Assembly: GCF_900176485.1 (NCBI RefSeq)
Contig: NZ_FWYD01000015.1
Span: forward strand, 20,093 to 84,092
DNA: 64,000 nt
Direction: 5' to 3'
Source: Primorskyibacter flagellatus
GTDB taxonomy: Bacteria > Pseudomonadota > Alphaproteobacteria > Rhodobacterales > Rhodobacteraceae
A model generated the notes under the pieces. That model was not told where the DNA came from, did not search any database, and was given only the letters and a program-made list of their open reading frames with translations. The position numbers were made by a program, and so were the translations under genes. How positions within the stretch are numbered: position 1 is the first letter of the stretch; each line of letters opens with the position of its first letter. Shown here piece by piece: positions 1 to 64,000 of this stretch.

Positions 1-138
1 ACGCGAGTTGTGGTGTCCGAGCCGCGCTTCAAGCCCAATAGCGCGACAGTCAATTTCTGGGATCGTTGGAGTGACGCGGCACCAGTTGCGGGAACGGAAG
101 ATGCCGTCCTTTCTTGGCGGAGACAAAGCAATCACTAG
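1..138 (+). CDS. possible C-terminal end of an unidentified protein, cut by window edge
   Basis: Reading frame 1 is open from the first base to a TAG at 136-138 and gives 45 residues, ending SWRRQSNH. The composition looks like ordinary protein (NFWDRWSDAAPV) and the frame is more natural than the other two. The family is not recognisable from this tail. It converges on the helicase gene that ends at 182. It could still be a chance open frame, because only 138 bases are visible. Confidence 0.35.
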   Translation, partial: TRVVVSEPRFKPNSATVNFWDRWSDAAPVAGTEDAVLSWRRQSNH

Positions 139-181
139 CCCTAGGAGCGATGAAAACAGTCAACGAGTATTGCCGCACATA

Positions 182-2353
182 TTATGCTGGGACGATTCTA
201 CCGACCATCGCGGTAAGAGTATCGGGCGCAAGCTTGGAAGAAATTGCATCCAACTCCAAGAGGGGCTGCGACAGGTAAGGATGAAACTTCTCCGACATTA
301 AATTCCCAGCTCCAGCGAACAGATCGACAGGTTCGCCAGATCGAATGTGCGCTAGTACCGTTTGAAGATCGGGGGTTTCGTCCCCGGCCTCCACCATCAG
401 AAACCCGTCATGCAGTTCGACCGAAAACCCCTCACTTCTCAGTGCTAGCGCGAGGGTTGATGTCTTCACAGTACCGACCCGCGTCGCAATGACTGATGTA
501 TGCTCGCCAATGGTGTGTAGGTTATTGGCCCTAAACCCCAGCTGTTCATAGTGAGCACGCGCTTCCTCGAGCATCATCAAAGAGACTGTATCCATGTAAG
601 CTGGGCTGGAATCCCCCTCGAGCACGGCGAACATTCGGTCGATCACTTTGTCATGAATGTCCCCCGCATCGCCGCCGAAGACGGGCGGCACACCAGCCTT
701 CGCGGGTTTGACGACGATGACCTTTTCACGATCATGGATTTCTTGAACAACCCAACGTCGCCCAGAGAATATTAATAGCATCCCAGGGGCAAGAACATTA
801 TCGATCGGCAGGGTTCCAAGGTCCCGCCCCTCTGCGACCAACCGGAATTCCTCAGGCGTCTGAAACACCGCATAGAAGCTGTAATGCTCAACCAGTTTTT
901 CGCCCGCGGGTCCCAAAAGCAACAGCCCGCTGCCGACCTGTTCGATCAAGCCGGTTTCTGGGTGGCCGATTGCACGCAACACATCTGCGAAGACTTCGGT
1001 TGTGACCTTCCGAAAGGGGCCTTCGCGGCAGAGCACATTGTAGACCACGCTTGCAGACGCACCGCCGCGCTGCGCTATGACTGACAGTATCTGGTGGACG
1101 AGCGTCGAGAGATGAAGCGCCTGAGGTTTTGGAGGTTCGCACCAGCCTTCCAGCAGCAAGTCTATCATCGCGATGGACCTGATCAGGCCGAGGCGAAGAC
1201 GATCCACGAAACTGCTCTCCGGCGTCAACTTGGCTTCGACAGCATACTGCCTGAGAATGGCCGGCTGTCCTTCACGCCGGCCTGATCGGCCAAGCCGTTG
1301 TCGCAACGCGGCGACGCTGAATGGCGCACCGATTTGAGCCACGCAGGTCACGTCACCGATGTCGATTCCAAGCTCGAGCGTCGATGTGCAAACGGCTGTC
1401 GTCGGTTTCGCAGGGTCCTTCAAGCGCCGCTCAACGAAGTCACGGTGTTCTCGGGAGAGGCTCGCGTGGTGGGGATAGAATTCCTGTGGCAGGTGCTCCC
1501 GTTCGCAAAGCTCCCGCAACCGATCTGCGTAAATCTCGACCCGTTGACGCGCTCCGGCGAAGACCAGGTTGTCGCTGCCTCGAAGGTGTTTGAAAAGATG
1601 TGCTGCGATCGCGTCCGTTGCGGATGGGCTGTTTTCATCTTCATCGCCGGAAAGGTAACCGCGAAGCTGAAGCTTCAATTCAGCCTCGCCGCCATCTGCT
1701 TCGATCAGCTGGACAGCGTTTGCGGCGTCAGGGCGAAGATAGGCCTTAGCGAGGTCCATGTCGCCTAGCGTAGCTGACAGACCTATCCGACGGATTGGGC
1801 GCTTTATCGCGAGCTCGAGCCGTGTGAGCAGTGAACGAAGCTGGACACCGCGTTCGCTGTCCAGAACTGTGTGCAGCTCGTCGATCACGACCGCCCGTGT
1901 CGCCCCAAACAGGCGGGCAATTTCCAAACCGCGACGAATGAAAAGCGCCTCAAGGGACTCTGGGGTTATCAGAAGGATCCCTTTTGGAGATATCAACGCG
2001 CGCGTCTTGATGGATTGCGAGACATCTCCGTGCCAGGGAACAACCGGAAGCTCTGCTTCCTGGCAGATGCCCTCCAGCCGCATGGCCTGGTCCGTGATCA
2101 GGGCTTTCAGCGGACCGATGTAGAGCAGGTCGAAGCCGGTGCCGCCCGACGGCTCGTCAAGCACCTGTGAAATCAACGGCAGGAACGCCGCCTCGGTCTT
2201 TCCGCCCGCCGTAGAAGCTGCAACGATTAAATCGGCATTGGATTCGCAGATCGTCCGGATGGATCGCGCCTGGATGTCGCGAAGTTCGCGCCAACCTTTC
2301 TGGCGTATCCATTTCTGCACAGGCCTCGCCAGTTTGTCGAACGCACTGCTCAT
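182..2353 (-). CDS. sngC: Shango defence system helicase SngC (Lhr/DEAD-like)
   Basis: This 723-residue superfamily 2 helicase has Walker A ASTAGGKT at residues 46-53, DELH (motif II) at 159-162, SAT at 194-196, STLELGIDIG near 325 and motif VI QRLGRSGR at 353-360. The core resembles Lhr and BrxHI helicases, followed by about 360 residues without a motif I recognise. It starts at ATG 2353, five bases past the end of the upstream ATPase gene, so it is translated from the same mRNA. Known of the family: Shango consists of a TerB-domain protein, an ATPase and a helicase. The identity as SngC is inferred from gene order and domains. It presumably acts on phage DNA or replication intermediates in the cytoplasm. 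Confidence 0.85.
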   Translation of the reverse strand: MSSAFDKLARPVQKWIRQKGWRELRDIQARSIRTICESNADLIVAASTAGGKTEAAFLPLISQVLDEPSGGTGFDLLYIGPLKALITDQAMRLEGICQEAELPVVPWHGDVSQSIKTRALISPKGILLITPESLEALFIRRGLEIARLFGATRAVVIDELHTVLDSERGVQLRSLLTRLELAIKRPIRRIGLSATLGDMDLAKAYLRPDAANAVQLIEADGGEAELKLQLRGYLSGDEDENSPSATDAIAAHLFKHLRGSDNLVFAGARQRVEIYADRLRELCEREHLPQEFYPHHASLSREHRDFVERRLKDPAKPTTAVCTSTLELGIDIGDVTCVAQIGAPFSVAALRQRLGRSGRREGQPAILRQYAVEAKLTPESSFVDRLRLGLIRSIAMIDLLLEGWCEPPKPQALHLSTLVHQILSVIAQRGGASASVVYNVLCREGPFRKVTTEVFADVLRAIGHPETGLIEQVGSGLLLLGPAGEKLVEHYSFYAVFQTPEEFRLVAEGRDLGTLPIDNVLAPGMLLIFSGRRWVVQEIHDREKVIVVKPAKAGVPPVFGGDAGDIHDKVIDRMFAVLEGDSSPAYMDTVSLMMLEEARAHYEQLGFRANNLHTIGEHTSVIATRVGTVKTSTLALALRSEGFSVELHDGFLMVEAGDETPDLQTVLAHIRSGEPVDLFAGAGNLMSEKFHPYLSQPLLELDAISSKLAPDTLTAMVGRIVPA

Positions 2354-2358
2354 CGGCG

Positions 2359-3666
2359 TCAGAGCTTGAAGCTGATCAGATCATCGTCACCGGGGTCTTG
2401 GGCACCAGTCGACTCGTCTACCTCGTTCATGTCTTCGCCGAGGTCTTCGGAGACCTCGATCTTTTCGATCAGATCGCTCCACTCGACACCGGGGTTTTGC
2501 TCAAGCACGGAAAGCAGGTTCACGAATGCCGTCACCGTATTGCGCGGGGTGCGGAAGTAAGCTTCACCGATCCGGTCCGAACAATGCGCCATGAAGGCCT
2601 CGAGCGCGTCGTCCGGCAGAGCACCGGCATCGTCCTGCATGATCCGCCGCACATTGGCCAGAAGAACGAAGAGATCTTCAGGGGTCAGGCTGGCCAGCCG
2701 GACAACCGGTCCTGAAAGGTCGACCAATCCGTCCCGCGCGAAGGTGTTCTCGGCCAAACGCGATTGAAGGGCTTCGTAGCTATAGAGCCCTCGACGGGTG
2801 TTCATCAGAAACTCCGGGGTTCCACCCATAAGGAATCCGAGGTTCTCGGCGCTACCCTGCAGCACATCGTTCAGGATCCGGAGGATCTGTTCGTAGTTTG
2901 CATTGCGGGCCTGCGACGAAGTGAGCTTGTAGAGGTTCACCATCTCGTCGAGGCCGACCAGCAATCCTTTATACCCGGCCTCGCACACGAATGCCGACAT
3001 CAGCTTCAGATGGTCATAGACACTGGCGTCGTCGATGATCGTTCGCACACCAAGTGCTTTGCGCGCGTCGGTGCGTGTCGCGAACTCGCCGCGCAGCCAT
3101 CTCAGGGCTGCGGATTTCAACTCGTCGTCGCCGGTCTCATGGCCTTCCCAATATCGACGGATGACTTCGGCGAACTCAAACCCTCCGGTAAGTTCTTCAA
3201 AGTGGCCAAGGCGTTCACGAATGACGGTCCCCGTGGGCAAATCCCGTTCTTCAGCATCTCGGTGAGCCTGGCTGACAAATCGCTCCACCACGCTGGCCAA
3301 TGCCCCGCCATCGGGCTTGGTCCGCGTCGAGAGGTTTCGGGCCATCTCGGCATACAGCCCGCGAGCTTGTCCGCCGGTCGCGTGAATGCGCCGATCTGGC
3401 GCTAAATCCGCGAACATCACGACCAGGCCTTTCTCCAGAGCCACGAGGCGGATCAGGTTCATGAAGAACGTCTTGCCCGATCCGTACTCCCCGATGATGA
3501 ACCGGATCGCCGATCCGCCATCGGATATCCGGTCCATGTCCTTGACGAGCTCTTCAATCTCTCGGACGCGGCCAACCTGAATATGGCGCAAACCGAGTTT
3601 GGGCACGACCCCGGCCCGAAGCGCCTGTACGATTGCATCGCGTTCACGTGGTTTCAACTTAGACAT
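2359..3666 (-). CDS. sngB: Shango ATPase SngB (BrxD-like, DUF2791 family)
   Basis: This 435-residue P-loop ATPase has Walker A GEYGSGKT at residues 59-66 and a probable Walker B, GLLVGLDE, at 234-241. The remainder (GGTPEFL, YEALQSRLAEN, FRTPRNTV) fits the BrxD/DUF2791 family of ATP-binding proteins, which work with an Lhr-like helicase in BREX type 2 and in Shango. I use ATG 3666, which overlaps the end of the TerB-domain gene by eight bases; an in-frame upstream start at 3681 is less likely. The C-terminal tail is acidic. No methyltransferase, PglZ or BrxC gene is near, so a BREX system is not indicated. Confidence 0.85.
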   Translation of the reverse strand: MSKLKPRERDAIVQALRAGVVPKLGLRHIQVGRVREIEELVKDMDRISDGGSAIRFIIGEYGSGKTFFMNLIRLVALEKGLVVMFADLAPDRRIHATGGQARGLYAEMARNLSTRTKPDGGALASVVERFVSQAHRDAEERDLPTGTVIRERLGHFEELTGGFEFAEVIRRYWEGHETGDDELKSAALRWLRGEFATRTDARKALGVRTIIDDASVYDHLKLMSAFVCEAGYKGLLVGLDEMVNLYKLTSSQARNANYEQILRILNDVLQGSAENLGFLMGGTPEFLMNTRRGLYSYEALQSRLAENTFARDGLVDLSGPVVRLASLTPEDLFVLLANVRRIMQDDAGALPDDALEAFMAHCSDRIGEAYFRTPRNTVTAFVNLLSVLEQNPGVEWSDLIEKIEVSEDLGEDMNEVDESTGAQDPGDDDLISFKL

Positions 3667-6187
3667 CCCTGCCCTCCGCACTCATCTTTTCTTTTACCGC
3701 CTCCGCAATTTCCAGAGACACGTCATATCCATCATACTCGTCGAGCAGTGCTTCGTTGTAGGTCTCAAAAGCCCATTCATTCACGACTTCCAAAGCCCCG
3801 GATGCCATCAACCCATGCGAGGCGCAGATCGTCTCGAACTCGGTTTCAGACCAATGCTCTCGAGTGACCAGTTCGAGGACAAGGGCGCCGTGTTTCGGGT
3901 CAAGCCCTACCAGCTGGCTTTGGCTGGCAGGCGCGGAGGCACCACTTTCTTCCTCTTTGACATCGAAAATCTGACCGAGGACGGACGACACGCGCTCTGT
4001 GTCCGAACGAATTGCTGCGATCCGTGAAGCGTCGAGTTTCGGTCCGCTGGCTTTTTCGAGCGCGGGTATCGCTTCGCCCGGGCGACCCGGTTGCGACGCG
4101 CGAACAGTGCGTGGACCATCCGCAACTTCGCCAGCATGCAGGTCGGTGTAGGCAAGCGCAGGATCAAGTCCCAAAGCCTTGTAGATTTTCTCGATGCTTG
4201 CGACTTCGTCGGAGTGAATAATGCCATCGGCATGTGCTGCACCGACCAGCGCTGCCCGCATAGCGGCTTGGCTGTCTTGGCCCACCTCCTTCAGTTTGCG
4301 CCGCAGAAGCGTCATGTCCGGTGGCACGGCCAGGAACCATTCAAGGTTTGCACGCAGCCTGCGGCGTTCCTGATCGCTGAGGGCCGTGGCAGAAACCTGA
4401 TCTTCCAACGCCCTGCGTTCAGGCTCCGCGATGCGACCATCAGCATGGGCGACTAACGACCCAAGTGCCAATTCGATCAAGGCGCTTCGATAGCTGTCGG
4501 AAACGTCCTCCAGTCTTTCGATGGGTTCGCCCAGACGAAACAGCACAACAGGCTCCTCCGTCTTGGGCGACCGGAGCGCAAACCGAGGGTCGGGCGCCAG
4601 ACCGAAACCGAGGCGCGCGAGCGCGTCGGCGGCTCCTGTCATTTGCCGTTTTCCGATCTTCTCGTTCGTTTCTCCCTCCAGTCGTCCGATCACCTCCTCA
4701 AGCGGCACCAATCCCCCGCGATCGACGATATCGCTTGCCCAAGATTTCAAGCGGTCCATTTCCTCTGATGGGAAAGCATCCCAAAGTTCAGAGGGTAGCA
4801 AGGCATGCGCTTCCACACTTCCGCGGCCGTCAGGGTTTCGGCCCAGGAAGCGACTGAGCTTGTCGAGGTCGTTCATCACCTCGTCAGCCAGCTCTTGCGC
4901 AATCTCGACCGGCTTGCGCAAGCCGGAGATGTCGGGCACGGGTTTGCCATCCACGGTCGGATTGACTGACCCCTGAAACTCGCTGGAGGCGGCGCGATAG
5001 GATGCCGTGAGTGATTTCCGGGGTTTTGTCACTTTGAGCCCATCAGGAAAACGCCGATCAAACCGCATACGGAAAAGAGCGACGAACTCGTCACGGCACC
5101 GCGTCGCGGGAGTTCTCAGATTTGTTTCCGGATGGCAGATGAACCAACTCAGCAACCAGTCAGCCGTCAGGTTCTCGCCTTTGTCGATCCGAGCTCCGAT
5201 TGCGTATTTGAGTGAGAACGGAAGTTCCCAGCCCTGCTTCTCGAAAATCGGTTCGATAGCGTCGAGGTCGGTTTCGGCAAGCATCGCAATGTCGAGGAAC
5301 TCACCCAAATAGCGCCTGACGGAGTGGTTGTCAGGGTAAAGTGACTGCAGCCGCCGAACTTCCTGGACGATATCCTTGGCATCTTCGTTGGACTGATCGA
5401 CGAAGAAGCGACGCTCCAGCCCGTAGAAGTACAGGAACATGTATCCGGGGTTGTAGGAGGCGTCGTTGCGCCCGCTGGCCAACCAGTCGAGGTAGGTCGC
5501 CCGGCACTGAGGTGAGATATCCGCGTATCCGGGCCAGTAAGGCATACCTTCACCAGCTTTGTCGGCTCCAGAGCGCGCGACAGACAGAGACGGATCGATA
5601 TAGGCTCGGCACTTGTCACGATACCCGTAGGTGTTCAGCAAGGGAGCCGTGCCGACATAGACCATCCCGCCGATGTTGCGGCCGGCGACGCTAGCTGTTT
5701 CATAAGACGGGACCCACCCGCTTTTCGATGATCGGACCGATGCGCTCGATGCCACTCGCGAGGGCTGATTTCGTTCAGCGGCCGCGGCAAGTGCCGGCGC
5801 CGCAGACTTTCCAGCCCGAACGATTTCAGCGTAGTCCTGCTTTGGTGGGGAGTAAGCCTGCACGGCAGCCGGCTGTTTGGACGCGTTGGCTTCGCGAGTT
5901 CGTTCGCGCTCACGCTCGATACGCTTGTCGTAGGCACTTGGGCGCGGCACCGGCTCAGGTCGGGGGGGTAGATTTTCGGAACTCCCCTCAGCTTGCGCCT
6001 TTGCAGCGACTTTCCGCGATCTCCGTTTTTCTTGCCACCAGACCAGAATGACGGGAACACCAAATGCAAACAACATCTGGCCGCCAATCGGCCAACCCTG
6101 AAGCATTGTGGTCACCACGACCATACATAAGAAAAAATACAGGACGAGAAAGAATGTAATTCGGAAAAACTTGATTATTGAAGACAT
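3659..6187 (-). CDS. sngA: Shango TerB-domain membrane protein SngA
   Basis: This 842-residue protein opens with two hydrophobic stretches (about residues 8-30 and 36-50), consistent with membrane anchoring, then a charged low-complexity linker to about residue 170. The next part fits a TerB-N domain (conserved region around YWPGYADI and YFYGLERR, about 205-300). A central TerB-like helical domain lies near 560-680, where HADGRI and HADGII occur as paired acidic motifs that could bind metal. A TerB-C-like end follows. It is the first gene of a three-gene operon with the ATPase and helicase, which is the Shango composition. Domain limits are estimates by eye. The exact role of the TerB protein is not known to me. 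Confidence 0.85.
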   Translation of the reverse strand: MSSIIKFFRITFFLVLYFFLCMVVVTTMLQGWPIGGQMLFAFGVPVILVWWQEKRRSRKVAAKAQAEGSSENLPPRPEPVPRPSAYDKRIERERERTREANASKQPAAVQAYSPPKQDYAEIVRAGKSAAPALAAAAERNQPSRVASSASVRSSKSGWVPSYETASVAGRNIGGMVYVGTAPLLNTYGYRDKCRAYIDPSLSVARSGADKAGEGMPYWPGYADISPQCRATYLDWLASGRNDASYNPGYMFLYFYGLERRFFVDQSNEDAKDIVQEVRRLQSLYPDNHSVRRYLGEFLDIAMLAETDLDAIEPIFEKQGWELPFSLKYAIGARIDKGENLTADWLLSWFICHPETNLRTPATRCRDEFVALFRMRFDRRFPDGLKVTKPRKSLTASYRAASSEFQGSVNPTVDGKPVPDISGLRKPVEIAQELADEVMNDLDKLSRFLGRNPDGRGSVEAHALLPSELWDAFPSEEMDRLKSWASDIVDRGGLVPLEEVIGRLEGETNEKIGKRQMTGAADALARLGFGLAPDPRFALRSPKTEEPVVLFRLGEPIERLEDVSDSYRSALIELALGSLVAHADGRIAEPERRALEDQVSATALSDQERRRLRANLEWFLAVPPDMTLLRRKLKEVGQDSQAAMRAALVGAAHADGIIHSDEVASIEKIYKALGLDPALAYTDLHAGEVADGPRTVRASQPGRPGEAIPALEKASGPKLDASRIAAIRSDTERVSSVLGQIFDVKEEESGASAPASQSQLVGLDPKHGALVLELVTREHWSETEFETICASHGLMASGALEVVNEWAFETYNEALLDEYDGYDVSLEIAEAVKEKMSAEGRDV

Positions 6188-6582
6188 TATCGGAACCCTC
6201 TCCGAACCACACTATTTTGCACAGCCATCTTTGCAACGACTAACGTCATGGTTGAAGCACTTCCCATGCTTTATGCTTGATTGGGCCGATGGCCACATAC
6301 ATCTGTTCGCACCGTTGCGGGCACACCCCTGCCCCAGTGACCGTAACCGGAACGGCCGAGATGAAGCGTTGCCACGACCATGCGACGGCTGGTCGGGCTG
6401 GCTCCGGAGGAGACGGCCGGGCCAGCGGCACGTCGCAGGGAGAGGCGGCGTTTCAGCTCGGGGAGGGCGGCTGCGCGCAGCCGACCGAGTAGGGCGCGGT
6501 CCTGGCCAAAGGGCGGGAGGGGCCAATGTTCCCCTTGAATGCTTCAACTTAAGAATCAAAAGTTACTTCAACGGCAGGGCCA
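6188..6582. other. 395-bp spacer between sngA and the next gene
   Basis: This holds the upstream region of the sngABC operon (an AT-rich stretch near 6110-6240 fits a promoter for it) and the leader of the plus-strand gene at 6583. The open frames inside (for example 6212-6559 on the minus strand) have biased, non-protein-like composition. I see no recognisable gene, although the segment 6240-6540 is very GC-rich and could be decayed coding DNA. Confidence 0.4.
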
Positions 6583-7185
6583 TTGAGACAGGCGGAACAC
6601 ACTTTGATTGAGCTGAAAATCGAACTGGTTGGCATCAAACCACCCATCTGGCGCCGTATCGTCGTGCCGAATGACATCAGCTTGGACATCCTGCATTCCG
6701 TTCTCCAGGGCGCTATGCCTTGGCAAGACTATCATTTGCATGAGTTCGAGATTGGCGAAGACAGGTTCGAGGCCCGCGACGAAAGTGACGACAGCTGGGA
6801 CCCTACCGATGGGCGGAAGGACGAGAAGAGGTTTACTCTTGGAAAGCTGGTCAAGAAAGGCAGTCAGTTCACATACACTTATGATTTCGGCGATGGCTGG
6901 CGGCATCTCGTCACCGTTGAGAAGTTTAGCAAACCAACCGGAAGACCAGATCTGGACTTTCCCGCCTGTGTTGACGGAGAGCGAGCCTGCCCGCCAGAGG
7001 ACTGTGGAGGACCCTACTCTTACGAAGAGTTTCTCGACGCGCTGACCGACAAACACCACCCGGAACATCGCGATACAAAGCAATGGGCGGGCGCGTTCGA
7101 ACCGGAAGTGTTCAGCGTGCAGCAAGCCAATGCTGCCGTCGGTGCGATGTTTGTATGGGCAAAAGAACGCCACAATCGAAAGTGA
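6583..7185 (+). CDS. plasmid pRiA4b ORF-3 family protein
   Basis: This 200-residue protein contains the signature of the pRiA4b ORF-3-like family: IELVGIKPPIWRRIVVP near the start, then LDILHSVLQGAMPW..YHLHEFEIG, and later FTYTYDFGDGWRH, CPPEDCGGPYSYEEFLDAL and WAGAFEPEVFSV. The family is common on alphaproteobacterial plasmids, and its biochemical role is not established. There is no ATG. TTG 6583 gives the full frame, and TTG 6604 has a better-placed GGCGG. It stands alone between Shango and AbiE. Confidence 0.85.
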   Translation: MRQAEHTLIELKIELVGIKPPIWRRIVVPNDISLDILHSVLQGAMPWQDYHLHEFEIGEDRFEARDESDDSWDPTDGRKDEKRFTLGKLVKKGSQFTYTYDFGDGWRHLVTVEKFSKPTGRPDLDFPACVDGERACPPEDCGGPYSYEEFLDALTDKHHPEHRDTKQWAGAFEPEVFSVQQANAAVGAMFVWAKERHNRK

Positions 7186-7422
7186 AACCTGACTCTGGTT
7201 TGGCGCAGCGGCTTCGACAGGGGCACATAGCTTCGACTGTTCGATCCGAATGGCCGGATGTCTTCTCAGCCCTCCGAGGGCATCCACGCCCTGCTTTGCT
7301 GGTGAGCTTCAGAGCTGACAACCACCAGTCTCTTTGAAAATTCCAGAATTTGTCGATCCTTGACGGACTATCTCACAGGTTATCACAGAAACAAGTGGCG
7401 GCATCTTTAAAAATACATCATT

Positions 7423-8262
7423 ATGTCGCCCATGAGTGGACAAGAACACGAAAAACTAAAGAGTCTTCTTGAGGCTGTCCCCACGGGGTTCCTCGTGGAC
7501 TCCGCCTGGCTGGAGCACCACGGGATAGGTCGGCGTTCGTCCTACGGCTATGTGCAACGCGGCTGGCTAGAACGCCTAGGACGCGGAGTGTTCCGCCGTC
7601 CCGCACCAAGCAGCGCCACCACGAATACGCTCGACTGGAAGACCAGCCTGCTCTCGCTCCAGCACATCATGCACTACCCTGTCCATATCGGGGGGGCGAC
7701 GGCATTGGGCCTGCAAGGCTATGCGCACTACCTCTCACTCGGCGACAAGAGCACAGTCTGGCTCTACGGCTCAAAAATCCCCAACTGGCTCGAAAAACTG
7801 CCGCTCAACACCGAACTCCGCACACGCAGCGTATCGCTGTTCTCCGATCCAGAGTTGGGTGTCAATGACGCGCGAAATAATCTCAACGAGACAGCATCGT
7901 CCCTGCCATGGGACTGGAAACTGGTGATGTCCTCGCCGGAACGCGCCATCCTCGAAGCGCTTGACGAGTTGCCGGATCAGGAGAGCTTTCACAACCTCGA
8001 CATGGTGTTCGAAAGCCTGACGACGTTGCGCCCAAGAACCCTCTCGGCACTGCTCAGAAGTTGCAAGAAGATCAAGGTCAAACGCCTGTTCTTCGTGTTC
8101 GCCGACCGCCACGACCATGCCTGGCGCAAGCGTCTCGATCCGGAAGACTTCGACCTCGGCAGCGGGGATCGCGCATTGGTCAAAGGCGGCAAGATACATC
8201 CACGCTACAGGATCATGGTGCCCGAAGAGTTTGTAAGAAAGGAACGTGGTGATGGCGCGTGA
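7423..8262 (+). CDS. abiEi: AbiEi-family antitoxin (type IV toxin-antitoxin)
   Basis: This 279-residue protein has an N-terminal winged-helix segment (residues 10-60; LVDSAWLEHHGIGRRSSYGYVQRGWLERLGRGVF) followed by the AbiEi antitoxin domain (HIGGATALGLQGYAHYL, then SPERAILEALDELPD). Known of the family: AbiEi represses its own operon and counters the AbiEii nucleotidyltransferase. Its stop overlaps the start of the toxin gene by 11 bases, so the two are co-translated. It starts at ATG 7423 (alternative 7432). About 240 bases upstream are free for the promoter. Confidence 0.85.
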   Translation: MSPMSGQEHEKLKSLLEAVPTGFLVDSAWLEHHGIGRRSSYGYVQRGWLERLGRGVFRRPAPSSATTNTLDWKTSLLSLQHIMHYPVHIGGATALGLQGYAHYLSLGDKSTVWLYGSKIPNWLEKLPLNTELRTRSVSLFSDPELGVNDARNNLNETASSLPWDWKLVMSSPERAILEALDELPDQESFHNLDMVFESLTTLRPRTLSALLRSCKKIKVKRLFFVFADRHDHAWRKRLDPEDFDLGSGDRALVKGGKIHPRYRIMVPEEFVRKERGDGA

Positions 8263-9169
8263 AGACTATGCCGCCCAAGTGGCCCTGCTCGTACGGGTAC
8301 TTCCATATGTGGCGAAGGAGGAGATATTTGCGCTCAAGGGCGGGACGGCCATCAACCTCTTCTATCGCGACCTTCCGCGCCTCTCGGTCGATATCGATCT
8401 GACCTATCTGCCTGTCAAGGACCGCGCCGACAGCCTCGTCGAGATCAACGACGCGATGGACCGGATTACCGCCGCCATCGAAGGCGGCATCGCCGGCGCC
8501 AAAGCGCAGCGAATTGCCGGCGGTGGCGGCGGCGCCACGCGTGCGCTCGCCCGCCTCGGCACAGCCGAAATCAAAATCGAAACCTCCCCCGTTACCCGGG
8601 GCGTCGTGCATGATCCGGAACAACGCGAAGTCTCCGAAGCCGTCGAGGAGGCGTTCGGATATGCGACGATGAACATCGTCTCCTTCGAGGATTTGTTCGG
8701 CGGCAAGCTACATGCGGCCCTAGATCGCCAGCACCCGCGAGACCTCTACGACGTTAAACTGCTCTACGAGAACGAAGGGTTTACCGACGAGTTGTTCCGC
8801 ACGTTTCTGATCTACCTCGCGAGTTCACCACGCCCGCCGCACGAACTGCTGAATCCAAACCTGATCGATCTAGATCAGCCCTACGCGCGGGAATTCGAGG
8901 GCATGACGAAGGAAGCAGTCGACCTAACGGAATTGGTCTCAACGCGCGACCGCCTGATCGGTGATATCCAATCCCGCTTGGATGAGGGCGCGAAGAGGTT
9001 TCTGAGAACCCTGCATGACGGCGATCCAGACTTCGACGCGATCGACCGCCCTCAAGCGGCCGAGCTTCCAGCGGTCCGATGGAAGCTCATCAACGTGAAC
9101 AAGCTGAAAGCAGAAAACCCCAAGAAGCATGCCGCCCAAGGGGAAGAGTTGGAGAAGCTCCTCGGCTGA
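8252..9169 (+). CDS. abiEii: AbiEii/AbiGii-family nucleotidyltransferase toxin
   Basis: This 305-residue protein has the DNA polymerase beta-type nucleotidyltransferase signature: KGGT at residues 29-32, followed by SVDIDL with the metal-binding aspartates at 47 and 49. Known of the family: AbiEii toxins transfer nucleotides to tRNA and cause phage abortive infection or growth arrest. I prefer ATG 8252, preceded by AAGGA at the proper distance, over the in-frame GTGs at 8246 and 8249. It follows the antitoxin with an 11-base overlap. It looks intact. Confidence 0.88.
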   Translation: MAREDYAAQVALLVRVLPYVAKEEIFALKGGTAINLFYRDLPRLSVDIDLTYLPVKDRADSLVEINDAMDRITAAIEGGIAGAKAQRIAGGGGGATRALARLGTAEIKIETSPVTRGVVHDPEQREVSEAVEEAFGYATMNIVSFEDLFGGKLHAALDRQHPRDLYDVKLLYENEGFTDELFRTFLIYLASSPRPPHELLNPNLIDLDQPYAREFEGMTKEAVDLTELVSTRDRLIGDIQSRLDEGAKRFLRTLHDGDPDFDAIDRPQAAELPAVRWKLINVNKLKAENPKKHAAQGEELEKLLG

Positions 9170-9182
9170 AGATGGACCAGAG

Positions 9183-10022
9183 ATGACTGATTTCGAGAAC
9201 GACCCCGACTACGAAGAATGCCTTGTGACCTTTTTTGATGTCCTCGGTTTCAGGAACCTCCTGCACACGCGAAGCGGTGCAGAGATCAGGCACTTGCTTT
9301 CGATGTTTCGCAGGGTGTCCGAAGGGGATGCCACGCCGCCCACCCGCTCCGACGAGATGCGGATGATCAGCGAAGTCCATGCAGAGATCGTGTCTGACGC
9401 GATCGTAAGAACCAGAACCATTGAAACTCAGTACCAGGCTGGCCCTTTGGTCTGGGAACTCATCGATCTGCTGCACATCCAGATCGAATGCGTGGCGAAC
9501 GGCATAATGGTGCGCGGCGCGATGACCATCGGCCCTATGCATCTCGGCATCGACTTCAGTGGTCCGGTGTTTGGGCCTGCCCTCGTTCAGGCTTATTTCA
9601 TGGAAGAAGGCGAGGTCATCTTCCCGCGCATTGCGATCCATGAAGATGTCATCGAACGCCACCGACAGGACCAAACGCTTTGGCGGGAAGGACATTCCTA
9701 TGAGGATGAAGAGCGTCACCTGAACAACCTCCTGCGCCAGGACGAGTCAGGCCTCCACTACATCGACTATCTTCGCGCCAGTCTGAGCGAGCTCGACGGC
9801 GAATACGCCGGCTGGATCGAGTTTCTGGGTAGGCACAAAACGTTGGTGGAGAGCGGTCTCGCCGACAGTCCCAACGCGACGGTGCGGCGCAAATACAGCT
9901 GGCTCAAGAACTACCACAACGCAGTCATCGACGAGAACATAGCAAACCTGGAACCGGGCGCGATGACCGAGGATGGGGACCCTTGGGAAGCTCTGTTCAG
10001 AGGGCTCAGGATCGAAGCCTGA
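9183..10022 (+). CDS. class III nucleotidyl-cyclase-like protein of unknown function
   Basis: This 279-residue protein belongs to no family I can name with certainty. Its motif order resembles a class III nucleotidyl cyclase fold: FFDVLGF at residues 17-23 (like the first metal-binding FxDxxGF), VSDAIV at 70-75 (like the second metal aspartate), VRGAMTIGPM at 110-119 and VFGPALVQAYFMEE at 129-142 (like GxxVNxAxRLE). The C-terminal half is helical and acidic. It starts at ATG 9183, 13 bases after abiEii, so it probably belongs to the same transcript. A degenerate, catalytically inactive cyclase-like fold is equally possible. Confidence 0.6.
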   Translation: MTDFENDPDYEECLVTFFDVLGFRNLLHTRSGAEIRHLLSMFRRVSEGDATPPTRSDEMRMISEVHAEIVSDAIVRTRTIETQYQAGPLVWELIDLLHIQIECVANGIMVRGAMTIGPMHLGIDFSGPVFGPALVQAYFMEEGEVIFPRIAIHEDVIERHRQDQTLWREGHSYEDEERHLNNLLRQDESGLHYIDYLRASLSELDGEYAGWIEFLGRHKTLVESGLADSPNATVRRKYSWLKNYHNAVIDENIANLEPGAMTEDGDPWEALFRGLRIEA

Positions 10023-10117
10023 GTTCTCTCAACAAGTCACAACTGAGAGCGTCACGAAATGTCCACGACATGCCTCACCGTTTGGCCAATACGGGGATCG
10101 CCAGCCCGCAACCATTC

Positions 10118-10714
10118 CTATGACCCGCCATCCAGACCTGCGTCCTCCAACTGCTCCCGCTCTGGCAGATCCGCGAGAGTCTCCAGATCAAATGCAACAA
10201 GGAACTGCTCGGTCGTCACAAATGTGTATGGCGCACCGCGGCGCGGCGATCGTGGCCCGGTCCCGATCAAGTCGCGCGCATGCAGCCGACCGATCAGGTC
10301 GCGGCTGATCTCCTTGCCGAAGATGTCCTTGAGCCCGTCGCGCGTGATCGGCTGGTGATAGGCGATGGCGGCCAAGACCGCGACGTCGAATTCACTCAGG
10401 TCGAGTAGCTGATCCTCGACATCCGCGGCGACCCGGATCGCGGGAGCGTAGGCCGCCCGCGTCCGAAACATCCAGCCGCCAGAGACCTGGGCGATCTCGA
10501 AGGCCCGCCCTTCCAGATCGGCGACGAGATCCTCGACCAACAGATCCACCGAGACCCCCTGCCCCACGACGCGGGCGAGGTCTTGGCGCGGGACAGGCGA
10601 GGCGGAGGCAAACAGCACCGCCTCGATCCGGCGCATCCATTCCCGCCAGCGCAGCTCAGGCGGCAGGTCGGCCAACTCACGGTCCAGGTCCGGCTCTGAA
10701 CGATCCTTCGCCAT
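10118..10714 (-). CDS. scpB: orphan ScpB-like segregation protein
   Basis: This 198-residue protein matches the ScpB family: an N-terminal winged helix (EWMRRIEAVLFASASPVPRQDLARVV) and a second one with the typical DVLAAIAYHQPITR and KDIFGKEISRDLIGRLHARDLI. ScpB is normally a kleisin-associated subunit of the SMC-ScpAB condensin. Neither scpA nor smc is present here. ATG 10714 is chosen, because the longer frame to 11071 runs through the DUF1403 gene. It lies two bases after the DUF1403 gene on the same strand, so the two are an operon. It probably serves the plasmid module and not the chromosome. Confidence 0.85.
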   Translation of the reverse strand: MAKDRSEPDLDRELADLPPELRWREWMRRIEAVLFASASPVPRQDLARVVGQGVSVDLLVEDLVADLEGRAFEIAQVSGGWMFRTRAAYAPAIRVAADVEDQLLDLSEFDVAVLAAIAYHQPITRDGLKDIFGKEISRDLIGRLHARDLIGTGPRSPRRGAPYTFVTTEQFLVAFDLETLADLPEREQLEDAGLDGGS

Positions 10715-10716
10715 CG

Positions 10717-11601
10717 CTACACCCCGTAGAGCCGAAACGTGTCTCGCCCTGTCAGCTCGCGCACCGCGCCGAGATCGACCAGTCGGTCGCAAAGCCGCCG
10801 CGCGGCGCGATCCGACAAGGGCAAGGCCAAAGGTGCCACGGCATCGCGGGTGAGGAACATCTCGACAGCGGCATCCGCTCCCTTGGCGCGAAGCTTTGGC
10901 GCAACGGCCTTTAGGTGTGCCGCCCGACGCGCGAGGTCGGCGGAGAGACGCACAGCCTCGACCGCCGATAAGATGAGTGCCCGATGACAGACGAGACGCA
11001 AATCGTCGCCCTGCTTGCGCAGGTCGGCACGTTTCAGACCCGCGGCCAACAACGGCACGAGATGATCCCAACCGAATGTTTGGGCGAGAGCCGCATCCGC
11101 GAGGACCAGCGAAGCTACGTCAGCGCGTGGCGCCTCCGTCAGCACCGCCTCCAGCACCATCGCGGCCCGAGTCACCGGCGCCCCCTTCCCTGCATTGAGC
11201 CACATCGCGATCTTGCCCGACTCGAAGGCCGGCAAGGCTCGATCCAGAGCCTTGGTCGACACCGGCCGCTCCACCGCGCGCCGCCAGGCGAGGCAGGTCT
11301 CGCCAGCCGGTCCCGGCAGATCGCCAGAACGCAACAAATGCACCGCGTCGCGCAGATCCCCTGCTCTCTCCAGGCGCCCCGAAAACGCGACACAGGCCTC
11401 CGCTGCGCGCAGCGCGAGCCGATCCCGCAACAAGGCTTGGGGCACCTCCTCGCGCTCCAGCACAACATGCAGGTGGCTCAGCGCTGCGCCCGACAAAAAC
11501 GCAACATCTTCAAGGCTTTCAGCCCGCGCTGAGGTGACCCAGGCGGGCATCCGGGGTAATGTGTCGAGGTCGCTGGTGTGATCGAGCCGAGCATATGTCA
11601 T
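10717..11601 (-). CDS. DUF1403 family protein
   Basis: This 294-residue helical, alanine- and leucine-rich protein fits DUF1403. The conserved N-terminal part reads MPAWVTSARAESLEDVAFLSGAALSHLHVVL, and the end is RRLCDRLVDLGAVRELTGRDTFRLYG. Its function is unknown. On alphaproteobacterial plasmids it is regularly found next to an ScpB-like gene and a phage-type integrase, exactly as here. It is divergent from the recombinase gene, with 156 bases between them that carry a 29-bp palindrome. Confidence 0.85.
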   Translation of the reverse strand: MTYARLDHTSDLDTLPRMPAWVTSARAESLEDVAFLSGAALSHLHVVLEREEVPQALLRDRLALRAAEACVAFSGRLERAGDLRDAVHLLRSGDLPGPAGETCLAWRRAVERPVSTKALDRALPAFESGKIAMWLNAGKGAPVTRAAMVLEAVLTEAPRADVASLVLADAALAQTFGWDHLVPLLAAGLKRADLRKQGDDLRLVCHRALILSAVEAVRLSADLARRAAHLKAVAPKLRAKGADAAVEMFLTRDAVAPLALPLSDRAARRLCDRLVDLGAVRELTGRDTFRLYGV

Positions 11602-11677
11602 GCTTGGAGCCTACGTCATCGCGGCGCTTTTCACCAGAAAATAGCGTTAGAACCGCCGCAGCCTGCAAGATCGCGCT

Positions 11678-11706
11678 ATGTCCAATAAGTTTGCCTTATC
11701 GGACAT
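11678..11706. repeat. 29-bp imperfect palindrome upstream of the tyrosine recombinase
   Basis: Two 12-base arms, ATGTCCAATAAG and CTTATCGGACAT, flank a 5-base spacer (TTTGC), with one mismatch pair. Such arms with a short central spacer are the shape of a tyrosine-recombinase core site, and the palindrome lies in the intergenic region between the divergent DUF1403 and recombinase genes. It could instead be an operator for that divergent promoter region. Confidence 0.6.
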
Positions 11707-11757
11707 CAAGAGATATGCTAGGACGCAGTTTAATTTCACCACCGGATTCACTGGAAA

Positions 11758-12855
11758 ATGCCCTCAGAGGACGAGAAGTCGACATCATCAAACTCTGGTG
11801 CGTTTTGTATCGCTCAGAACGGCGACAGCGATCAAGAAAAAAGCGACGACATCTCCCTACCCGCCCACGTCGCGGGATCCGGCAGCCTTGATCGCCTGGT
11901 CGACGCCGCCCGAGATTATGCGCGCGCCGCAGCTTCTGACAATACGCTGAAAGCCTATGCCAAGGATTGGGCGCATTTCGCGCGGTGGTGTCGGATGAAG
12001 GGCGCGGAGCCTCTGCCCCCGTCGCCTGAAATGATCGGGCTTTATCTCGCAGACCTGGCGTCCGGAGCGGGCCCCTCCCCTGCCCTATCGGTCAGTACCA
12101 TCGAACGTCGCCTCTCCGGCCTTGCCTGGAACTATGCGCAACGCGGCTTTGTCCTCGATCGTAAGAACCGCCACATCGCAACAGTGCTGGCCGGGATCAA
12201 ACGCAAACACGCCCGTCCGCCGGTGCAGAAGGAAGCGATCCTGGCCGAGGACATCCTCGCGATGGTCGCCACCCTGCCCTACGACCTGCGCGGGCTCAGG
12301 GACCGCGCCATCCTGCTCCTCGGGTACGCCGGCGGGCTCCGCCGCTCCGAGATCGTCAGCCTGGATGTCGGAAAGGACGACACGCCCGATTCAGGCGGCT
12401 GGATCGAGATCCTCGACGACGGCGCCGTGCTGACGCTCAACGCCAAGACCGGCTGGCGCGAGGTCGAGATCGGTCTGGGATCGTCTAACTCCAGCTGCCC
12501 TGTGCATGCGCTCGAGCAGTGGTTGCACTTCGCCAGGATCGACTTCGGGCCGGTCTTTGTCGGCACCACTCGGGGTGGAAAGAAGGCCCTGGAGACAAGG
12601 CTGAACGACAAGCATGTCGCGCGGCTGATCAAGCGAACGGTCCTGGACGCCGGCATCCGATCCGAACTGCCCGAAAAGGAACGCCTGGCACTGTTCTCTG
12701 GCCATTCTCTGCGCGCAGGTCTCGCCAGTTCGGCCGAGGTGGACGAGCGGTATGTGCAGAAGCACCTTGGCCACGCTTCGGCACAGATGACCCGCCGCTA
12801 CCAACGCCGCCGCGACCGCTTCCGCGTGAACCTGACGAAAGCCGCTGGATTGTAA
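11758..12855 (+). CDS. tyrosine-type site-specific recombinase/integrase
   Basis: This 365-residue protein has an N-terminal SAM-like core-binding domain (about residues 45-150) and a catalytic domain with the conserved residues visible: Arg195 in AGGLRRSE, HSLR (His316, Arg319), LGHAS (His339) and the nucleophile Tyr348 in RRYQRR. It resembles plasmid and phage recombinases, and co-occurs with DUF1403 and ScpB-like genes. A palindrome with the geometry of a core site lies 52 bases upstream. Its 3' end runs into the remains of a ParB-like gene, so the module appears to have inserted into or replaced part of that gene. It looks intact. Confidence 0.9.
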   Translation: MPSEDEKSTSSNSGAFCIAQNGDSDQEKSDDISLPAHVAGSGSLDRLVDAARDYARAAASDNTLKAYAKDWAHFARWCRMKGAEPLPPSPEMIGLYLADLASGAGPSPALSVSTIERRLSGLAWNYAQRGFVLDRKNRHIATVLAGIKRKHARPPVQKEAILAEDILAMVATLPYDLRGLRDRAILLLGYAGGLRRSEIVSLDVGKDDTPDSGGWIEILDDGAVLTLNAKTGWREVEIGLGSSNSSCPVHALEQWLHFARIDFGPVFVGTTRGGKKALETRLNDKHVARLIKRTVLDAGIRSELPEKERLALFSGHSLRAGLASSAEVDERYVQKHLGHASAQMTRRYQRRRDRFRVNLTKAAGL

Positions 12856-14311
12856 TCTTGCGAACTGTCATCCTGTCATTAATCCTTGGCCGGTCTGAGC
12901 TGATGAAGTCAAGAAGATCTGCATCTTCAGCCTGCTCGGTGTCGGGAACGGGCTCAGGCAAGGGCTTCAACGCACCATCGTCCTCGTCGTCGCGTGCGTT
13001 CGCGCCAAGCGCTTGACCAGCAGAAGTGATTTCCGTACCGTGGCCGATACCATCCGCGTAACTCCCCGTTGAAAGCTCAGCGCCCTGCTGTCGGTTCACA
13101 GCTGAAGACATCAGCGTATTCCCGAGGCTCATCCTCGGGCCGGACAAAGCCGCGATTAACGACAAGCTCGCCATGCGATAAAGCGTCACAAAAGCCCCTG
13201 CCCGCGCGATCTCTTCATCGTCGAAGATCAACGGCCGAGTCTCGAGCTTCTCCATCGCAATTTCCAACTCGCCAAGTCGCGCGTCGACTTCCTCGGGGAA
13301 TTCATCCTGGCCCTCGTATTCCTCTTCGAGCGCCCGGTATTCGGCAAGAAGCTTGGCATGGGCCGCGCCTTCGTCATCCGTCATCGGTGCCGGGTCTCCG
13401 CTCAGCCGCCGCAAACCGTGGCTGTAGCCATAGGGCAGGTCGAGCGAGACCTCGATCCATTTCCAACCTTCGGTCGCAATGGCTTCGGCTTCAGCCTGAA
13501 GCTTCTCGCTGACCAGACGATCGAACAGGGCGGGGTCTTCCAGCCAGCCGCCGTCATCGCCCTGGAAGAGGTCGTGCAACATGGTGCCGCCAGCAGACTC
13601 ATAGGCATCGATGCCGACAAAGACAGCACGACGATCGGATGCCCGCACCGAGGTTTCCGTCAGCATCCGCCGGATCTGATAGGGCTCCTTGTTCCAGGAC
13701 GAGCGGATCGCCTCCCAGACCTGAACCTGGCGCTCATGATCCGGGTTAACCGTCAAGGCCATCAGCTGCTCCAGCGTCATTTCATCCTCGGCATAAAGCT
13801 CGAGCAGGGCAGGGGCCACGACGGCGAGTTTCAAGCGCTGTTTGATCACCTGCGGCCTGACGAAGAAGGCGGTTGCGATCTCTTCGTCGCCCTGACCCTT
13901 CTCCTGCAGCGCCACGAAGGCGCGGAACTGATCGAGTGGATGCAGGACAGCGCGCTTCATGTTCTCGGCGAGCGAGTCGTCTTCGGCGAGGATCGTGGAC
14001 TTCGCATCCCGCACGAAGCAGGGAATGGGCGTCGTCTTGGCCAGGCGCTTCTGCTTCACCAAGAGTGACAGGGCCTGGAAGCGCCTACCGCCAGCGGGTA
14101 TTTTGAACTTGCCTGTCTCGGACCCATCATCCGCCAGAACGGGCCGGACGCACAGGCTTTGCAGCAACCCGCGGCGGGCGATGTCTTCGGCCAGTTCCTC
14201 GACCGAGATGCCGGCCTTGATGCGCCGGACGTTGGACTGGCTCAGCACGAGCTTGTCGAAGGGAATGTCCCGGAACGGGGACTGGGTGACTTTCTGGGCA
14301 GGTTTCGCCAT
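12629..14311 (-). pseudogene. ParB-like protein, frameshifted and C-terminally truncated
   Basis: From ATG 14311 (GGAGG upstream) the frame gives a ParB N-terminal domain (IPFDKLVLSQSNVRR, PAGGRRFQAL, DDSLAENMKRAVLHPLDQFRAF) and a long helical middle, like the intact paralogue at 28210-30381. At about 13175 one base is missing. Restoring it turns CGCATGGC into CGCGATGGC and the shifted frame then reads GELVVNRGFVRPEDEP, matching GVLRVEKGLVRPEDIP of the paralogue. A second indel near 13100 restores the original frame, so no stop appears. After LKPLPE (about 12960) similarity ends, and the remaining open frame runs antisense into the recombinase gene. The protein is therefore probably non-functional. 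Confidence 0.75.
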
Positions 14312-14422
14312 CAGATCTCCTCCACGACGGGCGCCGGAAGCCACTCTTCCGATCTCACTTCCCGTCACCCTCAAACCAACAACCCTTTCCCTCTCATATT
14401 CTGACGCTCGCGAGGCAGGACT

Positions 14423-14436
14423 TTAACAGCTGTTAA
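14423..14436. repeat. palindrome copy 1 (candidate parS) downstream of repC
   Basis: A perfect 14-base palindrome, TTAACAGCTGTTAA. A second copy lies 58 bases away, centre to centre. Paired perfect palindromes next to a repABC operon are the expected form of the RepB-binding centromere site. The assignment is inferred. Confidence 0.65.
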
Positions 14437-14479
14437 GTCGACAGTCCCGAGGTGGCGGAAAAGTACGCAGTCTCTCAAC

Positions 14480-14495
14480 CTTAACAGCTGTTAAG
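14480..14495. repeat. palindrome copy 2 (candidate parS) overlapping the repC stop codon
   Basis: The same 14-base palindrome as the copy at 14423, extended by one base pair on each side to 16 bases. It overlaps the TAA of repC at 14491-14493. I did not see the motif elsewhere in the window, which favours a role specific to this replicon. Confidence 0.65.
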
Positions 14496-15702
14496 CTGCA
14501 GATCGTCGCCCAATCAATGCCATGACCATCGGCCCACAGGAGAACTCGCCGGCCGCAGCTTTGGCAGTCAGAGCTCGCAAGTATCCACCAGGCGATCTTA
14601 TGTCGGCGAAGCGTTCCAGCATCGCAGCAACGACGATCGACGCTTGCTCCGGACCCATGAACCGCTGTGCTTCTTCCCATGCAGACGCACTGATCCCCAT
14701 GGCTGGCCGCACATGGCCCGCCGCATCGAAAAGCTGATGCCAATGCCGGATCTCACCTTGGTAGAAGGTCTTCAGCGAGGGACATGCCGCTATCACTAGG
14801 TGAAGCGGGATCTTTGGCAGATGTCTTGTGTCCTGTTCATCAACGTCAGCCACCGGCTCATTCGTATCCACATCTGGCACACCCGCCGCCGCCCCGCTTT
14901 TTTCTAAAGCCGGCTCAAAATCTATAGATTCTTTATTTGAATTATGATGGTGACGCTCAGATTGGGCATCATTGGTGTTCATTTCTTCTGTTTCAGGGCC
15001 ATCAATGATGTTGCGTGCCTGGTCAAGGAGAGCTTCAAGATCGGCTCGATAGGCCGCGAGGTCCTCAATTGAAAGCTTGCGGCGAAGCGCGCGGGCTGTG
15101 AGGGCAGCCTTGTCGCGAAGCTGATCCCAGAAGCCTAGGCCTGGCTGCATCTCGTCTCCGAACTCGGCGAGGGCCGCGAGATCGCGTCGCATGAGGCTTA
15201 CGACCTCTCTCAGGCGCCTGACGCGCTCCTCAGCCTCACGTACGGCCTCTGCGGCCCGTGCTATCTCCTCGGACTGGCAGTAGAGCGGGGAAAGATCGAA
15301 GCCAAAGGCGACGCGGTCTTCGCCGTGCTTGCGGACGTAGCGCTTCCCATTGGGGCTATCGCGCCGCTGGAGCAAGCCAGCCTCGACGAGACGCGCGAGG
15401 TGACGACGCATCGTTGAGCACGGCATGCCATTCAGGCGCTCGCAGATCGCCTTGTTCGAGGGGAAGACGACCATCTCGGCGTTCCCGCCAAGCGCATCGT
15501 CCGGAAAGAAGCTGAGGAGCCCCTGCAAAACAGTCAGATCACGTTCCGAGACCCCAAAGGCCGCTTGCGCCTTGGAGAGCTCGCGCAGGAGTTCCCACTT
15601 GTTAACGGGTCTGGCCGGAACAGATGCCTCGGGTCGCTCGATGACGCGCAAATGAGCGTGCGAAATCGGCCGCATAAACGGCGAAATTGGTGTGTACTCC
15701 AT
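14491..15702 (-). CDS. repC: plasmid replication initiator RepC
   Basis: This 403-residue protein starts EYTPISPFMRPISHAHLRV, typical of repABC initiators. Next come the helix-turn-helix half (CSTMRRHLARLVEAGLLQRRDSPNGKRYVRK), a coiled-coil (about residues 155-240), an acidic low-complexity linker and the conserved C-terminal domain (HLVIAACPSLKTFYQGEIRHWHQLF to SPGGYLRALTAKA). Known: RepC binds the origin inside its own gene and limits copy number together with an antisense RNA. It is the third gene of repABC, separated from repB by about 210 bases carrying that RNA. ATG 15702 is used; a GTG at 15714 is possible. Confidence 0.93.
   Translation of the reverse strand: MEYTPISPFMRPISHAHLRVIERPEASVPARPVNKWELLRELSKAQAAFGVSERDLTVLQGLLSFFPDDALGGNAEMVVFPSNKAICERLNGMPCSTMRRHLARLVEAGLLQRRDSPNGKRYVRKHGEDRVAFGFDLSPLYCQSEEIARAAEAVREAEERVRRLREVVSLMRRDLAALAEFGDEMQPGLGFWDQLRDKAALTARALRRKLSIEDLAAYRADLEALLDQARNIIDGPETEEMNTNDAQSERHHHNSNKESIDFEPALEKSGAAAGVPDVDTNEPVADVDEQDTRHLPKIPLHLVIAACPSLKTFYQGEIRHWHQLFDAAGHVRPAMGISASAWEEAQRFMGPEQASIVVAAMLERFADIRSPGGYLRALTAKAAAGEFSCGPMVMALIGRRSAA
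14897..14999. other. AT-rich segment inside repC, candidate origin of replication
   Basis: A sharply AT-rich stretch (TTTTTTCTAAAG to TTTATTTGAATTATG) interrupts the otherwise GC-rich repC gene and encodes its low-complexity linker. In repABC plasmids the replication origin is inside repC at such a segment. No DnaA box was identified with confidence. Confidence 0.5.
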
Positions 15703-15752
15703 GAAAATGTTCACGAAGACAAAAATTCTAGGGCCCGCGAATCGCTTTGCGC

Positions 15753-15781
15753 TTGCGGGGTAGGGGCCAGAACGCTACATT
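15753..15781 (+). promoter_or_regulatory. candidate promoter for the repABC antisense RNA
   Basis: TTGCGG at 15753-15758 and TACATT at 15776-15781, separated by 17 bases, form a good sigma-70-like promoter on the strand opposite to repABC. It directs transcription into the terminator that ends near 15878. Confidence 0.5.
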
Positions 15782-15787
15782 CAGAAG

Positions 15788-15878
15788 TGCGAAAACTGAG
15801 ATTTTGTAGCGGGCTGATCCCGGTGCGAAACCTTACAAAGGTCTCGTGAAGCTAGCTTCTCGGGGCCTTTTTCTTTTT
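15788..15878 (+). ncRNA. antisense RNA (ctRNA/incA type) of the repABC replicon
   Basis: Between repB and repC, on the strand opposite to the operon, a promoter-like pair is followed by about 90 bases ending in a strong stem-loop and U tract. Known: every repABC replicon studied encodes a small counter-transcribed RNA at this position. It pairs with the repC leader, lowers RepC translation and acts as an incompatibility determinant. Start and length are estimated from the promoter and terminator. Confidence 0.65.
15839..15878 (+). terminator. rho-independent terminator of the antisense RNA
   Basis: The arms AGGTCTCGTGAAGC (15839-15852) and GCTTCTCGGGGCCT (15855-15868) pair over 14 positions, with two G-T wobbles and one mismatch, around a 2-base TA. 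They are followed by TTTTCTTTTT. On the other strand there is no U tract, so it is directional for the plus-strand RNA. Confidence 0.75.
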
Positions 15879-15915
15879 GCCTGTATCGTGCCTCCTTCTT
15901 GTTGGTTGCTCTTCC

Positions 15916-16845
15916 TCAGTCTTCTGAACGCTTCCAGCGCTCATGAAGCTCGGTAATCAGCTTTGGGGCATTGCCCTCCAACCAGCTGATAAAATCAGGT
16001 TCATCCGTAGTCAGATCGAGTTTAAGCTGCTTGCCTTGGCGGCTGGTCTTGACCGTCGCAGCTCCGACACCGGGGATCGCCAAAGCAGGCACGCCTTTTC
16101 TAGACGGGCTTGCTTTCTTCTCTGCGCTCTTCGCGGCTGCCAGAACTGCGAGAAACGCACGCTCAGAAACCTCATCGACCGAGCCGGAACTTTCGGACTT
16201 GGCTGCATGAGCTACGGCTTGCAGTTGGTCTCGATCACCGTCGTAGGCACCCAAAGCCTTTTTGAGCTCTTCCCATCTCGGGCGACCAATCCCGGGAGCC
16301 GCACCAATTGCCTGGATGAGTTCCTCGCCGACCGTCCGAACGACACTCAAGAGTTGTGAAACCCCGGCTTCGTGGAGGTTAAGGACTTCGGCGACACCTC
16401 GATTGGTGCGCTCAGCCCCTTCCAAATGATCACCGTCCAGAAGTGCCGTCGCAACGAGCGCACGCTCAATAAAGCTCAGATCACGACGCTCTTGGTTCTC
16501 GAGAAGCTGATCTCGAAGCGCTTGATCACCCTCAACCTCTGTGACGATGGCTCGAACTTTGATACCGAGTTCGCGACATGCTTCCAAGCGTCTGCGGCCA
16601 TAGATCAGGTTGTAGCGATCGCCTTCCAGTGGGCGCACCAAGACGGGCACACGCTGACCGTTCTTGGAAATAGAGTTCTTCAGGCCCTCAACTTCAATCT
16701 GAAGCCTGTCATCCAACCGTCCTTCGGTAAGGATCTGCGCCGGATCGATCTCAAATACACCGCCACGCAGTCGGCGCCCTTCAAGAGCGTCAGGAGCGTT
16801 GCGAAGGGTCTGCAGCGGCAGGCCAAGTTTAGGCTTTCTTGCCAT
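15916..16845 (-). CDS. repB: plasmid partition protein RepB (ParB family)
   Basis: This 309-residue protein starts MARKPKLGLPLQ. It has the ParB nuclease-like N-terminal domain with GQRVPVLVRP and the box YGRRRLEACRELG (about residues 90-105), then the ENQERRDLSFIERA motif, a helix-turn-helix region (NRGVAEVLNLHEAGVSQLLS) and a C-terminal dimerisation part. It binds the plasmid centromere and works with RepA. Start ATG 16845 overlaps the repA end by 17 bases. An upstream start at 16884 would lie deep within repA. Confidence 0.93.
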   Translation of the reverse strand: MARKPKLGLPLQTLRNAPDALEGRRLRGGVFEIDPAQILTEGRLDDRLQIEVEGLKNSISKNGQRVPVLVRPLEGDRYNLIYGRRRLEACRELGIKVRAIVTEVEGDQALRDQLLENQERRDLSFIERALVATALLDGDHLEGAERTNRGVAEVLNLHEAGVSQLLSVVRTVGEELIQAIGAAPGIGRPRWEELKKALGAYDGDRDQLQAVAHAAKSESSGSVDEVSERAFLAVLAAAKSAEKKASPSRKGVPALAIPGVGAATVKTSRQGKQLKLDLTTDEPDFISWLEGNAPKLITELHERWKRSED

Positions 16846-18022
16846 TCCGACCCCATGTGTTCTGGATGATTTCAGCGATCTCATCGTTCACTGCGTTCAT
16901 GGATTCGATCGCACGATCAAACGTCTGACGCGTGAAGTCCTTTTTGTCAGCTTCGTAGAGCGTTTGCTTGGTCAAGCCGGCATCAGATATTGCGGTCGAT
17001 TCAACCATGTGATTGGTCAGGACCGACCTCCCAAACAGCCCGCGAATGAAGGCGATGACTTCGGTTTGTGGCGCGTCGCCGACTTTGTATCGCGTTGGCA
17101 AGAAGCGCAGCCAATCGAAGCGCAGATTTGCGCCTGCATCCCTGATCACTCCCAGGAGATCCGCAGTCATTCGCAGGAATTGAGACATCGACATGAGGTC
17201 AAGCATCTGCGGGTGAACCGTCACGAGGACACCCGAGGACGCAGAAAGTGCTGACATCGTCAAGAAACCAAGCTGCGGCGGGCAGTCGATCACAACAACG
17301 TCGTAGTTTGCTTCAACACTATCGAGTGCGTCATGAACTCTCGCGAAGAACGCCTTCGCTCCGCCTCGCTGGATAGCAGCAGGCGTCTCGTGCTCGAACT
17401 CCATGAGTTCAAGGTTGCCCGGGATAAGATCAAGGCCGCGGATGTAAGTCTTGCGGATCACTTCGGCGATCGGAACCGGATCGTCGTAGCGAACGGCATC
17501 ATAGAGGGTTCCGCCCTCCATAAGGTCGAGTTCTGGCTGGATTCCATGAAGAGCCGAAAGAGATGCTTGGGGGTCGAGATCGATCGCAAGAACCCTGTAC
17601 CCCTTTAGCGCCAAGCGCTGAGCGAGGTGAGCAGACGTCGTCGTTTTGCCGGAGCCGCCCTTGAAGTTCACCACTGATATGACTTGAAGCTCGTCACCGT
17701 CGCGACGCCCAGGCACGTAAGTTCCAGACTTTTTTGCATTTCCTTCAAGCGTCTGCCGGATTTCCCAGATATCGTCGAGCGTATAGCGGCGATGACTTCC
17801 CGCCGTCGTCTCGACGTCAACGATCTTTCCTTCTCGATGAAGCTTCCGAAGATAGGTATGGTCGACGCCAAGGAGCTCAGCAGCTTCGCCGCTGGTCAAA
17901 GTGCGCATCACCTTCTTTGCATCTGGTGGGAAGTGCGCAGCGCGCTGAGCATGCAGGTTCGACGCGAGAAGTTCCGCGTAGTGCCCGATGGCGATATCAA
18001 GATCCTGTTCTGCTTCGCTCAT
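16829..18022 (-). CDS. repA: plasmid partition ATPase RepA (ParA family)
   Basis: This 397-residue protein has an N-terminal helix-turn-helix (about residues 40-90, TLTSGEAAELLGVDHTYLRKL). The deviant Walker A is KGGSGKTT at 121-128, the switch AIDLDPQASL follows, and Walker B is VVVIDCPPQLGFL. Known of the family: RepA moves plasmid copies together with RepB and represses the operon promoter. It is the first gene of repABC. About 190 bases upstream are free of genes and must contain the operon promoter; I could not fix the -35/-10 with confidence. Confidence 0.94.
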   Translation of the reverse strand: MSEAEQDLDIAIGHYAELLASNLHAQRAAHFPPDAKKVMRTLTSGEAAELLGVDHTYLRKLHREGKIVDVETTAGSHRRYTLDDIWEIRQTLEGNAKKSGTYVPGRRDGDELQVISVVNFKGGSGKTTTSAHLAQRLALKGYRVLAIDLDPQASLSALHGIQPELDLMEGGTLYDAVRYDDPVPIAEVIRKTYIRGLDLIPGNLELMEFEHETPAAIQRGGAKAFFARVHDALDSVEANYDVVVIDCPPQLGFLTMSALSASSGVLVTVHPQMLDLMSMSQFLRMTADLLGVIRDAGANLRFDWLRFLPTRYKVGDAPQTEVIAFIRGLFGRSVLTNHMVESTAISDAGLTKQTLYEADKKDFTRQTFDRAIESMNAVNDEIAEIIQNTWGRNGKKA

Positions 18023-18214
18023 GTCTGCCCCGATCCGTGGGCGCGTTTTTTATGTGACCGCGCGTTATTTTTCGAGACTATTGCCCGACCAGCCAGATTC
18101 GTGCAAGCACTTTCTAGATATTGCGTCGTGCACCAAGTCCACCACAAGGGTAGCGTTCCATTACTCCGAGGCTGTGGTCGTGCGGGATCTCCTGCGCGGT
18201 GCGTGAACCGGGGC

Positions 18215-19126
18215 CTAAGCCCCGATCCTCTTGATGCGGATGCCGAGTTTGCGGGCCTTGTCGACGATATTCTCGGTGATGCCCGAACCGGGCGTGGCGA
18301 TCAGACCCTGGGGCATGGTCTCGAGCATCTTGTCGTTGCGCTTGAAGGGGGCAGCCTTGCCATGGCTCTTCCAGTCGGGTTTGAACGCCACCTGCGTGAC
18401 ACCACGGGTATCTGCCCAGCGGGCAGCGATCATCTCGGCACCTTTTGGTGTGCCGCCGTGTAAAAGAATCATGTCTGGGTATTTCGCATGGGTGGCATCG
18501 AGGACGGACCAGATCAGGTCGTAGGCGTGATAGTCCCCGCCCGAGAAGGCGATCCGCGTGCCTTCGGGGCAGTGAACCTCGGTCTCCTTGCGCCGCTTGG
18601 CCGAGAGATAGGCCCGGCTGTCCACCACGGCGGAGGTGAGACCGCGATGCGAGACCTTGGATCCGGTGCGGGGCAGCCAGGGTGAACCGGTGGCGGCCGA
18701 GAAGTGGTCCACGGCCAGATCGCGCATCTGCTCGAAAGCGTCGCGATGGTCCCAGAGCTTCAGCCCGATCATCTGGAGGCGCTCGAGTTCGACCGAGGCG
18801 ACCTCGGAGCCGTCCTGGATGGCCAGACTTTCCCGGACCTCGAATTCGTTGTCATCGAGGAGCTTCTGGATATGGGTGAGCCGGCGATGGAAGATCGAGG
18901 TCAGGGACCAGAGCATCTCTTCGAGATTGTCTTCCAACTGGCTTCCGGTGAGGAGGCCGATGGTGGTGTCAAAGAGCGTCGCCATGGCGAGTTCGACCTC
19001 GTCGGGCTGGGGCAGGGGGCGATGATCGGTCTCGCCGGGCCCGGGCGTTGCGACGTGAAGTGCGAGGTGGTCGAGGATGGCGGAGGTCACGCCGGTTTCC
19101 TCTTGGATGTCTGTCTGATGGGGCAT
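18215..19126 (-). CDS. DUF2493 (SLOG-like) domain protein
   Basis: This 303-residue protein has an N-terminal helical region and a C-terminal DUF2493 domain of the SLOG/YspA type: RIAFSGGDYHAYDLIWSVLDATHAKYPDMILLHGGTPKGAEMIAARWADTRG, then PGSGITENIVDKARKLGIRI. SLOG folds bind nucleotide-like ligands; the substrate here is unknown. Start ATG 19126 has AGAGGA nine bases upstream. The frame continues to 19420 but lacks a ribosome site there. It is the most downstream gene of a minus-strand block with the Toprim and helicase genes. Confidence 0.82.
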   Translation of the reverse strand: MPHQTDIQEETGVTSAILDHLALHVATPGPGETDHRPLPQPDEVELAMATLFDTTIGLLTGSQLEDNLEEMLWSLTSIFHRRLTHIQKLLDDNEFEVRESLAIQDGSEVASVELERLQMIGLKLWDHRDAFEQMRDLAVDHFSAATGSPWLPRTGSKVSHRGLTSAVVDSRAYLSAKRRKETEVHCPEGTRIAFSGGDYHAYDLIWSVLDATHAKYPDMILLHGGTPKGAEMIAARWADTRGVTQVAFKPDWKSHGKAAPFKRNDKMLETMPQGLIATPGSGITENIVDKARKLGIRIKRIGA

Positions 19127-19438
19127 TGTCTGGTTCCTCTGTTTGATCTGACCCGATTTGGATGGGGCGATAACAGGACCGGCGGCGACCGGGCCGCATC
19201 CGTCAGGATCGGAGCGCAGCGGAGAATGTGACCCGGACCGGAAAATTGTTCCCGCGAGGAATGGCCCGCCACGGTCATGTGGTGGGGCAGGGGAATTTTC
19301 CGGGTAGCGGGCGCATTGCTGCCCGGGCGAGGAGCACTCTGCTCCGACCCGCCGGTCCATCGCTCCCCTTGTCCAAACGGGATCAGATAGAACCGGCGAA
19401 ACCTTTGCCCGGTCAGGCATCCCCGGGGAGGTTGGCGG
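19127..19438. other. 312-bp spacer with a long stem-loop
   Basis: No gene is seen here. The only structure is the inverted repeat at 19238-19303, listed separately. The leader and promoter of the DUF2493 gene must be in this stretch. Confidence 0.5.
19238..19303. repeat. 66-bp interrupted inverted repeat
   Basis: The outer arms CCGGAAAATT (19238-19247) and AATTTTCCGG (19294-19303) match perfectly. Inner arms around GGCCCGCCAC and GTGGTGGGGC pair almost completely and leave a loop of about six bases (GGTCAT). There is no U tract on either side, so a simple terminator is unlikely. An attenuator, a protein-binding site or a DNA-processing site is possible. Confidence 0.6.
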
Positions 19439-20485
19439 TCACCCGTCCTCGATCTCCAGACCTTGTGCTTTCATGGCCTTTAGCAGAGAACGGCGCAGCG
19501 CATCTTTGCCAAATGCCCGCAGATCGTCGTTGAAATCGCCCATGTTTGGTACGAGATCACCACAGGTAATTCCAAGCGATTCCAGTTGGTTAAGCAATCT
19601 TATTGATGCGTCGCGTCCAGCTTCGTCATTGTCCCGCGCGATCCAGATACGCTTGATCCTCGGCGGCGGGATGAAGAGGCCGAGATGGGTGGCAGTGAGA
19701 CAGGAGGCGAGATCGAACTCGGGGAGAGCCGTGCCGACCGAGAGGGTGTTCTCGAGACCTTCACCGACGATGAGATCGCTGCGCGCCTTGCCGGACCAGA
19801 AGCGGATGGCATGGCCGTGCAGCTGTCCGAGGATCCGCTTCGGGCTCTCGATCTCGGCCAAACCGCCGGTGGACGGGTCGAGAAAAACCCTTGCGCATCC
19901 GGTGATCTGGCCGCGATTGTCGGTGATCTTTGCCAGTAGGGCAGGGGCCCGTTCCAGCAGATCGGGGTCGTCCTCGCCCTGCCGCAGGAAGACACGCGCG
20001 TGATAGCGCAGGGCCGGGCCGAGCCGTGTGATCCCGCGCCCCTGCAGATAGGTGGCGGCCAAGGTGCCAAACACCGGCTTGCCAGCAGCGAAAAGTTTGC
20101 GCGCCCGCGCGATGCGTTTGCTGGAGGCTGCATCCGGGCGCTCAGCCCTTTGGGTGTCTCGAGGTACGGCAGGGCAGGGGGCTTCGCCGAGGAAGGATCG
20201 AGCCTCCCTCAGGGTCTCCTTGAGCGTGACAGACCCAAGCCGTTCATGCAGCAGGTCGATCAGGTCGCCATATTCACCCGTCGCGAAATCTTGCCAGGAC
20301 CCGGCTTTACGACCAACCTGCGCCTGCAGACGGATGGCGAGGCTCTGGCCCTTTGCACCGGACGTGTCGCCGACCTGCCAATAATTACCCAGCTTGCGCC
20401 CCTCGGGGAAATACTGGCGGCAGAAACTCTCGGCATGGTCTGCCAGATCGGCCGAGAGGTCCGCGATACTGTGGCGCGCGCTCAT
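19439..20485 (-). CDS. Toprim-domain primase-like protein
   Basis: In this 348-residue protein, residues 1-100 resemble the DNA-binding part of plasmid primases (GSWQDFATGEYGDLIDLL). The Toprim core follows, with LIVGEGLENTLSVGTALPEFD (catalytic Glu in VGEG) and IWIARDNDEAGRDA (the DxD/DxN pair). A CHC2 zinc finger is not evident. It starts at ATG 20485, sharing ATGA with the stop of the helicase gene upstream, so translation is coupled. It probably primes or processes plasmid DNA during transfer or replication. Confidence 0.82.
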   Translation of the reverse strand: MSARHSIADLSADLADHAESFCRQYFPEGRKLGNYWQVGDTSGAKGQSLAIRLQAQVGRKAGSWQDFATGEYGDLIDLLHERLGSVTLKETLREARSFLGEAPCPAVPRDTQRAERPDAASSKRIARARKLFAAGKPVFGTLAATYLQGRGITRLGPALRYHARVFLRQGEDDPDLLERAPALLAKITDNRGQITGCARVFLDPSTGGLAEIESPKRILGQLHGHAIRFWSGKARSDLIVGEGLENTLSVGTALPEFDLASCLTATHLGLFIPPPRIKRIWIARDNDEAGRDASIRLLNQLESLGITCGDLVPNMGDFNDDLRAFGKDALRRSLLKAMKAQGLEIEDG

Positions 20486-23400
20486 GCGGCGGCCTCCGAT
20501 GTGCCGGCGCCAACTGGATGCTCGGCAAGGACCCGTGTCAGCACCTCGATGCCGTCGACCGGAATGAACACCCGCGTCTTCCACTGGATCACTTCCGTGA
20601 AACAGCCCATTGCCTTCAGTCCGGGCAGGGCCGCGCCTGAAGCACCTATCAGCTCAAGCCTCGGCTGCCCCATGACCAGCGACCGGCGCAGCTGATAGCC
20701 GCCGAGGAGGTTCAGCGTCGTCCTGGCTTCCATCACGGCGGCGAGCACTTCCCGCGGCGTCATCTCGATCTGGCAATCGAGACCAAGGCGTGCAAAGACA
20801 TTGAGAAGCTGCTCCTGGCTGACCAGTCGACCGATGGCGCGCTCCCCATCCTCGGTCTGAAGGCGGTAGATGCGCATGTTGTCAGCGGGAAGCCGATCCC
20901 AGATCGGCAGGAGAAGCCCGCAGATGAGCGTAATCTTTGAGGTGGTGAACTCCGGCACTGCCTCGACCTCGGCCTGCCAGAGCTGTTCGAATATCGCATC
21001 ATCGATCTCTTCCCAGTGCGACTTCGAGAACTCGGTCAGCGCGAGGATTTCTGTGGCCATCGGACGCAGAAGCTTCACCCGCAGGATCGGCACGCCGTCC
21101 TCGTCCATGAAGGCCGGCGCATTCACCATCAGCGCCGCGCGTTTGGAGGAGGTGTTCCAGCACAGCGTCGCGCCGTCCGTATTTGCGCAGATCGATTTGA
21201 TCCGGGGCAGGGTGAGCGGATCGTTGCGATCGGTACGCTCCACGGTCAGCGCAGTTGCCGTTGCGCCCGTAGCCCCGTGCTCGAAGATGACCTTGCGGTC
21301 GACGATTTCGAATTTCTCGGCCTTGAGCGTTTCGAGGCCGACATCGAGCGTGCCTGCCTGGCGCGCATCTTCGATGATGGCCGAGAGGAACCCGCCGAAG
21401 GCCTCGAAGATCGCGTCCTGCATGTCGATGCGGAGCGCGAGGCAACGATTCAGGAACTGCTGGATCGGCGGCAGGGTCTCTTTCATCGTGCCATCCGCTT
21501 CATCGAGCGTCAGCCCAGTCATCTCCTGGAATTTCGCATAGGAGCAGGCCTCGATCTTACCCGCACGCAGCTTGTAGAAGAACTGGCGCAGCGCAGCGCG
21601 TGCGTAGGGGCTCTCAAGGTTGTCCTCGGCACGGAACATGTTCTGACCGCCGGTCTCGCGCTGTCCCTTGGTGATGGCACCCAGCGTGTCGAGGCGGCGG
21701 GCGATGGTGGAGAGAAAGCGCTTCTCGCCCTTCACGTCTGTGGCGACGGGGCGAAAGAGTGGCGGCTGCGCCTGGTTCGTGCGGTTGGTCCTCCCGAGAC
21801 CCTGAATCGCATTGTCGGCCTTCCACCCGGGCTCCAGGAGGTAATGCACCCGAAGGCGCTGGTTCTTGGCCCCGAGATCGGCGTGGTAGCTGCGCCCGGT
21901 GCCACCCGCATCGGAGAAGATCAGGATGCGTTTTGCATCGTCCATGAAGGCCTGGGTTTCGCCGAGGTTGGAGGAGGCGGGGCGGTTCTCGACCTTGAGC
22001 CGCCCCTCACGCGTCTTGACGATGCGCCGCTTGCGCCCCGTGACCTCAGCCACTGCATCGCCTCCGAAATGCCAGAGGATCTGGTCGAGCGCGCCCTGCA
22101 CCGGGGCGAGGGCCCCAAGATGCTCGACAAGATCATCCCGCCGCCGCTCCGCCTCGCGGCAGATGATCGGGTTGCCATCGCAATCGAGGGCGGGGCGCGA
22201 GCGCAGATCGCCATTCTCGTCGGTGTAAGGCTCAAAAAGCTGCGTCGGGAAGCTGTGCATCAGGTAGTCCATGATGTTCTCCCTCGGCGTGAAATCGACC
22301 TGCAGATCGTCCCAGTCCGAGGAAGGGATCTCTTCAAGGCGGCGTTCCATCACCGCTTCGCTGGTCGAGACCACCTGAATCACGGCCGAGTGCCCTGCTG
22401 CAAGGTCCGCCTCGATGGCGCGGATCAGCGAGGGACATTTCATGGCGGTGATGAGATGGTTGAAGAAGCGCTGCTTGTTGCTCTCGAAGGCCGAACGCGC
22501 GGCGGATTTCGCTTGGGCGTTCAGCGTGCCGGTCTCAGAAGAAATACCCGAGGCCTGAAGCGCTGCCTCAAGGTTGTTGTGGATGATCTGGTAGGCATCG
22601 GCGTAGCTGTCGTATATGGCGACTTGAGCGGGGCTCAGCTCATGGACCAGCATCTCGTATTCGACCCCGGCATAGGAGAGGGACCGCGCCAGATAGAGCC
22701 CAAGCGCCTTCAGGTCGCGCGAGATCATCTCCATGGCCGCAATGCCCCCGGCCTCCATCGCGGCGACGAACTCGGCCCGCGTCACGAAGGGGAAATCGCC
22801 GGTGCCCCAGAGACCGAGGCGCGAAGCATAGGCAAGATTGCCGACGACTGTGGCACCGGTCGCCGAGACATAGAGAACCCGTGCATCGGGCGCGGCGTTC
22901 TGCAGCGCGAGGCCAGCGAGGCCCTGCTGGGACGCCTTCTTGTCGCCGCGGTCGGACTTTTCTCCGGCAGCATTCGCCATGGCATGGCTTTCATCAAAAG
23001 CAATGACCCCGTCGAACCCATCGCTGAGCCAGGACGTGACCTGATCGAGGCGGGAGGCTTTGCCCTCACGTTCAGCCGAGCGCAGCGTGGCGTAGGTGAC
23101 GAAGAGGATGCCCTCGGGCAGGCGGATGTCGCTGCCCTGGCGGAACTTCGAGAGCGGCACGATATCGCTTTCGCGTCCCCCGAGCGCTATCCAGTCGCGA
23201 CGCGCATCTTCGATGAGCTTGTCGCTCTTCGAGACCCAGACCGCCCGTCGGCGCCCTTTGAGCCAATTATCGAGGATGATACCGGCAACCTGTCGCCCTT
23301 TACCGCATCCCGTGCCATCACCCAGAAACCAGCCCTTGCGCAGGCGAAACGCGCCTTCGTCGCCCTCGGCCGCCGCCATCAACTGGCCTTCGATCTCGCC

Positions 23401-24879
23401 GCGCTTGAACCAGCCCTTGAGATGCGTCTCATGCGCGTTGCCCGCATAGATGACACTTTCCAGCTGCGGCGCAGAAAGAAGGCCGTCCTGAACGAGGTTC
23501 TTCGGCAGGATGGGACGATAGGTCGGCACGGGCGGCGGCACCGAGGCCATGGCGGTGGATTGCACCAGCGCGGTCGGATGTTCCGCCGCGCCATCGATCC
23601 TGATCGCCTGAAGGTCATAGGCCTCGTAGACCGTGTCCTGCAGCGTGCCGTCGGGTTGGCTCCAAGCCTTCGGCAGGTAGTCGATCGGGGCCGTCGTGAT
23701 ATCGTCAAACGGGTGCCTTGCGCGTTCTTCGGCGAGGGCACGGGTTTCCTTGCGCGCGGCATTGCGCAGGGCCTGCAGGTTGGTGCGGGTCGAAGCGGTC
23801 GGAGCCGACAGGGCCGTACTGGTGGGGCAGGGCGAGGGGCTGTGGCGCTGCGGGCAGTGGGTGAGCACTGCGTTGAGAAGGTCGGCGGTGGTCGCGCAGA
23901 TCGGATGGTAGACGGCCTCGCTTTCGACCGATGCGATCTCATCAGCGCCAGTCGCACGCTTGTCGATCACCGTCAGCCGTGTGTCGATCGTGGTGCCATG
24001 CCGCGCAAAGACCTTGCCGTCGATAGCGGCGGAAAATACCACATCGGCGCTTTGTGCGATCCGCTGAAACGTCGACTGAAAGGATTTCGTCGAGGGGCGG
24101 AAGCTCTCGCCGGTGATGACGACAAGCCGCCCACCCGGCGCGAGACGCGCTAGGGCGGACAGGACATGTTGGCTGGTGGCCTGCCGGAACCGGCCGTCGA
24201 CATGGTTGGCCGCAGAAAACGGTGGGTTCATCACGATGACCGAGGGCGTGATCGACCGATCCAGCCGGTCATCGATCGAGGCGGCATCGTGATCCGAGAC
24301 GACTGCACCGGGGAACAGATGTCCCAGCAGGGCGCGGCGGGTCTCGGCAAGCTCATTCAGCGCCAGGCGAGCGCCTGCAATCTTTGCGAAAATCGCCAGC
24401 AGGCCGGTACCGGCCGAAGGCTCGAGCACCAGGTCGTCGTCCCGAAAGCCCGCCGCCTGCGCAACGATGGCCGCGAGGGGCAGAGGGGTCGAGAATTGTT
24501 GCAGGCGGACACTGTCTTCAGAGCGCCGCGTGTGGGAGGGGGCCAGACCGGCGAGACGCTCGATCATGGTGAGAAATGCCCGCGGCGCGGATACCTGGCG
24601 CTGCATCAGCGCACCGTAGCGCGAAAGCATCAGGATCTGGGCGACCTCTGCGGCTTCGTAAGCATCCTTCCAGATCCAGGAGCCGCTGGTGTCGCTGGCA
24701 CCGAAGGCTTGCTCCATCGCAGTGCGAAGGGCGGCGGCGTCGATGGACCTGCCCGCCTCGAACAGGGGGACGAGGGCTTTCGCAACCTGCATCAGGTGTT
24801 GGGCGAAGCCCGGAGCCTCTGGCAGGGCAGGGGCGTCGGGCTCGGTTGCAAGTTGGACGGAATGGGGGTGAGCGTTCAT
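20482..24879 (-). CDS. DNA methyltransferase and strawberry-notch helicase fusion
   Basis: This is a 1465-residue two-part protein. Residues 130-310 form a SAM-dependent N6-adenine methyltransferase domain, with motif I VLEPSAGTG at 151-159 and catalytic NPPF at 218-221. Residues 455-1465 form the bacterial strawberry-notch (SNO) helicase region, with Walker A GDGTGCGKG at 520-528, DESH at 629-632 and a C-terminal helicase domain containing GLGRTNRTNQ. The same pairing is known in the phage P1 DarB antirestriction protein, so protection of entering DNA is a reasonable inference. ATG 24879 has GGAG upstream. The Toprim gene is coupled behind it. Confidence 0.88.
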   Translation of the reverse strand: MNAHPHSVQLATEPDAPALPEAPGFAQHLMQVAKALVPLFEAGRSIDAAALRTAMEQAFGASDTSGSWIWKDAYEAAEVAQILMLSRYGALMQRQVSAPRAFLTMIERLAGLAPSHTRRSEDSVRLQQFSTPLPLAAIVAQAAGFRDDDLVLEPSAGTGLLAIFAKIAGARLALNELAETRRALLGHLFPGAVVSDHDAASIDDRLDRSITPSVIVMNPPFSAANHVDGRFRQATSQHVLSALARLAPGGRLVVITGESFRPSTKSFQSTFQRIAQSADVVFSAAIDGKVFARHGTTIDTRLTVIDKRATGADEIASVESEAVYHPICATTADLLNAVLTHCPQRHSPSPCPTSTALSAPTASTRTNLQALRNAARKETRALAEERARHPFDDITTAPIDYLPKAWSQPDGTLQDTVYEAYDLQAIRIDGAAEHPTALVQSTAMASVPPPVPTYRPILPKNLVQDGLLSAPQLESVIYAGNAHETHLKGWFKRGEIEGQLMAAAEGDEGAFRLRKGWFLGDGTGCGKGRQVAGIILDNWLKGRRRAVWVSKSDKLIEDARRDWIALGGRESDIVPLSKFRQGSDIRLPEGILFVTYATLRSAEREGKASRLDQVTSWLSDGFDGVIAFDESHAMANAAGEKSDRGDKKASQQGLAGLALQNAAPDARVLYVSATGATVVGNLAYASRLGLWGTGDFPFVTRAEFVAAMEAGGIAAMEMISRDLKALGLYLARSLSYAGVEYEMLVHELSPAQVAIYDSYADAYQIIHNNLEAALQASGISSETGTLNAQAKSAARSAFESNKQRFFNHLITAMKCPSLIRAIEADLAAGHSAVIQVVSTSEAVMERRLEEIPSSDWDDLQVDFTPRENIMDYLMHSFPTQLFEPYTDENGDLRSRPALDCDGNPIICREAERRRDDLVEHLGALAPVQGALDQILWHFGGDAVAEVTGRKRRIVKTREGRLKVENRPASSNLGETQAFMDDAKRILIFSDAGGTGRSYHADLGAKNQRLRVHYLLEPGWKADNAIQGLGRTNRTNQAQPPLFRPVATDVKGEKRFLSTIARRLDTLGAITKGQRETGGQNMFRAEDNLESPYARAALRQFFYKLRAGKIEACSYAKFQEMTGLTLDEADGTMKETLPPIQQFLNRCLALRIDMQDAIFEAFGGFLSAIIEDARQAGTLDVGLETLKAEKFEIVDRKVIFEHGATGATATALTVERTDRNDPLTLPRIKSICANTDGATLCWNTSSKRAALMVNAPAFMDEDGVPILRVKLLRPMATEILALTEFSKSHWEEIDDAIFEQLWQAEVEAVPEFTTSKITLICGLLLPIWDRLPADNMRIYRLQTEDGERAIGRLVSQEQLLNVFARLGLDCQIEMTPREVLAAVMEARTTLNLLGGYQLRRSLVMGQPRLELIGASGAALPGLKAMGCFTEVIQWKTRVFIPVDGIEVLTRVLAEHPVGAGTSEAAA

Positions 24880-25005
24880 CGGCAATCTCCGGGGTTTAGG
24901 GTTGGCCCCAAGCCCCGCGCGCACTCTCTCACCCGGGAGGGGTCACCCCTCCTGCCCTGCCTCTCGCTCTTTCATGGCAAAGCCCCGGTGCGAATTCGCC
25001 CGTTA

Positions 25006-25305
25006 TCAGGACGACCGCAGATGCCTCGGCACGTCCATGGACTGATGCAAGACTCGGATCACGAAGATCCTGTCCGGGTCCACCTCGTAGAACACGAGGT
25101 GCCGGCCCGTGATCAGTTTACGCGCACCCTGCAAGAGATCGGAACAGTCAGACCCCATTTGCGGGTTGGCGATGAGACCCTTCAGGGCGCGATCGATATC
25201 ATCGAGATAGCGGTCCGCCTGCGCCTCGCCCCACTGTCGGTCTGTCTCGACCCAGATATCGACGAGGTCGGATTTTGCCGCCTGAGAGTGATGAATGTCA
25301 CGCAT
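25006..25305 (-). CDS. parE: RelE/ParE-family toxin
   Basis: This 99-residue protein matches ParE: IHHSQAAKSDLVDIWVETDRQWGEAQADRYLDDI at the start, then NPQMGSDCSDLLQGARKLITGRHLVFYEVDPDRIFVIRVLHQSMD. Known: ParE toxins poison DNA gyrase and stabilise plasmids by post-segregational killing. It overlaps the end of the antitoxin gene by eight bases. It looks intact and complete in length. Confidence 0.9.
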   Translation of the reverse strand: MRDIHHSQAAKSDLVDIWVETDRQWGEAQADRYLDDIDRALKGLIANPQMGSDCSDLLQGARKLITGRHLVFYEVDPDRIFVIRVLHQSMDVPRHLRSS

Positions 25306-25549
25306 CAGAAGCGCCAGAGCGGCTCCGCGCGTCGCGCTTGATCTCATCCATGTCAAGCGGACCGGCGTCACCGGATTGTTTGCCCTCCATCAGCGCAACG
25401 CGAAGCCGCGCCCGCTGACCTTCCTGCTCCTCCATCAGGCGCAGAGAGGCGCGGATCAACTCGCTGGTTGACCCGTAACGCCCCTCTTTAAGCATCAGGG
25501 CGATGAATTCGTCCCAATGGGGGCCAAGTGTGACGCTTGTGCTTGCCAT
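25298..25549 (-). CDS. parD: ParD-family antitoxin
   Basis: This 83-residue protein has a ribbon-helix-helix N-terminus (VTLGPHWDEFIALMLKEGRYGSTSELIRASLRLMEEQE) and an acidic tail that would wrap the toxin. ATG 25549 follows GGAGG at ideal distance. An inverted repeat 12 bases upstream of the start (25562-25590) is the likely site of autoregulation. Confidence 0.9.
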   Translation of the reverse strand: MASTSVTLGPHWDEFIALMLKEGRYGSTSELIRASLRLMEEQEGQRARLRVALMEGKQSGDAGPLDMDEIKRDARSRSGASDA

Positions 25550-25561
25550 GCTCACCTCCGT

Positions 25562-25590
25562 AATACGCATGAATAAGATATATGAGTATT
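25562..25590. promoter_or_regulatory. candidate parDE operator
   Basis: The arms AATACGCAT and ATGAGTATT match at eight of nine positions and flank an AT-rich 11-base centre. This is the expected place for ParD binding just upstream of the parDE ribosome site. It also overlaps AT-rich sequence that could be the promoter. Confidence 0.55.
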
Positions 25591-25599
25591 GCGGGCGTT

Positions 25600-26244
25600 T
25601 CAACTCGGGGGTGGGCTTGCGCCCTGTTCCGCAGCGGCGGGTCTTTGTACCTCTCGCAAAATCAGAGGATCTACAACCGCCCGCGCCTCGGACAGGCAGT
25701 CCAGATCATAGTGCTCGAAGAACCCCCAACAGGCGTCGATCTCTTCACCGTCACGCTCGACGACATAGCCATAAACCCGTCCGCCGAGGTAGGCATCGAA
25801 GGTGACGATCTCAGCGCGCAGAATGTCCTTGGCCTTTTCGCGCATCGCCTTGGTGACGCGCTTCGCGCCGAACTCCTTTCGAACCGTTTCGAGCGTTACG
25901 TATACAAAGCCAACTTGGCCGGAATCCCACGGACAATGGAACTCGATGGTGTTCATCGCGAGGCCGGAATGGTCGTAGAGGTACACGGGCAAGATGATTG
26001 CCTTGCGCTCGGCGCGCTCGCGGAGGCGATCCAGTGAAAGATCGCTCTGATCCGAGACGCCCGCAAGATCGCGCAGGAACGCCTCGGGGCAGTCGAACCG
26101 GTGGCTGTCCCCCAGCCGGTATCGGCGGTGCCAACAGATCAGCGCTCCGAGGTTGGACCACTCCCTTGGGTTCTCAGAATCGGGGTCGTGATAGATCTTG
26201 ATGACGTGGCCTTGGTAGGCCTCCTCGTAGACAGGGTCTTGCAT
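25600..26244 (-). CDS. uncharacterised plasmid protein
   Basis: This 214-residue protein has a mixed composition, with conserved-looking stretches WSNLGALICWHRRYRLGD near residues 29-46, ILPVYLYDHSGLAMNT near 84-99 and YGYVVERDGEEIDACWGFFEHY near 158-180. I do not recognise an enzymatic motif, and no function can be assigned. AAAGGA precedes ATG 26244. It lies upstream of parDE and is the most 3' member of a series of small minus-strand genes behind the ParB-like gene. Confidence 0.75.
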   Translation of the reverse strand: MQDPVYEEAYQGHVIKIYHDPDSENPREWSNLGALICWHRRYRLGDSHRFDCPEAFLRDLAGVSDQSDLSLDRLRERAERKAIILPVYLYDHSGLAMNTIEFHCPWDSGQVGFVYVTLETVRKEFGAKRVTKAMREKAKDILRAEIVTFDAYLGGRVYGYVVERDGEEIDACWGFFEHYDLDCLSEARAVVDPLILREVQRPAAAEQGASPPPS

Positions 26245-26270
26245 GTCGATATCCTTTCTTGAAACGCAAT

Positions 26271-26305
26271 CGACCCGCCAAGCCGGTTGTGGCGCAGGCG
26301 GGTCG
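26271..26305. repeat. intercistronic stem-loop (arm CGACCCGCC)
   Basis: The arms CGACCCGCC (26271-26279) and GGCGGGTCG (26297-26305) form a perfect 9-bp stem with a 17-base loop, between two small genes. Similar GC-rich stem-loops occur in the neighbouring intergenic gaps at 27651 and 28149. Confidence 0.6.
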
Positions 26306-26349
26306 AAGTGGATGGGATCCGGTGGTTGGTGAGTTTTCTGGCCGGCGGA

Positions 26350-26826
26350 TCAGGCAGCGGCGCGGTTTTGGCGATGCTGGATGTGCTCGACAGAGACCTT
26401 CAGCAGCCAGTCCTCAAAACCGAGAATGGTCTGGTGATTGGAGACCGCCTCGATCCAGACCGCACGCGGATCGCCAACAATCTGCGTAGGATCGTTGTCG
26501 ATCCGGCCATTGGCCATCCACGGTTCCGGCTGAATGCGGACAAGCCAGTCCGCCAGCGACGGGATCCGTCCCTGGCAGTCCTCGCGCACATGCTGCTCAC
26601 CGATCCAGCGGATCGGGACGACCCGGCCCGCGCTGTTGGTCAGGCTGCGGCCGAAGTGACGTTCGGCATCATAGATCCCGACTGTATGATGTTTTTGGGC
26701 TCTGTGAACAAAGAGACCTAGGTGCTCTTTGGATGAGTCAAACCAGTCATGCACGAACTGATAGTCATCTGGAACACCGCCGAATTTTCGGGCGGAGCTT
26801 TCGGCGTGGTGGAGGGGATGTGCCAT
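26350..26826 (-). CDS. DUF6915-like uncharacterised protein
   Basis: This 158-residue protein starts MAHPLHHAESSARKFGGVPDDY, followed by HDWFDSSKEHLGLFVHRAQKHH. I recall this histidine-rich opening from a family of short phage and plasmid proteins (DUF6915), and that call is from memory. The first 70 residues are the conserved part, with His4, His6, His7 and the later HRAxxHH as possible metal ligands. The role is unknown. It overlaps none of its neighbours and starts one base after the next gene's stop. Confidence 0.7.
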   Translation of the reverse strand: MAHPLHHAESSARKFGGVPDDYQFVHDWFDSSKEHLGLFVHRAQKHHTVGIYDAERHFGRSLTNSAGRVVPIRWIGEQHVREDCQGRIPSLADWLVRIQPEPWMANGRIDNDPTQIVGDPRAVWIEAVSNHQTILGFEDWLLKVSVEHIQHRQNRAAA

Positions 26827-26827
26827 G

Positions 26828-27211
26828 TCAGAGCCCCTCGTGTTCGGTGGTGTTGGTTTCGATATAGCGGTTCGAGTGGCTAACATCGATCTTGTCCGTC
26901 TCGAGCGCCCAGGTCAGCTCGCCATAACCGCCCTCGTTGTTCTCGAATCCGGGGCTCAGCGCATAGGCGAAATCCCAACCAAAATCTTCAACCCGGCGTC
27001 GCAACTCTTCTGTCAGCGTGATCGTGTCGGGTGTCACGACGACATCCTCGACATTGCCGGAATCGCCGTAGCCTTCATATTGCACCTCGATGCTGGTCAC
27101 GCCGAAGGCACGCAGCTCGGAGAGAAGGGCAGCGCGAGTCTCGCCCCGCTCTTCGGATGCGCGTCTCTGGGATTCGAGCATCTGTGCGTAGAAATCAGTC
27201 GCTTGTGTCAT
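26828..27211 (-). CDS. DUF6878-like uncharacterised protein
   Basis: This 127-residue acidic protein contains LLSELRAFGVTSIEVQYEGYGDSGNVEDVV, FGWDFAYALSPGFENNEGGYGELTW and ends in a histidine/threonine-rich tail. The pattern fits a small plasmid-borne family (probably DUF6878; the number is from memory). Function is unknown. The next gene follows with a single-base gap, so the two are probably co-translated. Confidence 0.7.
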   Translation of the reverse strand: MTQATDFYAQMLESQRRASEERGETRAALLSELRAFGVTSIEVQYEGYGDSGNVEDVVVTPDTITLTEELRRRVEDFGWDFAYALSPGFENNEGGYGELTWALETDKIDVSHSNRYIETNTTEHEGL

Positions 27212-27289
27212 GTCTTTTTGTCCTTTGGAATTGGGAGAGGGGAGGGCGACCGTTACGCGAGGCCGCCCCGGAGTTTCCTTTGGGGGGCT

Positions 27290-27586
27290 TCAGGCCGCAG
27301 CGTCGCCGCGGTTTTCAGCCGTCCGGTCAACCAGGTTGAAATACAGATTCTCGGTCGCGCGCTTGAACCCCGGCGGTTTGCGCGGGGCGAGGCAACGCAC
27401 CGAAGCACTGCAACTCTCACCATGCTCCATTGCGAACTGCGTCACCTTGTCGATCAAATCGTCCATGCCCGCGGCCTGGACGCGCTTTTCGGGGTAGGTC
27501 GCCATCATATGGAACTGGGTAACAACGAAGGCGCCGTCACGATGCGCGGGATAGAGGGTGATCTGGTAATCGAGTGTCTTGGCCAT
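27290..27586 (-). CDS. small uncharacterised protein
   Basis: This 98-residue protein (MAKTLDYQITLYPAHRDGAFVVTQFHMMATYPEKRV) has a KPPGFKRATENLYFNLVDR stretch near its end. It contains no motif I can name. It is transcribed with the surrounding small genes and separated from them by GC-rich stem-loops. It looks like a real gene because its codon use and spacing match its neighbours. Confidence 0.65.
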   Translation of the reverse strand: MAKTLDYQITLYPAHRDGAFVVTQFHMMATYPEKRVQAAGMDDLIDKVTQFAMEHGESCSASVRCLAPRKPPGFKRATENLYFNLVDRTAENRGDAAA

Positions 27587-27650
27587 CTCTGGTCTCCTGC
27601 AGCAGGCCGGACGCGATCATCGCGCCCCTTGAAACCCGCCAGCCCGAAAG

Positions 27651-27674
27651 GACCGCCCTTTATGCAAGGACGGC
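27651..27674. repeat. intercistronic stem-loop, copy 2
   Basis: CCGCCCTT (27653-27660) pairs with AAGGACGG (27666-27673) with one mismatch, around a 5-base loop. The surrounding sequence CAGCCCGAAAGGACCGCCCTT is similar to that at 28137-28157, so the two are copies of one element. Confidence 0.6.
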
Positions 27675-27702
27675 CCGGGGCGGCGATTGGGGGTGGAGGG
27701 CG

Positions 27703-28083
27703 TCAGTATTCCGACGGGAGAAGCAAGGTCAGCACGCGACGCGTCTGTTTCGGGTCGGAAGGCTCAGGCGAGCCGTACTGATAATCGACGTCGTACAAGT
27801 CGATCTTGAACCAAACCTTCGTGCCATTGAATTCGATGACCCCCATCTCGTGCAATCCCTGCGGGTCACTGTCGGCATTGAAGGCGTCGAACGCGGCAAC
27901 GCGGCGTGTGAGTTCCAGTTGTGCGTCGGGTCCAAGCGCGGCGACGCCACATGTCATCACAAACTGTCCCTGCGGGGCATCGGCAACGGAAGGATTGCCG
28001 AGGATGGAATTGCGAAACGCGTCATTCTGCGCGGCGATGCGTGCGGCTTCCTGAACAGGATCGAGGTCGAGTCTGGTGGTCAT
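27703..28083 (-). CDS. DUF3768 family protein
   Basis: This 126-residue protein fits DUF3768: RIAAQNDAFRNSI near the start, then FVMTCGVAAL, VAAFDAFNADSDPQGLHEMGVIEFNGTKVWFKIDLYDVDYQYGSPEPSDP and the end RRVLTLLLPSEY. The family is common on alphaproteobacterial plasmids and its function is unknown. The frame extends upstream to 28182, but ATG 28083 leaves the stem-loop outside the gene. Confidence 0.82.
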   Translation of the reverse strand: MTTRLDLDPVQEAARIAAQNDAFRNSILGNPSVADAPQGQFVMTCGVAALGPDAQLELTRRVAAFDAFNADSDPQGLHEMGVIEFNGTKVWFKIDLYDVDYQYGSPEPSDPKQTRRVLTLLLPSEY

Positions 28084-28148
28084 AGGATGTCTCCGGGACG
28101 GGCCAGCCGATCCGATATCGGCTGTCGGCAACCCGTCAGCCGGAAAGA

Positions 28149-28171
28149 GCCGCCCTCGATGTGAGGGCGGC
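28149..28171. repeat. intercistronic stem-loop, copy 3
   Basis: GCCGCCCTC (28149-28157) and GAGGGCGGC (28163-28171) form a perfect 9-bp stem with the 5-base loop GATGT. There is no U tract, so it may stabilise or partition the mRNA instead of ending transcription. Confidence 0.65.
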
Positions 28172-28209
28172 CCAAAGCTCATGTCGTGATCAGGTCGGTG
28201 TTCGCTTCG

Positions 28210-30381
28210 TCAGGCCGCATCTCCGCTAAGGAAGGCGGGCAAGGACGATGGTTCATTGCTCTCCGCCTCGGCCAGAGCGTCTGCGGCAGGCACGTCGCCT
28301 TCCTCCGCCTCGGGCGCATCGCCAATCATTTTGGCGTCGGCCTCCGCCGCACCGGCAAACACCATCCCGTCTGGCAGCCAGCGCGTTGTCTTTGCTGCCG
28401 TCGCCGCGTCGAAACCTTCCGTCTCGCCGGCCGTTTCCGCGAAAGCGCGCTCCATCGCGGCTGCGAGATCGCCCTTGCGTTCGCGATTGCGATCCTCGGC
28501 GTAATCATCGCCGATGAGCTTGCGCGCCGTGGCCACCGCATGCCCCTTGTTGACGCGACCCCAGTAGTTCTGGGCACTCGGGCGCCAGCAGGCCGCCACA
28601 TCGACGTCGAGCCGCGCACCAATCTCCTCAATGATGTGGGAGGGGCGATTGTCAGAGGAGAGCTGCGGCTTGACCGCGAGACCCGTCGCCCAGGCGAAAA
28701 GCGCCTGCTTGTCCGCAATGGGCAGGGCCGACATCGCCCGGAAGTCATCGGGTTTCTCCAGCTTCATCCAGTCGGTGGCGAGGTCCTGCTCCAACGCCTC
28801 AAGCATCTTCTGAGCGACGGTGTCCGCATGCAGCACCTCGCGGTTTTGCGCCTGGAAGGGCCGGATGGAGATATCGAGCGCCTCGTTGTTGTAGGACCGC
28901 CCCAAAGCCTGCTCGCAGAGCGCGTAGAGCATCGCATCGAAAGCCACCTCGAAATCCGCCGCCAGATGCGCCCGCAGGATGTGCTGACGCGTGGCGCGCA
29001 GATCGTCGGCCAGGCTCGCCGAAATCCCGTCCGCCTTGCGCAACGTCGCGGCCGGGTCGGAGCTCGGCACCGGCGTGGAGGAGGTCGGCGGCGTCACCTG
29101 TGGGCGGGCAGGGGAGGGAGCGCCATCCGGATCTGCGGTGGTATCGTCCGGTTCGGGCGCAACAGGAATGTCCTCGGGCCGCACCAGGCCTTTCTCGACG
29201 CGCAACACCCCGTCATGGCCGATGGTCAGGACTACACCGGCGATAGCGCGATCTGCCTCGGCATAGGGTTGCCGTTCGCGCTGCATGGCTTCAATTTCGC
29301 GCAAACGCGGCTCGATGGCGTAGTATTCTTCGGTCTCCGCGTCGGTCCAGTCCTCCCCGTCGTTCTGCGCCGCCAATTCTTCCTCACGCGCGATGAGACG
29401 TTCCTCCTCGGCCAGCATGTCCGCATCCGGTTCGATGTCCTGCGGATAGACCCGCCCGAAACTGCGAAACGCGCCATAATCCACCGAAAGATGCACTTCG
29501 ACCCATTTCCATATCCCTTCGAAGGGTTTGGCCGCAGCCTGCAGTTTCTCAATGGCGAGACGCTCCAAGAGGTCGGGGTTTTCCATATGAGCGGTTGCCC
29601 GGTCGTCGAAGAGATCCCGCAGCAGAACCCCGCCCGCCGCCTCATACGCCTCGATGCCGACAAATCGACCAATTGCCGAGTTCGCCGAATGTGCGGCCCC
29701 GGTCAGCTGACGTTTGATGCTCTGCGGATGGATGTGATAGCCGCCCTTCACGGCGTTCCAGACCGCGAGCTGGCGGTCATGGTCGTCGGTCAGCGTGAAA
29801 GCCATCACGCATTCGAGGGTCAGATCACCGGCACGAAACTGCTCGATGATTTCGGGTGCGACACGGGCGAGTTTGAGGCGACGGCGCACCAGGTCGACGG
29901 AGACGCCGAATTTGAGCGCAATCTCGTCTTCGCTGCGACCCTCGCCGATCATCTTGTCGAAGGCCTCGAACTGGTCTGCCGGATGCATCGCCGCGCGCTG
30001 GAGGTTTTCTGTGGCCGAGGTAAGGATGGCGTTGCGCTCGTCCTCGACAAGGCAGGGCACTGGATGATCAGCGGGGATCACACCGTCCTCGGCGAGTTGT
30101 TTCAGCGCCTTGAGGCGACGACCGCCTGCGTCGACGGCAAAACGTGTCTCGGAAAGTGCGTGAACCACCAGGTTCTGCTTGATTCCCGTCTCGCGGATGC
30201 TCGCAAGAATCTCGGCATCGTCGCTGGCGCTTGCGGCCACCTTGCGGACGTTGAGTGGGCTCGGCTCCAGCTTGTCGAGCGGGATCATCCGGATGTCGGC
30301 ACCGCCGTCAGGCGCGGCCGATCCAACGGCTTCGGTCTTTTTTGAGGTGGTGGGATTCGGGCGGGTCGTGGTCTTGGCCAT
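28210..30381 (-). CDS. large ParB-like protein
   Basis: This 723-residue protein has the ParB N-terminal domain at about residues 30-140 (MIPLDKLEPSPLNVRKV, DAGGRRLKALKQLAE, ATENLQRAAMHPADQFEAF). A helix-turn-helix follows (SEDEIALKFGVSVDLVRRRLKLARVAPEIIE), then a long helical region with the VRPEDIP motif near 450 and a C-terminal domain ending in an acidic tail. It is a full-length paralogue of the broken gene at 12629-14311. Large ParB-like proteins of this kind travel with the SNO helicase on plasmids and integrative elements; their role in partition or regulation is not established. ATG 30381 is used. Confidence 0.88.
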   Translation of the reverse strand: MAKTTTRPNPTTSKKTEAVGSAAPDGGADIRMIPLDKLEPSPLNVRKVAASASDDAEILASIRETGIKQNLVVHALSETRFAVDAGGRRLKALKQLAEDGVIPADHPVPCLVEDERNAILTSATENLQRAAMHPADQFEAFDKMIGEGRSEDEIALKFGVSVDLVRRRLKLARVAPEIIEQFRAGDLTLECVMAFTLTDDHDRQLAVWNAVKGGYHIHPQSIKRQLTGAAHSANSAIGRFVGIEAYEAAGGVLLRDLFDDRATAHMENPDLLERLAIEKLQAAAKPFEGIWKWVEVHLSVDYGAFRSFGRVYPQDIEPDADMLAEEERLIAREEELAAQNDGEDWTDAETEEYYAIEPRLREIEAMQRERQPYAEADRAIAGVVLTIGHDGVLRVEKGLVRPEDIPVAPEPDDTTADPDGAPSPARPQVTPPTSSTPVPSSDPAATLRKADGISASLADDLRATRQHILRAHLAADFEVAFDAMLYALCEQALGRSYNNEALDISIRPFQAQNREVLHADTVAQKMLEALEQDLATDWMKLEKPDDFRAMSALPIADKQALFAWATGLAVKPQLSSDNRPSHIIEEIGARLDVDVAACWRPSAQNYWGRVNKGHAVATARKLIGDDYAEDRNRERKGDLAAAMERAFAETAGETEGFDAATAAKTTRWLPDGMVFAGAAEADAKMIGDAPEAEEGDVPAADALAEAESNEPSSLPAFLSGDAA

Positions 30382-30432
30382 GGTCAGGGTCCTTGTCTCG
30401 CCGGACCCGGATGAGCCTCTCTCTATCCTTTC

Positions 30433-30451
30433 AAGCCCGGCACCCGGGCTT
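30433..30451. repeat. 8-bp stem-loop in the leader of the ParB-like gene
   Basis: AAGCCCGG and CCGGGCTT flank a 3-base loop (CAC), about 50 bases upstream of the ATG. It would form in the leader RNA on either strand. It resembles the family of stem-loops found downstream in this block. Confidence 0.45.
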
Positions 30452-30546
30452 CCCTTTCTCTGGCTTTCACTGTGCGTTGACGTGTGAAGTGGTCCCATCT
30501 TTTCGGACAGGTTTGCAGCGTTTCTAAGGTGTATCGGGTTTAGGTT

Positions 30547-31401
30547 TCATGCTGCGTGTCGCTCTTCCAAGCCTGCCCAATATGCGTCGTCCGGCGTCTG
30601 CCGATCAAGCGCGGAATGGGGTCGGCTGGTGTTATAGAATGCCATCCAGCCCTTGATGACACGACGGGCCCGGAAGCCTTCATTGATTTCTTCGAGATAG
30701 ATGGCCTCCTGCTTCAGGGATCGCCAGAGGCGTTCGATGAAGATGTTGTCGAGGTAACGCCCGCGCCCGTCCATCGAGATGCGCACGCCCGCCTCGGTCA
30801 GCGTCGTGATCCAGGCCGATCCGGTGAACTGCGATCCCTGATCTGTGTTCATGATCTCAGGCGGGCCGTACCTGGCGATGGCCTCGCTCAGTGCTTCGAC
30901 GCAGAAGTCGGCGTGCATCGTGTTCGACAACCGCCAGCTCAGCACCTTGCGCGTCGCCCAGTCCATGATTGCCACCAGATAGAGGAAGCCATTTCTGACT
31001 GGCACAAAGGTGATATCGGCGCACCAGACCTGGTTCGGTCGGTCAATCACCATCTTCCTCAGCAGATACGGGAAGACCGGGTGCTGAGGATGCGGCTGGC
31101 TGGTTCGTGGGCGCTTGTAGACCGCTTCAAGACCCATCTTCGCCATCAATCGCCTGACGCGATGGCGGCCAACAACAATGCCTTCCCGGCGCAGATAGGC
31201 CGCGATCTGGCGCGACCCGAAGAATGGGTATTTGGTGAACACCCGGTCGATCTCTTTCATCATCGACAGCGTGTCGGCGTCGATCCCGGCGGGCGTGTAG
31301 TAGAACGCCGACCGGCTCAGGCTCACCAGCTTGCACTGCTGGCTGATGCTCAGCTTGGGGTGATCCCGGTTGATCATCGCGCGTTTCTTTCCAGGGCTCA
31401 T
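30547..31401 (-). CDS. IS3-family transposase OrfB (DDE integrase domain)
   Basis: This 284-residue protein contains HTH_21 (PFFGSRQIAAYLRREGIVVGRHRVRRLMAKMGL) and the rve integrase core. The DDE residues are visible in VWCADITF, MNTDQGSQFT and NIFIERLWRSLK. An ATG at 31401 overlaps the OrfA stop. The frame continues upstream to be joined to OrfA by a -1 frameshift, as is usual for IS3 elements. Confidence 0.92.
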   Translation of the reverse strand: MSPGKKRAMINRDHPKLSISQQCKLVSLSRSAFYYTPAGIDADTLSMMKEIDRVFTKYPFFGSRQIAAYLRREGIVVGRHRVRRLMAKMGLEAVYKRPRTSQPHPQHPVFPYLLRKMVIDRPNQVWCADITFVPVRNGFLYLVAIMDWATRKVLSWRLSNTMHADFCVEALSEAIARYGPPEIMNTDQGSQFTGSAWITTLTEAGVRISMDGRGRYLDNIFIERLWRSLKQEAIYLEEINEGFRARRVIKGWMAFYNTSRPHSALDRQTPDDAYWAGLEERHAA

Positions 31402-31673
31402 CGCTTCAGCCCTTCCGACAAAAAATCGTTCTCGACCGCCAGCCTCCCGATCTTGGCGTGAAGTTCCTTTACTTCCGCCTCGGTCGGGCCGCTCTGCTTG
31501 CCACCCGAGAACACATCGGCCATGCCCTCGATGGCCTGCCGCTTCCATGTGCTGACCTGATTTGGGTGCAACTGATGCTTCGCCGCGATCTCCTGCACGG
31601 TCTTGTCGCCACGCAGCGCTTCCAACGCCACCTTGGCCTTAAACTGATCTGTAAAGTTCCGGCGCTTTGCCAT
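31398..31673 (-). CDS. IS3-family transposase OrfA
   Basis: This 91-residue protein has a helix-turn-helix (FTDQFKAKVALEALRGDKTVQEIAAKHQLHPNQVSTWKRQ) and a leucine-zipper-like end (ELHAKIGRLAVENDFLSEGLKR). The six-T run (complement of 31420-31425) just before its stop is the slippery site that would place ribosomes in the OrfB frame. Confidence 0.92.
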   Translation of the reverse strand: MAKRRNFTDQFKAKVALEALRGDKTVQEIAAKHQLHPNQVSTWKRQAIEGMADVFSGGKQSGPTEAEVKELHAKIGRLAVENDFLSEGLKR

Positions 31674-31877
31674 GTTCGTATCCCTTCAAAGGTTCGGGAA
31701 ACACCTTAGCTGACTGTCCGGTTTCCTGGGACCACTTCAGACCTCATCCGCTGACCTTCGTCTCTGGCCGCGGCTTTTCAAAATGCCATTCTTGAAGGCC
31801 AGATAGAAATTTGCACTCGGTCACACGCAAACGGGGCGAAAAACCTCTTTGATTACAGGCGGCAACCTCAAAGGTTG

Positions 31878-32336
31878 CTAGCTCACTGTTTGATTTTCCG
31901 AACCCACTTCCGCGAGCAAAATCTGCCGAATTGAGCTTTCAATTTTGACTTTTCCAAATGTTGAAGCATCTCGGAAAACTGACTTCGTTTCGCATTCGAA
32001 GCAAATCAAGTCATGCTGACGGCCGACAACTTTTAGACCAACTGAACTTTCCCCGACATGGACCACATAGACCTCGCATGCTAGGTTCGCGCCTGCTTTC
32101 ACCGGCGCATGGAATTGTAGGTCCATAGAGACAAAAGGCATGGCCGTGTTTCTTTCCGTGAGTAGAAAAAGCCAGCCCCGGCCTGAAAGCAAATCGTCCC
32201 AGAAAGTCTCGATCGCTTCCAGCGCGAAATTCGTGATCCGGCCAGTAAAGGCGATTCCCAGCTGGTCACAGTCGCCAAAGAAAATCCTGCGTTCGAAGGC
32301 AAATCGTGGTTTAAATTCTGTTTCTGGTACATTCAT
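31878..32336 (-). CDS. acyl-CoA thioesterase, hotdog fold
   Basis: This 152-residue protein resembles the 4-hydroxybenzoyl-CoA thioesterase family: FGDCDQLGIAFTGRITNFALEAIETFW near residues 20-47 carries the conserved D at the position of the catalytic aspartate. The later part (FVSMDLQFHAPVKAGANLACEVYVVHVGESSVGLKV) fits the hotdog sheet. It would hydrolyse acyl-CoA intermediates, possibly to release stalled CoA from the neighbouring pathway. The base composition is lower in GC than that of the plasmid backbone genes. It is the first gene right of the IS element. Confidence 0.8.
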   Translation of the reverse strand: MNVPETEFKPRFAFERRIFFGDCDQLGIAFTGRITNFALEAIETFWDDLLSGRGWLFLLTERNTAMPFVSMDLQFHAPVKAGANLACEVYVVHVGESSVGLKVVGRQHDLICFECETKSVFRDASTFGKVKIESSIRQILLAEVGSENQTVS

Positions 32337-32409
32337 TGCAGCGTTACGGGCTCAACATTTCTTTGTCTCTGGTGCGTGACAGCGATAGGAAGGAATAGTT
32401 TTCCGGTAA

Positions 32410-33291
32410 TTATGCCATGCGCCGGAATTCGGCGGGGGTCGCGCCTGTCATTTTTCGAAAAGTTCGACTAAAATGACTCTGATCTGCAAAACCGCAGTCA
32501 AGCGCGACCACTTTCAGGGGGGCATTACCCTTTCTCAGCATCTCCTGGGCCTTCGATATTCGCTTGCGCAAAACATATGCATACGGTGCCAACCCAAACT
32601 CCGCCTTGAACTGACGCGAAAAGTGAAACTGGCTGAAACCGATAGATGCGGCCATGTCTTCCAGACTGAGGTTTTCACCTAAGCAGCTTTCAACGAGATC
32701 GATGATTCTCTGCCTTTGAGCAGGGCTGAAGTTCGAGTTTGCGTCGCTGGTCAAAGAGACCTTGGCGTACTGACGCAGAAGGTGAACGGCGATCTGGATG
32801 CGCAGGGCGTCGATGATCAATCTCTGGCCGATTCCACCGTTCTTTAGCTCATTCTCTAGCAATTGGATGCAGTTCAGGATACAGGGGTCCTTCGCAGACA
32901 GACAATCATTGATCTCAATGGACTTCGGGTCACGATCAAAGACCGAAAGGGCCGTGTTTTCGAGTTCACTGTGACTGAGATAGACGTGTCTAACCGTGAT
33001 AGGCTCGGACCAACTCCAAGTGGATTCCTCTGCACGCGTGAGCAAGGAAATCCTACCTTTCTCTACGCGCGCGCTTTGCCATGGGCCGCCACTCGTGCGG
33101 CGCATAGTGGTTGGCGCGCCATCATATGCAACAATCATATAGTCGCGCATGGGGGGAATTGCCGCGTCTTGTCGCTCATAACGATAGCCCTTCAGGGTAA
33201 TGCCGTTCCAGTTGCACCCGGAACTGTCCAACGTAGTCGTGCCGGGAATCCATTCGGGTATCCGGTCCGGTGATATGAGCAGTCTTTCCAT
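32410..33291 (-). CDS. AraC-family transcriptional regulator
   Basis: This 293-residue protein ends in the typical AraC double helix-turn-helix (SLEDMAASIGFSQFHFSRQFKAEFGLAPYAYVLRKRISKAQEMLRKG, then VALDCGFADQSHFSRTFRKMTGATPAEFRRM). The N-terminal 190 residues are the effector part and are not recognisable. ATG 33291 is preceded by GGAGG; a GTG at 33315 is less good. It may control the thioesterase or the CoA-transferase operon nearby. Confidence 0.88.
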   Translation of the reverse strand: MERLLISPDRIPEWIPGTTTLDSSGCNWNGITLKGYRYERQDAAIPPMRDYMIVAYDGAPTTMRRTSGGPWQSARVEKGRISLLTRAEESTWSWSEPITVRHVYLSHSELENTALSVFDRDPKSIEINDCLSAKDPCILNCIQLLENELKNGGIGQRLIIDALRIQIAVHLLRQYAKVSLTSDANSNFSPAQRQRIIDLVESCLGENLSLEDMAASIGFSQFHFSRQFKAEFGLAPYAYVLRKRISKAQEMLRKGNAPLKVVALDCGFADQSHFSRTFRKMTGATPAEFRRMA

Positions 33292-33343
33292 CTTGGCCTC
33301 CCTGAACTTTTTCACGATCGTCCGCTTGAGCTGAAATTTCGGC

Positions 33344-34549
33344 TTAGGTCGTCTCGCGCATCCGCGGTTCTTCTCGAACGATATTCGCTTGAGTCAATCT
33401 ATCGATTTCAGCTTCTGTCAGTCCAGCCTCGCTAAGCAACTCCCTACTATGCTGCCCGAAGCGAGGCGGTGCCGCGCGAACCGCTCCGGGGGTACGCGAC
33501 AAGCGTGCTGGCACGCCGGTGCCGCGGTAGGTGCCAACTGATACCACCATGCCGCGATGTCGGGTGTGTGGATGCTCCAACGCTTCATTCACATTCCGAA
33601 CGACTCCGGCGGGAATCCCAGCTTTCAAAAGCACCGGCTCAAGTTTGAAGGCGTCATGTTGCACCAGGCACTCTGACAAGACCTCTGTCATCTCTGACCG
33701 ATGCGCAAGACGCGCGGCATTGTCGGCAAATCGTGGATCGCAGGGCACCTCAGGTAGGCCAAGCACGTCACAGAGTTTTGCGAACTGACCATTGTTACCG
33801 ATAGCCAGATAGAGTTTGCCATTACTTGTTTCGAACATGTCGTATGGTACGATATTTGGATGCCCATTGCCGGTCGCCATTGGTATCTGTCCGGACATGA
33901 GGGAATTAGCCGCTTGGGGATGCATCATGCTGATCGCGCAATCATATAGCGGCACTTCGATGGCTTGGCCCAATCCGGACCGGCCCCGTTCCAAAAGTGC
34001 GGCGAGAATAGCGTTACAGGCGATCAGACCGGTGCCGATGTCCACGATGGGCGTACCCATGCGTGTCGGGCCTTCGGAGGGATTGCCGTTGATGCTCATG
34101 AGGCCCGTCATAGCTTGTACCACGGCGTCATAGCCGGGAAAACCGCCAAGTGGGCCATCGGAACCAAATCCAGTCACATGGCAGAGTACCAGTCTAGGAA
34201 AACGTGCCCTGAGAACATCAGCATAACCAAGCCCCCATTTTTCAAGAGTACCAGACTTAAAATTGTGAACTAAAACATCCGCATCCTGAAGAAACCGCAA
34301 AATCAGGTCGCGCCCTTCCGGTTGCTGCAGATCGATAGCGATGGACCGCTTGTTGCGGTTGGCGCCAGAGAAATAAGCGCTGAGTTCATCATTGAAAGGC
34401 GGGCCCCAACTGCGGGTCTCGTCGCCCAGAGGCGGCTCCACCTTGATGACCTCAGCGCCATGATCCGCAAGCATTTGGGTGCAGTAAGGCCCGCCCAGCA
34501 CGCGGCTGAGGTCGACCACCTTGATCCCGTCCAATGAGCCAGCCATCAA
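33344..34549 (-). CDS. CaiB/BaiF family III CoA-transferase
   Basis: This 401-residue protein is a clear class III CoA-transferase: LDGIKVVDLSRVLGGPYCTQMLADHGAEVIKVE at the N-terminus, GANRNKRSIAIDLQ, FNPGLL-type GFGSDGP and the catalytic Asp in GTPIVDIGTG. These enzymes move CoA between carboxylic acids. In this cluster it would activate a free acid, most likely a dicarboxylate made by the aldehyde dehydrogenase. Its start overlaps the alcohol dehydrogenase stop by four bases (ATGA). It looks intact. Confidence 0.9.
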   Translation of the reverse strand: MMAGSLDGIKVVDLSRVLGGPYCTQMLADHGAEVIKVEPPLGDETRSWGPPFNDELSAYFSGANRNKRSIAIDLQQPEGRDLILRFLQDADVLVHNFKSGTLEKWGLGYADVLRARFPRLVLCHVTGFGSDGPLGGFPGYDAVVQAMTGLMSINGNPSEGPTRMGTPIVDIGTGLIACNAILAALLERGRSGLGQAIEVPLYDCAISMMHPQAANSLMSGQIPMATGNGHPNIVPYDMFETSNGKLYLAIGNNGQFAKLCDVLGLPEVPCDPRFADNAARLAHRSEMTEVLSECLVQHDAFKLEPVLLKAGIPAGVVRNVNEALEHPHTRHRGMVVSVGTYRGTGVPARLSRTPGAVRAAPPRFGQHSRELLSEAGLTEAEIDRLTQANIVREEPRMRETT

Positions 34550-35700
34550 AGCGCCTCCTGATAGAGGCGCGACACATCTTCGGCTGTCATGTCGCGCGGG
34601 TTGGTCTCCAGCAATCGCGTGATACCGGTCACGACCTCATTAGCCATTCCGGGAATGGCTGCCTCGGTCACTCCGACACCAGAAAGTCGAGACTCAAGTC
34701 CGCTTTCGACTAGCATCCGTTCCATCTCGTCGATCAGGCCATGGGCCGCAGCCGCATCAGAGTTGAAAGGCCGCGAGGGCAGTAGTAACCGCGATAGACG
34801 AGCATATTCAGCTTCTGCAACGGGCATGTTGAACCTCATCACTGGTCCTGCGACCAGAGCGTTTGCGTGCCCGTGAGGAACCTTGAAACCTGTTCCAAGT
34901 GGGTATGACAAGGCATGAATCGCCCCCACGCTGGCATTAATGAAGGCCATCCCAGCCAGTGTCGCCCCCAACAGCATGGCCTCTCGCGCTGACAGGTCCG
35001 AAGGCGTTTCCATGACGATTGGTAAGTTCTGACCGAGAAGCACCAGCGCTTTGTCCGCCATTCCATCGGAAATGGGATTCTTTCTGGTGCGACTGGTTAC
35101 TGCCTCAATGGCGTGAACCATTGCGTCTAACGCCGTGGCCGCTGTGATGTGACGAGGCATTCCCAATGTTAGCTTTGCATCTAGCAAGGCAACGTCAGGC
35201 AGAAGCTGCGGTGCATATACCGCTTTTTTTTCGTGGCTTTCCGAAGTCAGCACGGACACCCATGTTACCTCTGATCCGGTCCCTGCCGTGGTTGGCACCT
35301 GGATCAGTGGCAAGCGTTTATCGGTGACCTGATTAATCCCGATCATGTCCGTAATCGGTTGATCGTTGGCTACCGCCGCTGCGATGACCTTGGCAGTGTC
35401 CAGTGAACTGCCGCCGCCAAGTCCGATGATTCCGTCAGCACCAAAGGCCCGCGCGACCTCTACCGCGGCCTCGACGACAGCGATCGGGGGGTCCGCTTCG
35501 ACTTTATGAAAAATCTCAACCTCGATGCCAGCAGCCCTAAGTGAGGCGGCTGCCTCGTCCGCAAAACCACAGGCCAATATGCCCGGGTCCGTCACGACCA
35601 GCGCACGGGTGCAAGACAAATCTTGCATCAGGCTGCCGATCCGGCCAAGCCCACCGCTCTCGCAGACGATCCTCGGGGTGGAAAGGAAATTGAAGTCCAT
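34546..35700 (-). CDS. iron-containing (group III) alcohol dehydrogenase
   Basis: This 384-residue protein has the nucleotide-binding GGGSSLDTAKVIA and TTAGTGSEVTWVSVL, and the metal-binding histidines in DAMVHAIEAVTS and HALSYPLGTGFKVPHGHANALV. Known of the family: it oxidises primary alcohols or hydroxy acids such as 4-hydroxybutyrate with NAD. In this cluster it would convert an omega-hydroxy acid to a semialdehyde. It is located between the acyl-CoA dehydrogenase and the CoA-transferase, in one operon. Confidence 0.9.
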   Translation of the reverse strand: MDFNFLSTPRIVCESGGLGRIGSLMQDLSCTRALVVTDPGILACGFADEAAASLRAAGIEVEIFHKVEADPPIAVVEAAVEVARAFGADGIIGLGGGSSLDTAKVIAAAVANDQPITDMIGINQVTDKRLPLIQVPTTAGTGSEVTWVSVLTSESHEKKAVYAPQLLPDVALLDAKLTLGMPRHITAATALDAMVHAIEAVTSRTRKNPISDGMADKALVLLGQNLPIVMETPSDLSAREAMLLGATLAGMAFINASVGAIHALSYPLGTGFKVPHGHANALVAGPVMRFNMPVAEAEYARLSRLLLPSRPFNSDAAAAHGLIDEMERMLVESGLESRLSGVGVTEAAIPGMANEVVTGITRLLETNPRDMTAEDVSRLYQEAL

Positions 35701-35718
35701 AGTTTGTCTTCGCTCCTG

Positions 35719-36879
35719 TTAAGCTGCTGCAGTGCGGATCATATTCCGCGCGATCAGTATTTGCTGAATCTGGGTTGTCCCCTCGTAGATGCGGAAGAGA
35801 CGCACATCGCGATAGAAGCGCTCGACCGCATATTCGGCCATGTATCCTGCACCGCCGTGGATTTGCACTGCGCGATCGGCCACTCGACCTACCATCTCAC
35901 TGGCAAACATCTTGCAGCAGGCAGCATCAGTCGACACGTTCTGACCAGCGTCCTTGCGGCGTGCTGTTTCTTCGATCATGCAACGCGCTGCGAAGGCCTC
36001 GGCGCGACTGTCAGCCAGCATGGCTTGGATCAGTTGCTTTTCAGCGATGGGTTCACCGAATTGTTTGCGTTCCATCGCATAGGATAGGCTGTCACGGATC
36101 AGCCGTTCGGCGGCGCCCACACAGACGGCAGAAATATGCAGTCGGCCCCGGTCAAGGACTTTCATTGCTGTCTTAAAGCCCTTGTTCAGACGGTCCGGCC
36201 CGCCGATAATGTTCGCGGCAGGCACGCGGACATTGTCAAGGATGACGTCGCATGTGTGCGAGCCCTTCTGCCCCATCTTCCTGTCAGGCTGGCCAAGCGT
36301 TATGCCTGGCGTCCCTGCCTCGACGAGAAAGGCGCTTACGCCGGCAGAACCTTCCGCCTCTGGATTGGTCCGGGCAAAAACCGTGAATAGATCGGCACGC
36401 GGTGCATTGGTAATGTAGCGTTTCGTGCCGTTCAGAAGGAAATCGTTACCGTCACGCCGCGCCGTAGTGCGCAGACTGCCAGCATCCGACCCAGCATCTG
36501 GCTCGGTTAGGGCGAAGGATGCGATCATATCTCCGGACGCGAGAGCTGGTAGATACTGCGCCTTCTGCTCGTCGGTTCCATCGATGATGATTCCCTGAGA
36601 GCCGATCCCGTTGTTGGTGCCAACTAGCGACCGGAACGCAGGCGAAGCCTGGCCAAGAACGAAAGCGGCTTGCACTTCCTCTATCATCGACAAGCCGAGC
36701 CCGCCGAAATCTTCCGGGATCGACATGCCGAAAAGGCCCATCATGCGGATTTCATCGACCAGCATCGGCGGAATCACATCCTCGTCGGCGACGCGATCCT
36801 CGTAAGGGATTAGTCGCTCTTTCACGAAGCGGTCGAGCGCGTCGAGAAACTGGGAAAGGGTATCTTTATCAAGGGCCAT
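35719..36879 (-). CDS. acyl-CoA dehydrogenase
   Basis: This 386-residue protein has the FAD-binding signature FALTEPDAGSDAGS, the middle-domain GTKRYITNAPRAD, and at the end YEGTTQIQQILIARNMIR, where the Glu is the usual catalytic base. It starts the minus-strand operon that continues with the alcohol dehydrogenase and CoA-transferase. Its electrons would go to the EtfAB encoded on the other side of the island. The tail is typical of broad-specificity enzymes; the substrate cannot be read from the sequence. Confidence 0.93.
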   Translation of the reverse strand: MALDKDTLSQFLDALDRFVKERLIPYEDRVADEDVIPPMLVDEIRMMGLFGMSIPEDFGGLGLSMIEEVQAAFVLGQASPAFRSLVGTNNGIGSQGIIIDGTDEQKAQYLPALASGDMIASFALTEPDAGSDAGSLRTTARRDGNDFLLNGTKRYITNAPRADLFTVFARTNPEAEGSAGVSAFLVEAGTPGITLGQPDRKMGQKGSHTCDVILDNVRVPAANIIGGPDRLNKGFKTAMKVLDRGRLHISAVCVGAAERLIRDSLSYAMERKQFGEPIAEKQLIQAMLADSRAEAFAARCMIEETARRKDAGQNVSTDAACCKMFASEMVGRVADRAVQIHGGAGYMAEYAVERFYRDVRLFRIYEGTTQIQQILIARNMIRTAAA

Positions 36880-36894
36880 GATGCTCTCTATTGT

Positions 36895-37689
36895 TCAGGG
36901 TGCGACCGCCGCAACGCGGCGGACAAGATCGACAAGGCGGTGCGCGACGTCGCTTTCGATCCAGTCGCGCGTAAGGGTTTGCGAAGGGCCACCGCAGTTG
37001 AAGGCAATAATGGGTGAGCCGTCCTTCGGCACGAAGGGCACCGCTACAGCGTTCACATCACGTTTCCACTCCGTGAAGGACGTGCAGTAACCGTGCTGTT
37101 GGTAGTCTGCGATAGCTGCTTCGATTCCGGGCTGCACATTCGGCCAGTTGTCGCCTTCATGTTCCTCCACAAGGGCCAGAATTCTGGCCCGCTCATCCGG
37201 GTCGTGCGCCGCTATGCAGGCGCGACCAACCGCGGTCGTGGCCAGTTTAATATGGGCACCAACCTCGATCGCCAGCGTGACGGCATTAGTGCCCTTGCAC
37301 CGCTCCAGATAGACCATCGATAGCCGGTCACGACTGGCCATGGCCACCGGCATGCCTGTGTAATCAGCCAGCTCCTGCATAAAGGGCTTCGCCAGTTGCC
37401 GCAGCGGAATCCCTGCAAGGCAGGAGAAACCCAACGAAAGCACTGGAGGGGCCAGTCGATAACGTGCTGTATCCGGGTCGTAGCTGAGGTATTCCAGCTT
37501 GTTCAGTGTATAGGCCAGCCGGGAGACCGTCGATCTGCTCAGGCCAGTGCGCTCGGCCAACTCACCGTTCCCCAGAGCCTCCCCTTCCCGCCGAAAGGCC
37601 CGCAACAGCTCCAAGCCGCGCGCCAACGCCGTGACAAAATCGCGATCCTGTTTCTCGGCATCCTTGGTGCGGTCTTTCCTTGGTCTCAC
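36895..37689 (-). CDS. IclR-family regulator
   Basis: This 264-residue protein has a winged helix (ALARGLELLRAFRREGEALGNGELAERTGLSRSTVSRLAYTLNKLEYL) and an IclR effector domain (MQELADYTGMPVAMASRDRLSMVYLERCKG). It resembles PcaR/PobR-like regulators of aromatic and dicarboxylate catabolism. GTG 37689 follows GGAGGG. It reads away from the aldehyde dehydrogenase, and the gap between them carries a palindrome that is the likely binding site. Confidence 0.9.
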   Translation of the reverse strand: MRPRKDRTKDAEKQDRDFVTALARGLELLRAFRREGEALGNGELAERTGLSRSTVSRLAYTLNKLEYLSYDPDTARYRLAPPVLSLGFSCLAGIPLRQLAKPFMQELADYTGMPVAMASRDRLSMVYLERCKGTNAVTLAIEVGAHIKLATTAVGRACIAAHDPDERARILALVEEHEGDNWPNVQPGIEAAIADYQQHGYCTSFTEWKRDVNAVAVPFVPKDGSPIIAFNCGGPSQTLTRDWIESDVAHRLVDLVRRVAAVAP

Positions 37690-37770
37690 GATATCCCTCC
37701 TCGGAAAGAATTATGCGTCTTGAAACACACCTAAACGATCGATAACGTCCGAGTCAATACTGCGGTAAAC

Positions 37771-37789
37771 TTTCCCGCTATGCGGAAAA
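37771..37789. promoter_or_regulatory. palindrome, candidate IclR operator
   Basis: TTTCCCGC and GCGGAAAA flank TAT and match at seven of eight positions. It lies between the divergent IclR and aldehyde dehydrogenase genes. It covers the in-frame ATG at 37780, which supports the later start at 37861. Confidence 0.55.
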
Positions 37790-37860
37790 TTAAGGTCGTC
37801 CACCTAGTCCCATTCGTGCCGGATCCTGCGGATGACACAACTAAGCGAGGGCATAATGCC

Positions 37861-39315
37861 ATGAAAGAAATGAATTATCCGACCATCCAGCACCTCATCG
37901 GACGAGACTGGATCGCTTCTCCCACGCCAGAGGATCGTGCAGTCATAAACCCTGCAAACGGGCAAACTATCGGACAGATTCCGCAGGCTAGCGCCGCAGA
38001 TCTAGACCATGCGGTTCACTCGGCCGAATCAGCTTTTCGCCGATGGAAAAACAGCTCTCCCATGGAACGAAGTGCGATTTTGCGGCGGTTTGCCGACCTG
38101 CTGCGCCAAAATGACAGACTGATCGCTGGCTGGATCACTCTCGATGAAGGCAAGCCGCTGGCTGAGGCTTTGGCTGAGGTCCGCGCCTCGGCTGACCACG
38201 TTGACTGGCACGCCGAGGAATGTCGGCGCATTTATGGGCGCATCATTCCATCACGCAGCCCGCGGGTACAGCAGCTTGTCGTGCGCGAACCGATAGGCGT
38301 CTGCCTTGCCATCACGCCTTGGAATTTTCCGCTGAGCCAAGCGGTACGCAAGGTCGCGGCGGCGCTTGCGTCAGGTTGCACGATGATCTTAAAAGCCCCG
38401 GCAGAGGCTCCGGCGGGTTGCATGGCAATTGCTCGCTATCTGCTGGATGCAGGATTGCCCGAAGGCTGTCTGAACCTTGTCTGGGGTAATGCGGCCTTCA
38501 TTTCGGAAACTCTAATTGCGCGCCCCGAGGTGCGCAAAATCACCTTCACCGGTTCGGTCGAGGTGGGCAAGCATCTGGCAGAATTGGCTGGCCGCCATAT
38601 GAAGCGGGCGACGATGGAGCTCGGCGGTCACGCGCCCGTATTGGTGTTCGACGACACCGATGCCACGGCCGCGGCGCGCGCCTTGGCGGTCAACAAGCTG
38701 CGCAATGCAGGCCAGGTGTGCATCGCCCCAACCCGGTTTTACGTACAACAAGGCATCTACGATCGATTTCTGTCCGAACTAGTTTCAGCATTTGAGAGCG
38801 TAAAGGTGGGCGCTGGTTTAGCCGAAGGCACGCAGATGGGACCATTGTGTCATCGCGGACGCGTGAATGCGATGGAAAAGCTCGTCGAGGATGCCCGCGA
38901 AAACGGCGCACGGGTGTTGACGGGAGGCAAAAGGCTTGGAAATCATGGTAACTTCTATGCCCCGACAATCGTCGATACGCCCAACGACGACATTGACTTG
39001 ATGCGCGAAGAACCCTTCGGCCCGATTGCTGTCGTCTCGTCTTTTCGTGACATAGAGGACGGACTGTCGCGGGCCAACGGGCTACCCTTCGGGCTGGCGT
39101 CCTATGTCTTTACCAATTCGTTAGAGCGTGCAGATAAAGCAGCTGCGGGTTTGCAGGCAGGTATGGTAAGCATCAACCAGTTCGGCCTCGCTCTGCCCGA
39201 GACTCCGTTTGGAGGCGTGAGAGACAGCGGCTATGGGACTGAAGGCGGGACGGAAACCTTCGAAGGCTATCTCATTACCAAATTTATCTCGCGCAATCGC
39301 GCGCCAGTGCTGTGA
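37861..39315 (+). CDS. aldehyde (succinate-semialdehyde-type) dehydrogenase
   Basis: This 484-residue NAD(P)-dependent aldehyde dehydrogenase has ITPWNFPLSQ, FTGSVEVGK, the general base Glu253 in TMELGGHAP and the nucleophile Cys287 in NAGQVCIAP. It is of the succinate-semialdehyde dehydrogenase type, so a semialdehyde substrate fits. I use ATG 37861, which has GAGGG upstream; the frame from 37780 would start inside the operator palindrome. It leads a plus-strand operon, and its stop overlaps the next gene's possible GTG. Confidence 0.92.
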   Translation: MKEMNYPTIQHLIGRDWIASPTPEDRAVINPANGQTIGQIPQASAADLDHAVHSAESAFRRWKNSSPMERSAILRRFADLLRQNDRLIAGWITLDEGKPLAEALAEVRASADHVDWHAEECRRIYGRIIPSRSPRVQQLVVREPIGVCLAITPWNFPLSQAVRKVAAALASGCTMILKAPAEAPAGCMAIARYLLDAGLPEGCLNLVWGNAAFISETLIARPEVRKITFTGSVEVGKHLAELAGRHMKRATMELGGHAPVLVFDDTDATAAARALAVNKLRNAGQVCIAPTRFYVQQGIYDRFLSELVSAFESVKVGAGLAEGTQMGPLCHRGRVNAMEKLVEDARENGARVLTGGKRLGNHGNFYAPTIVDTPNDDIDLMREEPFGPIAVVSSFRDIEDGLSRANGLPFGLASYVFTNSLERADKAAAGLQAGMVSINQFGLALPETPFGGVRDSGYGTEGGTETFEGYLITKFISRNRAPVL

Positions 39316-39323
39316 GGATGCCC

Positions 39324-41405
39324 ATGCCTGTTGAATTAAGCTTCTCAAATGACGCAGCAATTCTGACCATAGACAATTCGCCGCTTAACCTAATCAACGC
39401 GGAGGTTCGGGCTGGAATACAACACTGTATCTTCAAAGTCCTCGAAACTGGGGCTACCAGGCTGATTATCACCGGCACAGGAACGACCTTCGTCGCGGGC
39501 GCGGATGCGAAGGAATTCGGTAAGTTGCCTGTTGATCCACAACTAAATGATGTGCTGATGCAACTTGCACACCTCCCGATTCCTACTATCGCAGCAATCA
39601 ACGGGGCTGCGCTTGGTGGGGGACTAGAGATTGCTCTGGCTTGCTGCTATCGCATCGCCTCAACTTCTGCCAAACTGGGCTTGCCAGAGGTAAACTTGGG
39701 GATCGTGCCTGGCGCAGGGGGAACCCAAAGACTGCCGCGACTTATCGGTATTGAAGCTGCGCTTGACATGATTGTCACCGGGAAGGCTGTTTCCGCCGAG
39801 CAGGCACTGAAAATGGGACTGATCCAGCTGCTAGCCGATGACCCGCTTGGCGCGGCCATAGCTCTCGATGACGATGTACTTGAGGCGGCACAGGCACCCG
39901 ACAATCTTCCTTCACCAAAGCCAAACCACGTCGCAGCGGAAGTCGCCCGAGCGCATGTAGCGCGGCGTATGCCTGGCCAGAATGCCCCGCAGGTTGCGGT
40001 GAACCTAGTCGCGACCAGTGCGACGACGCCGCTGCACGACGCACTAGCCAGCGAGCGCTCTGCGTTTTTGGACCTTCGTACCTCGGATCAGGCGCGGGCC
40101 CTTAGGCACGTTTTCTTCACCGAGCGTACCGCAACCAACAAGGGGCGCGCCTACCCCCGACCTTCCCGAGATGCTGAAACCGCCATCGTGGTCGGTGGTG
40201 GCAATATGGGCGCAGCTATTGCGTACACGCTGGCGACCGCAGGGATCTCGGTGACTGTCGTCGAACGTAGTGCCTCGTCCGCCGAGTGGGCCAGTAAAAA
40301 CCTGCAAAAGCTGATTGATCAGGGTATCAGTCGCGGTATTCTGTCCGTCGATGCGGCAAAGACGGTTGAAGACCGGCTGGTTACGGTCTCAGGCTATGAC
40401 GCTCTGCCACCAACCGATCTAGCAATCGAGGCGGCCTTCGAGGATTTTGCGGTTAAGACCGCGATCCTGACCGAACTCGAAGGCGCACTGCCACCCGAGA
40501 CCATCATTGCCACAAACACATCCTATCTCGATGTAAATCGGCTCTCTGATGGGTTGAAACACCCGGCACGCTTTGTAGGGATGCATTTCTTCAGTCCTGC
40601 GCATATTATGAAACTTCTGGAAGTCGTCAGGAGCGACCGAACGTCAGACGGAACATTAGGTGCAGCACTTGTGCTGGCGCACAGGCTTGGTAAAATCCCG
40701 GTACTGTCTGGTGTTTGCGATGGCTTCATCGGAAACCGAATTTTGTCGAGCTACCGTCGCGCCGCTAATCGCCTTCTGGTGGAGGGGGCTAATGTCGACG
40801 AGATCGACGCGGCTATGCGCGGATTCGGTATGGCGATGGGTCCATATGCTGCACAGGACATGTCGGGGCTGGACATCGCCTACGCGAATATCCGTCGCAA
40901 GGCAGTTGCCGAAGGGAACTGCTGTGGTCACGTGCCCTTGGTCGAGCGGCTGGTCGAAAAGCACAAACGCCTAGGACGCAAATCGGGCGCCGGATGGTAC
41001 GACTATGGGCCAGACGGCAAACCCTCACATTCGGAGCTGGTCGCTAGCGAAATACTCCGTGTCTCAGAAGAAATGAACTTCACTCGCCGCGAGTTCTCAG
41101 CTGACGAAATCGTAGAAAGGCTCTTGCTCACAATGGTGGCGGAAGCCTGCGATATCCTTGACGAAGGCGTAGCAGAAAAACCGCAAGACATCGACCTAGT
41201 AATGATTCACGGCTACGGATTTCCCCGCTGGCGGGGAGGCCTGATGCACCACGCCAAAAATATCGGCAAGGATCGGTTGACCGCGCTCTTCAGCGCGCAT
41301 GTCAAAGAGGATCCTTGCGGCTGGAGGGTGCCTCGTTATTTAGAAAGAGTTTTCGCGACCGGGGAGGAACATGTCAGCATGTTTCCCACGATCACCGGCA
41401 GATAA
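39324..41405 (+). CDS. FadJ-like enoyl-CoA hydratase and 3-hydroxyacyl-CoA dehydrogenase
   Basis: This bifunctional protein has an N-terminal crotonase domain (GTGTTFVAGADAKEFGKL and GAALGGGLEIALACCYRIASTSAKLGLPEVNLGIVPGAGGTQRLPRL, with both conserved Glu residues) and a 3-hydroxyacyl-CoA dehydrogenase domain (IVVGGGNMGAAIAYTLATAG, HFFSPAHIMKLLEVV). It lies directly after the aldehyde dehydrogenase. ATG 39324 has GAGG at the right distance; the upstream GTG 39312 and ATG 39318 are closer to it. It would hydrate and oxidise the enoyl-CoA made by the acyl-CoA dehydrogenase. Confidence 0.92.
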   Translation: MPVELSFSNDAAILTIDNSPLNLINAEVRAGIQHCIFKVLETGATRLIITGTGTTFVAGADAKEFGKLPVDPQLNDVLMQLAHLPIPTIAAINGAALGGGLEIALACCYRIASTSAKLGLPEVNLGIVPGAGGTQRLPRLIGIEAALDMIVTGKAVSAEQALKMGLIQLLADDPLGAAIALDDDVLEAAQAPDNLPSPKPNHVAAEVARAHVARRMPGQNAPQVAVNLVATSATTPLHDALASERSAFLDLRTSDQARALRHVFFTERTATNKGRAYPRPSRDAETAIVVGGGNMGAAIAYTLATAGISVTVVERSASSAEWASKNLQKLIDQGISRGILSVDAAKTVEDRLVTVSGYDALPPTDLAIEAAFEDFAVKTAILTELEGALPPETIIATNTSYLDVNRLSDGLKHPARFVGMHFFSPAHIMKLLEVVRSDRTSDGTLGAALVLAHRLGKIPVLSGVCDGFIGNRILSSYRRAANRLLVEGANVDEIDAAMRGFGMAMGPYAAQDMSGLDIAYANIRRKAVAEGNCCGHVPLVERLVEKHKRLGRKSGAGWYDYGPDGKPSHSELVASEILRVSEEMNFTRREFSADEIVERLLLTMVAEACDILDEGVAEKPQDIDLVMIHGYGFPRWRGGLMHHAKNIGKDRLTALFSAHVKEDPCGWRVPRYLERVFATGEEHVSMFPTITGR

Positions 41406-41423
41406 GTTGTCTTTCTGTGGTAG

Positions 41424-41567
<144 letters not shown>

Positions 41568-41583
41568 CAGGGACCCATCCCGA

Positions 41584-41610
41584 GTAACGGCTCGGAATCC
41601 GGGCCGTTAC
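41584..41610. terminator. stem-loop after the short-chain dehydrogenase remnant
   Basis: GTAACGGC and GCCGTTAC with an inner CGG/CCG pair form a 12-bp stem with a 3-base AAT loop. No U tract follows, so termination would be weak. It lies 34 bases upstream of etfB and may define a separate leader for that gene. Confidence 0.4.
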
Positions 41611-41643
41611 CACCATTGCAAATTTTGAAAACGATAAAAGCCA

Positions 41644-42402
41644 ATGAAAATAATTGCTCCTATAAAACGCCTAATTGACCACAACGTGAAGGTTCGCGTT
41701 AAGGCGGACGGGAGCGGAGTTGATCTCGCGAATGTGAAGATGTCGATGAACCCGTTCGACGAGATTGCGGTCGAAGAGGCGATCCGGCTGAAGGAAGCGG
41801 GCAAGGCGGACGAGGTTGTCGTCGTCTCGATCGGCGTGAAGCAGGCGCAGGAAACGCTGCGCACGGCGCTGGCGATGGGCGCGGACCGGGCGATCCTGGT
41901 TGTGGCCGCCGATGACGTGCACCAGGACATCGAGCCGCTGGCGGTGGCCAAGATCCTGAAGGCCGTGATCGACGCCGAGGCGCCGGGCCTGGTGATCGCG
42001 GGCAAGCAGGCGATCGACAATGACATGAACGCCACCGGCCAGATGCTGGCGGCGCTGCTGGGCTGGGGCCAGGCGACCTATGCCTCCGAGGTCGGGATCG
42101 AAGGCGATCATGCCGTCGTGACCCGCGAAGTGGATGGCGGGTTGCAGACGATCAAGGTCAAGCTGCCGGCGATCGTCACCGCCGATTTGCGCCTGAACGA
42201 GCCGCGCTATGCCTCGCTGCCCAACATCATGAAGGCCAAGAAGAAGCCGCTGGATGAGAAGACCGCCGCCGATTACGGCGTCGATGTCACCCCGCGCCTG
42301 GAGATTGTGAAAACCGCCGAGCCCGCCGCACGGTCGGCAGGCGAGATGGTCGGCTCGGTCGACGAGCTGGTGTCGAAACTGAAAGAAAAGGGGATCGTGT
42401 AA
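41644..42402 (+). CDS. etfB: electron transfer flavoprotein beta subunit
   Basis: This 252-residue protein has the ETF-beta signature: [37 protein letters not shown] and later [20 protein letters not shown]. Paired with etfA it carries electrons from acyl-CoA dehydrogenase to the quinone pool through ETF-QO, which is not in this window. The stop and the etfA start share TAATG. The first about 60 bases are AT-rich and then the gene abruptly becomes GC-rich, suggesting a mosaic origin. Confidence 0.95.
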
Positions 42403-43328
42403 TGGCTGTTCTTCTCCTTGCAGAAATCGCCGGTGGCGCGCTGGCGCTGGACGCCACCGCCAAGGCGGTGACCGCTGCCAAATCGCTGGGCGATGTGACC
42501 GTTCTGGTTGCGGGCCCTGCTGCTGCGGGTCAGGCCGCGTCGCAGATCGACGGCGTGGCGAAGGTTGTGGTCGCGGATGACGCGGCCTACGCCAACGGCC
42601 TGGCCGAGCCGGTCGCCGATCTGGTGGTCAGCCTGGCAGGCAATTATGAACATATCGTTGCTCCCTCCACGGCAAGCGCGAAAAACATCCTGCCGCGCGT
42701 TGCGGCGCTGCTGGATGTGATGGTTCTGTCGGACGTGACGGCCATCCTGGACGGGTCCACGTTCGAGCGCCCGATCTACGCGGGCAACGCGATGCAGACG
42801 GTAAAGTCCAACGATTCCAAGAAGTTACTGACCGTCCGCACCACCGCCTTCGACGCGGCTGGCCAGGGTGGCTCGGCCGCCGTCGAGGCCATCGCAGCAG
42901 CCGGCAACGCGGGCCTGAGCGCCTGGGTCGAGGACAAGGTCGCGGCGTCGGATCGTCCGGAACTGACCTCGGCCAAGGTCGTGGTCTCGGGCGGGCGCGG
43001 CGTCGGTTCCGAGGAAAATTTCGCGATTATTGAAGCACTTGCGGACAAACTGGGTGCTGCCGTCGGCGCCTCGCGCGCGGCTGTGGACTCTGGGTTCGCA
43101 CCGAACGACTGGCAGGTCGGCCAGACCGGCAAGGTCGTGGCGCCCGAGCTGTATATCGCGGTCGGGATTTCCGGGGCAATTCAACACCTTGCGGGGATGA
43201 AGGACAGTAAGGTCATCGTCGCCATCAACAAGGACGAAGAGGCCCCCATCTTCCAAATCGCCGATTACGGCCTCGTCGCAGACCTCTTCGACGCAGTCCC
43301 GGACCTGACAAAGGCACTCAAAGAATGA
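42402..43328 (+). CDS. etfA: electron transfer flavoprotein alpha subunit
   Basis: This 308-residue protein has the FAD-binding C-terminal domain with [71 protein letters not shown]. Full length and intact. It overlaps the start of the thiolase by four bases (ATGA), so the three genes are translationally coupled. It would accept electrons from the acyl-CoA dehydrogenase at 35719. Confidence 0.95.
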
Positions 43329-44524
43329 CAAACGTCTATATCTGCGATTACATCCGCACACCAATCGGTCGCTATGGCGGCGCGCTTTCTTCTGTGCGAG
43401 CCGACGATCTTGGCGCAATCCCACTCAGGGCCTTGGCCAGCCGAAACCCGGGGCTAGATCTAGCGACCATTGACGAAGTGATTTTTGGCTGCGCCAACCA
43501 AGCGGGAGAGGACAACCGTAATGTTGCTCGCATGTCGCTTCTACTAGCTGGATTTCCGGATTGTGTACCGGGGACAACAATGAATCGGTTGTGCGGGTCG
43601 GGCATGGATGCGATAATCACGGCCGCCCGCGCTATCAAATCAGGAGAGGCCGATCTCATTGTCGCAGGTGGTGTGGAAAGCATGTCGCGTGCTCCGTTTG
43701 TGATGCCAAAAGCTACAACAGTATTCTCGCGCGAGAATAGTGTGGAAGACACCACCATCGGCTGGCGCTTCGTCAATAGACTGATGAAGAGCCAATACGG
43801 CGTCGACAGTATGCCTGAAACGGCCGAAAACGTGGCTGAAGTCTTCGGCATCAACCGCGCCGACCAAGATGCTTTCGCCCTACATTCCCAGCAAAAGGCG
43901 AGCGTTGCTATGGCGAACGGTCGTTTGGCCCGTGAAATTGTCCCGGTAGAGATTCCTCAGCGAAAGGGGGAGCCAAAGATCGTCGTACAGGATGAACACC
44001 CTCGCGCGAGTACGACTTTGGAAGCGCTCGCCCAACTGAAAACTTTCGTAAAAGCGGATGGCACGGTAACCGCAGGGAATTCTTCAGGCGTGAACGATGG
44101 TGCCGCAGCATTGATCCTTGCCACCAGCGACGTCGCAAAAAAATTTGGCCTCACGCCGGTCGCAAGGGTCTTGGGCGGCGCAACCGCCGGCGTTGCACCG
44201 CGCATCATGGGTTTCGGGCCGGCACCGGCGTCGAAAAAGCTGATGGCGCGACTTGGACTGAAACAAGAAGACTTCTCGGTGATCGAACTTAACGAAGCCT
44301 TTGCTTCGCAGGGTCTGGCCACACTACGGCACCTGGGGATCGCGGATGATGATGCCCGCGTGAACCCAAACGGCGGCGCTATTGCTCTCGGCCATCCGCT
44401 TGGCATGTCGGGTGCCCGCATCACCGGCTCAGCGATGCTGGACCTCAAACCTGGAGAAAAGTCGTTGTCGACCATGTGTATTGGCGTGGGACAGGGAATT
44501 GCAATCGCACTCGAAGCTGTCTGA
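43325..44524 (+). CDS. pcaF: thiolase, 3-oxoadipyl-CoA thiolase-like
   Basis: This 399-residue thiolase has the nucleophile Cys90 in RLCGSGMDA, the base His in GGAIALGHPLG and the second Cys in CIGVGQG. The GWRFVN..MK..YGVDSMPETAENVA region is typical of PcaF/PaaJ, which split 3-oxoadipyl-CoA to succinyl-CoA and acetyl-CoA. The exact substrate is not certain, because PcaF and general acetyl-CoA acetyltransferases are similar. It is the last gene of the plus-strand operon with the ETF genes. Confidence 0.85.
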   Translation: MTNVYICDYIRTPIGRYGGALSSVRADDLGAIPLRALASRNPGLDLATIDEVIFGCANQAGEDNRNVARMSLLLAGFPDCVPGTTMNRLCGSGMDAIITAARAIKSGEADLIVAGGVESMSRAPFVMPKATTVFSRENSVEDTTIGWRFVNRLMKSQYGVDSMPETAENVAEVFGINRADQDAFALHSQQKASVAMANGRLAREIVPVEIPQRKGEPKIVVQDEHPRASTTLEALAQLKTFVKADGTVTAGNSSGVNDGAAALILATSDVAKKFGLTPVARVLGGATAGVAPRIMGFGPAPASKKLMARLGLKQEDFSVIELNEAFASQGLATLRHLGIADDDARVNPNGGAIALGHPLGMSGARITGSAMLDLKPGEKSLSTMCIGVGQGIAIALEAV

Positions 44525-44847
44525 GGTGCCGTGACAGCCTAAAAATTACCATAATCATGATTACGCGATTATTGGTCGACCCCAAATTTTCCGTGTAGAA
44601 TTCGCCCTCTACCACCTCCCTGTGGGCGATACCCTGGCGGTACCGGAACCTCTCTCCGGTGCCGCCCTTTCCTGAAAGAACGATTGAACGGCCCATAATG
44701 TTTGCGAGACGGATCATCACGTGACCTGCGTTTCGGCAGGCATTCCATTCCGGCGATCTCGCGCCATCCCAAGATTTCTTCTCTGCACTTCCGAATGTAA
44801 CATATATCGCGTGGCGATATTTCGCGCATCGTGTCCGTTTCAACGGC
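44525..44847. other. 323-bp junction region between the metabolic island and the transfer region
   Basis: No plausible gene is seen; the minus-strand frame 44445-44879 runs into the thiolase and is composition-biased. A 12-base palindrome, TAATCATGATTA, lies at 44552-44563, 28 bases after the thiolase stop, and the regulator operator lies at 44804-44820. The middle part (44600-44750) is GC-rich and might be decayed coding DNA, but I cannot name its source. Confidence 0.45.
44804..44820. promoter_or_regulatory. perfect palindrome upstream of the XRE regulator (operator)
   Basis: ATATCGC and GCGATAT match perfectly around GTG, a 17-base dyad ending 28 bases before the regulator's ATG. Small XRE repressors typically bind such a dyad and repress themselves. 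Confidence 0.65.
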
Positions 44848-45057
44848 ATGAACTTGCGGGACCGTGTAGCACTAAACATCCAGGAATTGAGACGCGCCCG
44901 CAGCCTCAGCCAGGAGGAGCTTGCTCATCGGGCCGATGTGAGTCGCGGCCATATGGGCAAGCTCGAGAACGCCAAGTTCGCGGCCTCCCTCGACCTTCTC
45001 GAACGTATCGCCAAAGCACTGAACGTAGATCCAGCAGAGCTCTTCACAAAACGCTAG
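44848..45057 (+). CDS. XRE-family helix-turn-helix regulator
   Basis: This 69-residue protein is one compact HTH domain: LNIQELRRARSLSQEELAHRADVSRGHMGKLENAKFAASLDLLERIAKALNVDPAELF. It is the size of stand-alone regulators of plasmid transfer or phage-like modules. A perfect dyad sits just upstream, so autoregulation is likely. It may govern the VirB operon that begins about 1 kb downstream. Confidence 0.85.
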   Translation: MNLRDRVALNIQELRRARSLSQEELAHRADVSRGHMGKLENAKFAASLDLLERIAKALNVDPAELFTKR

Positions 45058-45133
45058 CCAGTTTTTGCCAGCCCCTGATGCGTCCTGGAGCGGAACGTCT
45101 CAAGAGGTAGTCAAATGGAGTGCAGAGAGTTCG

Positions 45134-45334
45134 ATGGGTAAGAAGAAGACAGGCTGGCCCTTCCAGAACGGGTTTCTGAACGACGGTGCGCAGGAGATTC
45201 ACCTGTTCACCGATTACCGTTGGAATGATGGCTCGGTGAGCCGCCGCTGGCATGTCGATCCAGAACGCTTTGATGCTTGTCTGGTCGAGCTTCGCCCAGT
45301 TTCCCTGAAGGCATCAGACCGTTCGGATCAGTAG
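45134..45334 (+). CDS. small uncharacterised protein
   Basis: A 66-residue frame, starting MGKKKTGWPFQNGFLNDGAQ and ending KASDRSDQ. The composition looks like a real, soluble protein, but I do not recognise it. The start ATG 45134 is preceded by AGAGAG. It follows the XRE regulator and its end overlaps the 3' end of the convergent exported-protein gene by seven bases. Moderate certainty that it is expressed. Confidence 0.55.
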   Translation: MGKKKTGWPFQNGFLNDGAQEIHLFTDYRWNDGSVSRRWHVDPERFDACLVELRPVSLKASDRSDQ

Positions 45335-45906
45335 GAGAACCACTCCGAGTGGCCCATGTTGCCCTCGTAGTCGCCGTATTCAACCATGATACTGCGCAAA
45401 TAGAAGTACGAGGAACCTCCGCCGGTCGGATAGGCGATCTCCTGACCGCCTTCCGATACGAATGCCTCGGGCCAGGGCGTGTGGGATCGGTAGACCCGCT
45501 GGATGTACCGGCAGGTGCGGTTCTCTCGGTCGCAGGAACGGAGAGACCAGTCCCAATACTGTTCACCTCCCCTTTCTCTATAGGCTTGACCGGTGAACCA
45601 GATCACATGGGTGCGGTTCAGCCATTCGTATTCGGGCAGAGTGGTGTCGAGCTCGCCCTCCCCGCCGGGCCCGCCCAGCTCGACCGGCACATGTGCGAAG
45701 GTGCAGACCCCGAAGGGCGGCAGGCTCGGCCAGGGCGTGATGCGGCGGATCATAGTGCGATAGGCCCGTGCACAGACTGCGCTCGGGGGGAAGCCGCCAG
45801 CCATGCAGAGCATGATGGCGCAGTCGATGTCATAGGCCTGCGCCTTCCCCGGGGCTCCGAACACCGCCATCACCCCCATCGCCGCTGCCATCGCCTGTCG
45901 CTTCAT
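45328..45906 (-). CDS. exported conjugation-region protein of unknown function
   Basis: This 192-residue protein has a signal peptide (MKRQAMAAAMGVMAVFGAPGKAQA, cleavage after AQA) and a mature part rich in Trp, Tyr and Cys (CAIMLCMAGGFPPSAVCARAY, then CDRENRTCRYIQRVYRSH). The paired cysteines suggest disulphides in the periplasm. It is divergent from the VirB operon and shares its promoter region. ATG 45906 has GGGAGAG upstream. Function is unknown. Confidence 0.75.
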   Translation of the reverse strand: MKRQAMAAAMGVMAVFGAPGKAQAYDIDCAIMLCMAGGFPPSAVCARAYRTMIRRITPWPSLPPFGVCTFAHVPVELGGPGGEGELDTTLPEYEWLNRTHVIWFTGQAYRERGGEQYWDWSLRSCDRENRTCRYIQRVYRSHTPWPEAFVSEGGQEIAYPTGGGSSYFYLRSIMVEYGDYEGNMGHSEWFSY

Positions 45907-46038
45907 GTCGCTCTCCCGCAAAAGTTGCGCAGACTATCGCGCAATATGTATTTTTCTGCAATATGTCGTATTGACTCCATATGACTTTATGGCCTTAGTG
46001 TCGTGCAGTAGAAGGGCTCTCGTGGGGAGAGTCCGAAC
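45907..46038. promoter_or_regulatory. divergent control region of the VirB operon
   Basis: This 132-bp gap lies between the divergent exported-protein gene and the first VirB-operon gene. It holds a dyad TTGCGC-N8-GCGCAA at 45925-45944, two direct copies of GCAATATGT at 45941 and 45958, and TTGACT at 45971. The motif TATCGCG also occurs in the operator at 44804, so the XRE regulator might bind both. Promoter -10 elements are not clear. Confidence 0.5.
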
Positions 46039-46353
46039 ATGCCGATAGCGCGCAACCAGATCCTGATCACCATCGATGGTGTCAAAGACCTGTCCGAACA
46101 GGGCATCGCGTTCCGCTGCCGGTATGAACTCGTGGGGTTCACGGACGATGGCAAGCCGCGCTACCAGTGCATCTACCTGCGCGAGGGTGAGCCGGAAGCC
46201 ATTCTGGTCTCGACCCGGATCACCCCGCACGGGCCTGAGCCGCGGTATTTCAACATATGGCCAGGGCTCTTCAAACATCATCTCGAGTTCGGTGACGGGC
46301 GCGATCTGCGCTTTGGTCCTGACTACAGCATCACCCTCGAGGAGCGCGGCTGA
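46039..46353 (+). CDS. small protein leading the VirB operon
   Basis: This 104-residue protein (IARNQILITIDGVKDLSEQGIAFRCRYELVGFTDDGKPRY) has a beta-rich, soluble appearance and no signal peptide. GGGGAG lies about nine bases before ATG 46039. It is the first gene of the transfer operon and unlike any VirB component I know. The overlapping minus-strand frame 45934-46380 is judged a shadow. Confidence 0.65.
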   Translation: MPIARNQILITIDGVKDLSEQGIAFRCRYELVGFTDDGKPRYQCIYLREGEPEAILVSTRITPHGPEPRYFNIWPGLFKHHLEFGDGRDLRFGPDYSITLEERG

Positions 46354-46432
46354 CGTTATCGCCTTCGGCCGCGACGGCACAGCCCGGACTTCGGGCTGGA
46401 CCTTTCACGGTGAGCGCCCTGCCTGGGCTGGT

Positions 46433-46990
46433 TTGGAACATAGCGCTGAAGCCGAGGTCGTTCTGGCCTCGTTGGACGCCACGCCGCCTTCCAGTCGCGA
46501 CGACACCCTCTCCCTGATCCGCACGACTGCCGTCCGCCACCAGGGGAACCGTGCCCTGCGGCAGGTCAGCCTTGATGCGGACGACTGGCAAATTCTGTTC
46601 CGCGCCCTGGTCGAGGCTGAAAGCAGCTACAACCCGACCGCCGTCAGCCCGAAGGATGCCTATGGTCTTGGCCAGCTGATGCCGGATACTGCCCGTGCGC
46701 TCGGCGTCGATCCGCGCGATCCCTCCCAGAACCTCGACGGCGCGGCGCGGTATCTGCTCGCACAACTCGGAACGTTCAAGGACATCGACTTGGCGCTCGC
46801 GGCCTACAATGCCGGACCGCACCGGGTGGTCGAGTATTCCGGCATCCCGCCTTTCATCGAGACCCGCGACTACATCGCGCGCATCCACCGGATCCGGTCC
46901 CGACTTGCGGGTACACCTGTTTCCGCGCCGGACATCCGCGTCGCAGACCGGGTTCCAGCCCGCGCGCCGGTCCTCATCGATCTTCAGTAA
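46433..46990 (+). CDS. virB1: VirB1-like lytic transglycosylase (start uncertain)
   Basis: A transglycosylase SLT domain occupies the second half: LFRALVEAESSYNPTAVSPKDAYGLGQLMPDTARALGVDP (catalytic Glu in EAESSYN), then AARYLLAQLG and ALAAYNAGPHRVVEYSGIPPFIETRDYI. It would open peptidoglycan for the transfer apparatus. The only start codon between the upstream gene and the domain in this frame is TTG 46433, and it gives no signal peptide. A neighbouring frame looks more hydrophobic (VSALPGLVWNIAL), so a frameshift in the leader is possible. Confidence 0.75.
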   Translation: MEHSAEAEVVLASLDATPPSSRDDTLSLIRTTAVRHQGNRALRQVSLDADDWQILFRALVEAESSYNPTAVSPKDAYGLGQLMPDTARALGVDPRDPSQNLDGAARYLLAQLGTFKDIDLALAAYNAGPHRVVEYSGIPPFIETRDYIARIHRIRSRLAGTPVSAPDIRVADRVPARAPVLIDLQ

Positions 46991-47006
46991 AACAAGGGAA
47001 CTTCGC

Positions 47007-47288
47007 ATGCTTCGACATCGCCTCAGCCGCCTCTTGCCTGCCACCACAACCTTGGCGGCTCTCGCAAGCCCTGCCTTCGCGCAGGACTTGTCGCCGATCC
47101 AGACCATGCTGGAAACCGTCGAGGCCGCGCTGACCGGTCCGATTGGGATCGCGGTTGCCACACTCGCCGTCATCGGCACTGGTTTCATGTGCATGATGGG
47201 GCGGCTGAACTGGGGCTGGTTCGCCTCGGTCATCATCGGGATCGTGCTGATCTTCTCGGCCGGCACCATCGTCGACGGCTTCTCCTGA
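47007..47288 (+). CDS. virB2: VirB2-family pilin
   Basis: This 93-residue protein has a signal peptide (about residues 1-26, ending AFAQ) and two hydrophobic segments (PIGIAVATLAVIGTGFMCM; WGWFASVIIGIVLIFSAG), the layout of a TrbC/VirB2 pilin. It would polymerise into the conjugative pilus. AAGGGAA precedes ATG 47007. It sits between the transglycosylase and VirB3. Confidence 0.88.
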   Translation: MLRHRLSRLLPATTTLAALASPAFAQDLSPIQTMLETVEAALTGPIGIAVATLAVIGTGFMCMMGRLNWGWFASVIIGIVLIFSAGTIVDGFS

Positions 47289-47303
47289 GGTTGGAGAATA
47301 GAG

Positions 47304-47582
47304 TTGGCAGAACGATCCCCCCTTTTTCTGGGCCTCGCCCGACCGCCCAAGTATCTGGGCCTCCCTGTCGGATACCTCGTGGTGCTGGCGACCGGGGTCG
47401 TTCTGCCGTTCATCTGGACCAAGTCCATGGTCTTCTTCCTGATCGGCCTCGTCGCCTATCCGATCCTCTGGTTCGTCGCCGACCGCGAGCCGCATTTCTT
47501 CGAGGTCCTGCGCGTTTCCTACGGCTCGGTGCGCCCGACGAAGAACCGCGCCCTGCATGGAGGCGACAGCTTTGGCGCTTGA
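47304..47582 (+). CDS. virB3: VirB3-family protein
   Basis: This 92-residue protein has one or two membrane segments (LGLPVGYLVVLATGVVLPF; MVFFLIGLVAYPILWFVAD) and the charged end DREPHFFEVLRVSY typical of VirB3. It starts at TTG 47304 with GGAG upstream. It is the inner-membrane partner of VirB4 and overlaps its start. Confidence 0.88.
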   Translation: MAERSPLFLGLARPPKYLGLPVGYLVVLATGVVLPFIWTKSMVFFLIGLVAYPILWFVADREPHFFEVLRVSYGSVRPTKNRALHGGDSFGA

Positions 47583-49950
47583 TGCGGGCACACTTTCCAC
47601 TCACGGAACCGCTCTGCTTCAGGCTGGCGGCGGGGAGTTCGCGCGGGAGAGCTATCTCGCTGATCACCTGCCGTATTTCGCGCTTGCCGATGACGATGTG
47701 ATGGTGCTGCGCGAGGGCGATCTGATGGCGACCCTGCGCCTTGATGGTCTGAACCCGATGACCAGCGAAGACGCACGGCTCGATGCGCTCAAGCGCGCGG
47801 TTGCCGCCATCGTCGCCCAGACCGGCAATGCCTTCGGCTTTTACATCCACCGCATCTCCGTGCCACAGGATCTGGGGATGCGCCCCATCGAGGGCGACAG
47901 CTTCGCCGCCGCGATAGATGCCCGCTGGCAGGCCCATGTGAAAGACCTGCGCCCGGCCAAGCGCCAACTCTATCTCAGCGTGATCCGGCGCCCCGATATC
48001 TCCGCGCGCATTCCATTCCTTCGGACGCTGGCCCGCAAAGCCTGGGTCAAGGACCGCGCGACGCGCCTGCAGGAGCTGAACGAGGTCATGGGCTTTTTCG
48101 AGGTGGCTCTGTCTTCGGCCAACCCTGTGCGCCTGACCCGCACGGGTGGTGAATGGCTGGGCTATCTAAACACGCTGAACGCGGGCAGCTTCTCCCCCAT
48201 AGCCTTCGGACAAAGCGCTCTGCCTCTTTCACATATTTTGAGCAATTGCCGCGCGACCTTCGACGGCGACGTCGTCACCCTGACCGACGCCGTGACTGGG
48301 CGGGTCAAATACGGCGCGCTCTTTTCGATGAAGACCTACCCGGCATTGACCGATGTGACGCTGCTCGACGCGCTCGACCTGCCGCTCGACATCGTGCTCA
48401 CGAACTCCTTCAGCCCGATCCCGAACAACATCATGGCCGAACGCATCCAGCGCATCATCCGCCAGATGCAGGCCTCCGACGATGCGGCCGTCTCCCTGCG
48501 CGAACAATTGGGCCAGGCTGCCGACGACCAGGAGGCAGGACGCATCGCCTTCGGGGACCATCACCTCTCCATCGCGGTCTACGCGCCGGACCGCGACACG
48601 CTCGAACGGGCCGCCGCCCAGATCAAACGCGTGGGTCAGGAGATCATGTCCGTCATCGTGCGCGAGAACATGGCGCTGAAAGCCACCTACTTCGCACAAT
48701 CCCCCGGCAATTTCGGCTACCGCGCTCGCAAGACGCCGATTTCCTCCATCAATTTCGCCGACTTCGCAGCTCTGCATGGTAGCGTCGAAGGACGCGGTCC
48801 TGATCAGTCGCCCTGGGGTCAGACCATTTCGGTCCTGCCCACGGTCGGCACCTCTGGTTATCGCTTCAATTTCCACGAGGCGGGAGCCCCAGGCAAGGAA
48901 CCGACCGTTGGCCATACGCTGGTTCTGGGGCGCACCGGGACCGGCAAGACGCTCACCACTGCCTTTCTCGCAGCGCAGGCGCAGCGGGTCGGCGCACGGC
49001 TTTTCTTCTTCGACAAGGATCGCGGCCTGGAGATGGCCGTGCGCGCCCTCGGCGGGCGCTATAACGAAATCCGGGCTGGCGTGCCGACAGGTCTGAACCC
49101 GCTCGCCACCGAAACCGACGAGCGCGGCCGCGCCTGGCTCTCGGACTGGCTTGCGACACTTCTCACACGGAATGGCACGCTCTCGGGCGAGCAATCCCGC
49201 CATATCCAAAGCGCGGTCGGCCAGAACGCCGATGCGGGGGCGGCGCTGCAGCGTTTCGCCAGTTTCGAGACCCTGTTCCAGTCACTCGATGATGATGGCG
49301 AGCTGCAATCCCGCGTTGCCGAATGGGCCCCCGGCGGGCGCTATGGCTGGGTGTTCGACGAGCCCGAGCGCGGCGCGGGCCTCAAGCTCACGGGCGACAT
49401 CGTCGGGTTTGATATGACCGAGATCCTCGACATGACGACCGAGCGCATGGCGGTACTCTCCTACATCTTCCGCCAGATCGAACGCGTGGTCGAAGACCGC
49501 CGTCCCACCATCATCGTGCTCGACGAAGCGTGGAAGCTCTTGGACGATCCGTATTTCGGGGCGCGGCTGGAAAACTGGCTGGTGACGCTTCGCAAGATGA
49601 ACTGCGTCGTCATCATGATGACGCAGTATCCGAGCCAGTTGCGCGACAGCCGCGTCGGCAAAACCATCGTCGAGACGGTGCCGACGCAGATCCTCTTCCC
49701 GAACGATCGCGCCACCGTCTCCGATTACGATTTTCTCCGCGTCAACGCCAAGGAGGCTGCCCTTCTCGTGCAGCCGACCATCGGCCAGCGCATCGCGCTT
49801 ATCCGCTCGGCGGGCGACAGCGTCTTCGTCGATGCCGATCTCTCCGCACTTGGCGACCTCCTTCCCATCCTTGGCGGCGGCGCCACTGGCGAGGCCCGCG
49901 TGCCTGCCGATTGGCGCGCCAATCCCGATTTCTGGAGACATGTGATATGA
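47572..49950 (+). CDS. virB4: VirB4-family conjugation ATPase
   Basis: This 792-residue ATPase (797 residues if ATG 47557 is used) has Walker A GRTGTGKTLTTAF and Walker B IIVLDEAWKLLDDPYFGARL, preceded by the VirB4 N-terminal domain. It powers pilus biogenesis and substrate transfer at the inner membrane. TTG 47572 is preceded by GGAGG with an 8-base gap and overlaps virB3 by 11 bases; ATG 47557 lacks a good ribosome site. Intact. Confidence 0.93.
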   Translation: MALDAGTLSTHGTALLQAGGGEFARESYLADHLPYFALADDDVMVLREGDLMATLRLDGLNPMTSEDARLDALKRAVAAIVAQTGNAFGFYIHRISVPQDLGMRPIEGDSFAAAIDARWQAHVKDLRPAKRQLYLSVIRRPDISARIPFLRTLARKAWVKDRATRLQELNEVMGFFEVALSSANPVRLTRTGGEWLGYLNTLNAGSFSPIAFGQSALPLSHILSNCRATFDGDVVTLTDAVTGRVKYGALFSMKTYPALTDVTLLDALDLPLDIVLTNSFSPIPNNIMAERIQRIIRQMQASDDAAVSLREQLGQAADDQEAGRIAFGDHHLSIAVYAPDRDTLERAAAQIKRVGQEIMSVIVRENMALKATYFAQSPGNFGYRARKTPISSINFADFAALHGSVEGRGPDQSPWGQTISVLPTVGTSGYRFNFHEAGAPGKEPTVGHTLVLGRTGTGKTLTTAFLAAQAQRVGARLFFFDKDRGLEMAVRALGGRYNEIRAGVPTGLNPLATETDERGRAWLSDWLATLLTRNGTLSGEQSRHIQSAVGQNADAGAALQRFASFETLFQSLDDDGELQSRVAEWAPGGRYGWVFDEPERGAGLKLTGDIVGFDMTEILDMTTERMAVLSYIFRQIERVVEDRRPTIIVLDEAWKLLDDPYFGARLENWLVTLRKMNCVVIMMTQYPSQLRDSRVGKTIVETVPTQILFPNDRATVSDYDFLRVNAKEAALLVQPTIGQRIALIRSAGDSVFVDADLSALGDLLPILGGGATGEARVPADWRANPDFWRHVI

Positions 49951-50156
49951 GTTCGAAACCCCTCCTCGCGCTTTGCGCCGCCGCGAGCCTTCTTTCCGCT
50001 TGCGAGAAATACACCGAGAAAACCTCGCCCTGTTTCGGACGCAATGGCGAGCCGCAAGTGACGCGGTCCGCCCTGTCCTTCTCGACCATGGGCGCACCGG
50101 TGCAGGAGACGGCCAAGCCTGACTGCACCTTCGAGCCCCTGCCCCGTTCGGAATGA
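49947..50156 (+). CDS. conjugation lipoprotein (VirB7-like)
   Basis: This 69-residue protein has a lipoprotein signal (LLALCAAASLLSACEK, lipobox LSAC) and a short mature part with three cysteines. A small lipoprotein inside a VirB operon is the position of VirB7, the outer-membrane anchor of the core complex. The match is by position and lipobox only. ATGA couples it to virB4, and the next gene is coupled in the same way. Confidence 0.7.
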   Translation: MSSKPLLALCAAASLLSACEKYTEKTSPCFGRNGEPQVTRSALSFSTMGAPVQETAKPDCTFEPLPRSE

Positions 50157-51265
50157 GCCGCGCCGCGATCATATCCGCCGGGCTCTGCCTCGGCCTCAGC
50201 GCCCTGCCTGCGCATGCCCAGGGCGTGCCGACACAGGACAATTCCGCGATCGGTCGCGCCATCGCCCGGGTGAGGGCATTGGCCGAGGATCTAAGCGTCC
50301 AGCAGGACAAGGATCGGACCGAGTCCACGCTGGCGGATGTGCAGGCCGACCAGCTGCGCGTCCTCGAGGAAATGACCGCTGCCATTACCGGGCCTGGCTT
50401 CGACATCCGTGCGCTCGAGGGCAATGCGGATTTCGGGGTGGCGGCGGTCTATCCCAATACCGATCCAAGCCCGATGAACAGCCGCCTCTTCGGCGAGGGC
50501 CGCGAGACGGTCGAGATGATGATCGTCGAGGTCGCCGGCGAGTTCGCAGGCGCGCCCGGTGTGGCCCGCGCCGGTCTCTCGGCCACCCAGTGGCGCTGCC
50601 TCTTCCAGGCTCTGATTAAACAGGAGAGTCGCTTCAACGTCGCCGCTGAAAGCCCGGTCGGGGCTTATGGCCTGACCCAGCTCATGCCTGGCACCGCCTC
50701 CGATCTCGGCGTCGACCGCTATGACGTGAAAGACAACCTCCGCGGCGGCGCGCGCTATATCACCACCCAGCTCAACCGCTTCGGCAACATACCCCATGCG
50801 CTCGCGGCCTATAACGCGGGGCCGGGTCGGGTCATCGAATACGGGGGCGTGCCGCCCTTTGCCGAGACCCAAGGCTATGTGCGCAACATCTCGAAATTCT
50901 ACAACGAATACCTCGCTGTGGTGGGCGGTGCCGACGCGCTTGGCACGCTCTCGCCCTCGGATTTTGCGCTCGCCGAATATGCCAGCATCTCCGAGGCGGG
51001 CGTCTATTACGCCGCCGACAGTTCGGCAACGACCGAGCAAGTGATCAACCGCCTCCGCGCGATCATCCTGCAGATCGATGCGCAACCCAATGCCAAGGCG
51101 GCCTGGGAACTCAACACCTACGCCAAGGCCGAGATTGGCCGCATCCTCAACCTTCGCGTCCGGCTGATGGCCGCCAACCAGCAGCGCGAGGCGGTCTATG
51201 CGCAGCACCTCGTCGCAGACCGGTTGGCGGAGCGCGACTTCATGCAGATGGGAGTTCCCGAATGA
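50153..51265 (+). CDS. second lytic transglycosylase of the VirB operon
   Basis: This 370-residue protein has a signal peptide (ending PAHAQG) and a helical N-terminal part to about residue 140. The SLT domain follows (LFQALIKQESRFNVAAESPVGAYGLTQLMPGTASDLGVDRYD; AARYITTQLNRFGNIPHALAAYNAGPGRVIEYGGVPPF), with the catalytic Glu in KQESRF. The C-terminal 110 residues are helical and resemble a VirB5-type coiled coil. It is a duplicate function relative to the smaller virB1-like gene at 46433. ATGA overlap with the preceding lipoprotein. Confidence 0.85.
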   Translation: MSRAAIISAGLCLGLSALPAHAQGVPTQDNSAIGRAIARVRALAEDLSVQQDKDRTESTLADVQADQLRVLEEMTAAITGPGFDIRALEGNADFGVAAVYPNTDPSPMNSRLFGEGRETVEMMIVEVAGEFAGAPGVARAGLSATQWRCLFQALIKQESRFNVAAESPVGAYGLTQLMPGTASDLGVDRYDVKDNLRGGARYITTQLNRFGNIPHALAAYNAGPGRVIEYGGVPPFAETQGYVRNISKFYNEYLAVVGGADALGTLSPSDFALAEYASISEAGVYYAADSSATTEQVINRLRAIILQIDAQPNAKAAWELNTYAKAEIGRILNLRVRLMAANQQREAVYAQHLVADRLAERDFMQMGVPE

Positions 51266-52029
51266 GACAGCTTCTCCTGACCGTGGCCGCGGTCGCCACA
51301 CTCGGGTTTACCTCGCCCGCAACGGCCCAGGGCGTCCCAACCTTTGATGGCTCGCAGCTTGGTCAACTCGTGGCGCAGCTCGAACACATGGCCGAGGACC
51401 TGAATGTCCAGATGCAGCAGCTCGCCACAATGCGGCTGGAACTGGAAACCCAGCTCTCGCAGCTCACGAACCTCGAGGCGCAACTGACCTCGCTCATTGA
51501 AGGCAGCGGGCTCGGAGAACTCTTCGCCACGGTCGAAGAATTCCGAGCGCTGCGCGGCAAGCTGGTGGCGCCCCTCAATACCGCACAATCGCTGGCAAGC
51601 GGCGATTTTCTCAGCGGCTTCAATCCGGGTGCAGAACTCTCGGCCTCGGTCGAACGGGTGCTTTCGGGCAGCGGGTTTACTTCGGAACGCCTGAGCACGC
51701 TTTCTGGCTCGGATGAGCCCGCCGATAACCGCATCGCCGCTTCCGCCGGGGCCAGCGCCATGCTCTCCGTCGCGGCACAGGAAAGCCACGAAGAAGCGGG
51801 CCAAAGCCTTGAGCGGCTCGAGACCATGGTCGGGCTCATCGACGATCAGGACGGGCTGAAGGCTGCCGTCGATCTCAACACCCGCGTCACCGCCGAGCTT
51901 GGCATCATCCTGACCCAGATTTGGCGGCTGGAAGCGGCGCAAGGCGTGAGTGCCGGCCAGCTTGGCGTTGTCGATGCCGCGACCCTCGCGGATGAGCGCA
52001 AGTTCCGCTCGATGGCGGTGGATCCATGA
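51262..52029 (+). CDS. virB5: VirB5-like minor pilin
   Basis: This 255-residue protein has a signal peptide (MRQLLLTVAAVATLGFTSPATAQG) and a long coiled-coil (about residues 30-80, LVAQLEHMAEDLNVQMQQLATMRLELETQLSQL), followed by a helical body. The shape matches the VirB5/TrbJ tip pilin, and the position between VirB4 and VirB6 agrees. Sequence similarity of this family is low, so the name rests mostly on architecture. Confidence 0.75.
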   Translation: MRQLLLTVAAVATLGFTSPATAQGVPTFDGSQLGQLVAQLEHMAEDLNVQMQQLATMRLELETQLSQLTNLEAQLTSLIEGSGLGELFATVEEFRALRGKLVAPLNTAQSLASGDFLSGFNPGAELSASVERVLSGSGFTSERLSTLSGSDEPADNRIAASAGASAMLSVAAQESHEEAGQSLERLETMVGLIDDQDGLKAAVDLNTRVTAELGIILTQIWRLEAAQGVSAGQLGVVDAATLADERKFRSMAVDP

Positions 52030-52463
52030 GGCAAACCATGACCCGCAGCTTGGCTCCAGGCCGGGCGCTCGGTCTCGCCGCCCTTGTCTTGAGCATCCTG
52101 CACAATGCTGCGTCGGCCCAGACCCCGAGCACGAACCCTTCCGGCGACACGCCCTTCAACTCGATGGCCATCGCGCGGGATCAAACGGATGAATGTCGTG
52201 TTCCGAAACCCCCTACCGATCTGGCCGAAACCGCCTATCTGCGCAATGGCTACCGCGCGATCTTGCGCATCCTGATTGCCGAAGAGGCGCTCGCTTCGGA
52301 AACCTGCACCTGCCTGCTGGATCAGTTCGCCTGGGATCAGGCGCTTGCCGCCCTGCCCCGGTTCCAGACCTCGGACAACCCGCGCCTGCCCTTCAACGTG
52401 CTCGAGCTCTACGCCAAGGCGGACGCGCTCGAGGCGCAAGTTGTGGAGGCCTGTGCGGAGTAA
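52026..52463 (+). CDS. exported conjugation protein of unknown function
   Basis: This 145-residue protein has a signal peptide (MTRSLAPGRALGLAALVLSILHNAASAQ, counting from ATG 52038) and four cysteines in the mature part, two of them as CTC (ASETCTCLLDQF). ATGA couples its start at 52026 to virB5. It contains no family I can name. Position suggests a periplasmic accessory of the transfer channel. Confidence 0.7.
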   Translation: MRQTMTRSLAPGRALGLAALVLSILHNAASAQTPSTNPSGDTPFNSMAIARDQTDECRVPKPPTDLAETAYLRNGYRAILRILIAEEALASETCTCLLDQFAWDQALAALPRFQTSDNPRLPFNVLELYAKADALEAQVVEACAE

Positions 52464-53477
52464 ATGGGGGTCATTCGCGACATCCTTGGCCAAGTCGACG
52501 CCGCGGTGAACACCGTGGCGCAGGACGGCTTTATCTCCTCGGCGGCCTCGGTCGGTAATGTCATCTCGGCGGGCGCGACGCTCCTTGTCGTGCTCCTCGG
52601 GATCAACGCGGTCATGCAGCTCCGCCCCCTGCCCTTCGGAACCGGGTTTGCCTTCGGGATGAAAGTGGCCCTGGTCGGGATCTTCGCGCAGAGTTGGGAT
52701 AATTTCAGCGTCATCTATGACATCGTCACGCGCGTGCCCGACTCCGTGGGCGCCTCGATCCTGGCGCTTACCGGCTCGGGCGACGAGGCAGGGGTCTATG
52801 AGAGCCTCGACAATATGGTCGCCCGCATCACCGCCTATGGCGATACGATCGGCGACCGCGCGGGCTGGGTCTTCGGCGCGGTTCTGGGTGCCATCTTCTT
52901 CGTCCTCTCCGCCGTCTTCGCCGCCGTCACCGCAGGGATCATCGCCTTCGCCCGCATCGTCTTCGCGCTGATGATCGTCATCGCCCCCTTCATGATCGTG
53001 ACCTCGCTGTTCAAACCGACCCAGTCCCTCTTCGAGGCCTGGACCCGCGCCACCATTGGCTACGCGCTCATGCCGGTCGCCGCAGCAGGCGCCGCGGGCA
53101 TCATCGTCGCCATCGCCGAAGCGATCGGGGACGCCTCCGCCGATCCGGGCGATGTCGAAACCGTCAGCCTGATCCTGCCCTTCCTCGTCATTCTGATCCT
53201 CAGCGCCGGGATCATGGCCTCGGTGCCCTACATCGCCTCCAATCTCACCGGTGTCGTCGGCATCGCGTCCAATGCCGTCGGTCTCACGGGCCTTGCGCGC
53301 CAGGGGTTCGTGAACACACGGGAGTATGGCGCGGGCGCAACCTCGCGCCTCGTCACCGGCAAGTCCCCGCATGAGCTGAACCAGATGGCCAATGCGGGTG
53401 TGGTGAAGACCGGCGAGCTGATCCGGCAAAGCCCCGGCGCGCTTCTCTCCGCCGCCAAGGCCTTCCGCAAACCCTGA
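52464..53477 (+). CDS. virB6: VirB6/TrbL-family inner-membrane protein
   Basis: This 337-residue polytopic protein has about six hydrophobic segments (ISAGATLLVVLLGINAV, FGAVLGAIFFVLSAVFAAVTAGIIAFARIVFALMIVIAPFMI, LILPFLVILILSAGIMASV). It fits VirB6, the inner-membrane channel component. Its ATG directly follows the stop of the preceding gene. Confidence 0.88.
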   Translation: MGVIRDILGQVDAAVNTVAQDGFISSAASVGNVISAGATLLVVLLGINAVMQLRPLPFGTGFAFGMKVALVGIFAQSWDNFSVIYDIVTRVPDSVGASILALTGSGDEAGVYESLDNMVARITAYGDTIGDRAGWVFGAVLGAIFFVLSAVFAAVTAGIIAFARIVFALMIVIAPFMIVTSLFKPTQSLFEAWTRATIGYALMPVAAAGAAGIIVAIAEAIGDASADPGDVETVSLILPFLVILILSAGIMASVPYIASNLTGVVGIASNAVGLTGLARQGFVNTREYGAGATSRLVTGKSPHELNQMANAGVVKTGELIRQSPGALLSAAKAFRKP

Positions 53478-53494
53478 TGTGAAAGACGACGACT

Positions 53495-54175
53495 TTGAAG
53501 AAGCTTGTGACCAGTTCCTCCGCGCCTGACCGCGACGCTTTCGAGGCGGATTTCATCTACGGGCCAAGACGGCGTGAGCGTTTCGCCTGGTTCGTTGCGG
53601 CGGCAGGCGTGCTGGTTGGTGTTGCCGGCATGGTCGCGGGCGCGAGCCTCTTTCCACTCAAATCGACCGAGACCTTCGTCGTCGTGGTCGACAAGGAAAC
53701 CGGAGAGATGGACCGGGTCGCCGCCGTACAGGCGCTGACGCTTTCCGAGAGCGACGCCATCATCCAGGCCAATCTCGTGGCCTATGTCGATGATCGGGAA
53801 ACCTATGACCTGACCGATGGCGAGCAGCGTATCAACTCGGTGCTCAACCGTTCCGATGGCGATGCCGCCCGCACGCTGCGCGATCTCTGGTCCTCGACCA
53901 ACGAAGACTACCCGATCACCGTCTATGGCCGCGACGCCAAGATCGAGGTGGTGATCAAGTCCGTGAACCAGATCGAGCGCGGCGTGGCCCAGGTCCGCTT
54001 CACCCGCACGCTGCGCCGTCCCCGCGACACCCGCACCGTCACCCGGTCCTATGTCGCTACCGTTGGTTATGACTTCCAACCTGAAACCCGCCAGCGCCTT
54101 CAGGACGTCTGGGCCAACCCCTTGGGCTTCGTGGTGACCTCCTACCGCGTCGACGCCGAGACTCTGGAGAACTGA
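53495..54175 (+). CDS. virB8: VirB8-family inner-membrane scaffold
   Basis: This 226-residue protein has a short cytoplasmic part, one membrane helix (FAWFVAAAGVLVGVAGMVAGASLFPL) and a periplasmic NTF2-like domain (ETFVVVVDKETGEMDRV, RSDGDAARTLRDLW, AQVRFTRTLRRPRDT). This is the VirB8 pattern. The start is TTG 53495, because no ATG lies before the membrane segment. Confidence 0.88.
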   Translation: MKKLVTSSSAPDRDAFEADFIYGPRRRERFAWFVAAAGVLVGVAGMVAGASLFPLKSTETFVVVVDKETGEMDRVAAVQALTLSESDAIIQANLVAYVDDRETYDLTDGEQRINSVLNRSDGDAARTLRDLWSSTNEDYPITVYGRDAKIEVVIKSVNQIERGVAQVRFTRTLRRPRDTRTVTRSYVATVGYDFQPETRQRLQDVWANPLGFVVTSYRVDAETLEN

Positions 54176-54180
54176 CCAAG

Positions 54181-54903
54181 ATGAAATCTCTGCCCGCGCT
54201 TTTCCTGGCGCTTGCCCTTCCTGTTGCCGCAAACGCCGAGGCCACGCCGCAAGGCGGCCCGCTCGACATCCGCATCCGCACCGCCGTCTATAGTGAAAAC
54301 CAGGTCTATCGGATCGAAACCGATCTGAGGCATTCGACCACGATCCATTTCGGGGCGGGCGAGCGCTTCGAGGCCGTGATCGTCGGCGACACCGAAAGCT
54401 TCCAGGTCGATCCGATCCCAGAGCTTGGCAATGTGCTGACCATCAAACCGCATGTGGCCAATGCCTCCACCAACATGACGGTGATCACCAACCGACGCAC
54501 CTATTCCTTCCACCTGCGCGAAGGCTCGATCCCGAACCGCACCGGCATGTTCTTCGAAGTCCGCTTCCGCTACCCCGATGAGGAACGTCGAGCGACGGCG
54601 GCTACCCAGCCCAAAGGCTTTGAGGCGCCCCGCAACTACAACTACCGCGTCTCGGGCGAAGGTGATTTCCGCCCCAGCCATATCTATGACGACGGGCGCT
54701 ATACCTACTTCGTCATCCCGGAAAACGGTCGCCAGCCCGCCCTCTTCAAGGCCGATGACCAGGGCCGTGAGCGCACGGTCAACTGGACCCAGCAAGGCAA
54801 CACGGTCCGGGTGCTTGGGGTGAACACCTACTGGTCGCTGCGTATCGGCGATGAGGCGATCTGCGCCTGGCGCGACGAGAGCGCCATCTACGTGAGCAAC
54901 TGA
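54181..54903 (+). CDS. virB9: VirB9-family core-complex protein
   Basis: This 240-residue protein has a signal peptide (MKSLPALFLALALPVAANA) and the VirB9/CagX domain (YRIETDLRHSTTIHFGAGERFEAVIVGDTESFQVDPI, TNMTVITNRRTYSFHL), then DDGRYTYFVIPENGRQPALF and the end VNTYWSLRIGDEAICAW. It forms the outer layer of the core channel with VirB7 and VirB10. Confidence 0.9.
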   Translation: MKSLPALFLALALPVAANAEATPQGGPLDIRIRTAVYSENQVYRIETDLRHSTTIHFGAGERFEAVIVGDTESFQVDPIPELGNVLTIKPHVANASTNMTVITNRRTYSFHLREGSIPNRTGMFFEVRFRYPDEERRATAATQPKGFEAPRNYNYRVSGEGDFRPSHIYDDGRYTYFVIPENGRQPALFKADDQGRERTVNWTQQGNTVRVLGVNTYWSLRIGDEAICAWRDESAIYVSN

Positions 54904-54905
54904 CC

Positions 54906-56348
54906 ATGGCCGAACAAACCCCTCCCGACCTTCAGGACCGTCTCGACCAGTTCAGCCAGCGCGGCAAGTCCAAGCCCCGCGGAAACAGCCTCGGGGTCGG
55001 CGCGCTCGCGGCCGCCCTCGCCCTTGGCGGGGCCGGGGTCGCGTATTTTCTGGCCACCGGTCTGCAGGAAGGTGACAGTGCGCTTGAGACCTCCGATGTC
55101 GAGACCTTTCAGGACCGCCGCCCCGGCTCCGGCGGGCGGCTGAAGTTTCCGCCCGACGAGACCGAGCAACGGGTCAATGACGCACTGATCGCCGTCGAGG
55201 AAGCGCTCGACGTGCCCGCCGCCCCTGCCCCGGAACCGAGCGCCGAGGTGCTGGCCGAAATCGCCAAGCTCCGCGAAGCCCTCGCCGCCAGCCAGGCTGC
55301 CCGCAACTCGGAAATCCAATCCGCTGTCGCGGACCTGCGCGAGGCCTTCGACGAGCAAAAGGCCGCGCTCGAAGCAACGCTCGCCGCAAAGGAAACCGAG
55401 CTGGCAAACCTCCAACGCCAGACCGAGACTCGCATCGAGGGGCTGCAGGCCATGCTCGATGCCGAACGGGCGCAGCGCGAGGGGCTTGAGGCCGAGCTCG
55501 ATCGCGAAGGGGTGATCGCCGATCAGCGCCTTCTCGAACAACGCCGGCGTCAGGAAGAGGAGCAGCGTCTGCGCGAGGCCGAACGCATCGCCGAGGAGCT
55601 TCTGACTGCCCAGATCAAATCCCCCGCCGTGGTCTATGCGGACGGTCCACGTGGTGGTGCGAGTGGCGCGGCGGTGGCCGATCCTGCCGCCGCTGGCGCA
55701 AGTGGACCGGCCCTCTCGGGCAACGAGCAGTTCTTGCAGAGTGCGCGACCGCTCGAGGTGCAGGAGGCCGCCCGCCTCATCCATCCCGAACGCACGCTGA
55801 CCCAAGGATCCGTCATCCAGGCGGCGCTGCAAACCGCTATTAACAGCGATCTGCCCGGCTCCGTTGTCGCGGTGGTCTCCGAGCCGGTGCTGGCGTTTTC
55901 CGGAGACCGGATCCTGATCCCCCGGGGCTCCCGCCTTTTTGGCCAATACCGCTCCGGGATCGAAATGCACCAGAAGCGCATCCTGATCCTTTGGACCCGC
56001 GTCCTGACCCCGGACGGCACCTCGATGGAAATCGCCGCTGTGGGCGGCGACCAGCTTGGCCGCTCGGGCCTCACTGGTCTCGTCGACACCAAGTTTGCCG
56101 AGCGCTTCGGCGGGGCGGCGCTGATTTCCGTGATCGGGGCGGCGCCTGCCGTGGCGGCGGAGAGTGCCAACAACGAGACGACAAGCATTGTCCTGGGCGA
56201 TGTCAGCAGCGACCTGCAGGACGCTGTCGGGTCGGTCATCGCCGATCAGGTCTCGATCGCGCCGACGATCTATGTCGATCAGGGCGCCTCGGTCACCGTG
56301 CTCGTGGACCGGGATGTGGTGATCTACGGGGGTTCCGGTTCACAATGA
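54906..56348 (+). CDS. virB10: VirB10-family protein
   Basis: This 480-residue protein has one membrane helix (LGVGALAAALALGGAGVAYFL), a long coiled-coil at about residues 105-235 rich in Glu and Ala, and the C-terminal TrbI/VirB10 beta-barrel (LTQGSVIQAALQTAINSDLPG, VLAFSGDRILIPRGSRLFGQYRSG). It spans both membranes and opens the core channel. Intact. Confidence 0.9.
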   Translation: MAEQTPPDLQDRLDQFSQRGKSKPRGNSLGVGALAAALALGGAGVAYFLATGLQEGDSALETSDVETFQDRRPGSGGRLKFPPDETEQRVNDALIAVEEALDVPAAPAPEPSAEVLAEIAKLREALAASQAARNSEIQSAVADLREAFDEQKAALEATLAAKETELANLQRQTETRIEGLQAMLDAERAQREGLEAELDREGVIADQRLLEQRRRQEEEQRLREAERIAEELLTAQIKSPAVVYADGPRGGASGAAVADPAAAGASGPALSGNEQFLQSARPLEVQEAARLIHPERTLTQGSVIQAALQTAINSDLPGSVVAVVSEPVLAFSGDRILIPRGSRLFGQYRSGIEMHQKRILILWTRVLTPDGTSMEIAAVGGDQLGRSGLTGLVDTKFAERFGGAALISVIGAAPAVAAESANNETTSIVLGDVSSDLQDAVGSVIADQVSIAPTIYVDQGASVTVLVDRDVVIYGGSGSQ

Positions 56349-56431
56349 AAAAGAAGCATCAGGTTTCGCGTTCGAGCCGCAGGCGAGAGGCAGCGAAACC
56401 AGGTTCAATATTACCGGAATCACCGAATTGA
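56345..56431 (+). CDS. possible 28-residue basic peptide between virB10 and virB11
   Basis: A short frame (MKKKHQVSRSSRRREAAKPG, ending SPN) begins with ATGA on the virB10 stop and ends with TGATG on the virB11 start. The exact coupling on both sides is the pattern of genes in this operon. It may simply be the coupling sequence, since the product is short and basic. Confidence 0.4.
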   Translation: MKKKHQVSRSSRRREAAKPGSILPESPN

Positions 56432-57426
56432 TGGATCAGGCCTCGCCAGCCTCATACCTCGAGCGTTATCTCGACCCGTTCCGCGATCTCCTGCGGCGTG
56501 ACGACGTGGTCGAGATCGCGATCAACCCCGACGGCAAGGTCTGGCTCGAGGTCGCGGGGGATGCCAGCATGCGCCACGAAGGTCAGACCGTGGATCGGAC
56601 CACAGCCCTCAACATGGCCCAGACCATCGTCGGCGATGCCAAGGCCCGCGTCTCTGAAAAGAACCCCCTCGTCTCCGGCAAGGTGGAATATGCGGGCCGC
56701 CCGCTTCGGGTCCAGGTCGCCGTGCCGCCCGCCATCGATCGCGGTGCCTCGATCACCATTCGCCTCTTCGCCTCTGGCAGCATTAGGGACTACGCCCCGG
56801 CTTATCTCTTCGGCAAGGCCGTCTCGCTCGACGCCCTCCGCGCGGAGAAGATGAAAAACATCGCCAGTCTAGCGGAGGAGAACCTTGAGGCCGCGCTGCA
56901 GACTCTGGTCGAGGCGCGGCTCAACGTCCTGATCAGCGGCGGCACCTCGACCGGGAAGACCACGTTCGCCCGCCACCTCCTGACCCATGTGAGCGAGCAC
57001 GAGCGGCTGATCACCATCGAAGACGCTTTTGAGCTCTTCCCCGGCCAGCCCAACACCGTCGCCCTCCTTGCCGACCGCGGTGCCGGTTCGCAACGCAGCG
57101 CCAACGCTCTCCTTCAAGCCTCCCTCCGTATGCGACCTGACCGGATCATCGTCGGCGAGCTGCGCGGTGCCGAGGCCCTGACCTACCTCGAGGCCATCAA
57201 CACCGGCCATGGCGGGTCGGTTTCCACCATCCACGCGGAAACCGCAGAACTCGCAATCGATCGACTGGCGATCATGGTGCTGCAGGCCGGCACACCACTG
57301 ACCTTTGCCGAGGTTCGGGAATACATCCGGAAATCCATCGATGTGATCGTCCAGCTCGGGCGGGCCGAGGGGAAGCGGGGGATTACGGAGTTCTATCTGC
57401 CGGGGTCGAGAAAACTACCGACATAG
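56431..57426 (+). CDS. virB11: VirB11-family ATPase
   Basis: This 331-residue secretion ATPase has Walker A GGTSTGKTTF (about residues 170-179), the Asp box ITIEDAFEL and Walker B/His box RIIVGELRGAEALTYLEAINTGHGGSVSTIHAE. It drives the transfer channel. ATG 56431 overlaps the small frame before it; TTG 56428 is an alternative. It is the last VirB gene in the window. Confidence 0.93.
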   Translation: MDQASPASYLERYLDPFRDLLRRDDVVEIAINPDGKVWLEVAGDASMRHEGQTVDRTTALNMAQTIVGDAKARVSEKNPLVSGKVEYAGRPLRVQVAVPPAIDRGASITIRLFASGSIRDYAPAYLFGKAVSLDALRAEKMKNIASLAEENLEAALQTLVEARLNVLISGGTSTGKTTFARHLLTHVSEHERLITIEDAFELFPGQPNTVALLADRGAGSQRSANALLQASLRMRPDRIIVGELRGAEALTYLEAINTGHGGSVSTIHAETAELAIDRLAIMVLQAGTPLTFAEVREYIRKSIDVIVQLGRAEGKRGITEFYLPGSRKLPT

Positions 57427-57576
57427 ACGGCGCGATGCAGCCGTTTGCAACGCTGAACTGAACTTCCGCAAGGCGAAGTGTAGCGTTCACGCCAAAAGGA
57501 GACAGCTGACGTATTATCAACGGGCAGCGGTGACACTCCGGACCTTGGGGCGTTGAAGGAGTATCGCACAATTTCT

Positions 57577-57606
57577 TTGACCGCAGCGCGAAGAAAAACC
57601 TAACTA
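57577..57606 (+). promoter_or_regulatory. candidate promoter upstream of hamAB
   Basis: TTGACC at 57577-57582 and TAACTA at 57601-57606 (18-base spacing) lie 80 bases before the hamA start. A second weaker pair, TTGAAT and TATGCG (16-base spacing), follows at 57608-57635. Both are guesses from sequence. The 57427-57576 part of the gap shows nothing else. Confidence 0.35.
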
Positions 57607-57684
57607 TTTGAATTACGTATGATACTCTCTATGCGAGCAGCAGCGGGGTCGGCACAACCACCCTAAAACGAAAGGAGGCGACCA

Positions 57685-58632
57685 CTGACTCAAGTACTTC
57701 CAGAAGATTTGGTTAATATAGTTTCGGGCGATCCAGAAGAGTTGGGTGTTCATCTCCAGCTTGTTAAACGGGACGTGCTCTTGAAAGATTGCGTGGCCCG
57801 TCTCCACTGTCATTGCCTGACTGTGGATGGGAACGGACGCGTCAAGCCGGAGCGTCTTGCGGAATTTATGCGCAACTCAATTATCGATTATGCCGTCCCG
57901 AAATCGCGGTTGGATGATGCGCGGGCGCGGGACGCCAGATTCAAGTCCGGAAGCGCGGTTGCAGCCCTGCACCACGAGGCAATCGGCACTTTTACGGACC
58001 TTGCCAATACTGGCGAAGGCGGCGAGATGCTGCTCTTCCTACTCGCAGAGCGCTTTCTCAAGGTTCCTCAGGTGCTCTGTAAGATGGACCTTAAGACCGA
58101 CTCTCACATGCACTATCATGGTGCGGACGGCGTCTATGCTTCCGTAAACGAAAACGGCCTTCTCAAACTTTTCTGGGGCGAGTCAAAGGTGTATGGCGAC
58201 CCTACAGCGGCCATAAGAGATTGCCTTTCATCACTTGCCCCTTTCCTCGTGGAGACGGACCACGAAGGCGCTGATCGCGAGCGGGATCTCGTGCTCCTCA
58301 GCGACAAAGCCGATCTCAGTGATCCGGAACTTACGGCCGCATTCCGGAAATATTTCGACCGAACCTCACCGCTATCGAACAGGGTCGAATATTGCGGGAT
58401 CGCGCTTATCGCCTTCGATGCGGATTTCTATCCGAAAGATGATGCAAAAGGCATCGGGGAGGACATCCTGAAGGCGGCGAATGACGAAATGGAAAAATGG
58501 GTGAAGAATGTAAAGAACAGACTATCGGTGGAGAAACTCGACAAATTCGACATTCAGTTTTTCTGTGTGCCAGTGCCTTCGGCGGATGGGTTTCGCGCAT
58601 CGTTCCTTAAGGCGCTGGGTATTAAGAAATGA
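57685..58632 (+). CDS. hamA: Hachiman defence nuclease HamA (DUF1837)
   Basis: This 315-residue protein carries the DUF1837 / PD-(D/E)xK-type nuclease pattern: GEGGEMLLFLLAERFLKVPQ, then YHGADG (Asp148), then FWGESKVYG (Glu166, Lys168). Known: HamA is the nuclease partner of the HamB helicase. No ATG, GTG or TTG lies near the strong AAAGGAGG at 57671-57678. CTG 57685 is six bases downstream of it and opens the frame just after the in-frame stop at 57664. TTG 57709 is the next canonical option, but it is 30 bases from that site. Gene stop and hamB start share ATGA. Confidence 0.85.
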   Translation: MTQVLPEDLVNIVSGDPEELGVHLQLVKRDVLLKDCVARLHCHCLTVDGNGRVKPERLAEFMRNSIIDYAVPKSRLDDARARDARFKSGSAVAALHHEAIGTFTDLANTGEGGEMLLFLLAERFLKVPQVLCKMDLKTDSHMHYHGADGVYASVNENGLLKLFWGESKVYGDPTAAIRDCLSSLAPFLVETDHEGADRERDLVLLSDKADLSDPELTAAFRKYFDRTSPLSNRVEYCGIALIAFDADFYPKDDAKGIGEDILKAANDEMEKWVKNVKNRLSVEKLDKFDIQFFCVPVPSADGFRASFLKALGIKK

Positions 58633-61250
58633 AAGATACCGAACTCTTTGATTGGCTGTCGGGTGAGGCGCTTCGTGATGATATTATCAGGTTGACTCAG
58701 ATCACAGTGGCGACTGAGATAACAAATCTGGACGCAATCCATGAATCCGCTGACCCAAAGAAGAGCTTTGACTGGCAGCAGCTTCTTTTGGCCGGAAGCC
58801 TTTTGGCCAGATCAACCGAACGAACGCATCAGGAGGCGGCGCTGCGGATCGCAACCGCTGCCGTCACACTCGAAACTTCGCCGGAAGTGCGGGATGCGGG
58901 GGCTGTCCTCCTCGAAAAGCTGTCCAATCGCAGGTCCGTCGAGCTGGCAATACTGCGAAACCGGATCGCTCCCGATCTTGAGGGCAGACTGGGCGTGTCG
59001 ATGCGCCTTGAAGCCAACAGAAGACGTTTCGAGGACTCGATACTCCTTGAATCGAGCGGAAAATGGATAGGCGTCAACGATTTTCAGAAAGAACTATGGG
59101 CGGGCGCCTCTTCCGGCGCCGGCTGGCTTTCAGCGTCCGCGCCAACCGCGTCCGGAAAAACTTACCTCGTTTTGCAGTGGCTGCTCGATCACGTTCGCAC
59201 GAGCAAGACAAAGATCGCCGTTTACCTTGCCCCAACCCGGGCTTTGGTGAGTGAGATTGAACTCAGTCTGAAGGAGCTATGTCAGTCGGACACCGGCATC
59301 GAGATCACGTCGCTACCGCTGACGGAAGTTTATTTCTCATCTACGACGGGAGACAAGAAAGCCGTCTTCGTATTCACGCAGGAGCGTTTGCACCTGCTTG
59401 TCAATCTTCTCGGGGAGGACTTCAGTGTAGACCTTCTCATTGTTGATGAAGCGCACAAGATCGGAGACAATCAGCGTGGTGTAATACTGCAGGATGCAAT
59501 CGAGCGGGTGTCTCGGCAGAACCCGATGATGAAGGTCGTGTTTGTAAGTCCTTCGACACAAAATCCCGGAGAACTGCTTGAGGATGCGCCGAACGATATG
59601 CCGAAAACGTCGGTCAATACCGATATGCCAACCGTTCTGCAGAACGTGATCCTAGCCGAGCAAGTGCCTCGGAAGCCCAAGGAGTGGTCGCTGGACCTTG
59701 TCTGGGGCGATTCACCCATACCACTGGGCACGCTTAAACTGTCAAACAAGCCTGCGGGCCTGAAAAAAAGGCTGGCGTTTATCGCAGCGGCGGCAGGCGG
59801 TCGCGGCGGCACACTGGTTTACTGCAACGGCGCGGCTGAAGCGGAGGACGTCGCGCTCCTTATCAGCCAGTTGGAAGGCTCGGAGAAGACAGATGATCAG
59901 GAATTGCTGGACCTGGCTGATCTGGCCCGCAAAGGGGTCCACCGTAATTATCAGCTCGCGCCGCTGGTCGAACGTGGTGTCGCTTTTCACTATGGAAACA
60001 TGCCCTCTCTCATCCGCACCGAGGTTGAGAGGCTGTTCCGCGACGGCAAGATAAGATTTCTTGCCTGCACCTCGACGCTGATTGAAGGAGTAAATCTCTC
60101 TTGCAGGACCATCGTTGTGCGCGGTCCCCGGAAGGGCCGTGGGAACCCGATGGAGCCGCACGACTTCTGGAACCTCGCGGGACGGGCCGGTCGCTGGGGA
60201 AACGAATTCCAAGGCAATATTATCTGTATCGATCCAAAGGATGAAAAAGCATGGCCCGTCGGCGTGCCGAAGCGCTCACGCTACCCGATCAAGAGAGAAA
60301 CTGACGTCGTTATATCTTCCACCGATGAACTGGCTGCGTATCTTGAGAACAGAAACATCGACTCTTTGGCCGATCTTGCGCAAGGCGAAGAATTCGAACA
60401 GGTCGGGGCTTACCTCCTCAATACATATATTCGTCTTGGTACGCTTTCCGATGCCGCATTTGCGAAACGGCATTCTCCAGATGCGCTCCGGAAACTCGAT
60501 AGAAGCCTCGAAGGTATTTCGGCGCTGATCAATATTACGCAGGATGTTCTAGTAAGACATCCAGGCGTCAGCGCGGTGGGCCTGCAGCGTTTGCTGGAAG
60601 CTTTTCGAAAGTACGAAGGCAATATCGAAAATCTGCTGCTCGCGCCTTCGGAAAGCGTCGATGCGTACGACAGGTACGTCACCGTCATGCGACGGATTAA
60701 CGCAAATTTGTATCCTGTCTTCCTGCCAGACAGTCTCATTCCCCTGCACGCGCTCGTGGTTGTCGAGTGGCTGAAAGGATTGTCTTTGGCTGCAATTATC
60801 AGGAAGCGTATAGAGTATCAGCAACGAAACAACAGATCGTTCAAGCTTCCAGTGCTCATTCGCGAAACGATGAGCATGGTGGAAGAGACAGCAAGATTCA
60901 AGGCACCGAAGTATATTTCCGCCTATATGGATGTCCTCCGCCTGTTCTTGACTGAAGCCGAGCGCGAGGACCTGATTGATGAAGACTTTGACATCGGGAT
61001 AGCGCTTGAGTTTGGCGTCTCCAGCATCACGCTTCTCTCATTAATGGAACTAGGGCTTTCCCGCATGTCTGCGGTGGCCTTGTATGAGAAGATTGCGCGC
61101 GACGATCTGGACAAGGAAGGTTGCCTGGCCTGGATTAATCAGCATGGCCCGAATTTCGCCGGGATGGACCTGCCTAACCTTATCGTCAGGGAAACGCTGC
61201 AGGTATCGGGCCTTGATGATCCGGAAGCGGGCCACGAATTCAGCGAATAG
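58629..61250 (+). CDS. hamB: Hachiman defence helicase HamB
   Basis: This 873-residue superfamily 2 helicase has Walker A SAPTASGKT (residues 170-178), DEAH (273-276), SPSTQNP-type motif III, the motif V region LACTSTLIEGVNL and motif VI NLAGRAGRWGNE near 520. The long helical C-terminal part is usual in HamB. Known: HamAB gives broad phage resistance by sensing damaged or phage DNA and degrading DNA. ATGA overlap with hamA. Length and motifs are intact. Confidence 0.9.
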   Translation: MKDTELFDWLSGEALRDDIIRLTQITVATEITNLDAIHESADPKKSFDWQQLLLAGSLLARSTERTHQEAALRIATAAVTLETSPEVRDAGAVLLEKLSNRRSVELAILRNRIAPDLEGRLGVSMRLEANRRRFEDSILLESSGKWIGVNDFQKELWAGASSGAGWLSASAPTASGKTYLVLQWLLDHVRTSKTKIAVYLAPTRALVSEIELSLKELCQSDTGIEITSLPLTEVYFSSTTGDKKAVFVFTQERLHLLVNLLGEDFSVDLLIVDEAHKIGDNQRGVILQDAIERVSRQNPMMKVVFVSPSTQNPGELLEDAPNDMPKTSVNTDMPTVLQNVILAEQVPRKPKEWSLDLVWGDSPIPLGTLKLSNKPAGLKKRLAFIAAAAGGRGGTLVYCNGAAEAEDVALLISQLEGSEKTDDQELLDLADLARKGVHRNYQLAPLVERGVAFHYGNMPSLIRTEVERLFRDGKIRFLACTSTLIEGVNLSCRTIVVRGPRKGRGNPMEPHDFWNLAGRAGRWGNEFQGNIICIDPKDEKAWPVGVPKRSRYPIKRETDVVISSTDELAAYLENRNIDSLADLAQGEEFEQVGAYLLNTYIRLGTLSDAAFAKRHSPDALRKLDRSLEGISALINITQDVLVRHPGVSAVGLQRLLEAFRKYEGNIENLLLAPSESVDAYDRYVTVMRRINANLYPVFLPDSLIPLHALVVVEWLKGLSLAAIIRKRIEYQQRNNRSFKLPVLIRETMSMVEETARFKAPKYISAYMDVLRLFLTEAEREDLIDEDFDIGIALEFGVSSITLLSLMELGLSRMSAVALYEKIARDDLDKEGCLAWINQHGPNFAGMDLPNLIVRETLQVSGLDDPEAGHEFSE

Positions 61251-61268
61251 AGTAGAGAGGAAGCGATT

Positions 61269-61361
61269 ATGCCCGCAAAGCCAGTAGAGATCGGATCGCT
61301 CTCATTCGCGAGGAAAGGAGACGCAAACGTGCGCGCAAGACCCCGGCGGCGAATGTCATAG
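61269..61361 (+). pseudogene. truncated start of a possible AtuA-like/ferredoxin-fold small gene
   Basis: After a ribosome site (AGAGGAAG) a frame reads MPAKPVEIGSLSFARKGDAN. That resembles the LAHARSGDKGN opening of AtuA-like C-terminal domain proteins. It then turns into an arginine-rich nonsense tail as it enters the livG fragment of the opposite strand. It therefore seems to be cut at about 61325. Family assignment is tentative. Confidence 0.4.
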
Positions 61362-61567
61362 GGCGCTTTGGCGTTGATGTCCTGCCCATCCAGCATGACC
61401 GTGCCTGACGTGGGGTCCTGAAAGCCTGTGATGATGTTGACGCAGGTGGTTTTGCCTGCTCCGTTGGGGCCGATCAACCCGACAATTTCCGCCTTCTTTA
61501 GCGAAATCGTCACGTCATCCAGAGCCTTGAAGCCACCAAACGCAACGCTGATTGATTCCAGTTCCAA
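61323..61567 (-). pseudogene. livG: truncated branched-chain amino acid ABC transporter ATPase (LivG-like)
   Basis: From TTG 61567 (AAGGATAAG upstream) the frame gives MELESISVAFGGFKALDDVT, Walker A GPNGAGKTT and NIITGFQDPTSGTVMLDG, ending at RRRGLARTF. In an intact protein Q-loop and signature motifs would follow; here the frame continues into unrelated sequence and on into the hamB 3' end. About two thirds of the gene is missing. It is adjacent to the hydantoinase genes and was probably part of their transport operon. Confidence 0.8.
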
Positions 61568-61611
61568 TGACAAAATCTTATCCTTCGCGTTCCTGTTCCG
61601 ACCGTTGTGCG

Positions 61612-61640
61612 CCACAGCCGCCAACCGATGGCGGCTGTGG
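61612..61640. terminator. 11-bp stem-loop between livG fragment and hyuB
   Basis: CCACAGCCGCC and GGCGGCTGTGG match perfectly around the 7-base loop AACCGAT. It lies just after the hydantoinase B stop. No U tract follows, so it may be a mRNA-stabilising or weak terminating structure. Confidence 0.5.
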
Positions 61641-61656
61641 GTCCTGGTGATGCTCA

Positions 61657-63612
61657 CTAGGTCCAGTGCGCCACGCTGCGCCGCTCGAAACTCTCGCGGA
61701 ACTGTTCGATCGTCTTGGGCAGCGGCTCGCCGGTTTCCCAATCCAGGATCACCGCATAGCGTCTCACGGCGTCCATCGCGTCGATCTCGCCTTTGCGATA
61801 CATCTCGGCAACCTTTTCAGGATCAATGCGGGCCCAAGCCACGCGGTTTTCACGAATATGCGCCCGCAGTTTCTCGGTCTCGGCCTCATCGACCTCATAT
61901 TCACACAAGTCCGCATCAATCTCTTTGATCACAACGCCATAGTCCAACGCGGCTCGTTTGATAGAGACATAGTCATCCACCACATCCGTCAGAACAGCCT
62001 CTGTCTTGCGTTCAAGTGGGTCGCCAAAGCCGCCGCCCCCCGCGGTCGGGCGCGCAAACTCATCTCCCGAATACATCGGGAAGTCAGAGAAGACAGACCC
62101 AAGCCATTCGTGCGTGTCCGAGCCGGCGCGTTTGATGGTCAGACCATGCGGCATGGAGGGCAAACCGCCATCAACACCCCAGACGACGGCGCGTTCGCGG
62201 TCGCAGACATAGGACATGACGGATTTTTCACTTTCCAGAAGCAGGGAGGTTTTCTGCACCCCTGTCCCTCCGCGCCATTTGCCCGGGCCTGCGCTGTCTT
62301 TTTTGATCTGAAATTCAAGCGTCCGGGTCGGGTTGACCCGCTCGTTGCCTTCGTTGGACTGAGACATGAGCCCGGTTCCGAAGCAGGCTGTGGTGACGTC
62401 GCTGCCATCCTTACCGCGCCGTCCGCCCCAACCGCCGGGGAGCCATTCGTAGAACAAGAATGTAGAGTCCTCCTCGCGCCGCTTGTCCGTGCCCCCCGCC
62501 AACAGGTATTCAAGGTTGAATGCACAGGCGATGGCGCGCTCCGGCATGATCTCCGACCACATCTCGAAAACCGAGTTCATGATCTTTTCAAACGGCATCA
62601 GGAAGCCGGTGACCGCCGTGGGCCACTGGGCACTGACCACCGAATTTTCCGGCGCAGCGACAGAGAGCATCCGATAGAAGCCGGAGTTCAACGGCAGGTC
62701 AGGAAAGAAGGTCTTCATCCCCGCGACGACAGCCGAGAATGTGGCTCCCGGCGCGGAATTGTACATCGAACCAATCGTCGGGTGGCTGCCTTCGAAATCG
62801 TAGTGAATCTGATCACCCTTGATTGTCATCTTGATGTGGATCGGGATCATCCCCTCGCCACCTGACGGGTCCCGGTCGATGTAGTCGACGGATTTCCATG
62901 TGCCGTCGGGCAGCGCCGCAATACGCTGGCGCACGGCGCGTTCAACGTAGTCCTGCACCTCGTTCATGCCCTGCTTGACCTGCTCGCGCCCGTACTTTCG
63001 CACCAGCCGCAGGATTTCACGTTCGGCCACCTGCGTGGCCTGTGCCTGGCTGTGGATGTCACCGATAATCGACGCGGGGTCGCGTGTGTTGTTTGCGATC
63101 AGGTTGGCAACGTCGGAACAAAAATCGCCGGCACGGAATAGCCGGACAGGTGTGATCCGAACCGCCTCGCGGAACATGTCTTTCGCCGTCACATCAAACG
63201 AACCGGGCACAGAGCCACCCAGATCAGACCAGTGCCCGTTTGACTGCGAAAACCCGATCAGCTCGTCTTCATCAAAGATCGGCCGCACCAGACGGACATC
63301 GCTGAAGTGCGTGCCACCTGCGTAAGGATCGTTGATCGCGTAGACATCGCCGGGCATCATGTCGCCCTTGAAGACGCGAATAACGTCTTTGCAGGTAAAG
63401 TGCAGCGTGCCGACGTGCACCGCGATGTCATCGTTGCCCTGCGCAACCGAATTGCCTTCGGCATCATGCAGCGCGTTAGAAAAGTCTCGGTTGTAGATCA
63501 CAAAGGAGTAACAGGTGCGCAGCATCTGCTCGGCCATCTGGTCAACGGATGTGATGAAGGAGTTCTTGAGAACTTCAAACGTGACGGGATCTAGGGCTTT
63601 TGAATCACTCAT
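61657..63612 (-). CDS. hyuB: hydantoinase B/oxoprolinase-family protein
   Basis: This 651-residue protein fits the HyuB family: DPVTFEVLKNSFITSVDQMAEQMLRTCYS, DIAVHVGTLHFTCKD, GDVYAINDPYAGGTHFSDVRLVRPIF, GHWSDLGGSVPGS and the C-terminal PTAGGGGFGDPLERK. The family includes hydantoinase, acetone and acetophenone carboxylase and caprolactamase subunits; the substrate cannot be read from the sequence. SD AGGAG precedes ATG 63612. It follows hyuA four bases after its stop. Confidence 0.9.
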   Translation of the reverse strand: MSDSKALDPVTFEVLKNSFITSVDQMAEQMLRTCYSFVIYNRDFSNALHDAEGNSVAQGNDDIAVHVGTLHFTCKDVIRVFKGDMMPGDVYAINDPYAGGTHFSDVRLVRPIFDEDELIGFSQSNGHWSDLGGSVPGSFDVTAKDMFREAVRITPVRLFRAGDFCSDVANLIANNTRDPASIIGDIHSQAQATQVAEREILRLVRKYGREQVKQGMNEVQDYVERAVRQRIAALPDGTWKSVDYIDRDPSGGEGMIPIHIKMTIKGDQIHYDFEGSHPTIGSMYNSAPGATFSAVVAGMKTFFPDLPLNSGFYRMLSVAAPENSVVSAQWPTAVTGFLMPFEKIMNSVFEMWSEIMPERAIACAFNLEYLLAGGTDKRREEDSTFLFYEWLPGGWGGRRGKDGSDVTTACFGTGLMSQSNEGNERVNPTRTLEFQIKKDSAGPGKWRGGTGVQKTSLLLESEKSVMSYVCDRERAVVWGVDGGLPSMPHGLTIKRAGSDTHEWLGSVFSDFPMYSGDEFARPTAGGGGFGDPLERKTEAVLTDVVDDYVSIKRAALDYGVVIKEIDADLCEYEVDEAETEKLRAHIRENRVAWARIDPEKVAEMYRKGEIDAMDAVRRYAVILDWETGEPLPKTIEQFRESFERRSVAHWT

Positions 63613-63616
63613 AGTA

Positions 63617-64000
63617 TTACTCCTGCACTCGGATGAGAATGTTCATGTATTGATCGACTTCAGCAGTCGTGTTCGGCGGAATTACGGTGGTTGAATCGAA
63701 CTGCTCGACAATGGCGGGGCCATCAAAGGTCGCACCGGCGGTCAGGTTTTCACGCTCGAAAATCATCGCCGTGTGGGCCTTGCCGTCAAACCAGACATCG
63801 CGTGTCTTGTCGGTCTTGGGCTTGTTCTTCCTCACCTCGTGCTTTTGCAGCTCGGCCTTGGGAACCATACCCGTCGCCGTCAGCCCCACACGGAAGATCG
63901 ACACCGGTGCGTCATCCCGGCGGAAGTTGAATTCGCGCTGGTGTTCGCTGTGGAACCCGTCGATCAAGGCCTCAATATCGGTGACCTTGGACGGCGCAGA
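63617..64000 (-). CDS. hyuA: hydantoinase A/oxoprolinase-family protein, C-terminal part
   Basis: The frame is open to the window edge and encodes the C-terminal end of the HyuA family: VGLTATGMVPKAELQKHE, then AMIFERENLTAGATFDGPAIVEQFDSTTVIPPNTTAEVDQYMNILI. The N-terminal and catalytic domains lie outside the window. It is coupled to hyuB. Confidence 0.88.
   Translation of the reverse strand, partial: SAPSKVTDIEALIDGFHSEHQREFNFRRDDAPVSIFRVGLTATGMVPKAELQKHEVRKNKPKTDKTRDVWFDGKAHTAMIFERENLTAGATFDGPAIVEQFDSTTVIPPNTTAEVDQYMNILIRVQE

What the first reader, a model, noticed from the sequence alone, without database searches (positions are those of the whole stretch)
182..6187. Complete Shango-type defence operon
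Three adjacent minus-strand genes encode a TerB-domain membrane protein, a BrxD-like ATPase and an Lhr-like helicase, with 8-base and 5-base junctions. All motifs are intact (Walker A, DELH, QRLGRSGR). That order is what is known for Shango (sngABC).
Basis: partly seen in the sequence, partly recalled or inferred. Interest (0 to 1): 0.7.

Follow-up and report, generated by a model that had tools for sequence, protein, structure and literature searches.

The report
Plasmid-borne Shango anti-phage defence operon
A contig that is likely a bacterial plasmid carries an intact three-gene Shango operon, a known defence system predicted to protect its host from phages; it is an ordinary member of a known kind, and near-identical copies sit in several other bacterial genera.

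Summary
The observation and the reading are both right. Window 182-6187 (minus strand) encodes sngA, sngB and sngC, intact and in the published order. PADLOC gives SngA 338, SngB 586 and SngC 900 bits; the BREX runners-up score 157 (BrxD) and 374 (BrxHI). The genome has no PglZ and no second BrxC/BrxD-family gene, so this is not a BREX piece. Catalytic residues are conserved across relatives and dN/dS is below 1 for all three genes. The contig carries RepABC and type IV secretion genes plus SIR2-HerA, AbiE and Hachiman, so it is likely a conjugative plasmid. The same allele (99.7-100% DNA) lies in Sulfitobacter, Ruegeria, Pelagimonas and Marivita records. Shango of the same layout on a Sulfitobacter faviae plasmid is in print (PMC10221251). 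I found no solved mechanism; I favour a membrane-held ATPase plus Lhr-type helicase acting on phage DNA (inferred). New here: the operon behaves as an exchangeable cassette whose downstream partner varies (SIR2-HerA here; an AddAB-like pair, PDC-S46 or DUF4297-HerA elsewhere), with exchange edges inside the last ~180 bp of sngC.

The parts
3659..6187 (-). sngA, 842 aa: N-terminal membrane hairpin, variable linker, TerB_N, middle domain, TerB, TerB_C
   Evidence: PADLOC SngA 338.3 bits, protein 117-834, profile 13-526/528; Pfam TerB_N, TerB, TerB_C; AlphaFold2 mean pLDDT 80.1, pTM 0.50
2359..3666 (-). sngB, 435 aa from the ATG (GTG at 3681 also possible): BrxD-like AAA+ ATPase
   Evidence: PADLOC SngB 585.9 bits; Pfam BrxC_BrxD 509 bits
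182..2353 (-). sngC, 723 aa: Lhr-type SF2 helicase
6008..6187 (-). SngA aa 1-60: two predicted transmembrane helices, basic residues after the second
   Evidence: helices 2-27 and 34-71 in the model; hydropathy peak
5105..5704 (-). SngA TerB_N domain (aa 162-361)
4112..4522 (-). SngA TerB domain (aa 556-692), two HADG motifs
3662..3937 (-). SngA C-terminal domain (aa 751-842), winged-helix-like model, acidic (D+E 19, K+R 5)
3469..3492 (-). SngB Walker A GEYGSGKT
   Evidence: G59 Y61 G62 G64 K65 T66 invariant in 16 sequences
1871..1882 (-). SngC motif II DELH
   Evidence: D158 E159 H161 invariant, L160 nearly, in 27 sequences
1277..1300 (-). SngC motif VI QRLGRSGR
   Evidence: L354 nearly invariant, the rest invariant
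182..361 (-). sngC 3' segment where relatives with another downstream module switch sequence
   Evidence: L026: 98-100% at 600-401, 99-100% at 2000-601, then 70-77% at 361-272; tails listed
6188..6256 (-). short upstream stretch that in several relatives still belongs to the exchanged block; presumably holds the promoter (no sigma-70 consensus found)
   Evidence: block edges; promoter scan

Best explanation
This is a complete, intact three-gene Shango operon (sngA-sngB-sngC) on a contig that is likely a conjugative plasmid, and it is predicted to protect its host from phages through a membrane-held ATPase-helicase complex that likely binds and remodels phage DNA. Shown: the three genes, their order, intact motifs, dN/dS below 1, spread of near-identical copies. 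Inferred: SngA sits in the inner membrane by an N-terminal hairpin and holds the complex there through its TerB and acidic C-terminal domains; SngB is the BrxD-like AAA+ switch or loader; SngC is an Lhr-type translocase that runs on phage replication or entry intermediates and stalls or unwinds them. Pfam found no nuclease domain in the three proteins, so any cutting would be left to other enzymes.
For: All three Shango profiles; Pfam domains (E <= 0.001); same order in relatives: sngB follows sngA in 76 of 80 loci and sngC follows in 71 of 80; of the nine exceptions four run off the contig (L030, L043, L051, L089) and five hold a cut-short SngA or SngB (L027, L064, L065, L087, L094); conserved NTPase motifs; dN/dS 0.077-0.189 (sngA), 0.017-0.055 (sngB), 0.067-0.332 (sngC) in the 13 of 22 compared loci with unsaturated dS for all three genes; predicted transmembrane hairpin, with an N-terminal hydrophobic peak in 35 of 40 SngA rows, 4 of the other 5 being stretches that start inside the protein; SngC's best solved relative by sequence and by fold is Lhr; TerB match; the contig also holds SIR2-HerA, AbiE and Hachiman. 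Published tests of PA14 Shango show protection of PAO1 (PMC10250203, passages), and SngC falls with BrxHI, DruE and DpdJ in what the authors call a potentially distinct clade of defence helicases (PMC12278908, passages).
Confidence: 0.6

Rival explanations
1. Abortive infection: SngB-SngC sense phage DNA and switch on SngA, whose membrane hairpin then damages the membrane and stops the infected cell.
For: SngA has a predicted membrane hairpin and the lowest residue identity of the three in 14 of 22 compared loci (SngC is lowest in the other 8); Pfam finds no nuclease domain in the operon.
Against: [quoted passage not shown] no effector fold was recognised in SngA.
Confidence: 0.2
2. The operon is a detached part of a BREX or Dpd system.
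For: SngB and SngC also hit BrxD (157 bits), BrxHI (373.8) and DpdJ (93.4).
Against: Shango profiles score far higher, and SngA matched no model but SngA; no PglZ and no second PF10923 gene in the genome. Dpd genes were not sought genome-wide.
Confidence: 0.01
3. Shango here is only the core of a larger machine that needs a downstream nuclease module; in this plasmid that part was lost or replaced by SIR2-HerA.
For: In relatives sngC runs directly (2-base gap in the annotated L008, L012 and L013) into PD-(D/E)XK and AddA-like UvrD genes; in 390 genomes of the order the PD-(D/E)XK protein occurs in 4 at E <= 1e-30, and in 3 of them it follows sngC.
Against: The pair is the next module in only 7 of 86 SngC rows, 10 of which were cut off; it also occurs once with no SngABC match on the 1.5 kb held upstream and no such gene seen among the open frames of the wider 20 kb; other modules take the same slot; the three-gene system is active in published tests (PMC10250203).
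Confidence: 0.08
4. The operon acts mainly against competing plasmids rather than phages.
For: It rides on plasmids, often beside RepABC and conjugation genes.
Against: No test bears on it; the published Shango data that I saw concern phages.
Confidence: 0.06

Closest known systems
Shango (sngABC), P. aeruginosa PA14 and E. coli
   Same: Three genes, order, domains
   Different: Lies on a plasmid-type contig, not in a chromosomal hotspot. SngA is 842 aa; PADLOC's profile has 528 positions and its match starts at residue 117, so the membrane hairpin lies outside it. I did not compare with the PA14 or E. coli proteins themselves
Shango on Sulfitobacter faviae SCSIO W1865 plasmid 4 (PMC10221251; NZ_CP116427)
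   Same: Same operon layout, 94.2% DNA identity over the 5.9 kb matched, AbiE on the same plasmid
   Different: Its DNA match stops at window 280, inside the sngC tail; its downstream genes were not read
BREX BrxD and BrxHI
   Same: SngB and SngC are distant relatives of this ATPase and helicase
   Different: No PglZ and no BrxC in the genome; a TerB protein in the operon instead
Lhr-Core helicase
   Different: Only 19% identity; lies in a defence operon

Membership tests
Shango | SngA, SngB and SngC profile matches in one operon | tested here: met
   338.3, 585.9 and 899.7 bits
Shango | Order TerB protein, ATPase, helicase on one strand | tested here: met
   order in print for PA14
Shango | Intact NTPase and helicase motifs | tested here: met
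Shango | Protection against phage | not testable with these tools
   needs plaque assays
BREX | PglZ in the genome | tested here: not met
   0 matches in G000
BREX | BrxC as a second PF10923 protein | tested here: not met
   one match only, SngB
Dpd | DpdJ or DpdF is the best match of the helicase | tested here: not met
   DpdJ 93.4 and DpdF 55.3 bits against SngC 899.7
Dpd | Other Dpd genes in the genome | not tested
   no genome-wide search was made
Shango with AddAB-like pair | PD-(D/E)XK and UvrD genes directly after sngC | tested here: not met
   no match to the PD-(D/E)XK protein in G000 at E <= 1e-30; HerA and SIR2 lie there

The most novel reading that the evidence does not exclude
The end of sngC is a docking and exchange site: Shango is a membrane-held DNA-sensing core that is plugged into different downstream effector modules (SIR2-HerA, an AddAB-like nuclease-helicase pair, PDC-S46, DUF4297-HerA), and the last ~60 residues of SngC are swapped along with the module because they couple to it. 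My evidence does not exclude this, but plain homologous recombination with linked flanks explains the same pattern: identical tail ends also occur with different modules (L031 and L048), and the 5' end of sngA is swapped in a similar way (L009, L034).
Probability: 0.07. Interest if true: 0.6.

Novelty: new member of a known kind. Interest (0 to 1): 0.25.

Why it matters
It adds a well-supported Shango copy and shows a Shango allele spread almost unchanged across several bacterial genera, on a contig with three other defence systems. The cassette edges suggest a natural minimal unit (three genes plus about 70 bp), useful for cloning. The AddAB-like pair next to Shango in relatives suggests a concrete test of whether Shango hands DNA to a nuclease.

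Tried and rejected
BREX fragment: rejected by profile scores and by the absence of PglZ and BrxC in the genome. Dpd fragment: rejected on profile scores alone.

Five-gene Shango as an obligate system: rejected as general. The PD-(D/E)XK-UvrD pair follows sngC in 7 of 86 SngC rows classified (two of the 7, L008 and L011, are one record), and occurs once without Shango beside it.

SngC tail coupled to the downstream module: among pairs with SngC bodies at least 95% alike, tail identity averaged 0.92 for the same module (21 pairs, minimum 0.61) and 0.60 for different modules (48 pairs, maximum 0.78); 0 of 5000 label shuffles reached the difference (19 sequences). For bodies 90-95% alike it was 0.84 (8 pairs) against 0.62 (48), and below 90% the effect was gone, 0.52 (8) against 0.49 (77). 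I do not read this as function: the sequences are related, 38 of 86 rows were unclassified and 10 cut off, and 6 of the 38 classified rows were left out (L011 same record as L008; L016, L019, L054, L069, L074 distant or weak assignments). My script's labels are rough: L054, labelled SbcCD, is really a SIR2-like gene, and L074, labelled DUF4297-HerA, is only a distant HerA match. L031 and L048 share a tail end but not a module.

Positive selection on SngA: not seen. The linker (aa 61-156) has the highest dN/dS, 0.32 pooled over 16 loci, still below 1.

Solved relatives of SngA and SngB: none by sequence at E <= 0.1 apart from two marginal GTPase hits for SngB. Foldseek found nothing at E <= 0.001 for the whole SngA model. 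No domain of SngA was folded alone.

Promoter: the only sigma-70-like site in 1-6700 lies on the other strand, and 1.8 are expected by chance.

Literature: searches (40 of 781 listed) showed no paper in their listings that solves Shango's mechanism or reports the AddAB-like pair beside it; I opened seven papers, as passages only. Most subscription papers, including the first Shango paper (Millman et al. 2022, seen only as cited), are not held.

Full report
WHAT IS THERE. The minus strand of window 182-6187 holds three adjacent open genes of 842, 435 (or 440) and 723 codons, with an 8-base overlap and a 5-base gap. They match Pfam TerB_N, TerB and TerB_C; BrxC_BrxD; DEAD and Helicase_C, and the PADLOC models SngA, SngB and SngC over nearly the full length of each profile with 338.3, 585.9 and 899.7 bits. 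The next-best defence models are BrxD (157) for SngB and BrxHI (373.8) for SngC. NCBIfam's BrxD model is missed by far (154.3 against a cut-off of 350).

NOT BREX. The genome (4.4 Mb, 73 contigs, completeness listed as 100) has one PF10923 protein, SngB itself, and no PglZ.

IS IT ALIVE? In 16 SngB sequences the Walker A residues G59, G62, G64, K65 and T66 and the D240-E241 pair are invariant. In 27 SngC sequences motif I, DELH, SAT (193-195) and motif VI are invariant apart from S47, G50, L160 and L354, which are nearly so. dN/dS against relatives is well below 1: in the 13 of 22 loci with unsaturated dS for all three genes, 0.077-0.189 for sngA, 0.017-0.055 for sngB and 0.067-0.332 for sngC (two of the 13, L013 and L029, gave identical values). 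SngB is the most conserved protein in all 22.

WHERE IT SITS. The window is bases 20093-84092 of an 84,092-base contig. The contig carries RepC, ParB/RepB and ParA genes (window 14491-18022), VirB4, VirB6, VirB10 and VirB11 homologues (between 47557 and 57426), and a relaxase and a VirD4-type gene to the left (L002), so it is likely a conjugative plasmid; circularity was not shown. It also carries SIR2-HerA (ending at window 138, convergent with sngC), AbiE (7423-9169) and Hachiman HamA-HamB (57709-61250).

SPREAD. The first 7,400 bases of the window match a Sulfitobacter sp. THAF37 plasmid at 100.0%, a Ruegeria sp. THAF33 plasmid at 99.97%, and contigs of Pelagimonas phthalicica and three Ruegeria strains at 99.99%; a Marivita MAG matches 1-7168 at 99.7%. 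SngA is sporadic: 13 of 398 genomes in a sample of the phylum and 16 of 390 in the order, one of these a weak fragment. Of the nine exceptions four are contig ends and five hold a cut-short SngA or SngB.

AN EXCHANGE UNIT. In 37 of 91 aligned rows the DNA similarity to this operon stops at window 171-280, inside or just beside the end of sngC, and in 14 of 91 it stops at 6220-6256, just upstream of sngA. Other rows stop inside the 5' part of sngA, and distant rows lose DNA similarity earlier and say nothing. The Heliomarina locus L026 is 98-100% identical from 2000 to 401 and falls to 70-77% between 361 and 272, where its downstream genes change to a PD-(D/E)XK nuclease and a UvrD helicase. 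L008, L012, L013 and L029 keep the sequence on the AbiE side out to the end of the 7,400-base query at about 95%, yet switch at window 280. Over 86 SngC rows the next module was labelled SIR2-HerA in 12, PD-(D/E)XK in 7, PDC-S46 in 7, DUF4297-HerA in 6 (L074 only a distant HerA), SbcCD-like in 6 (L054 is really SIR2-like), unclassified in 38 and cut off in 10; some records appear twice. The 5' end of sngA (membrane hairpin and linker) is exchanged too (L009, L034). I read this as homologous recombination that uses the conserved operon as an anchor.

THE ADDAB-LIKE PAIR. The PD-(D/E)XK protein (884 aa) has no PADLOC hit at E <= 0.001; its UvrD partner hits only general helicase models such as GajB there, and scores 274.5 bits with the alphaproteobacterial AddA model, below its cut-off of 860.75. 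The nuclease is in 4 of 390 genomes of the order at E <= 1e-30; in 3 it directly follows sngC, in one it stands without Shango beside it. It is linked to Shango but not a constant part of it.

VERDICT. A real, complete and ordinary Shango operon on a likely mobile plasmid. The identity is near certain; the mechanism is a reasoned guess. The exchange pattern is worth a note, not a claim of a new system.

Noticed in passing
L002:17358-18383 (+) and the next gene, ending at window 138: SIR2-HerA pair, convergent with sngC 43 bases away (PADLOC SIR2 419 bits, HerA 789 bits, HerA read from the copy in L006, which matches L002 at 100.0%)
   Followed up: partly
window 7423-9169: AbiEi/AbiEii type IV toxin-antitoxin pair
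   Followed up: partly
window 57709-61250: Hachiman pair, HamA (484 bits) and HamB (1367 bits)
   Followed up: no
L008:1-5894, L011:2391-8437, L012, L013, L026, L029, L047: AddAB-like PD-(D/E)XK plus UvrD genes directly after sngC, in L011, L013, L026 and L029 followed by a further DEAD-type helicase; the nuclease has no PADLOC hit, so a possible unlisted defence module
   Followed up: partly
L138:6391-12464: The same PD-(D/E)XK-UvrD pair without Shango beside it
   Followed up: partly
L009, L034, L035, L037, L041, L059, L062: Shango with SbcCD-like genes upstream and PDC-S46, a candidate defence protein, downstream, in all seven
   Followed up: no
window 6327-6620: A stretch before the pRiA4b ORF-3 gene that recurs at about 95% in plasmids whose match begins only at 6327 (H121-H123)
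   Followed up: no
L014 and L083 (one Pseudohalocynthiibacter plasmid): A Shango copy split by IS5-family transposase genes
   Followed up: no
window 20482-24924: Strawberry-notch-type helicase gene (AAA_34 and Helicase_C_4), also annotated on several related plasmids
   Followed up: no
L002:9285-10706: DUF2235 protein with a T6SS Tle1-like phospholipase catalytic domain beside the mobilisation genes
   Followed up: no
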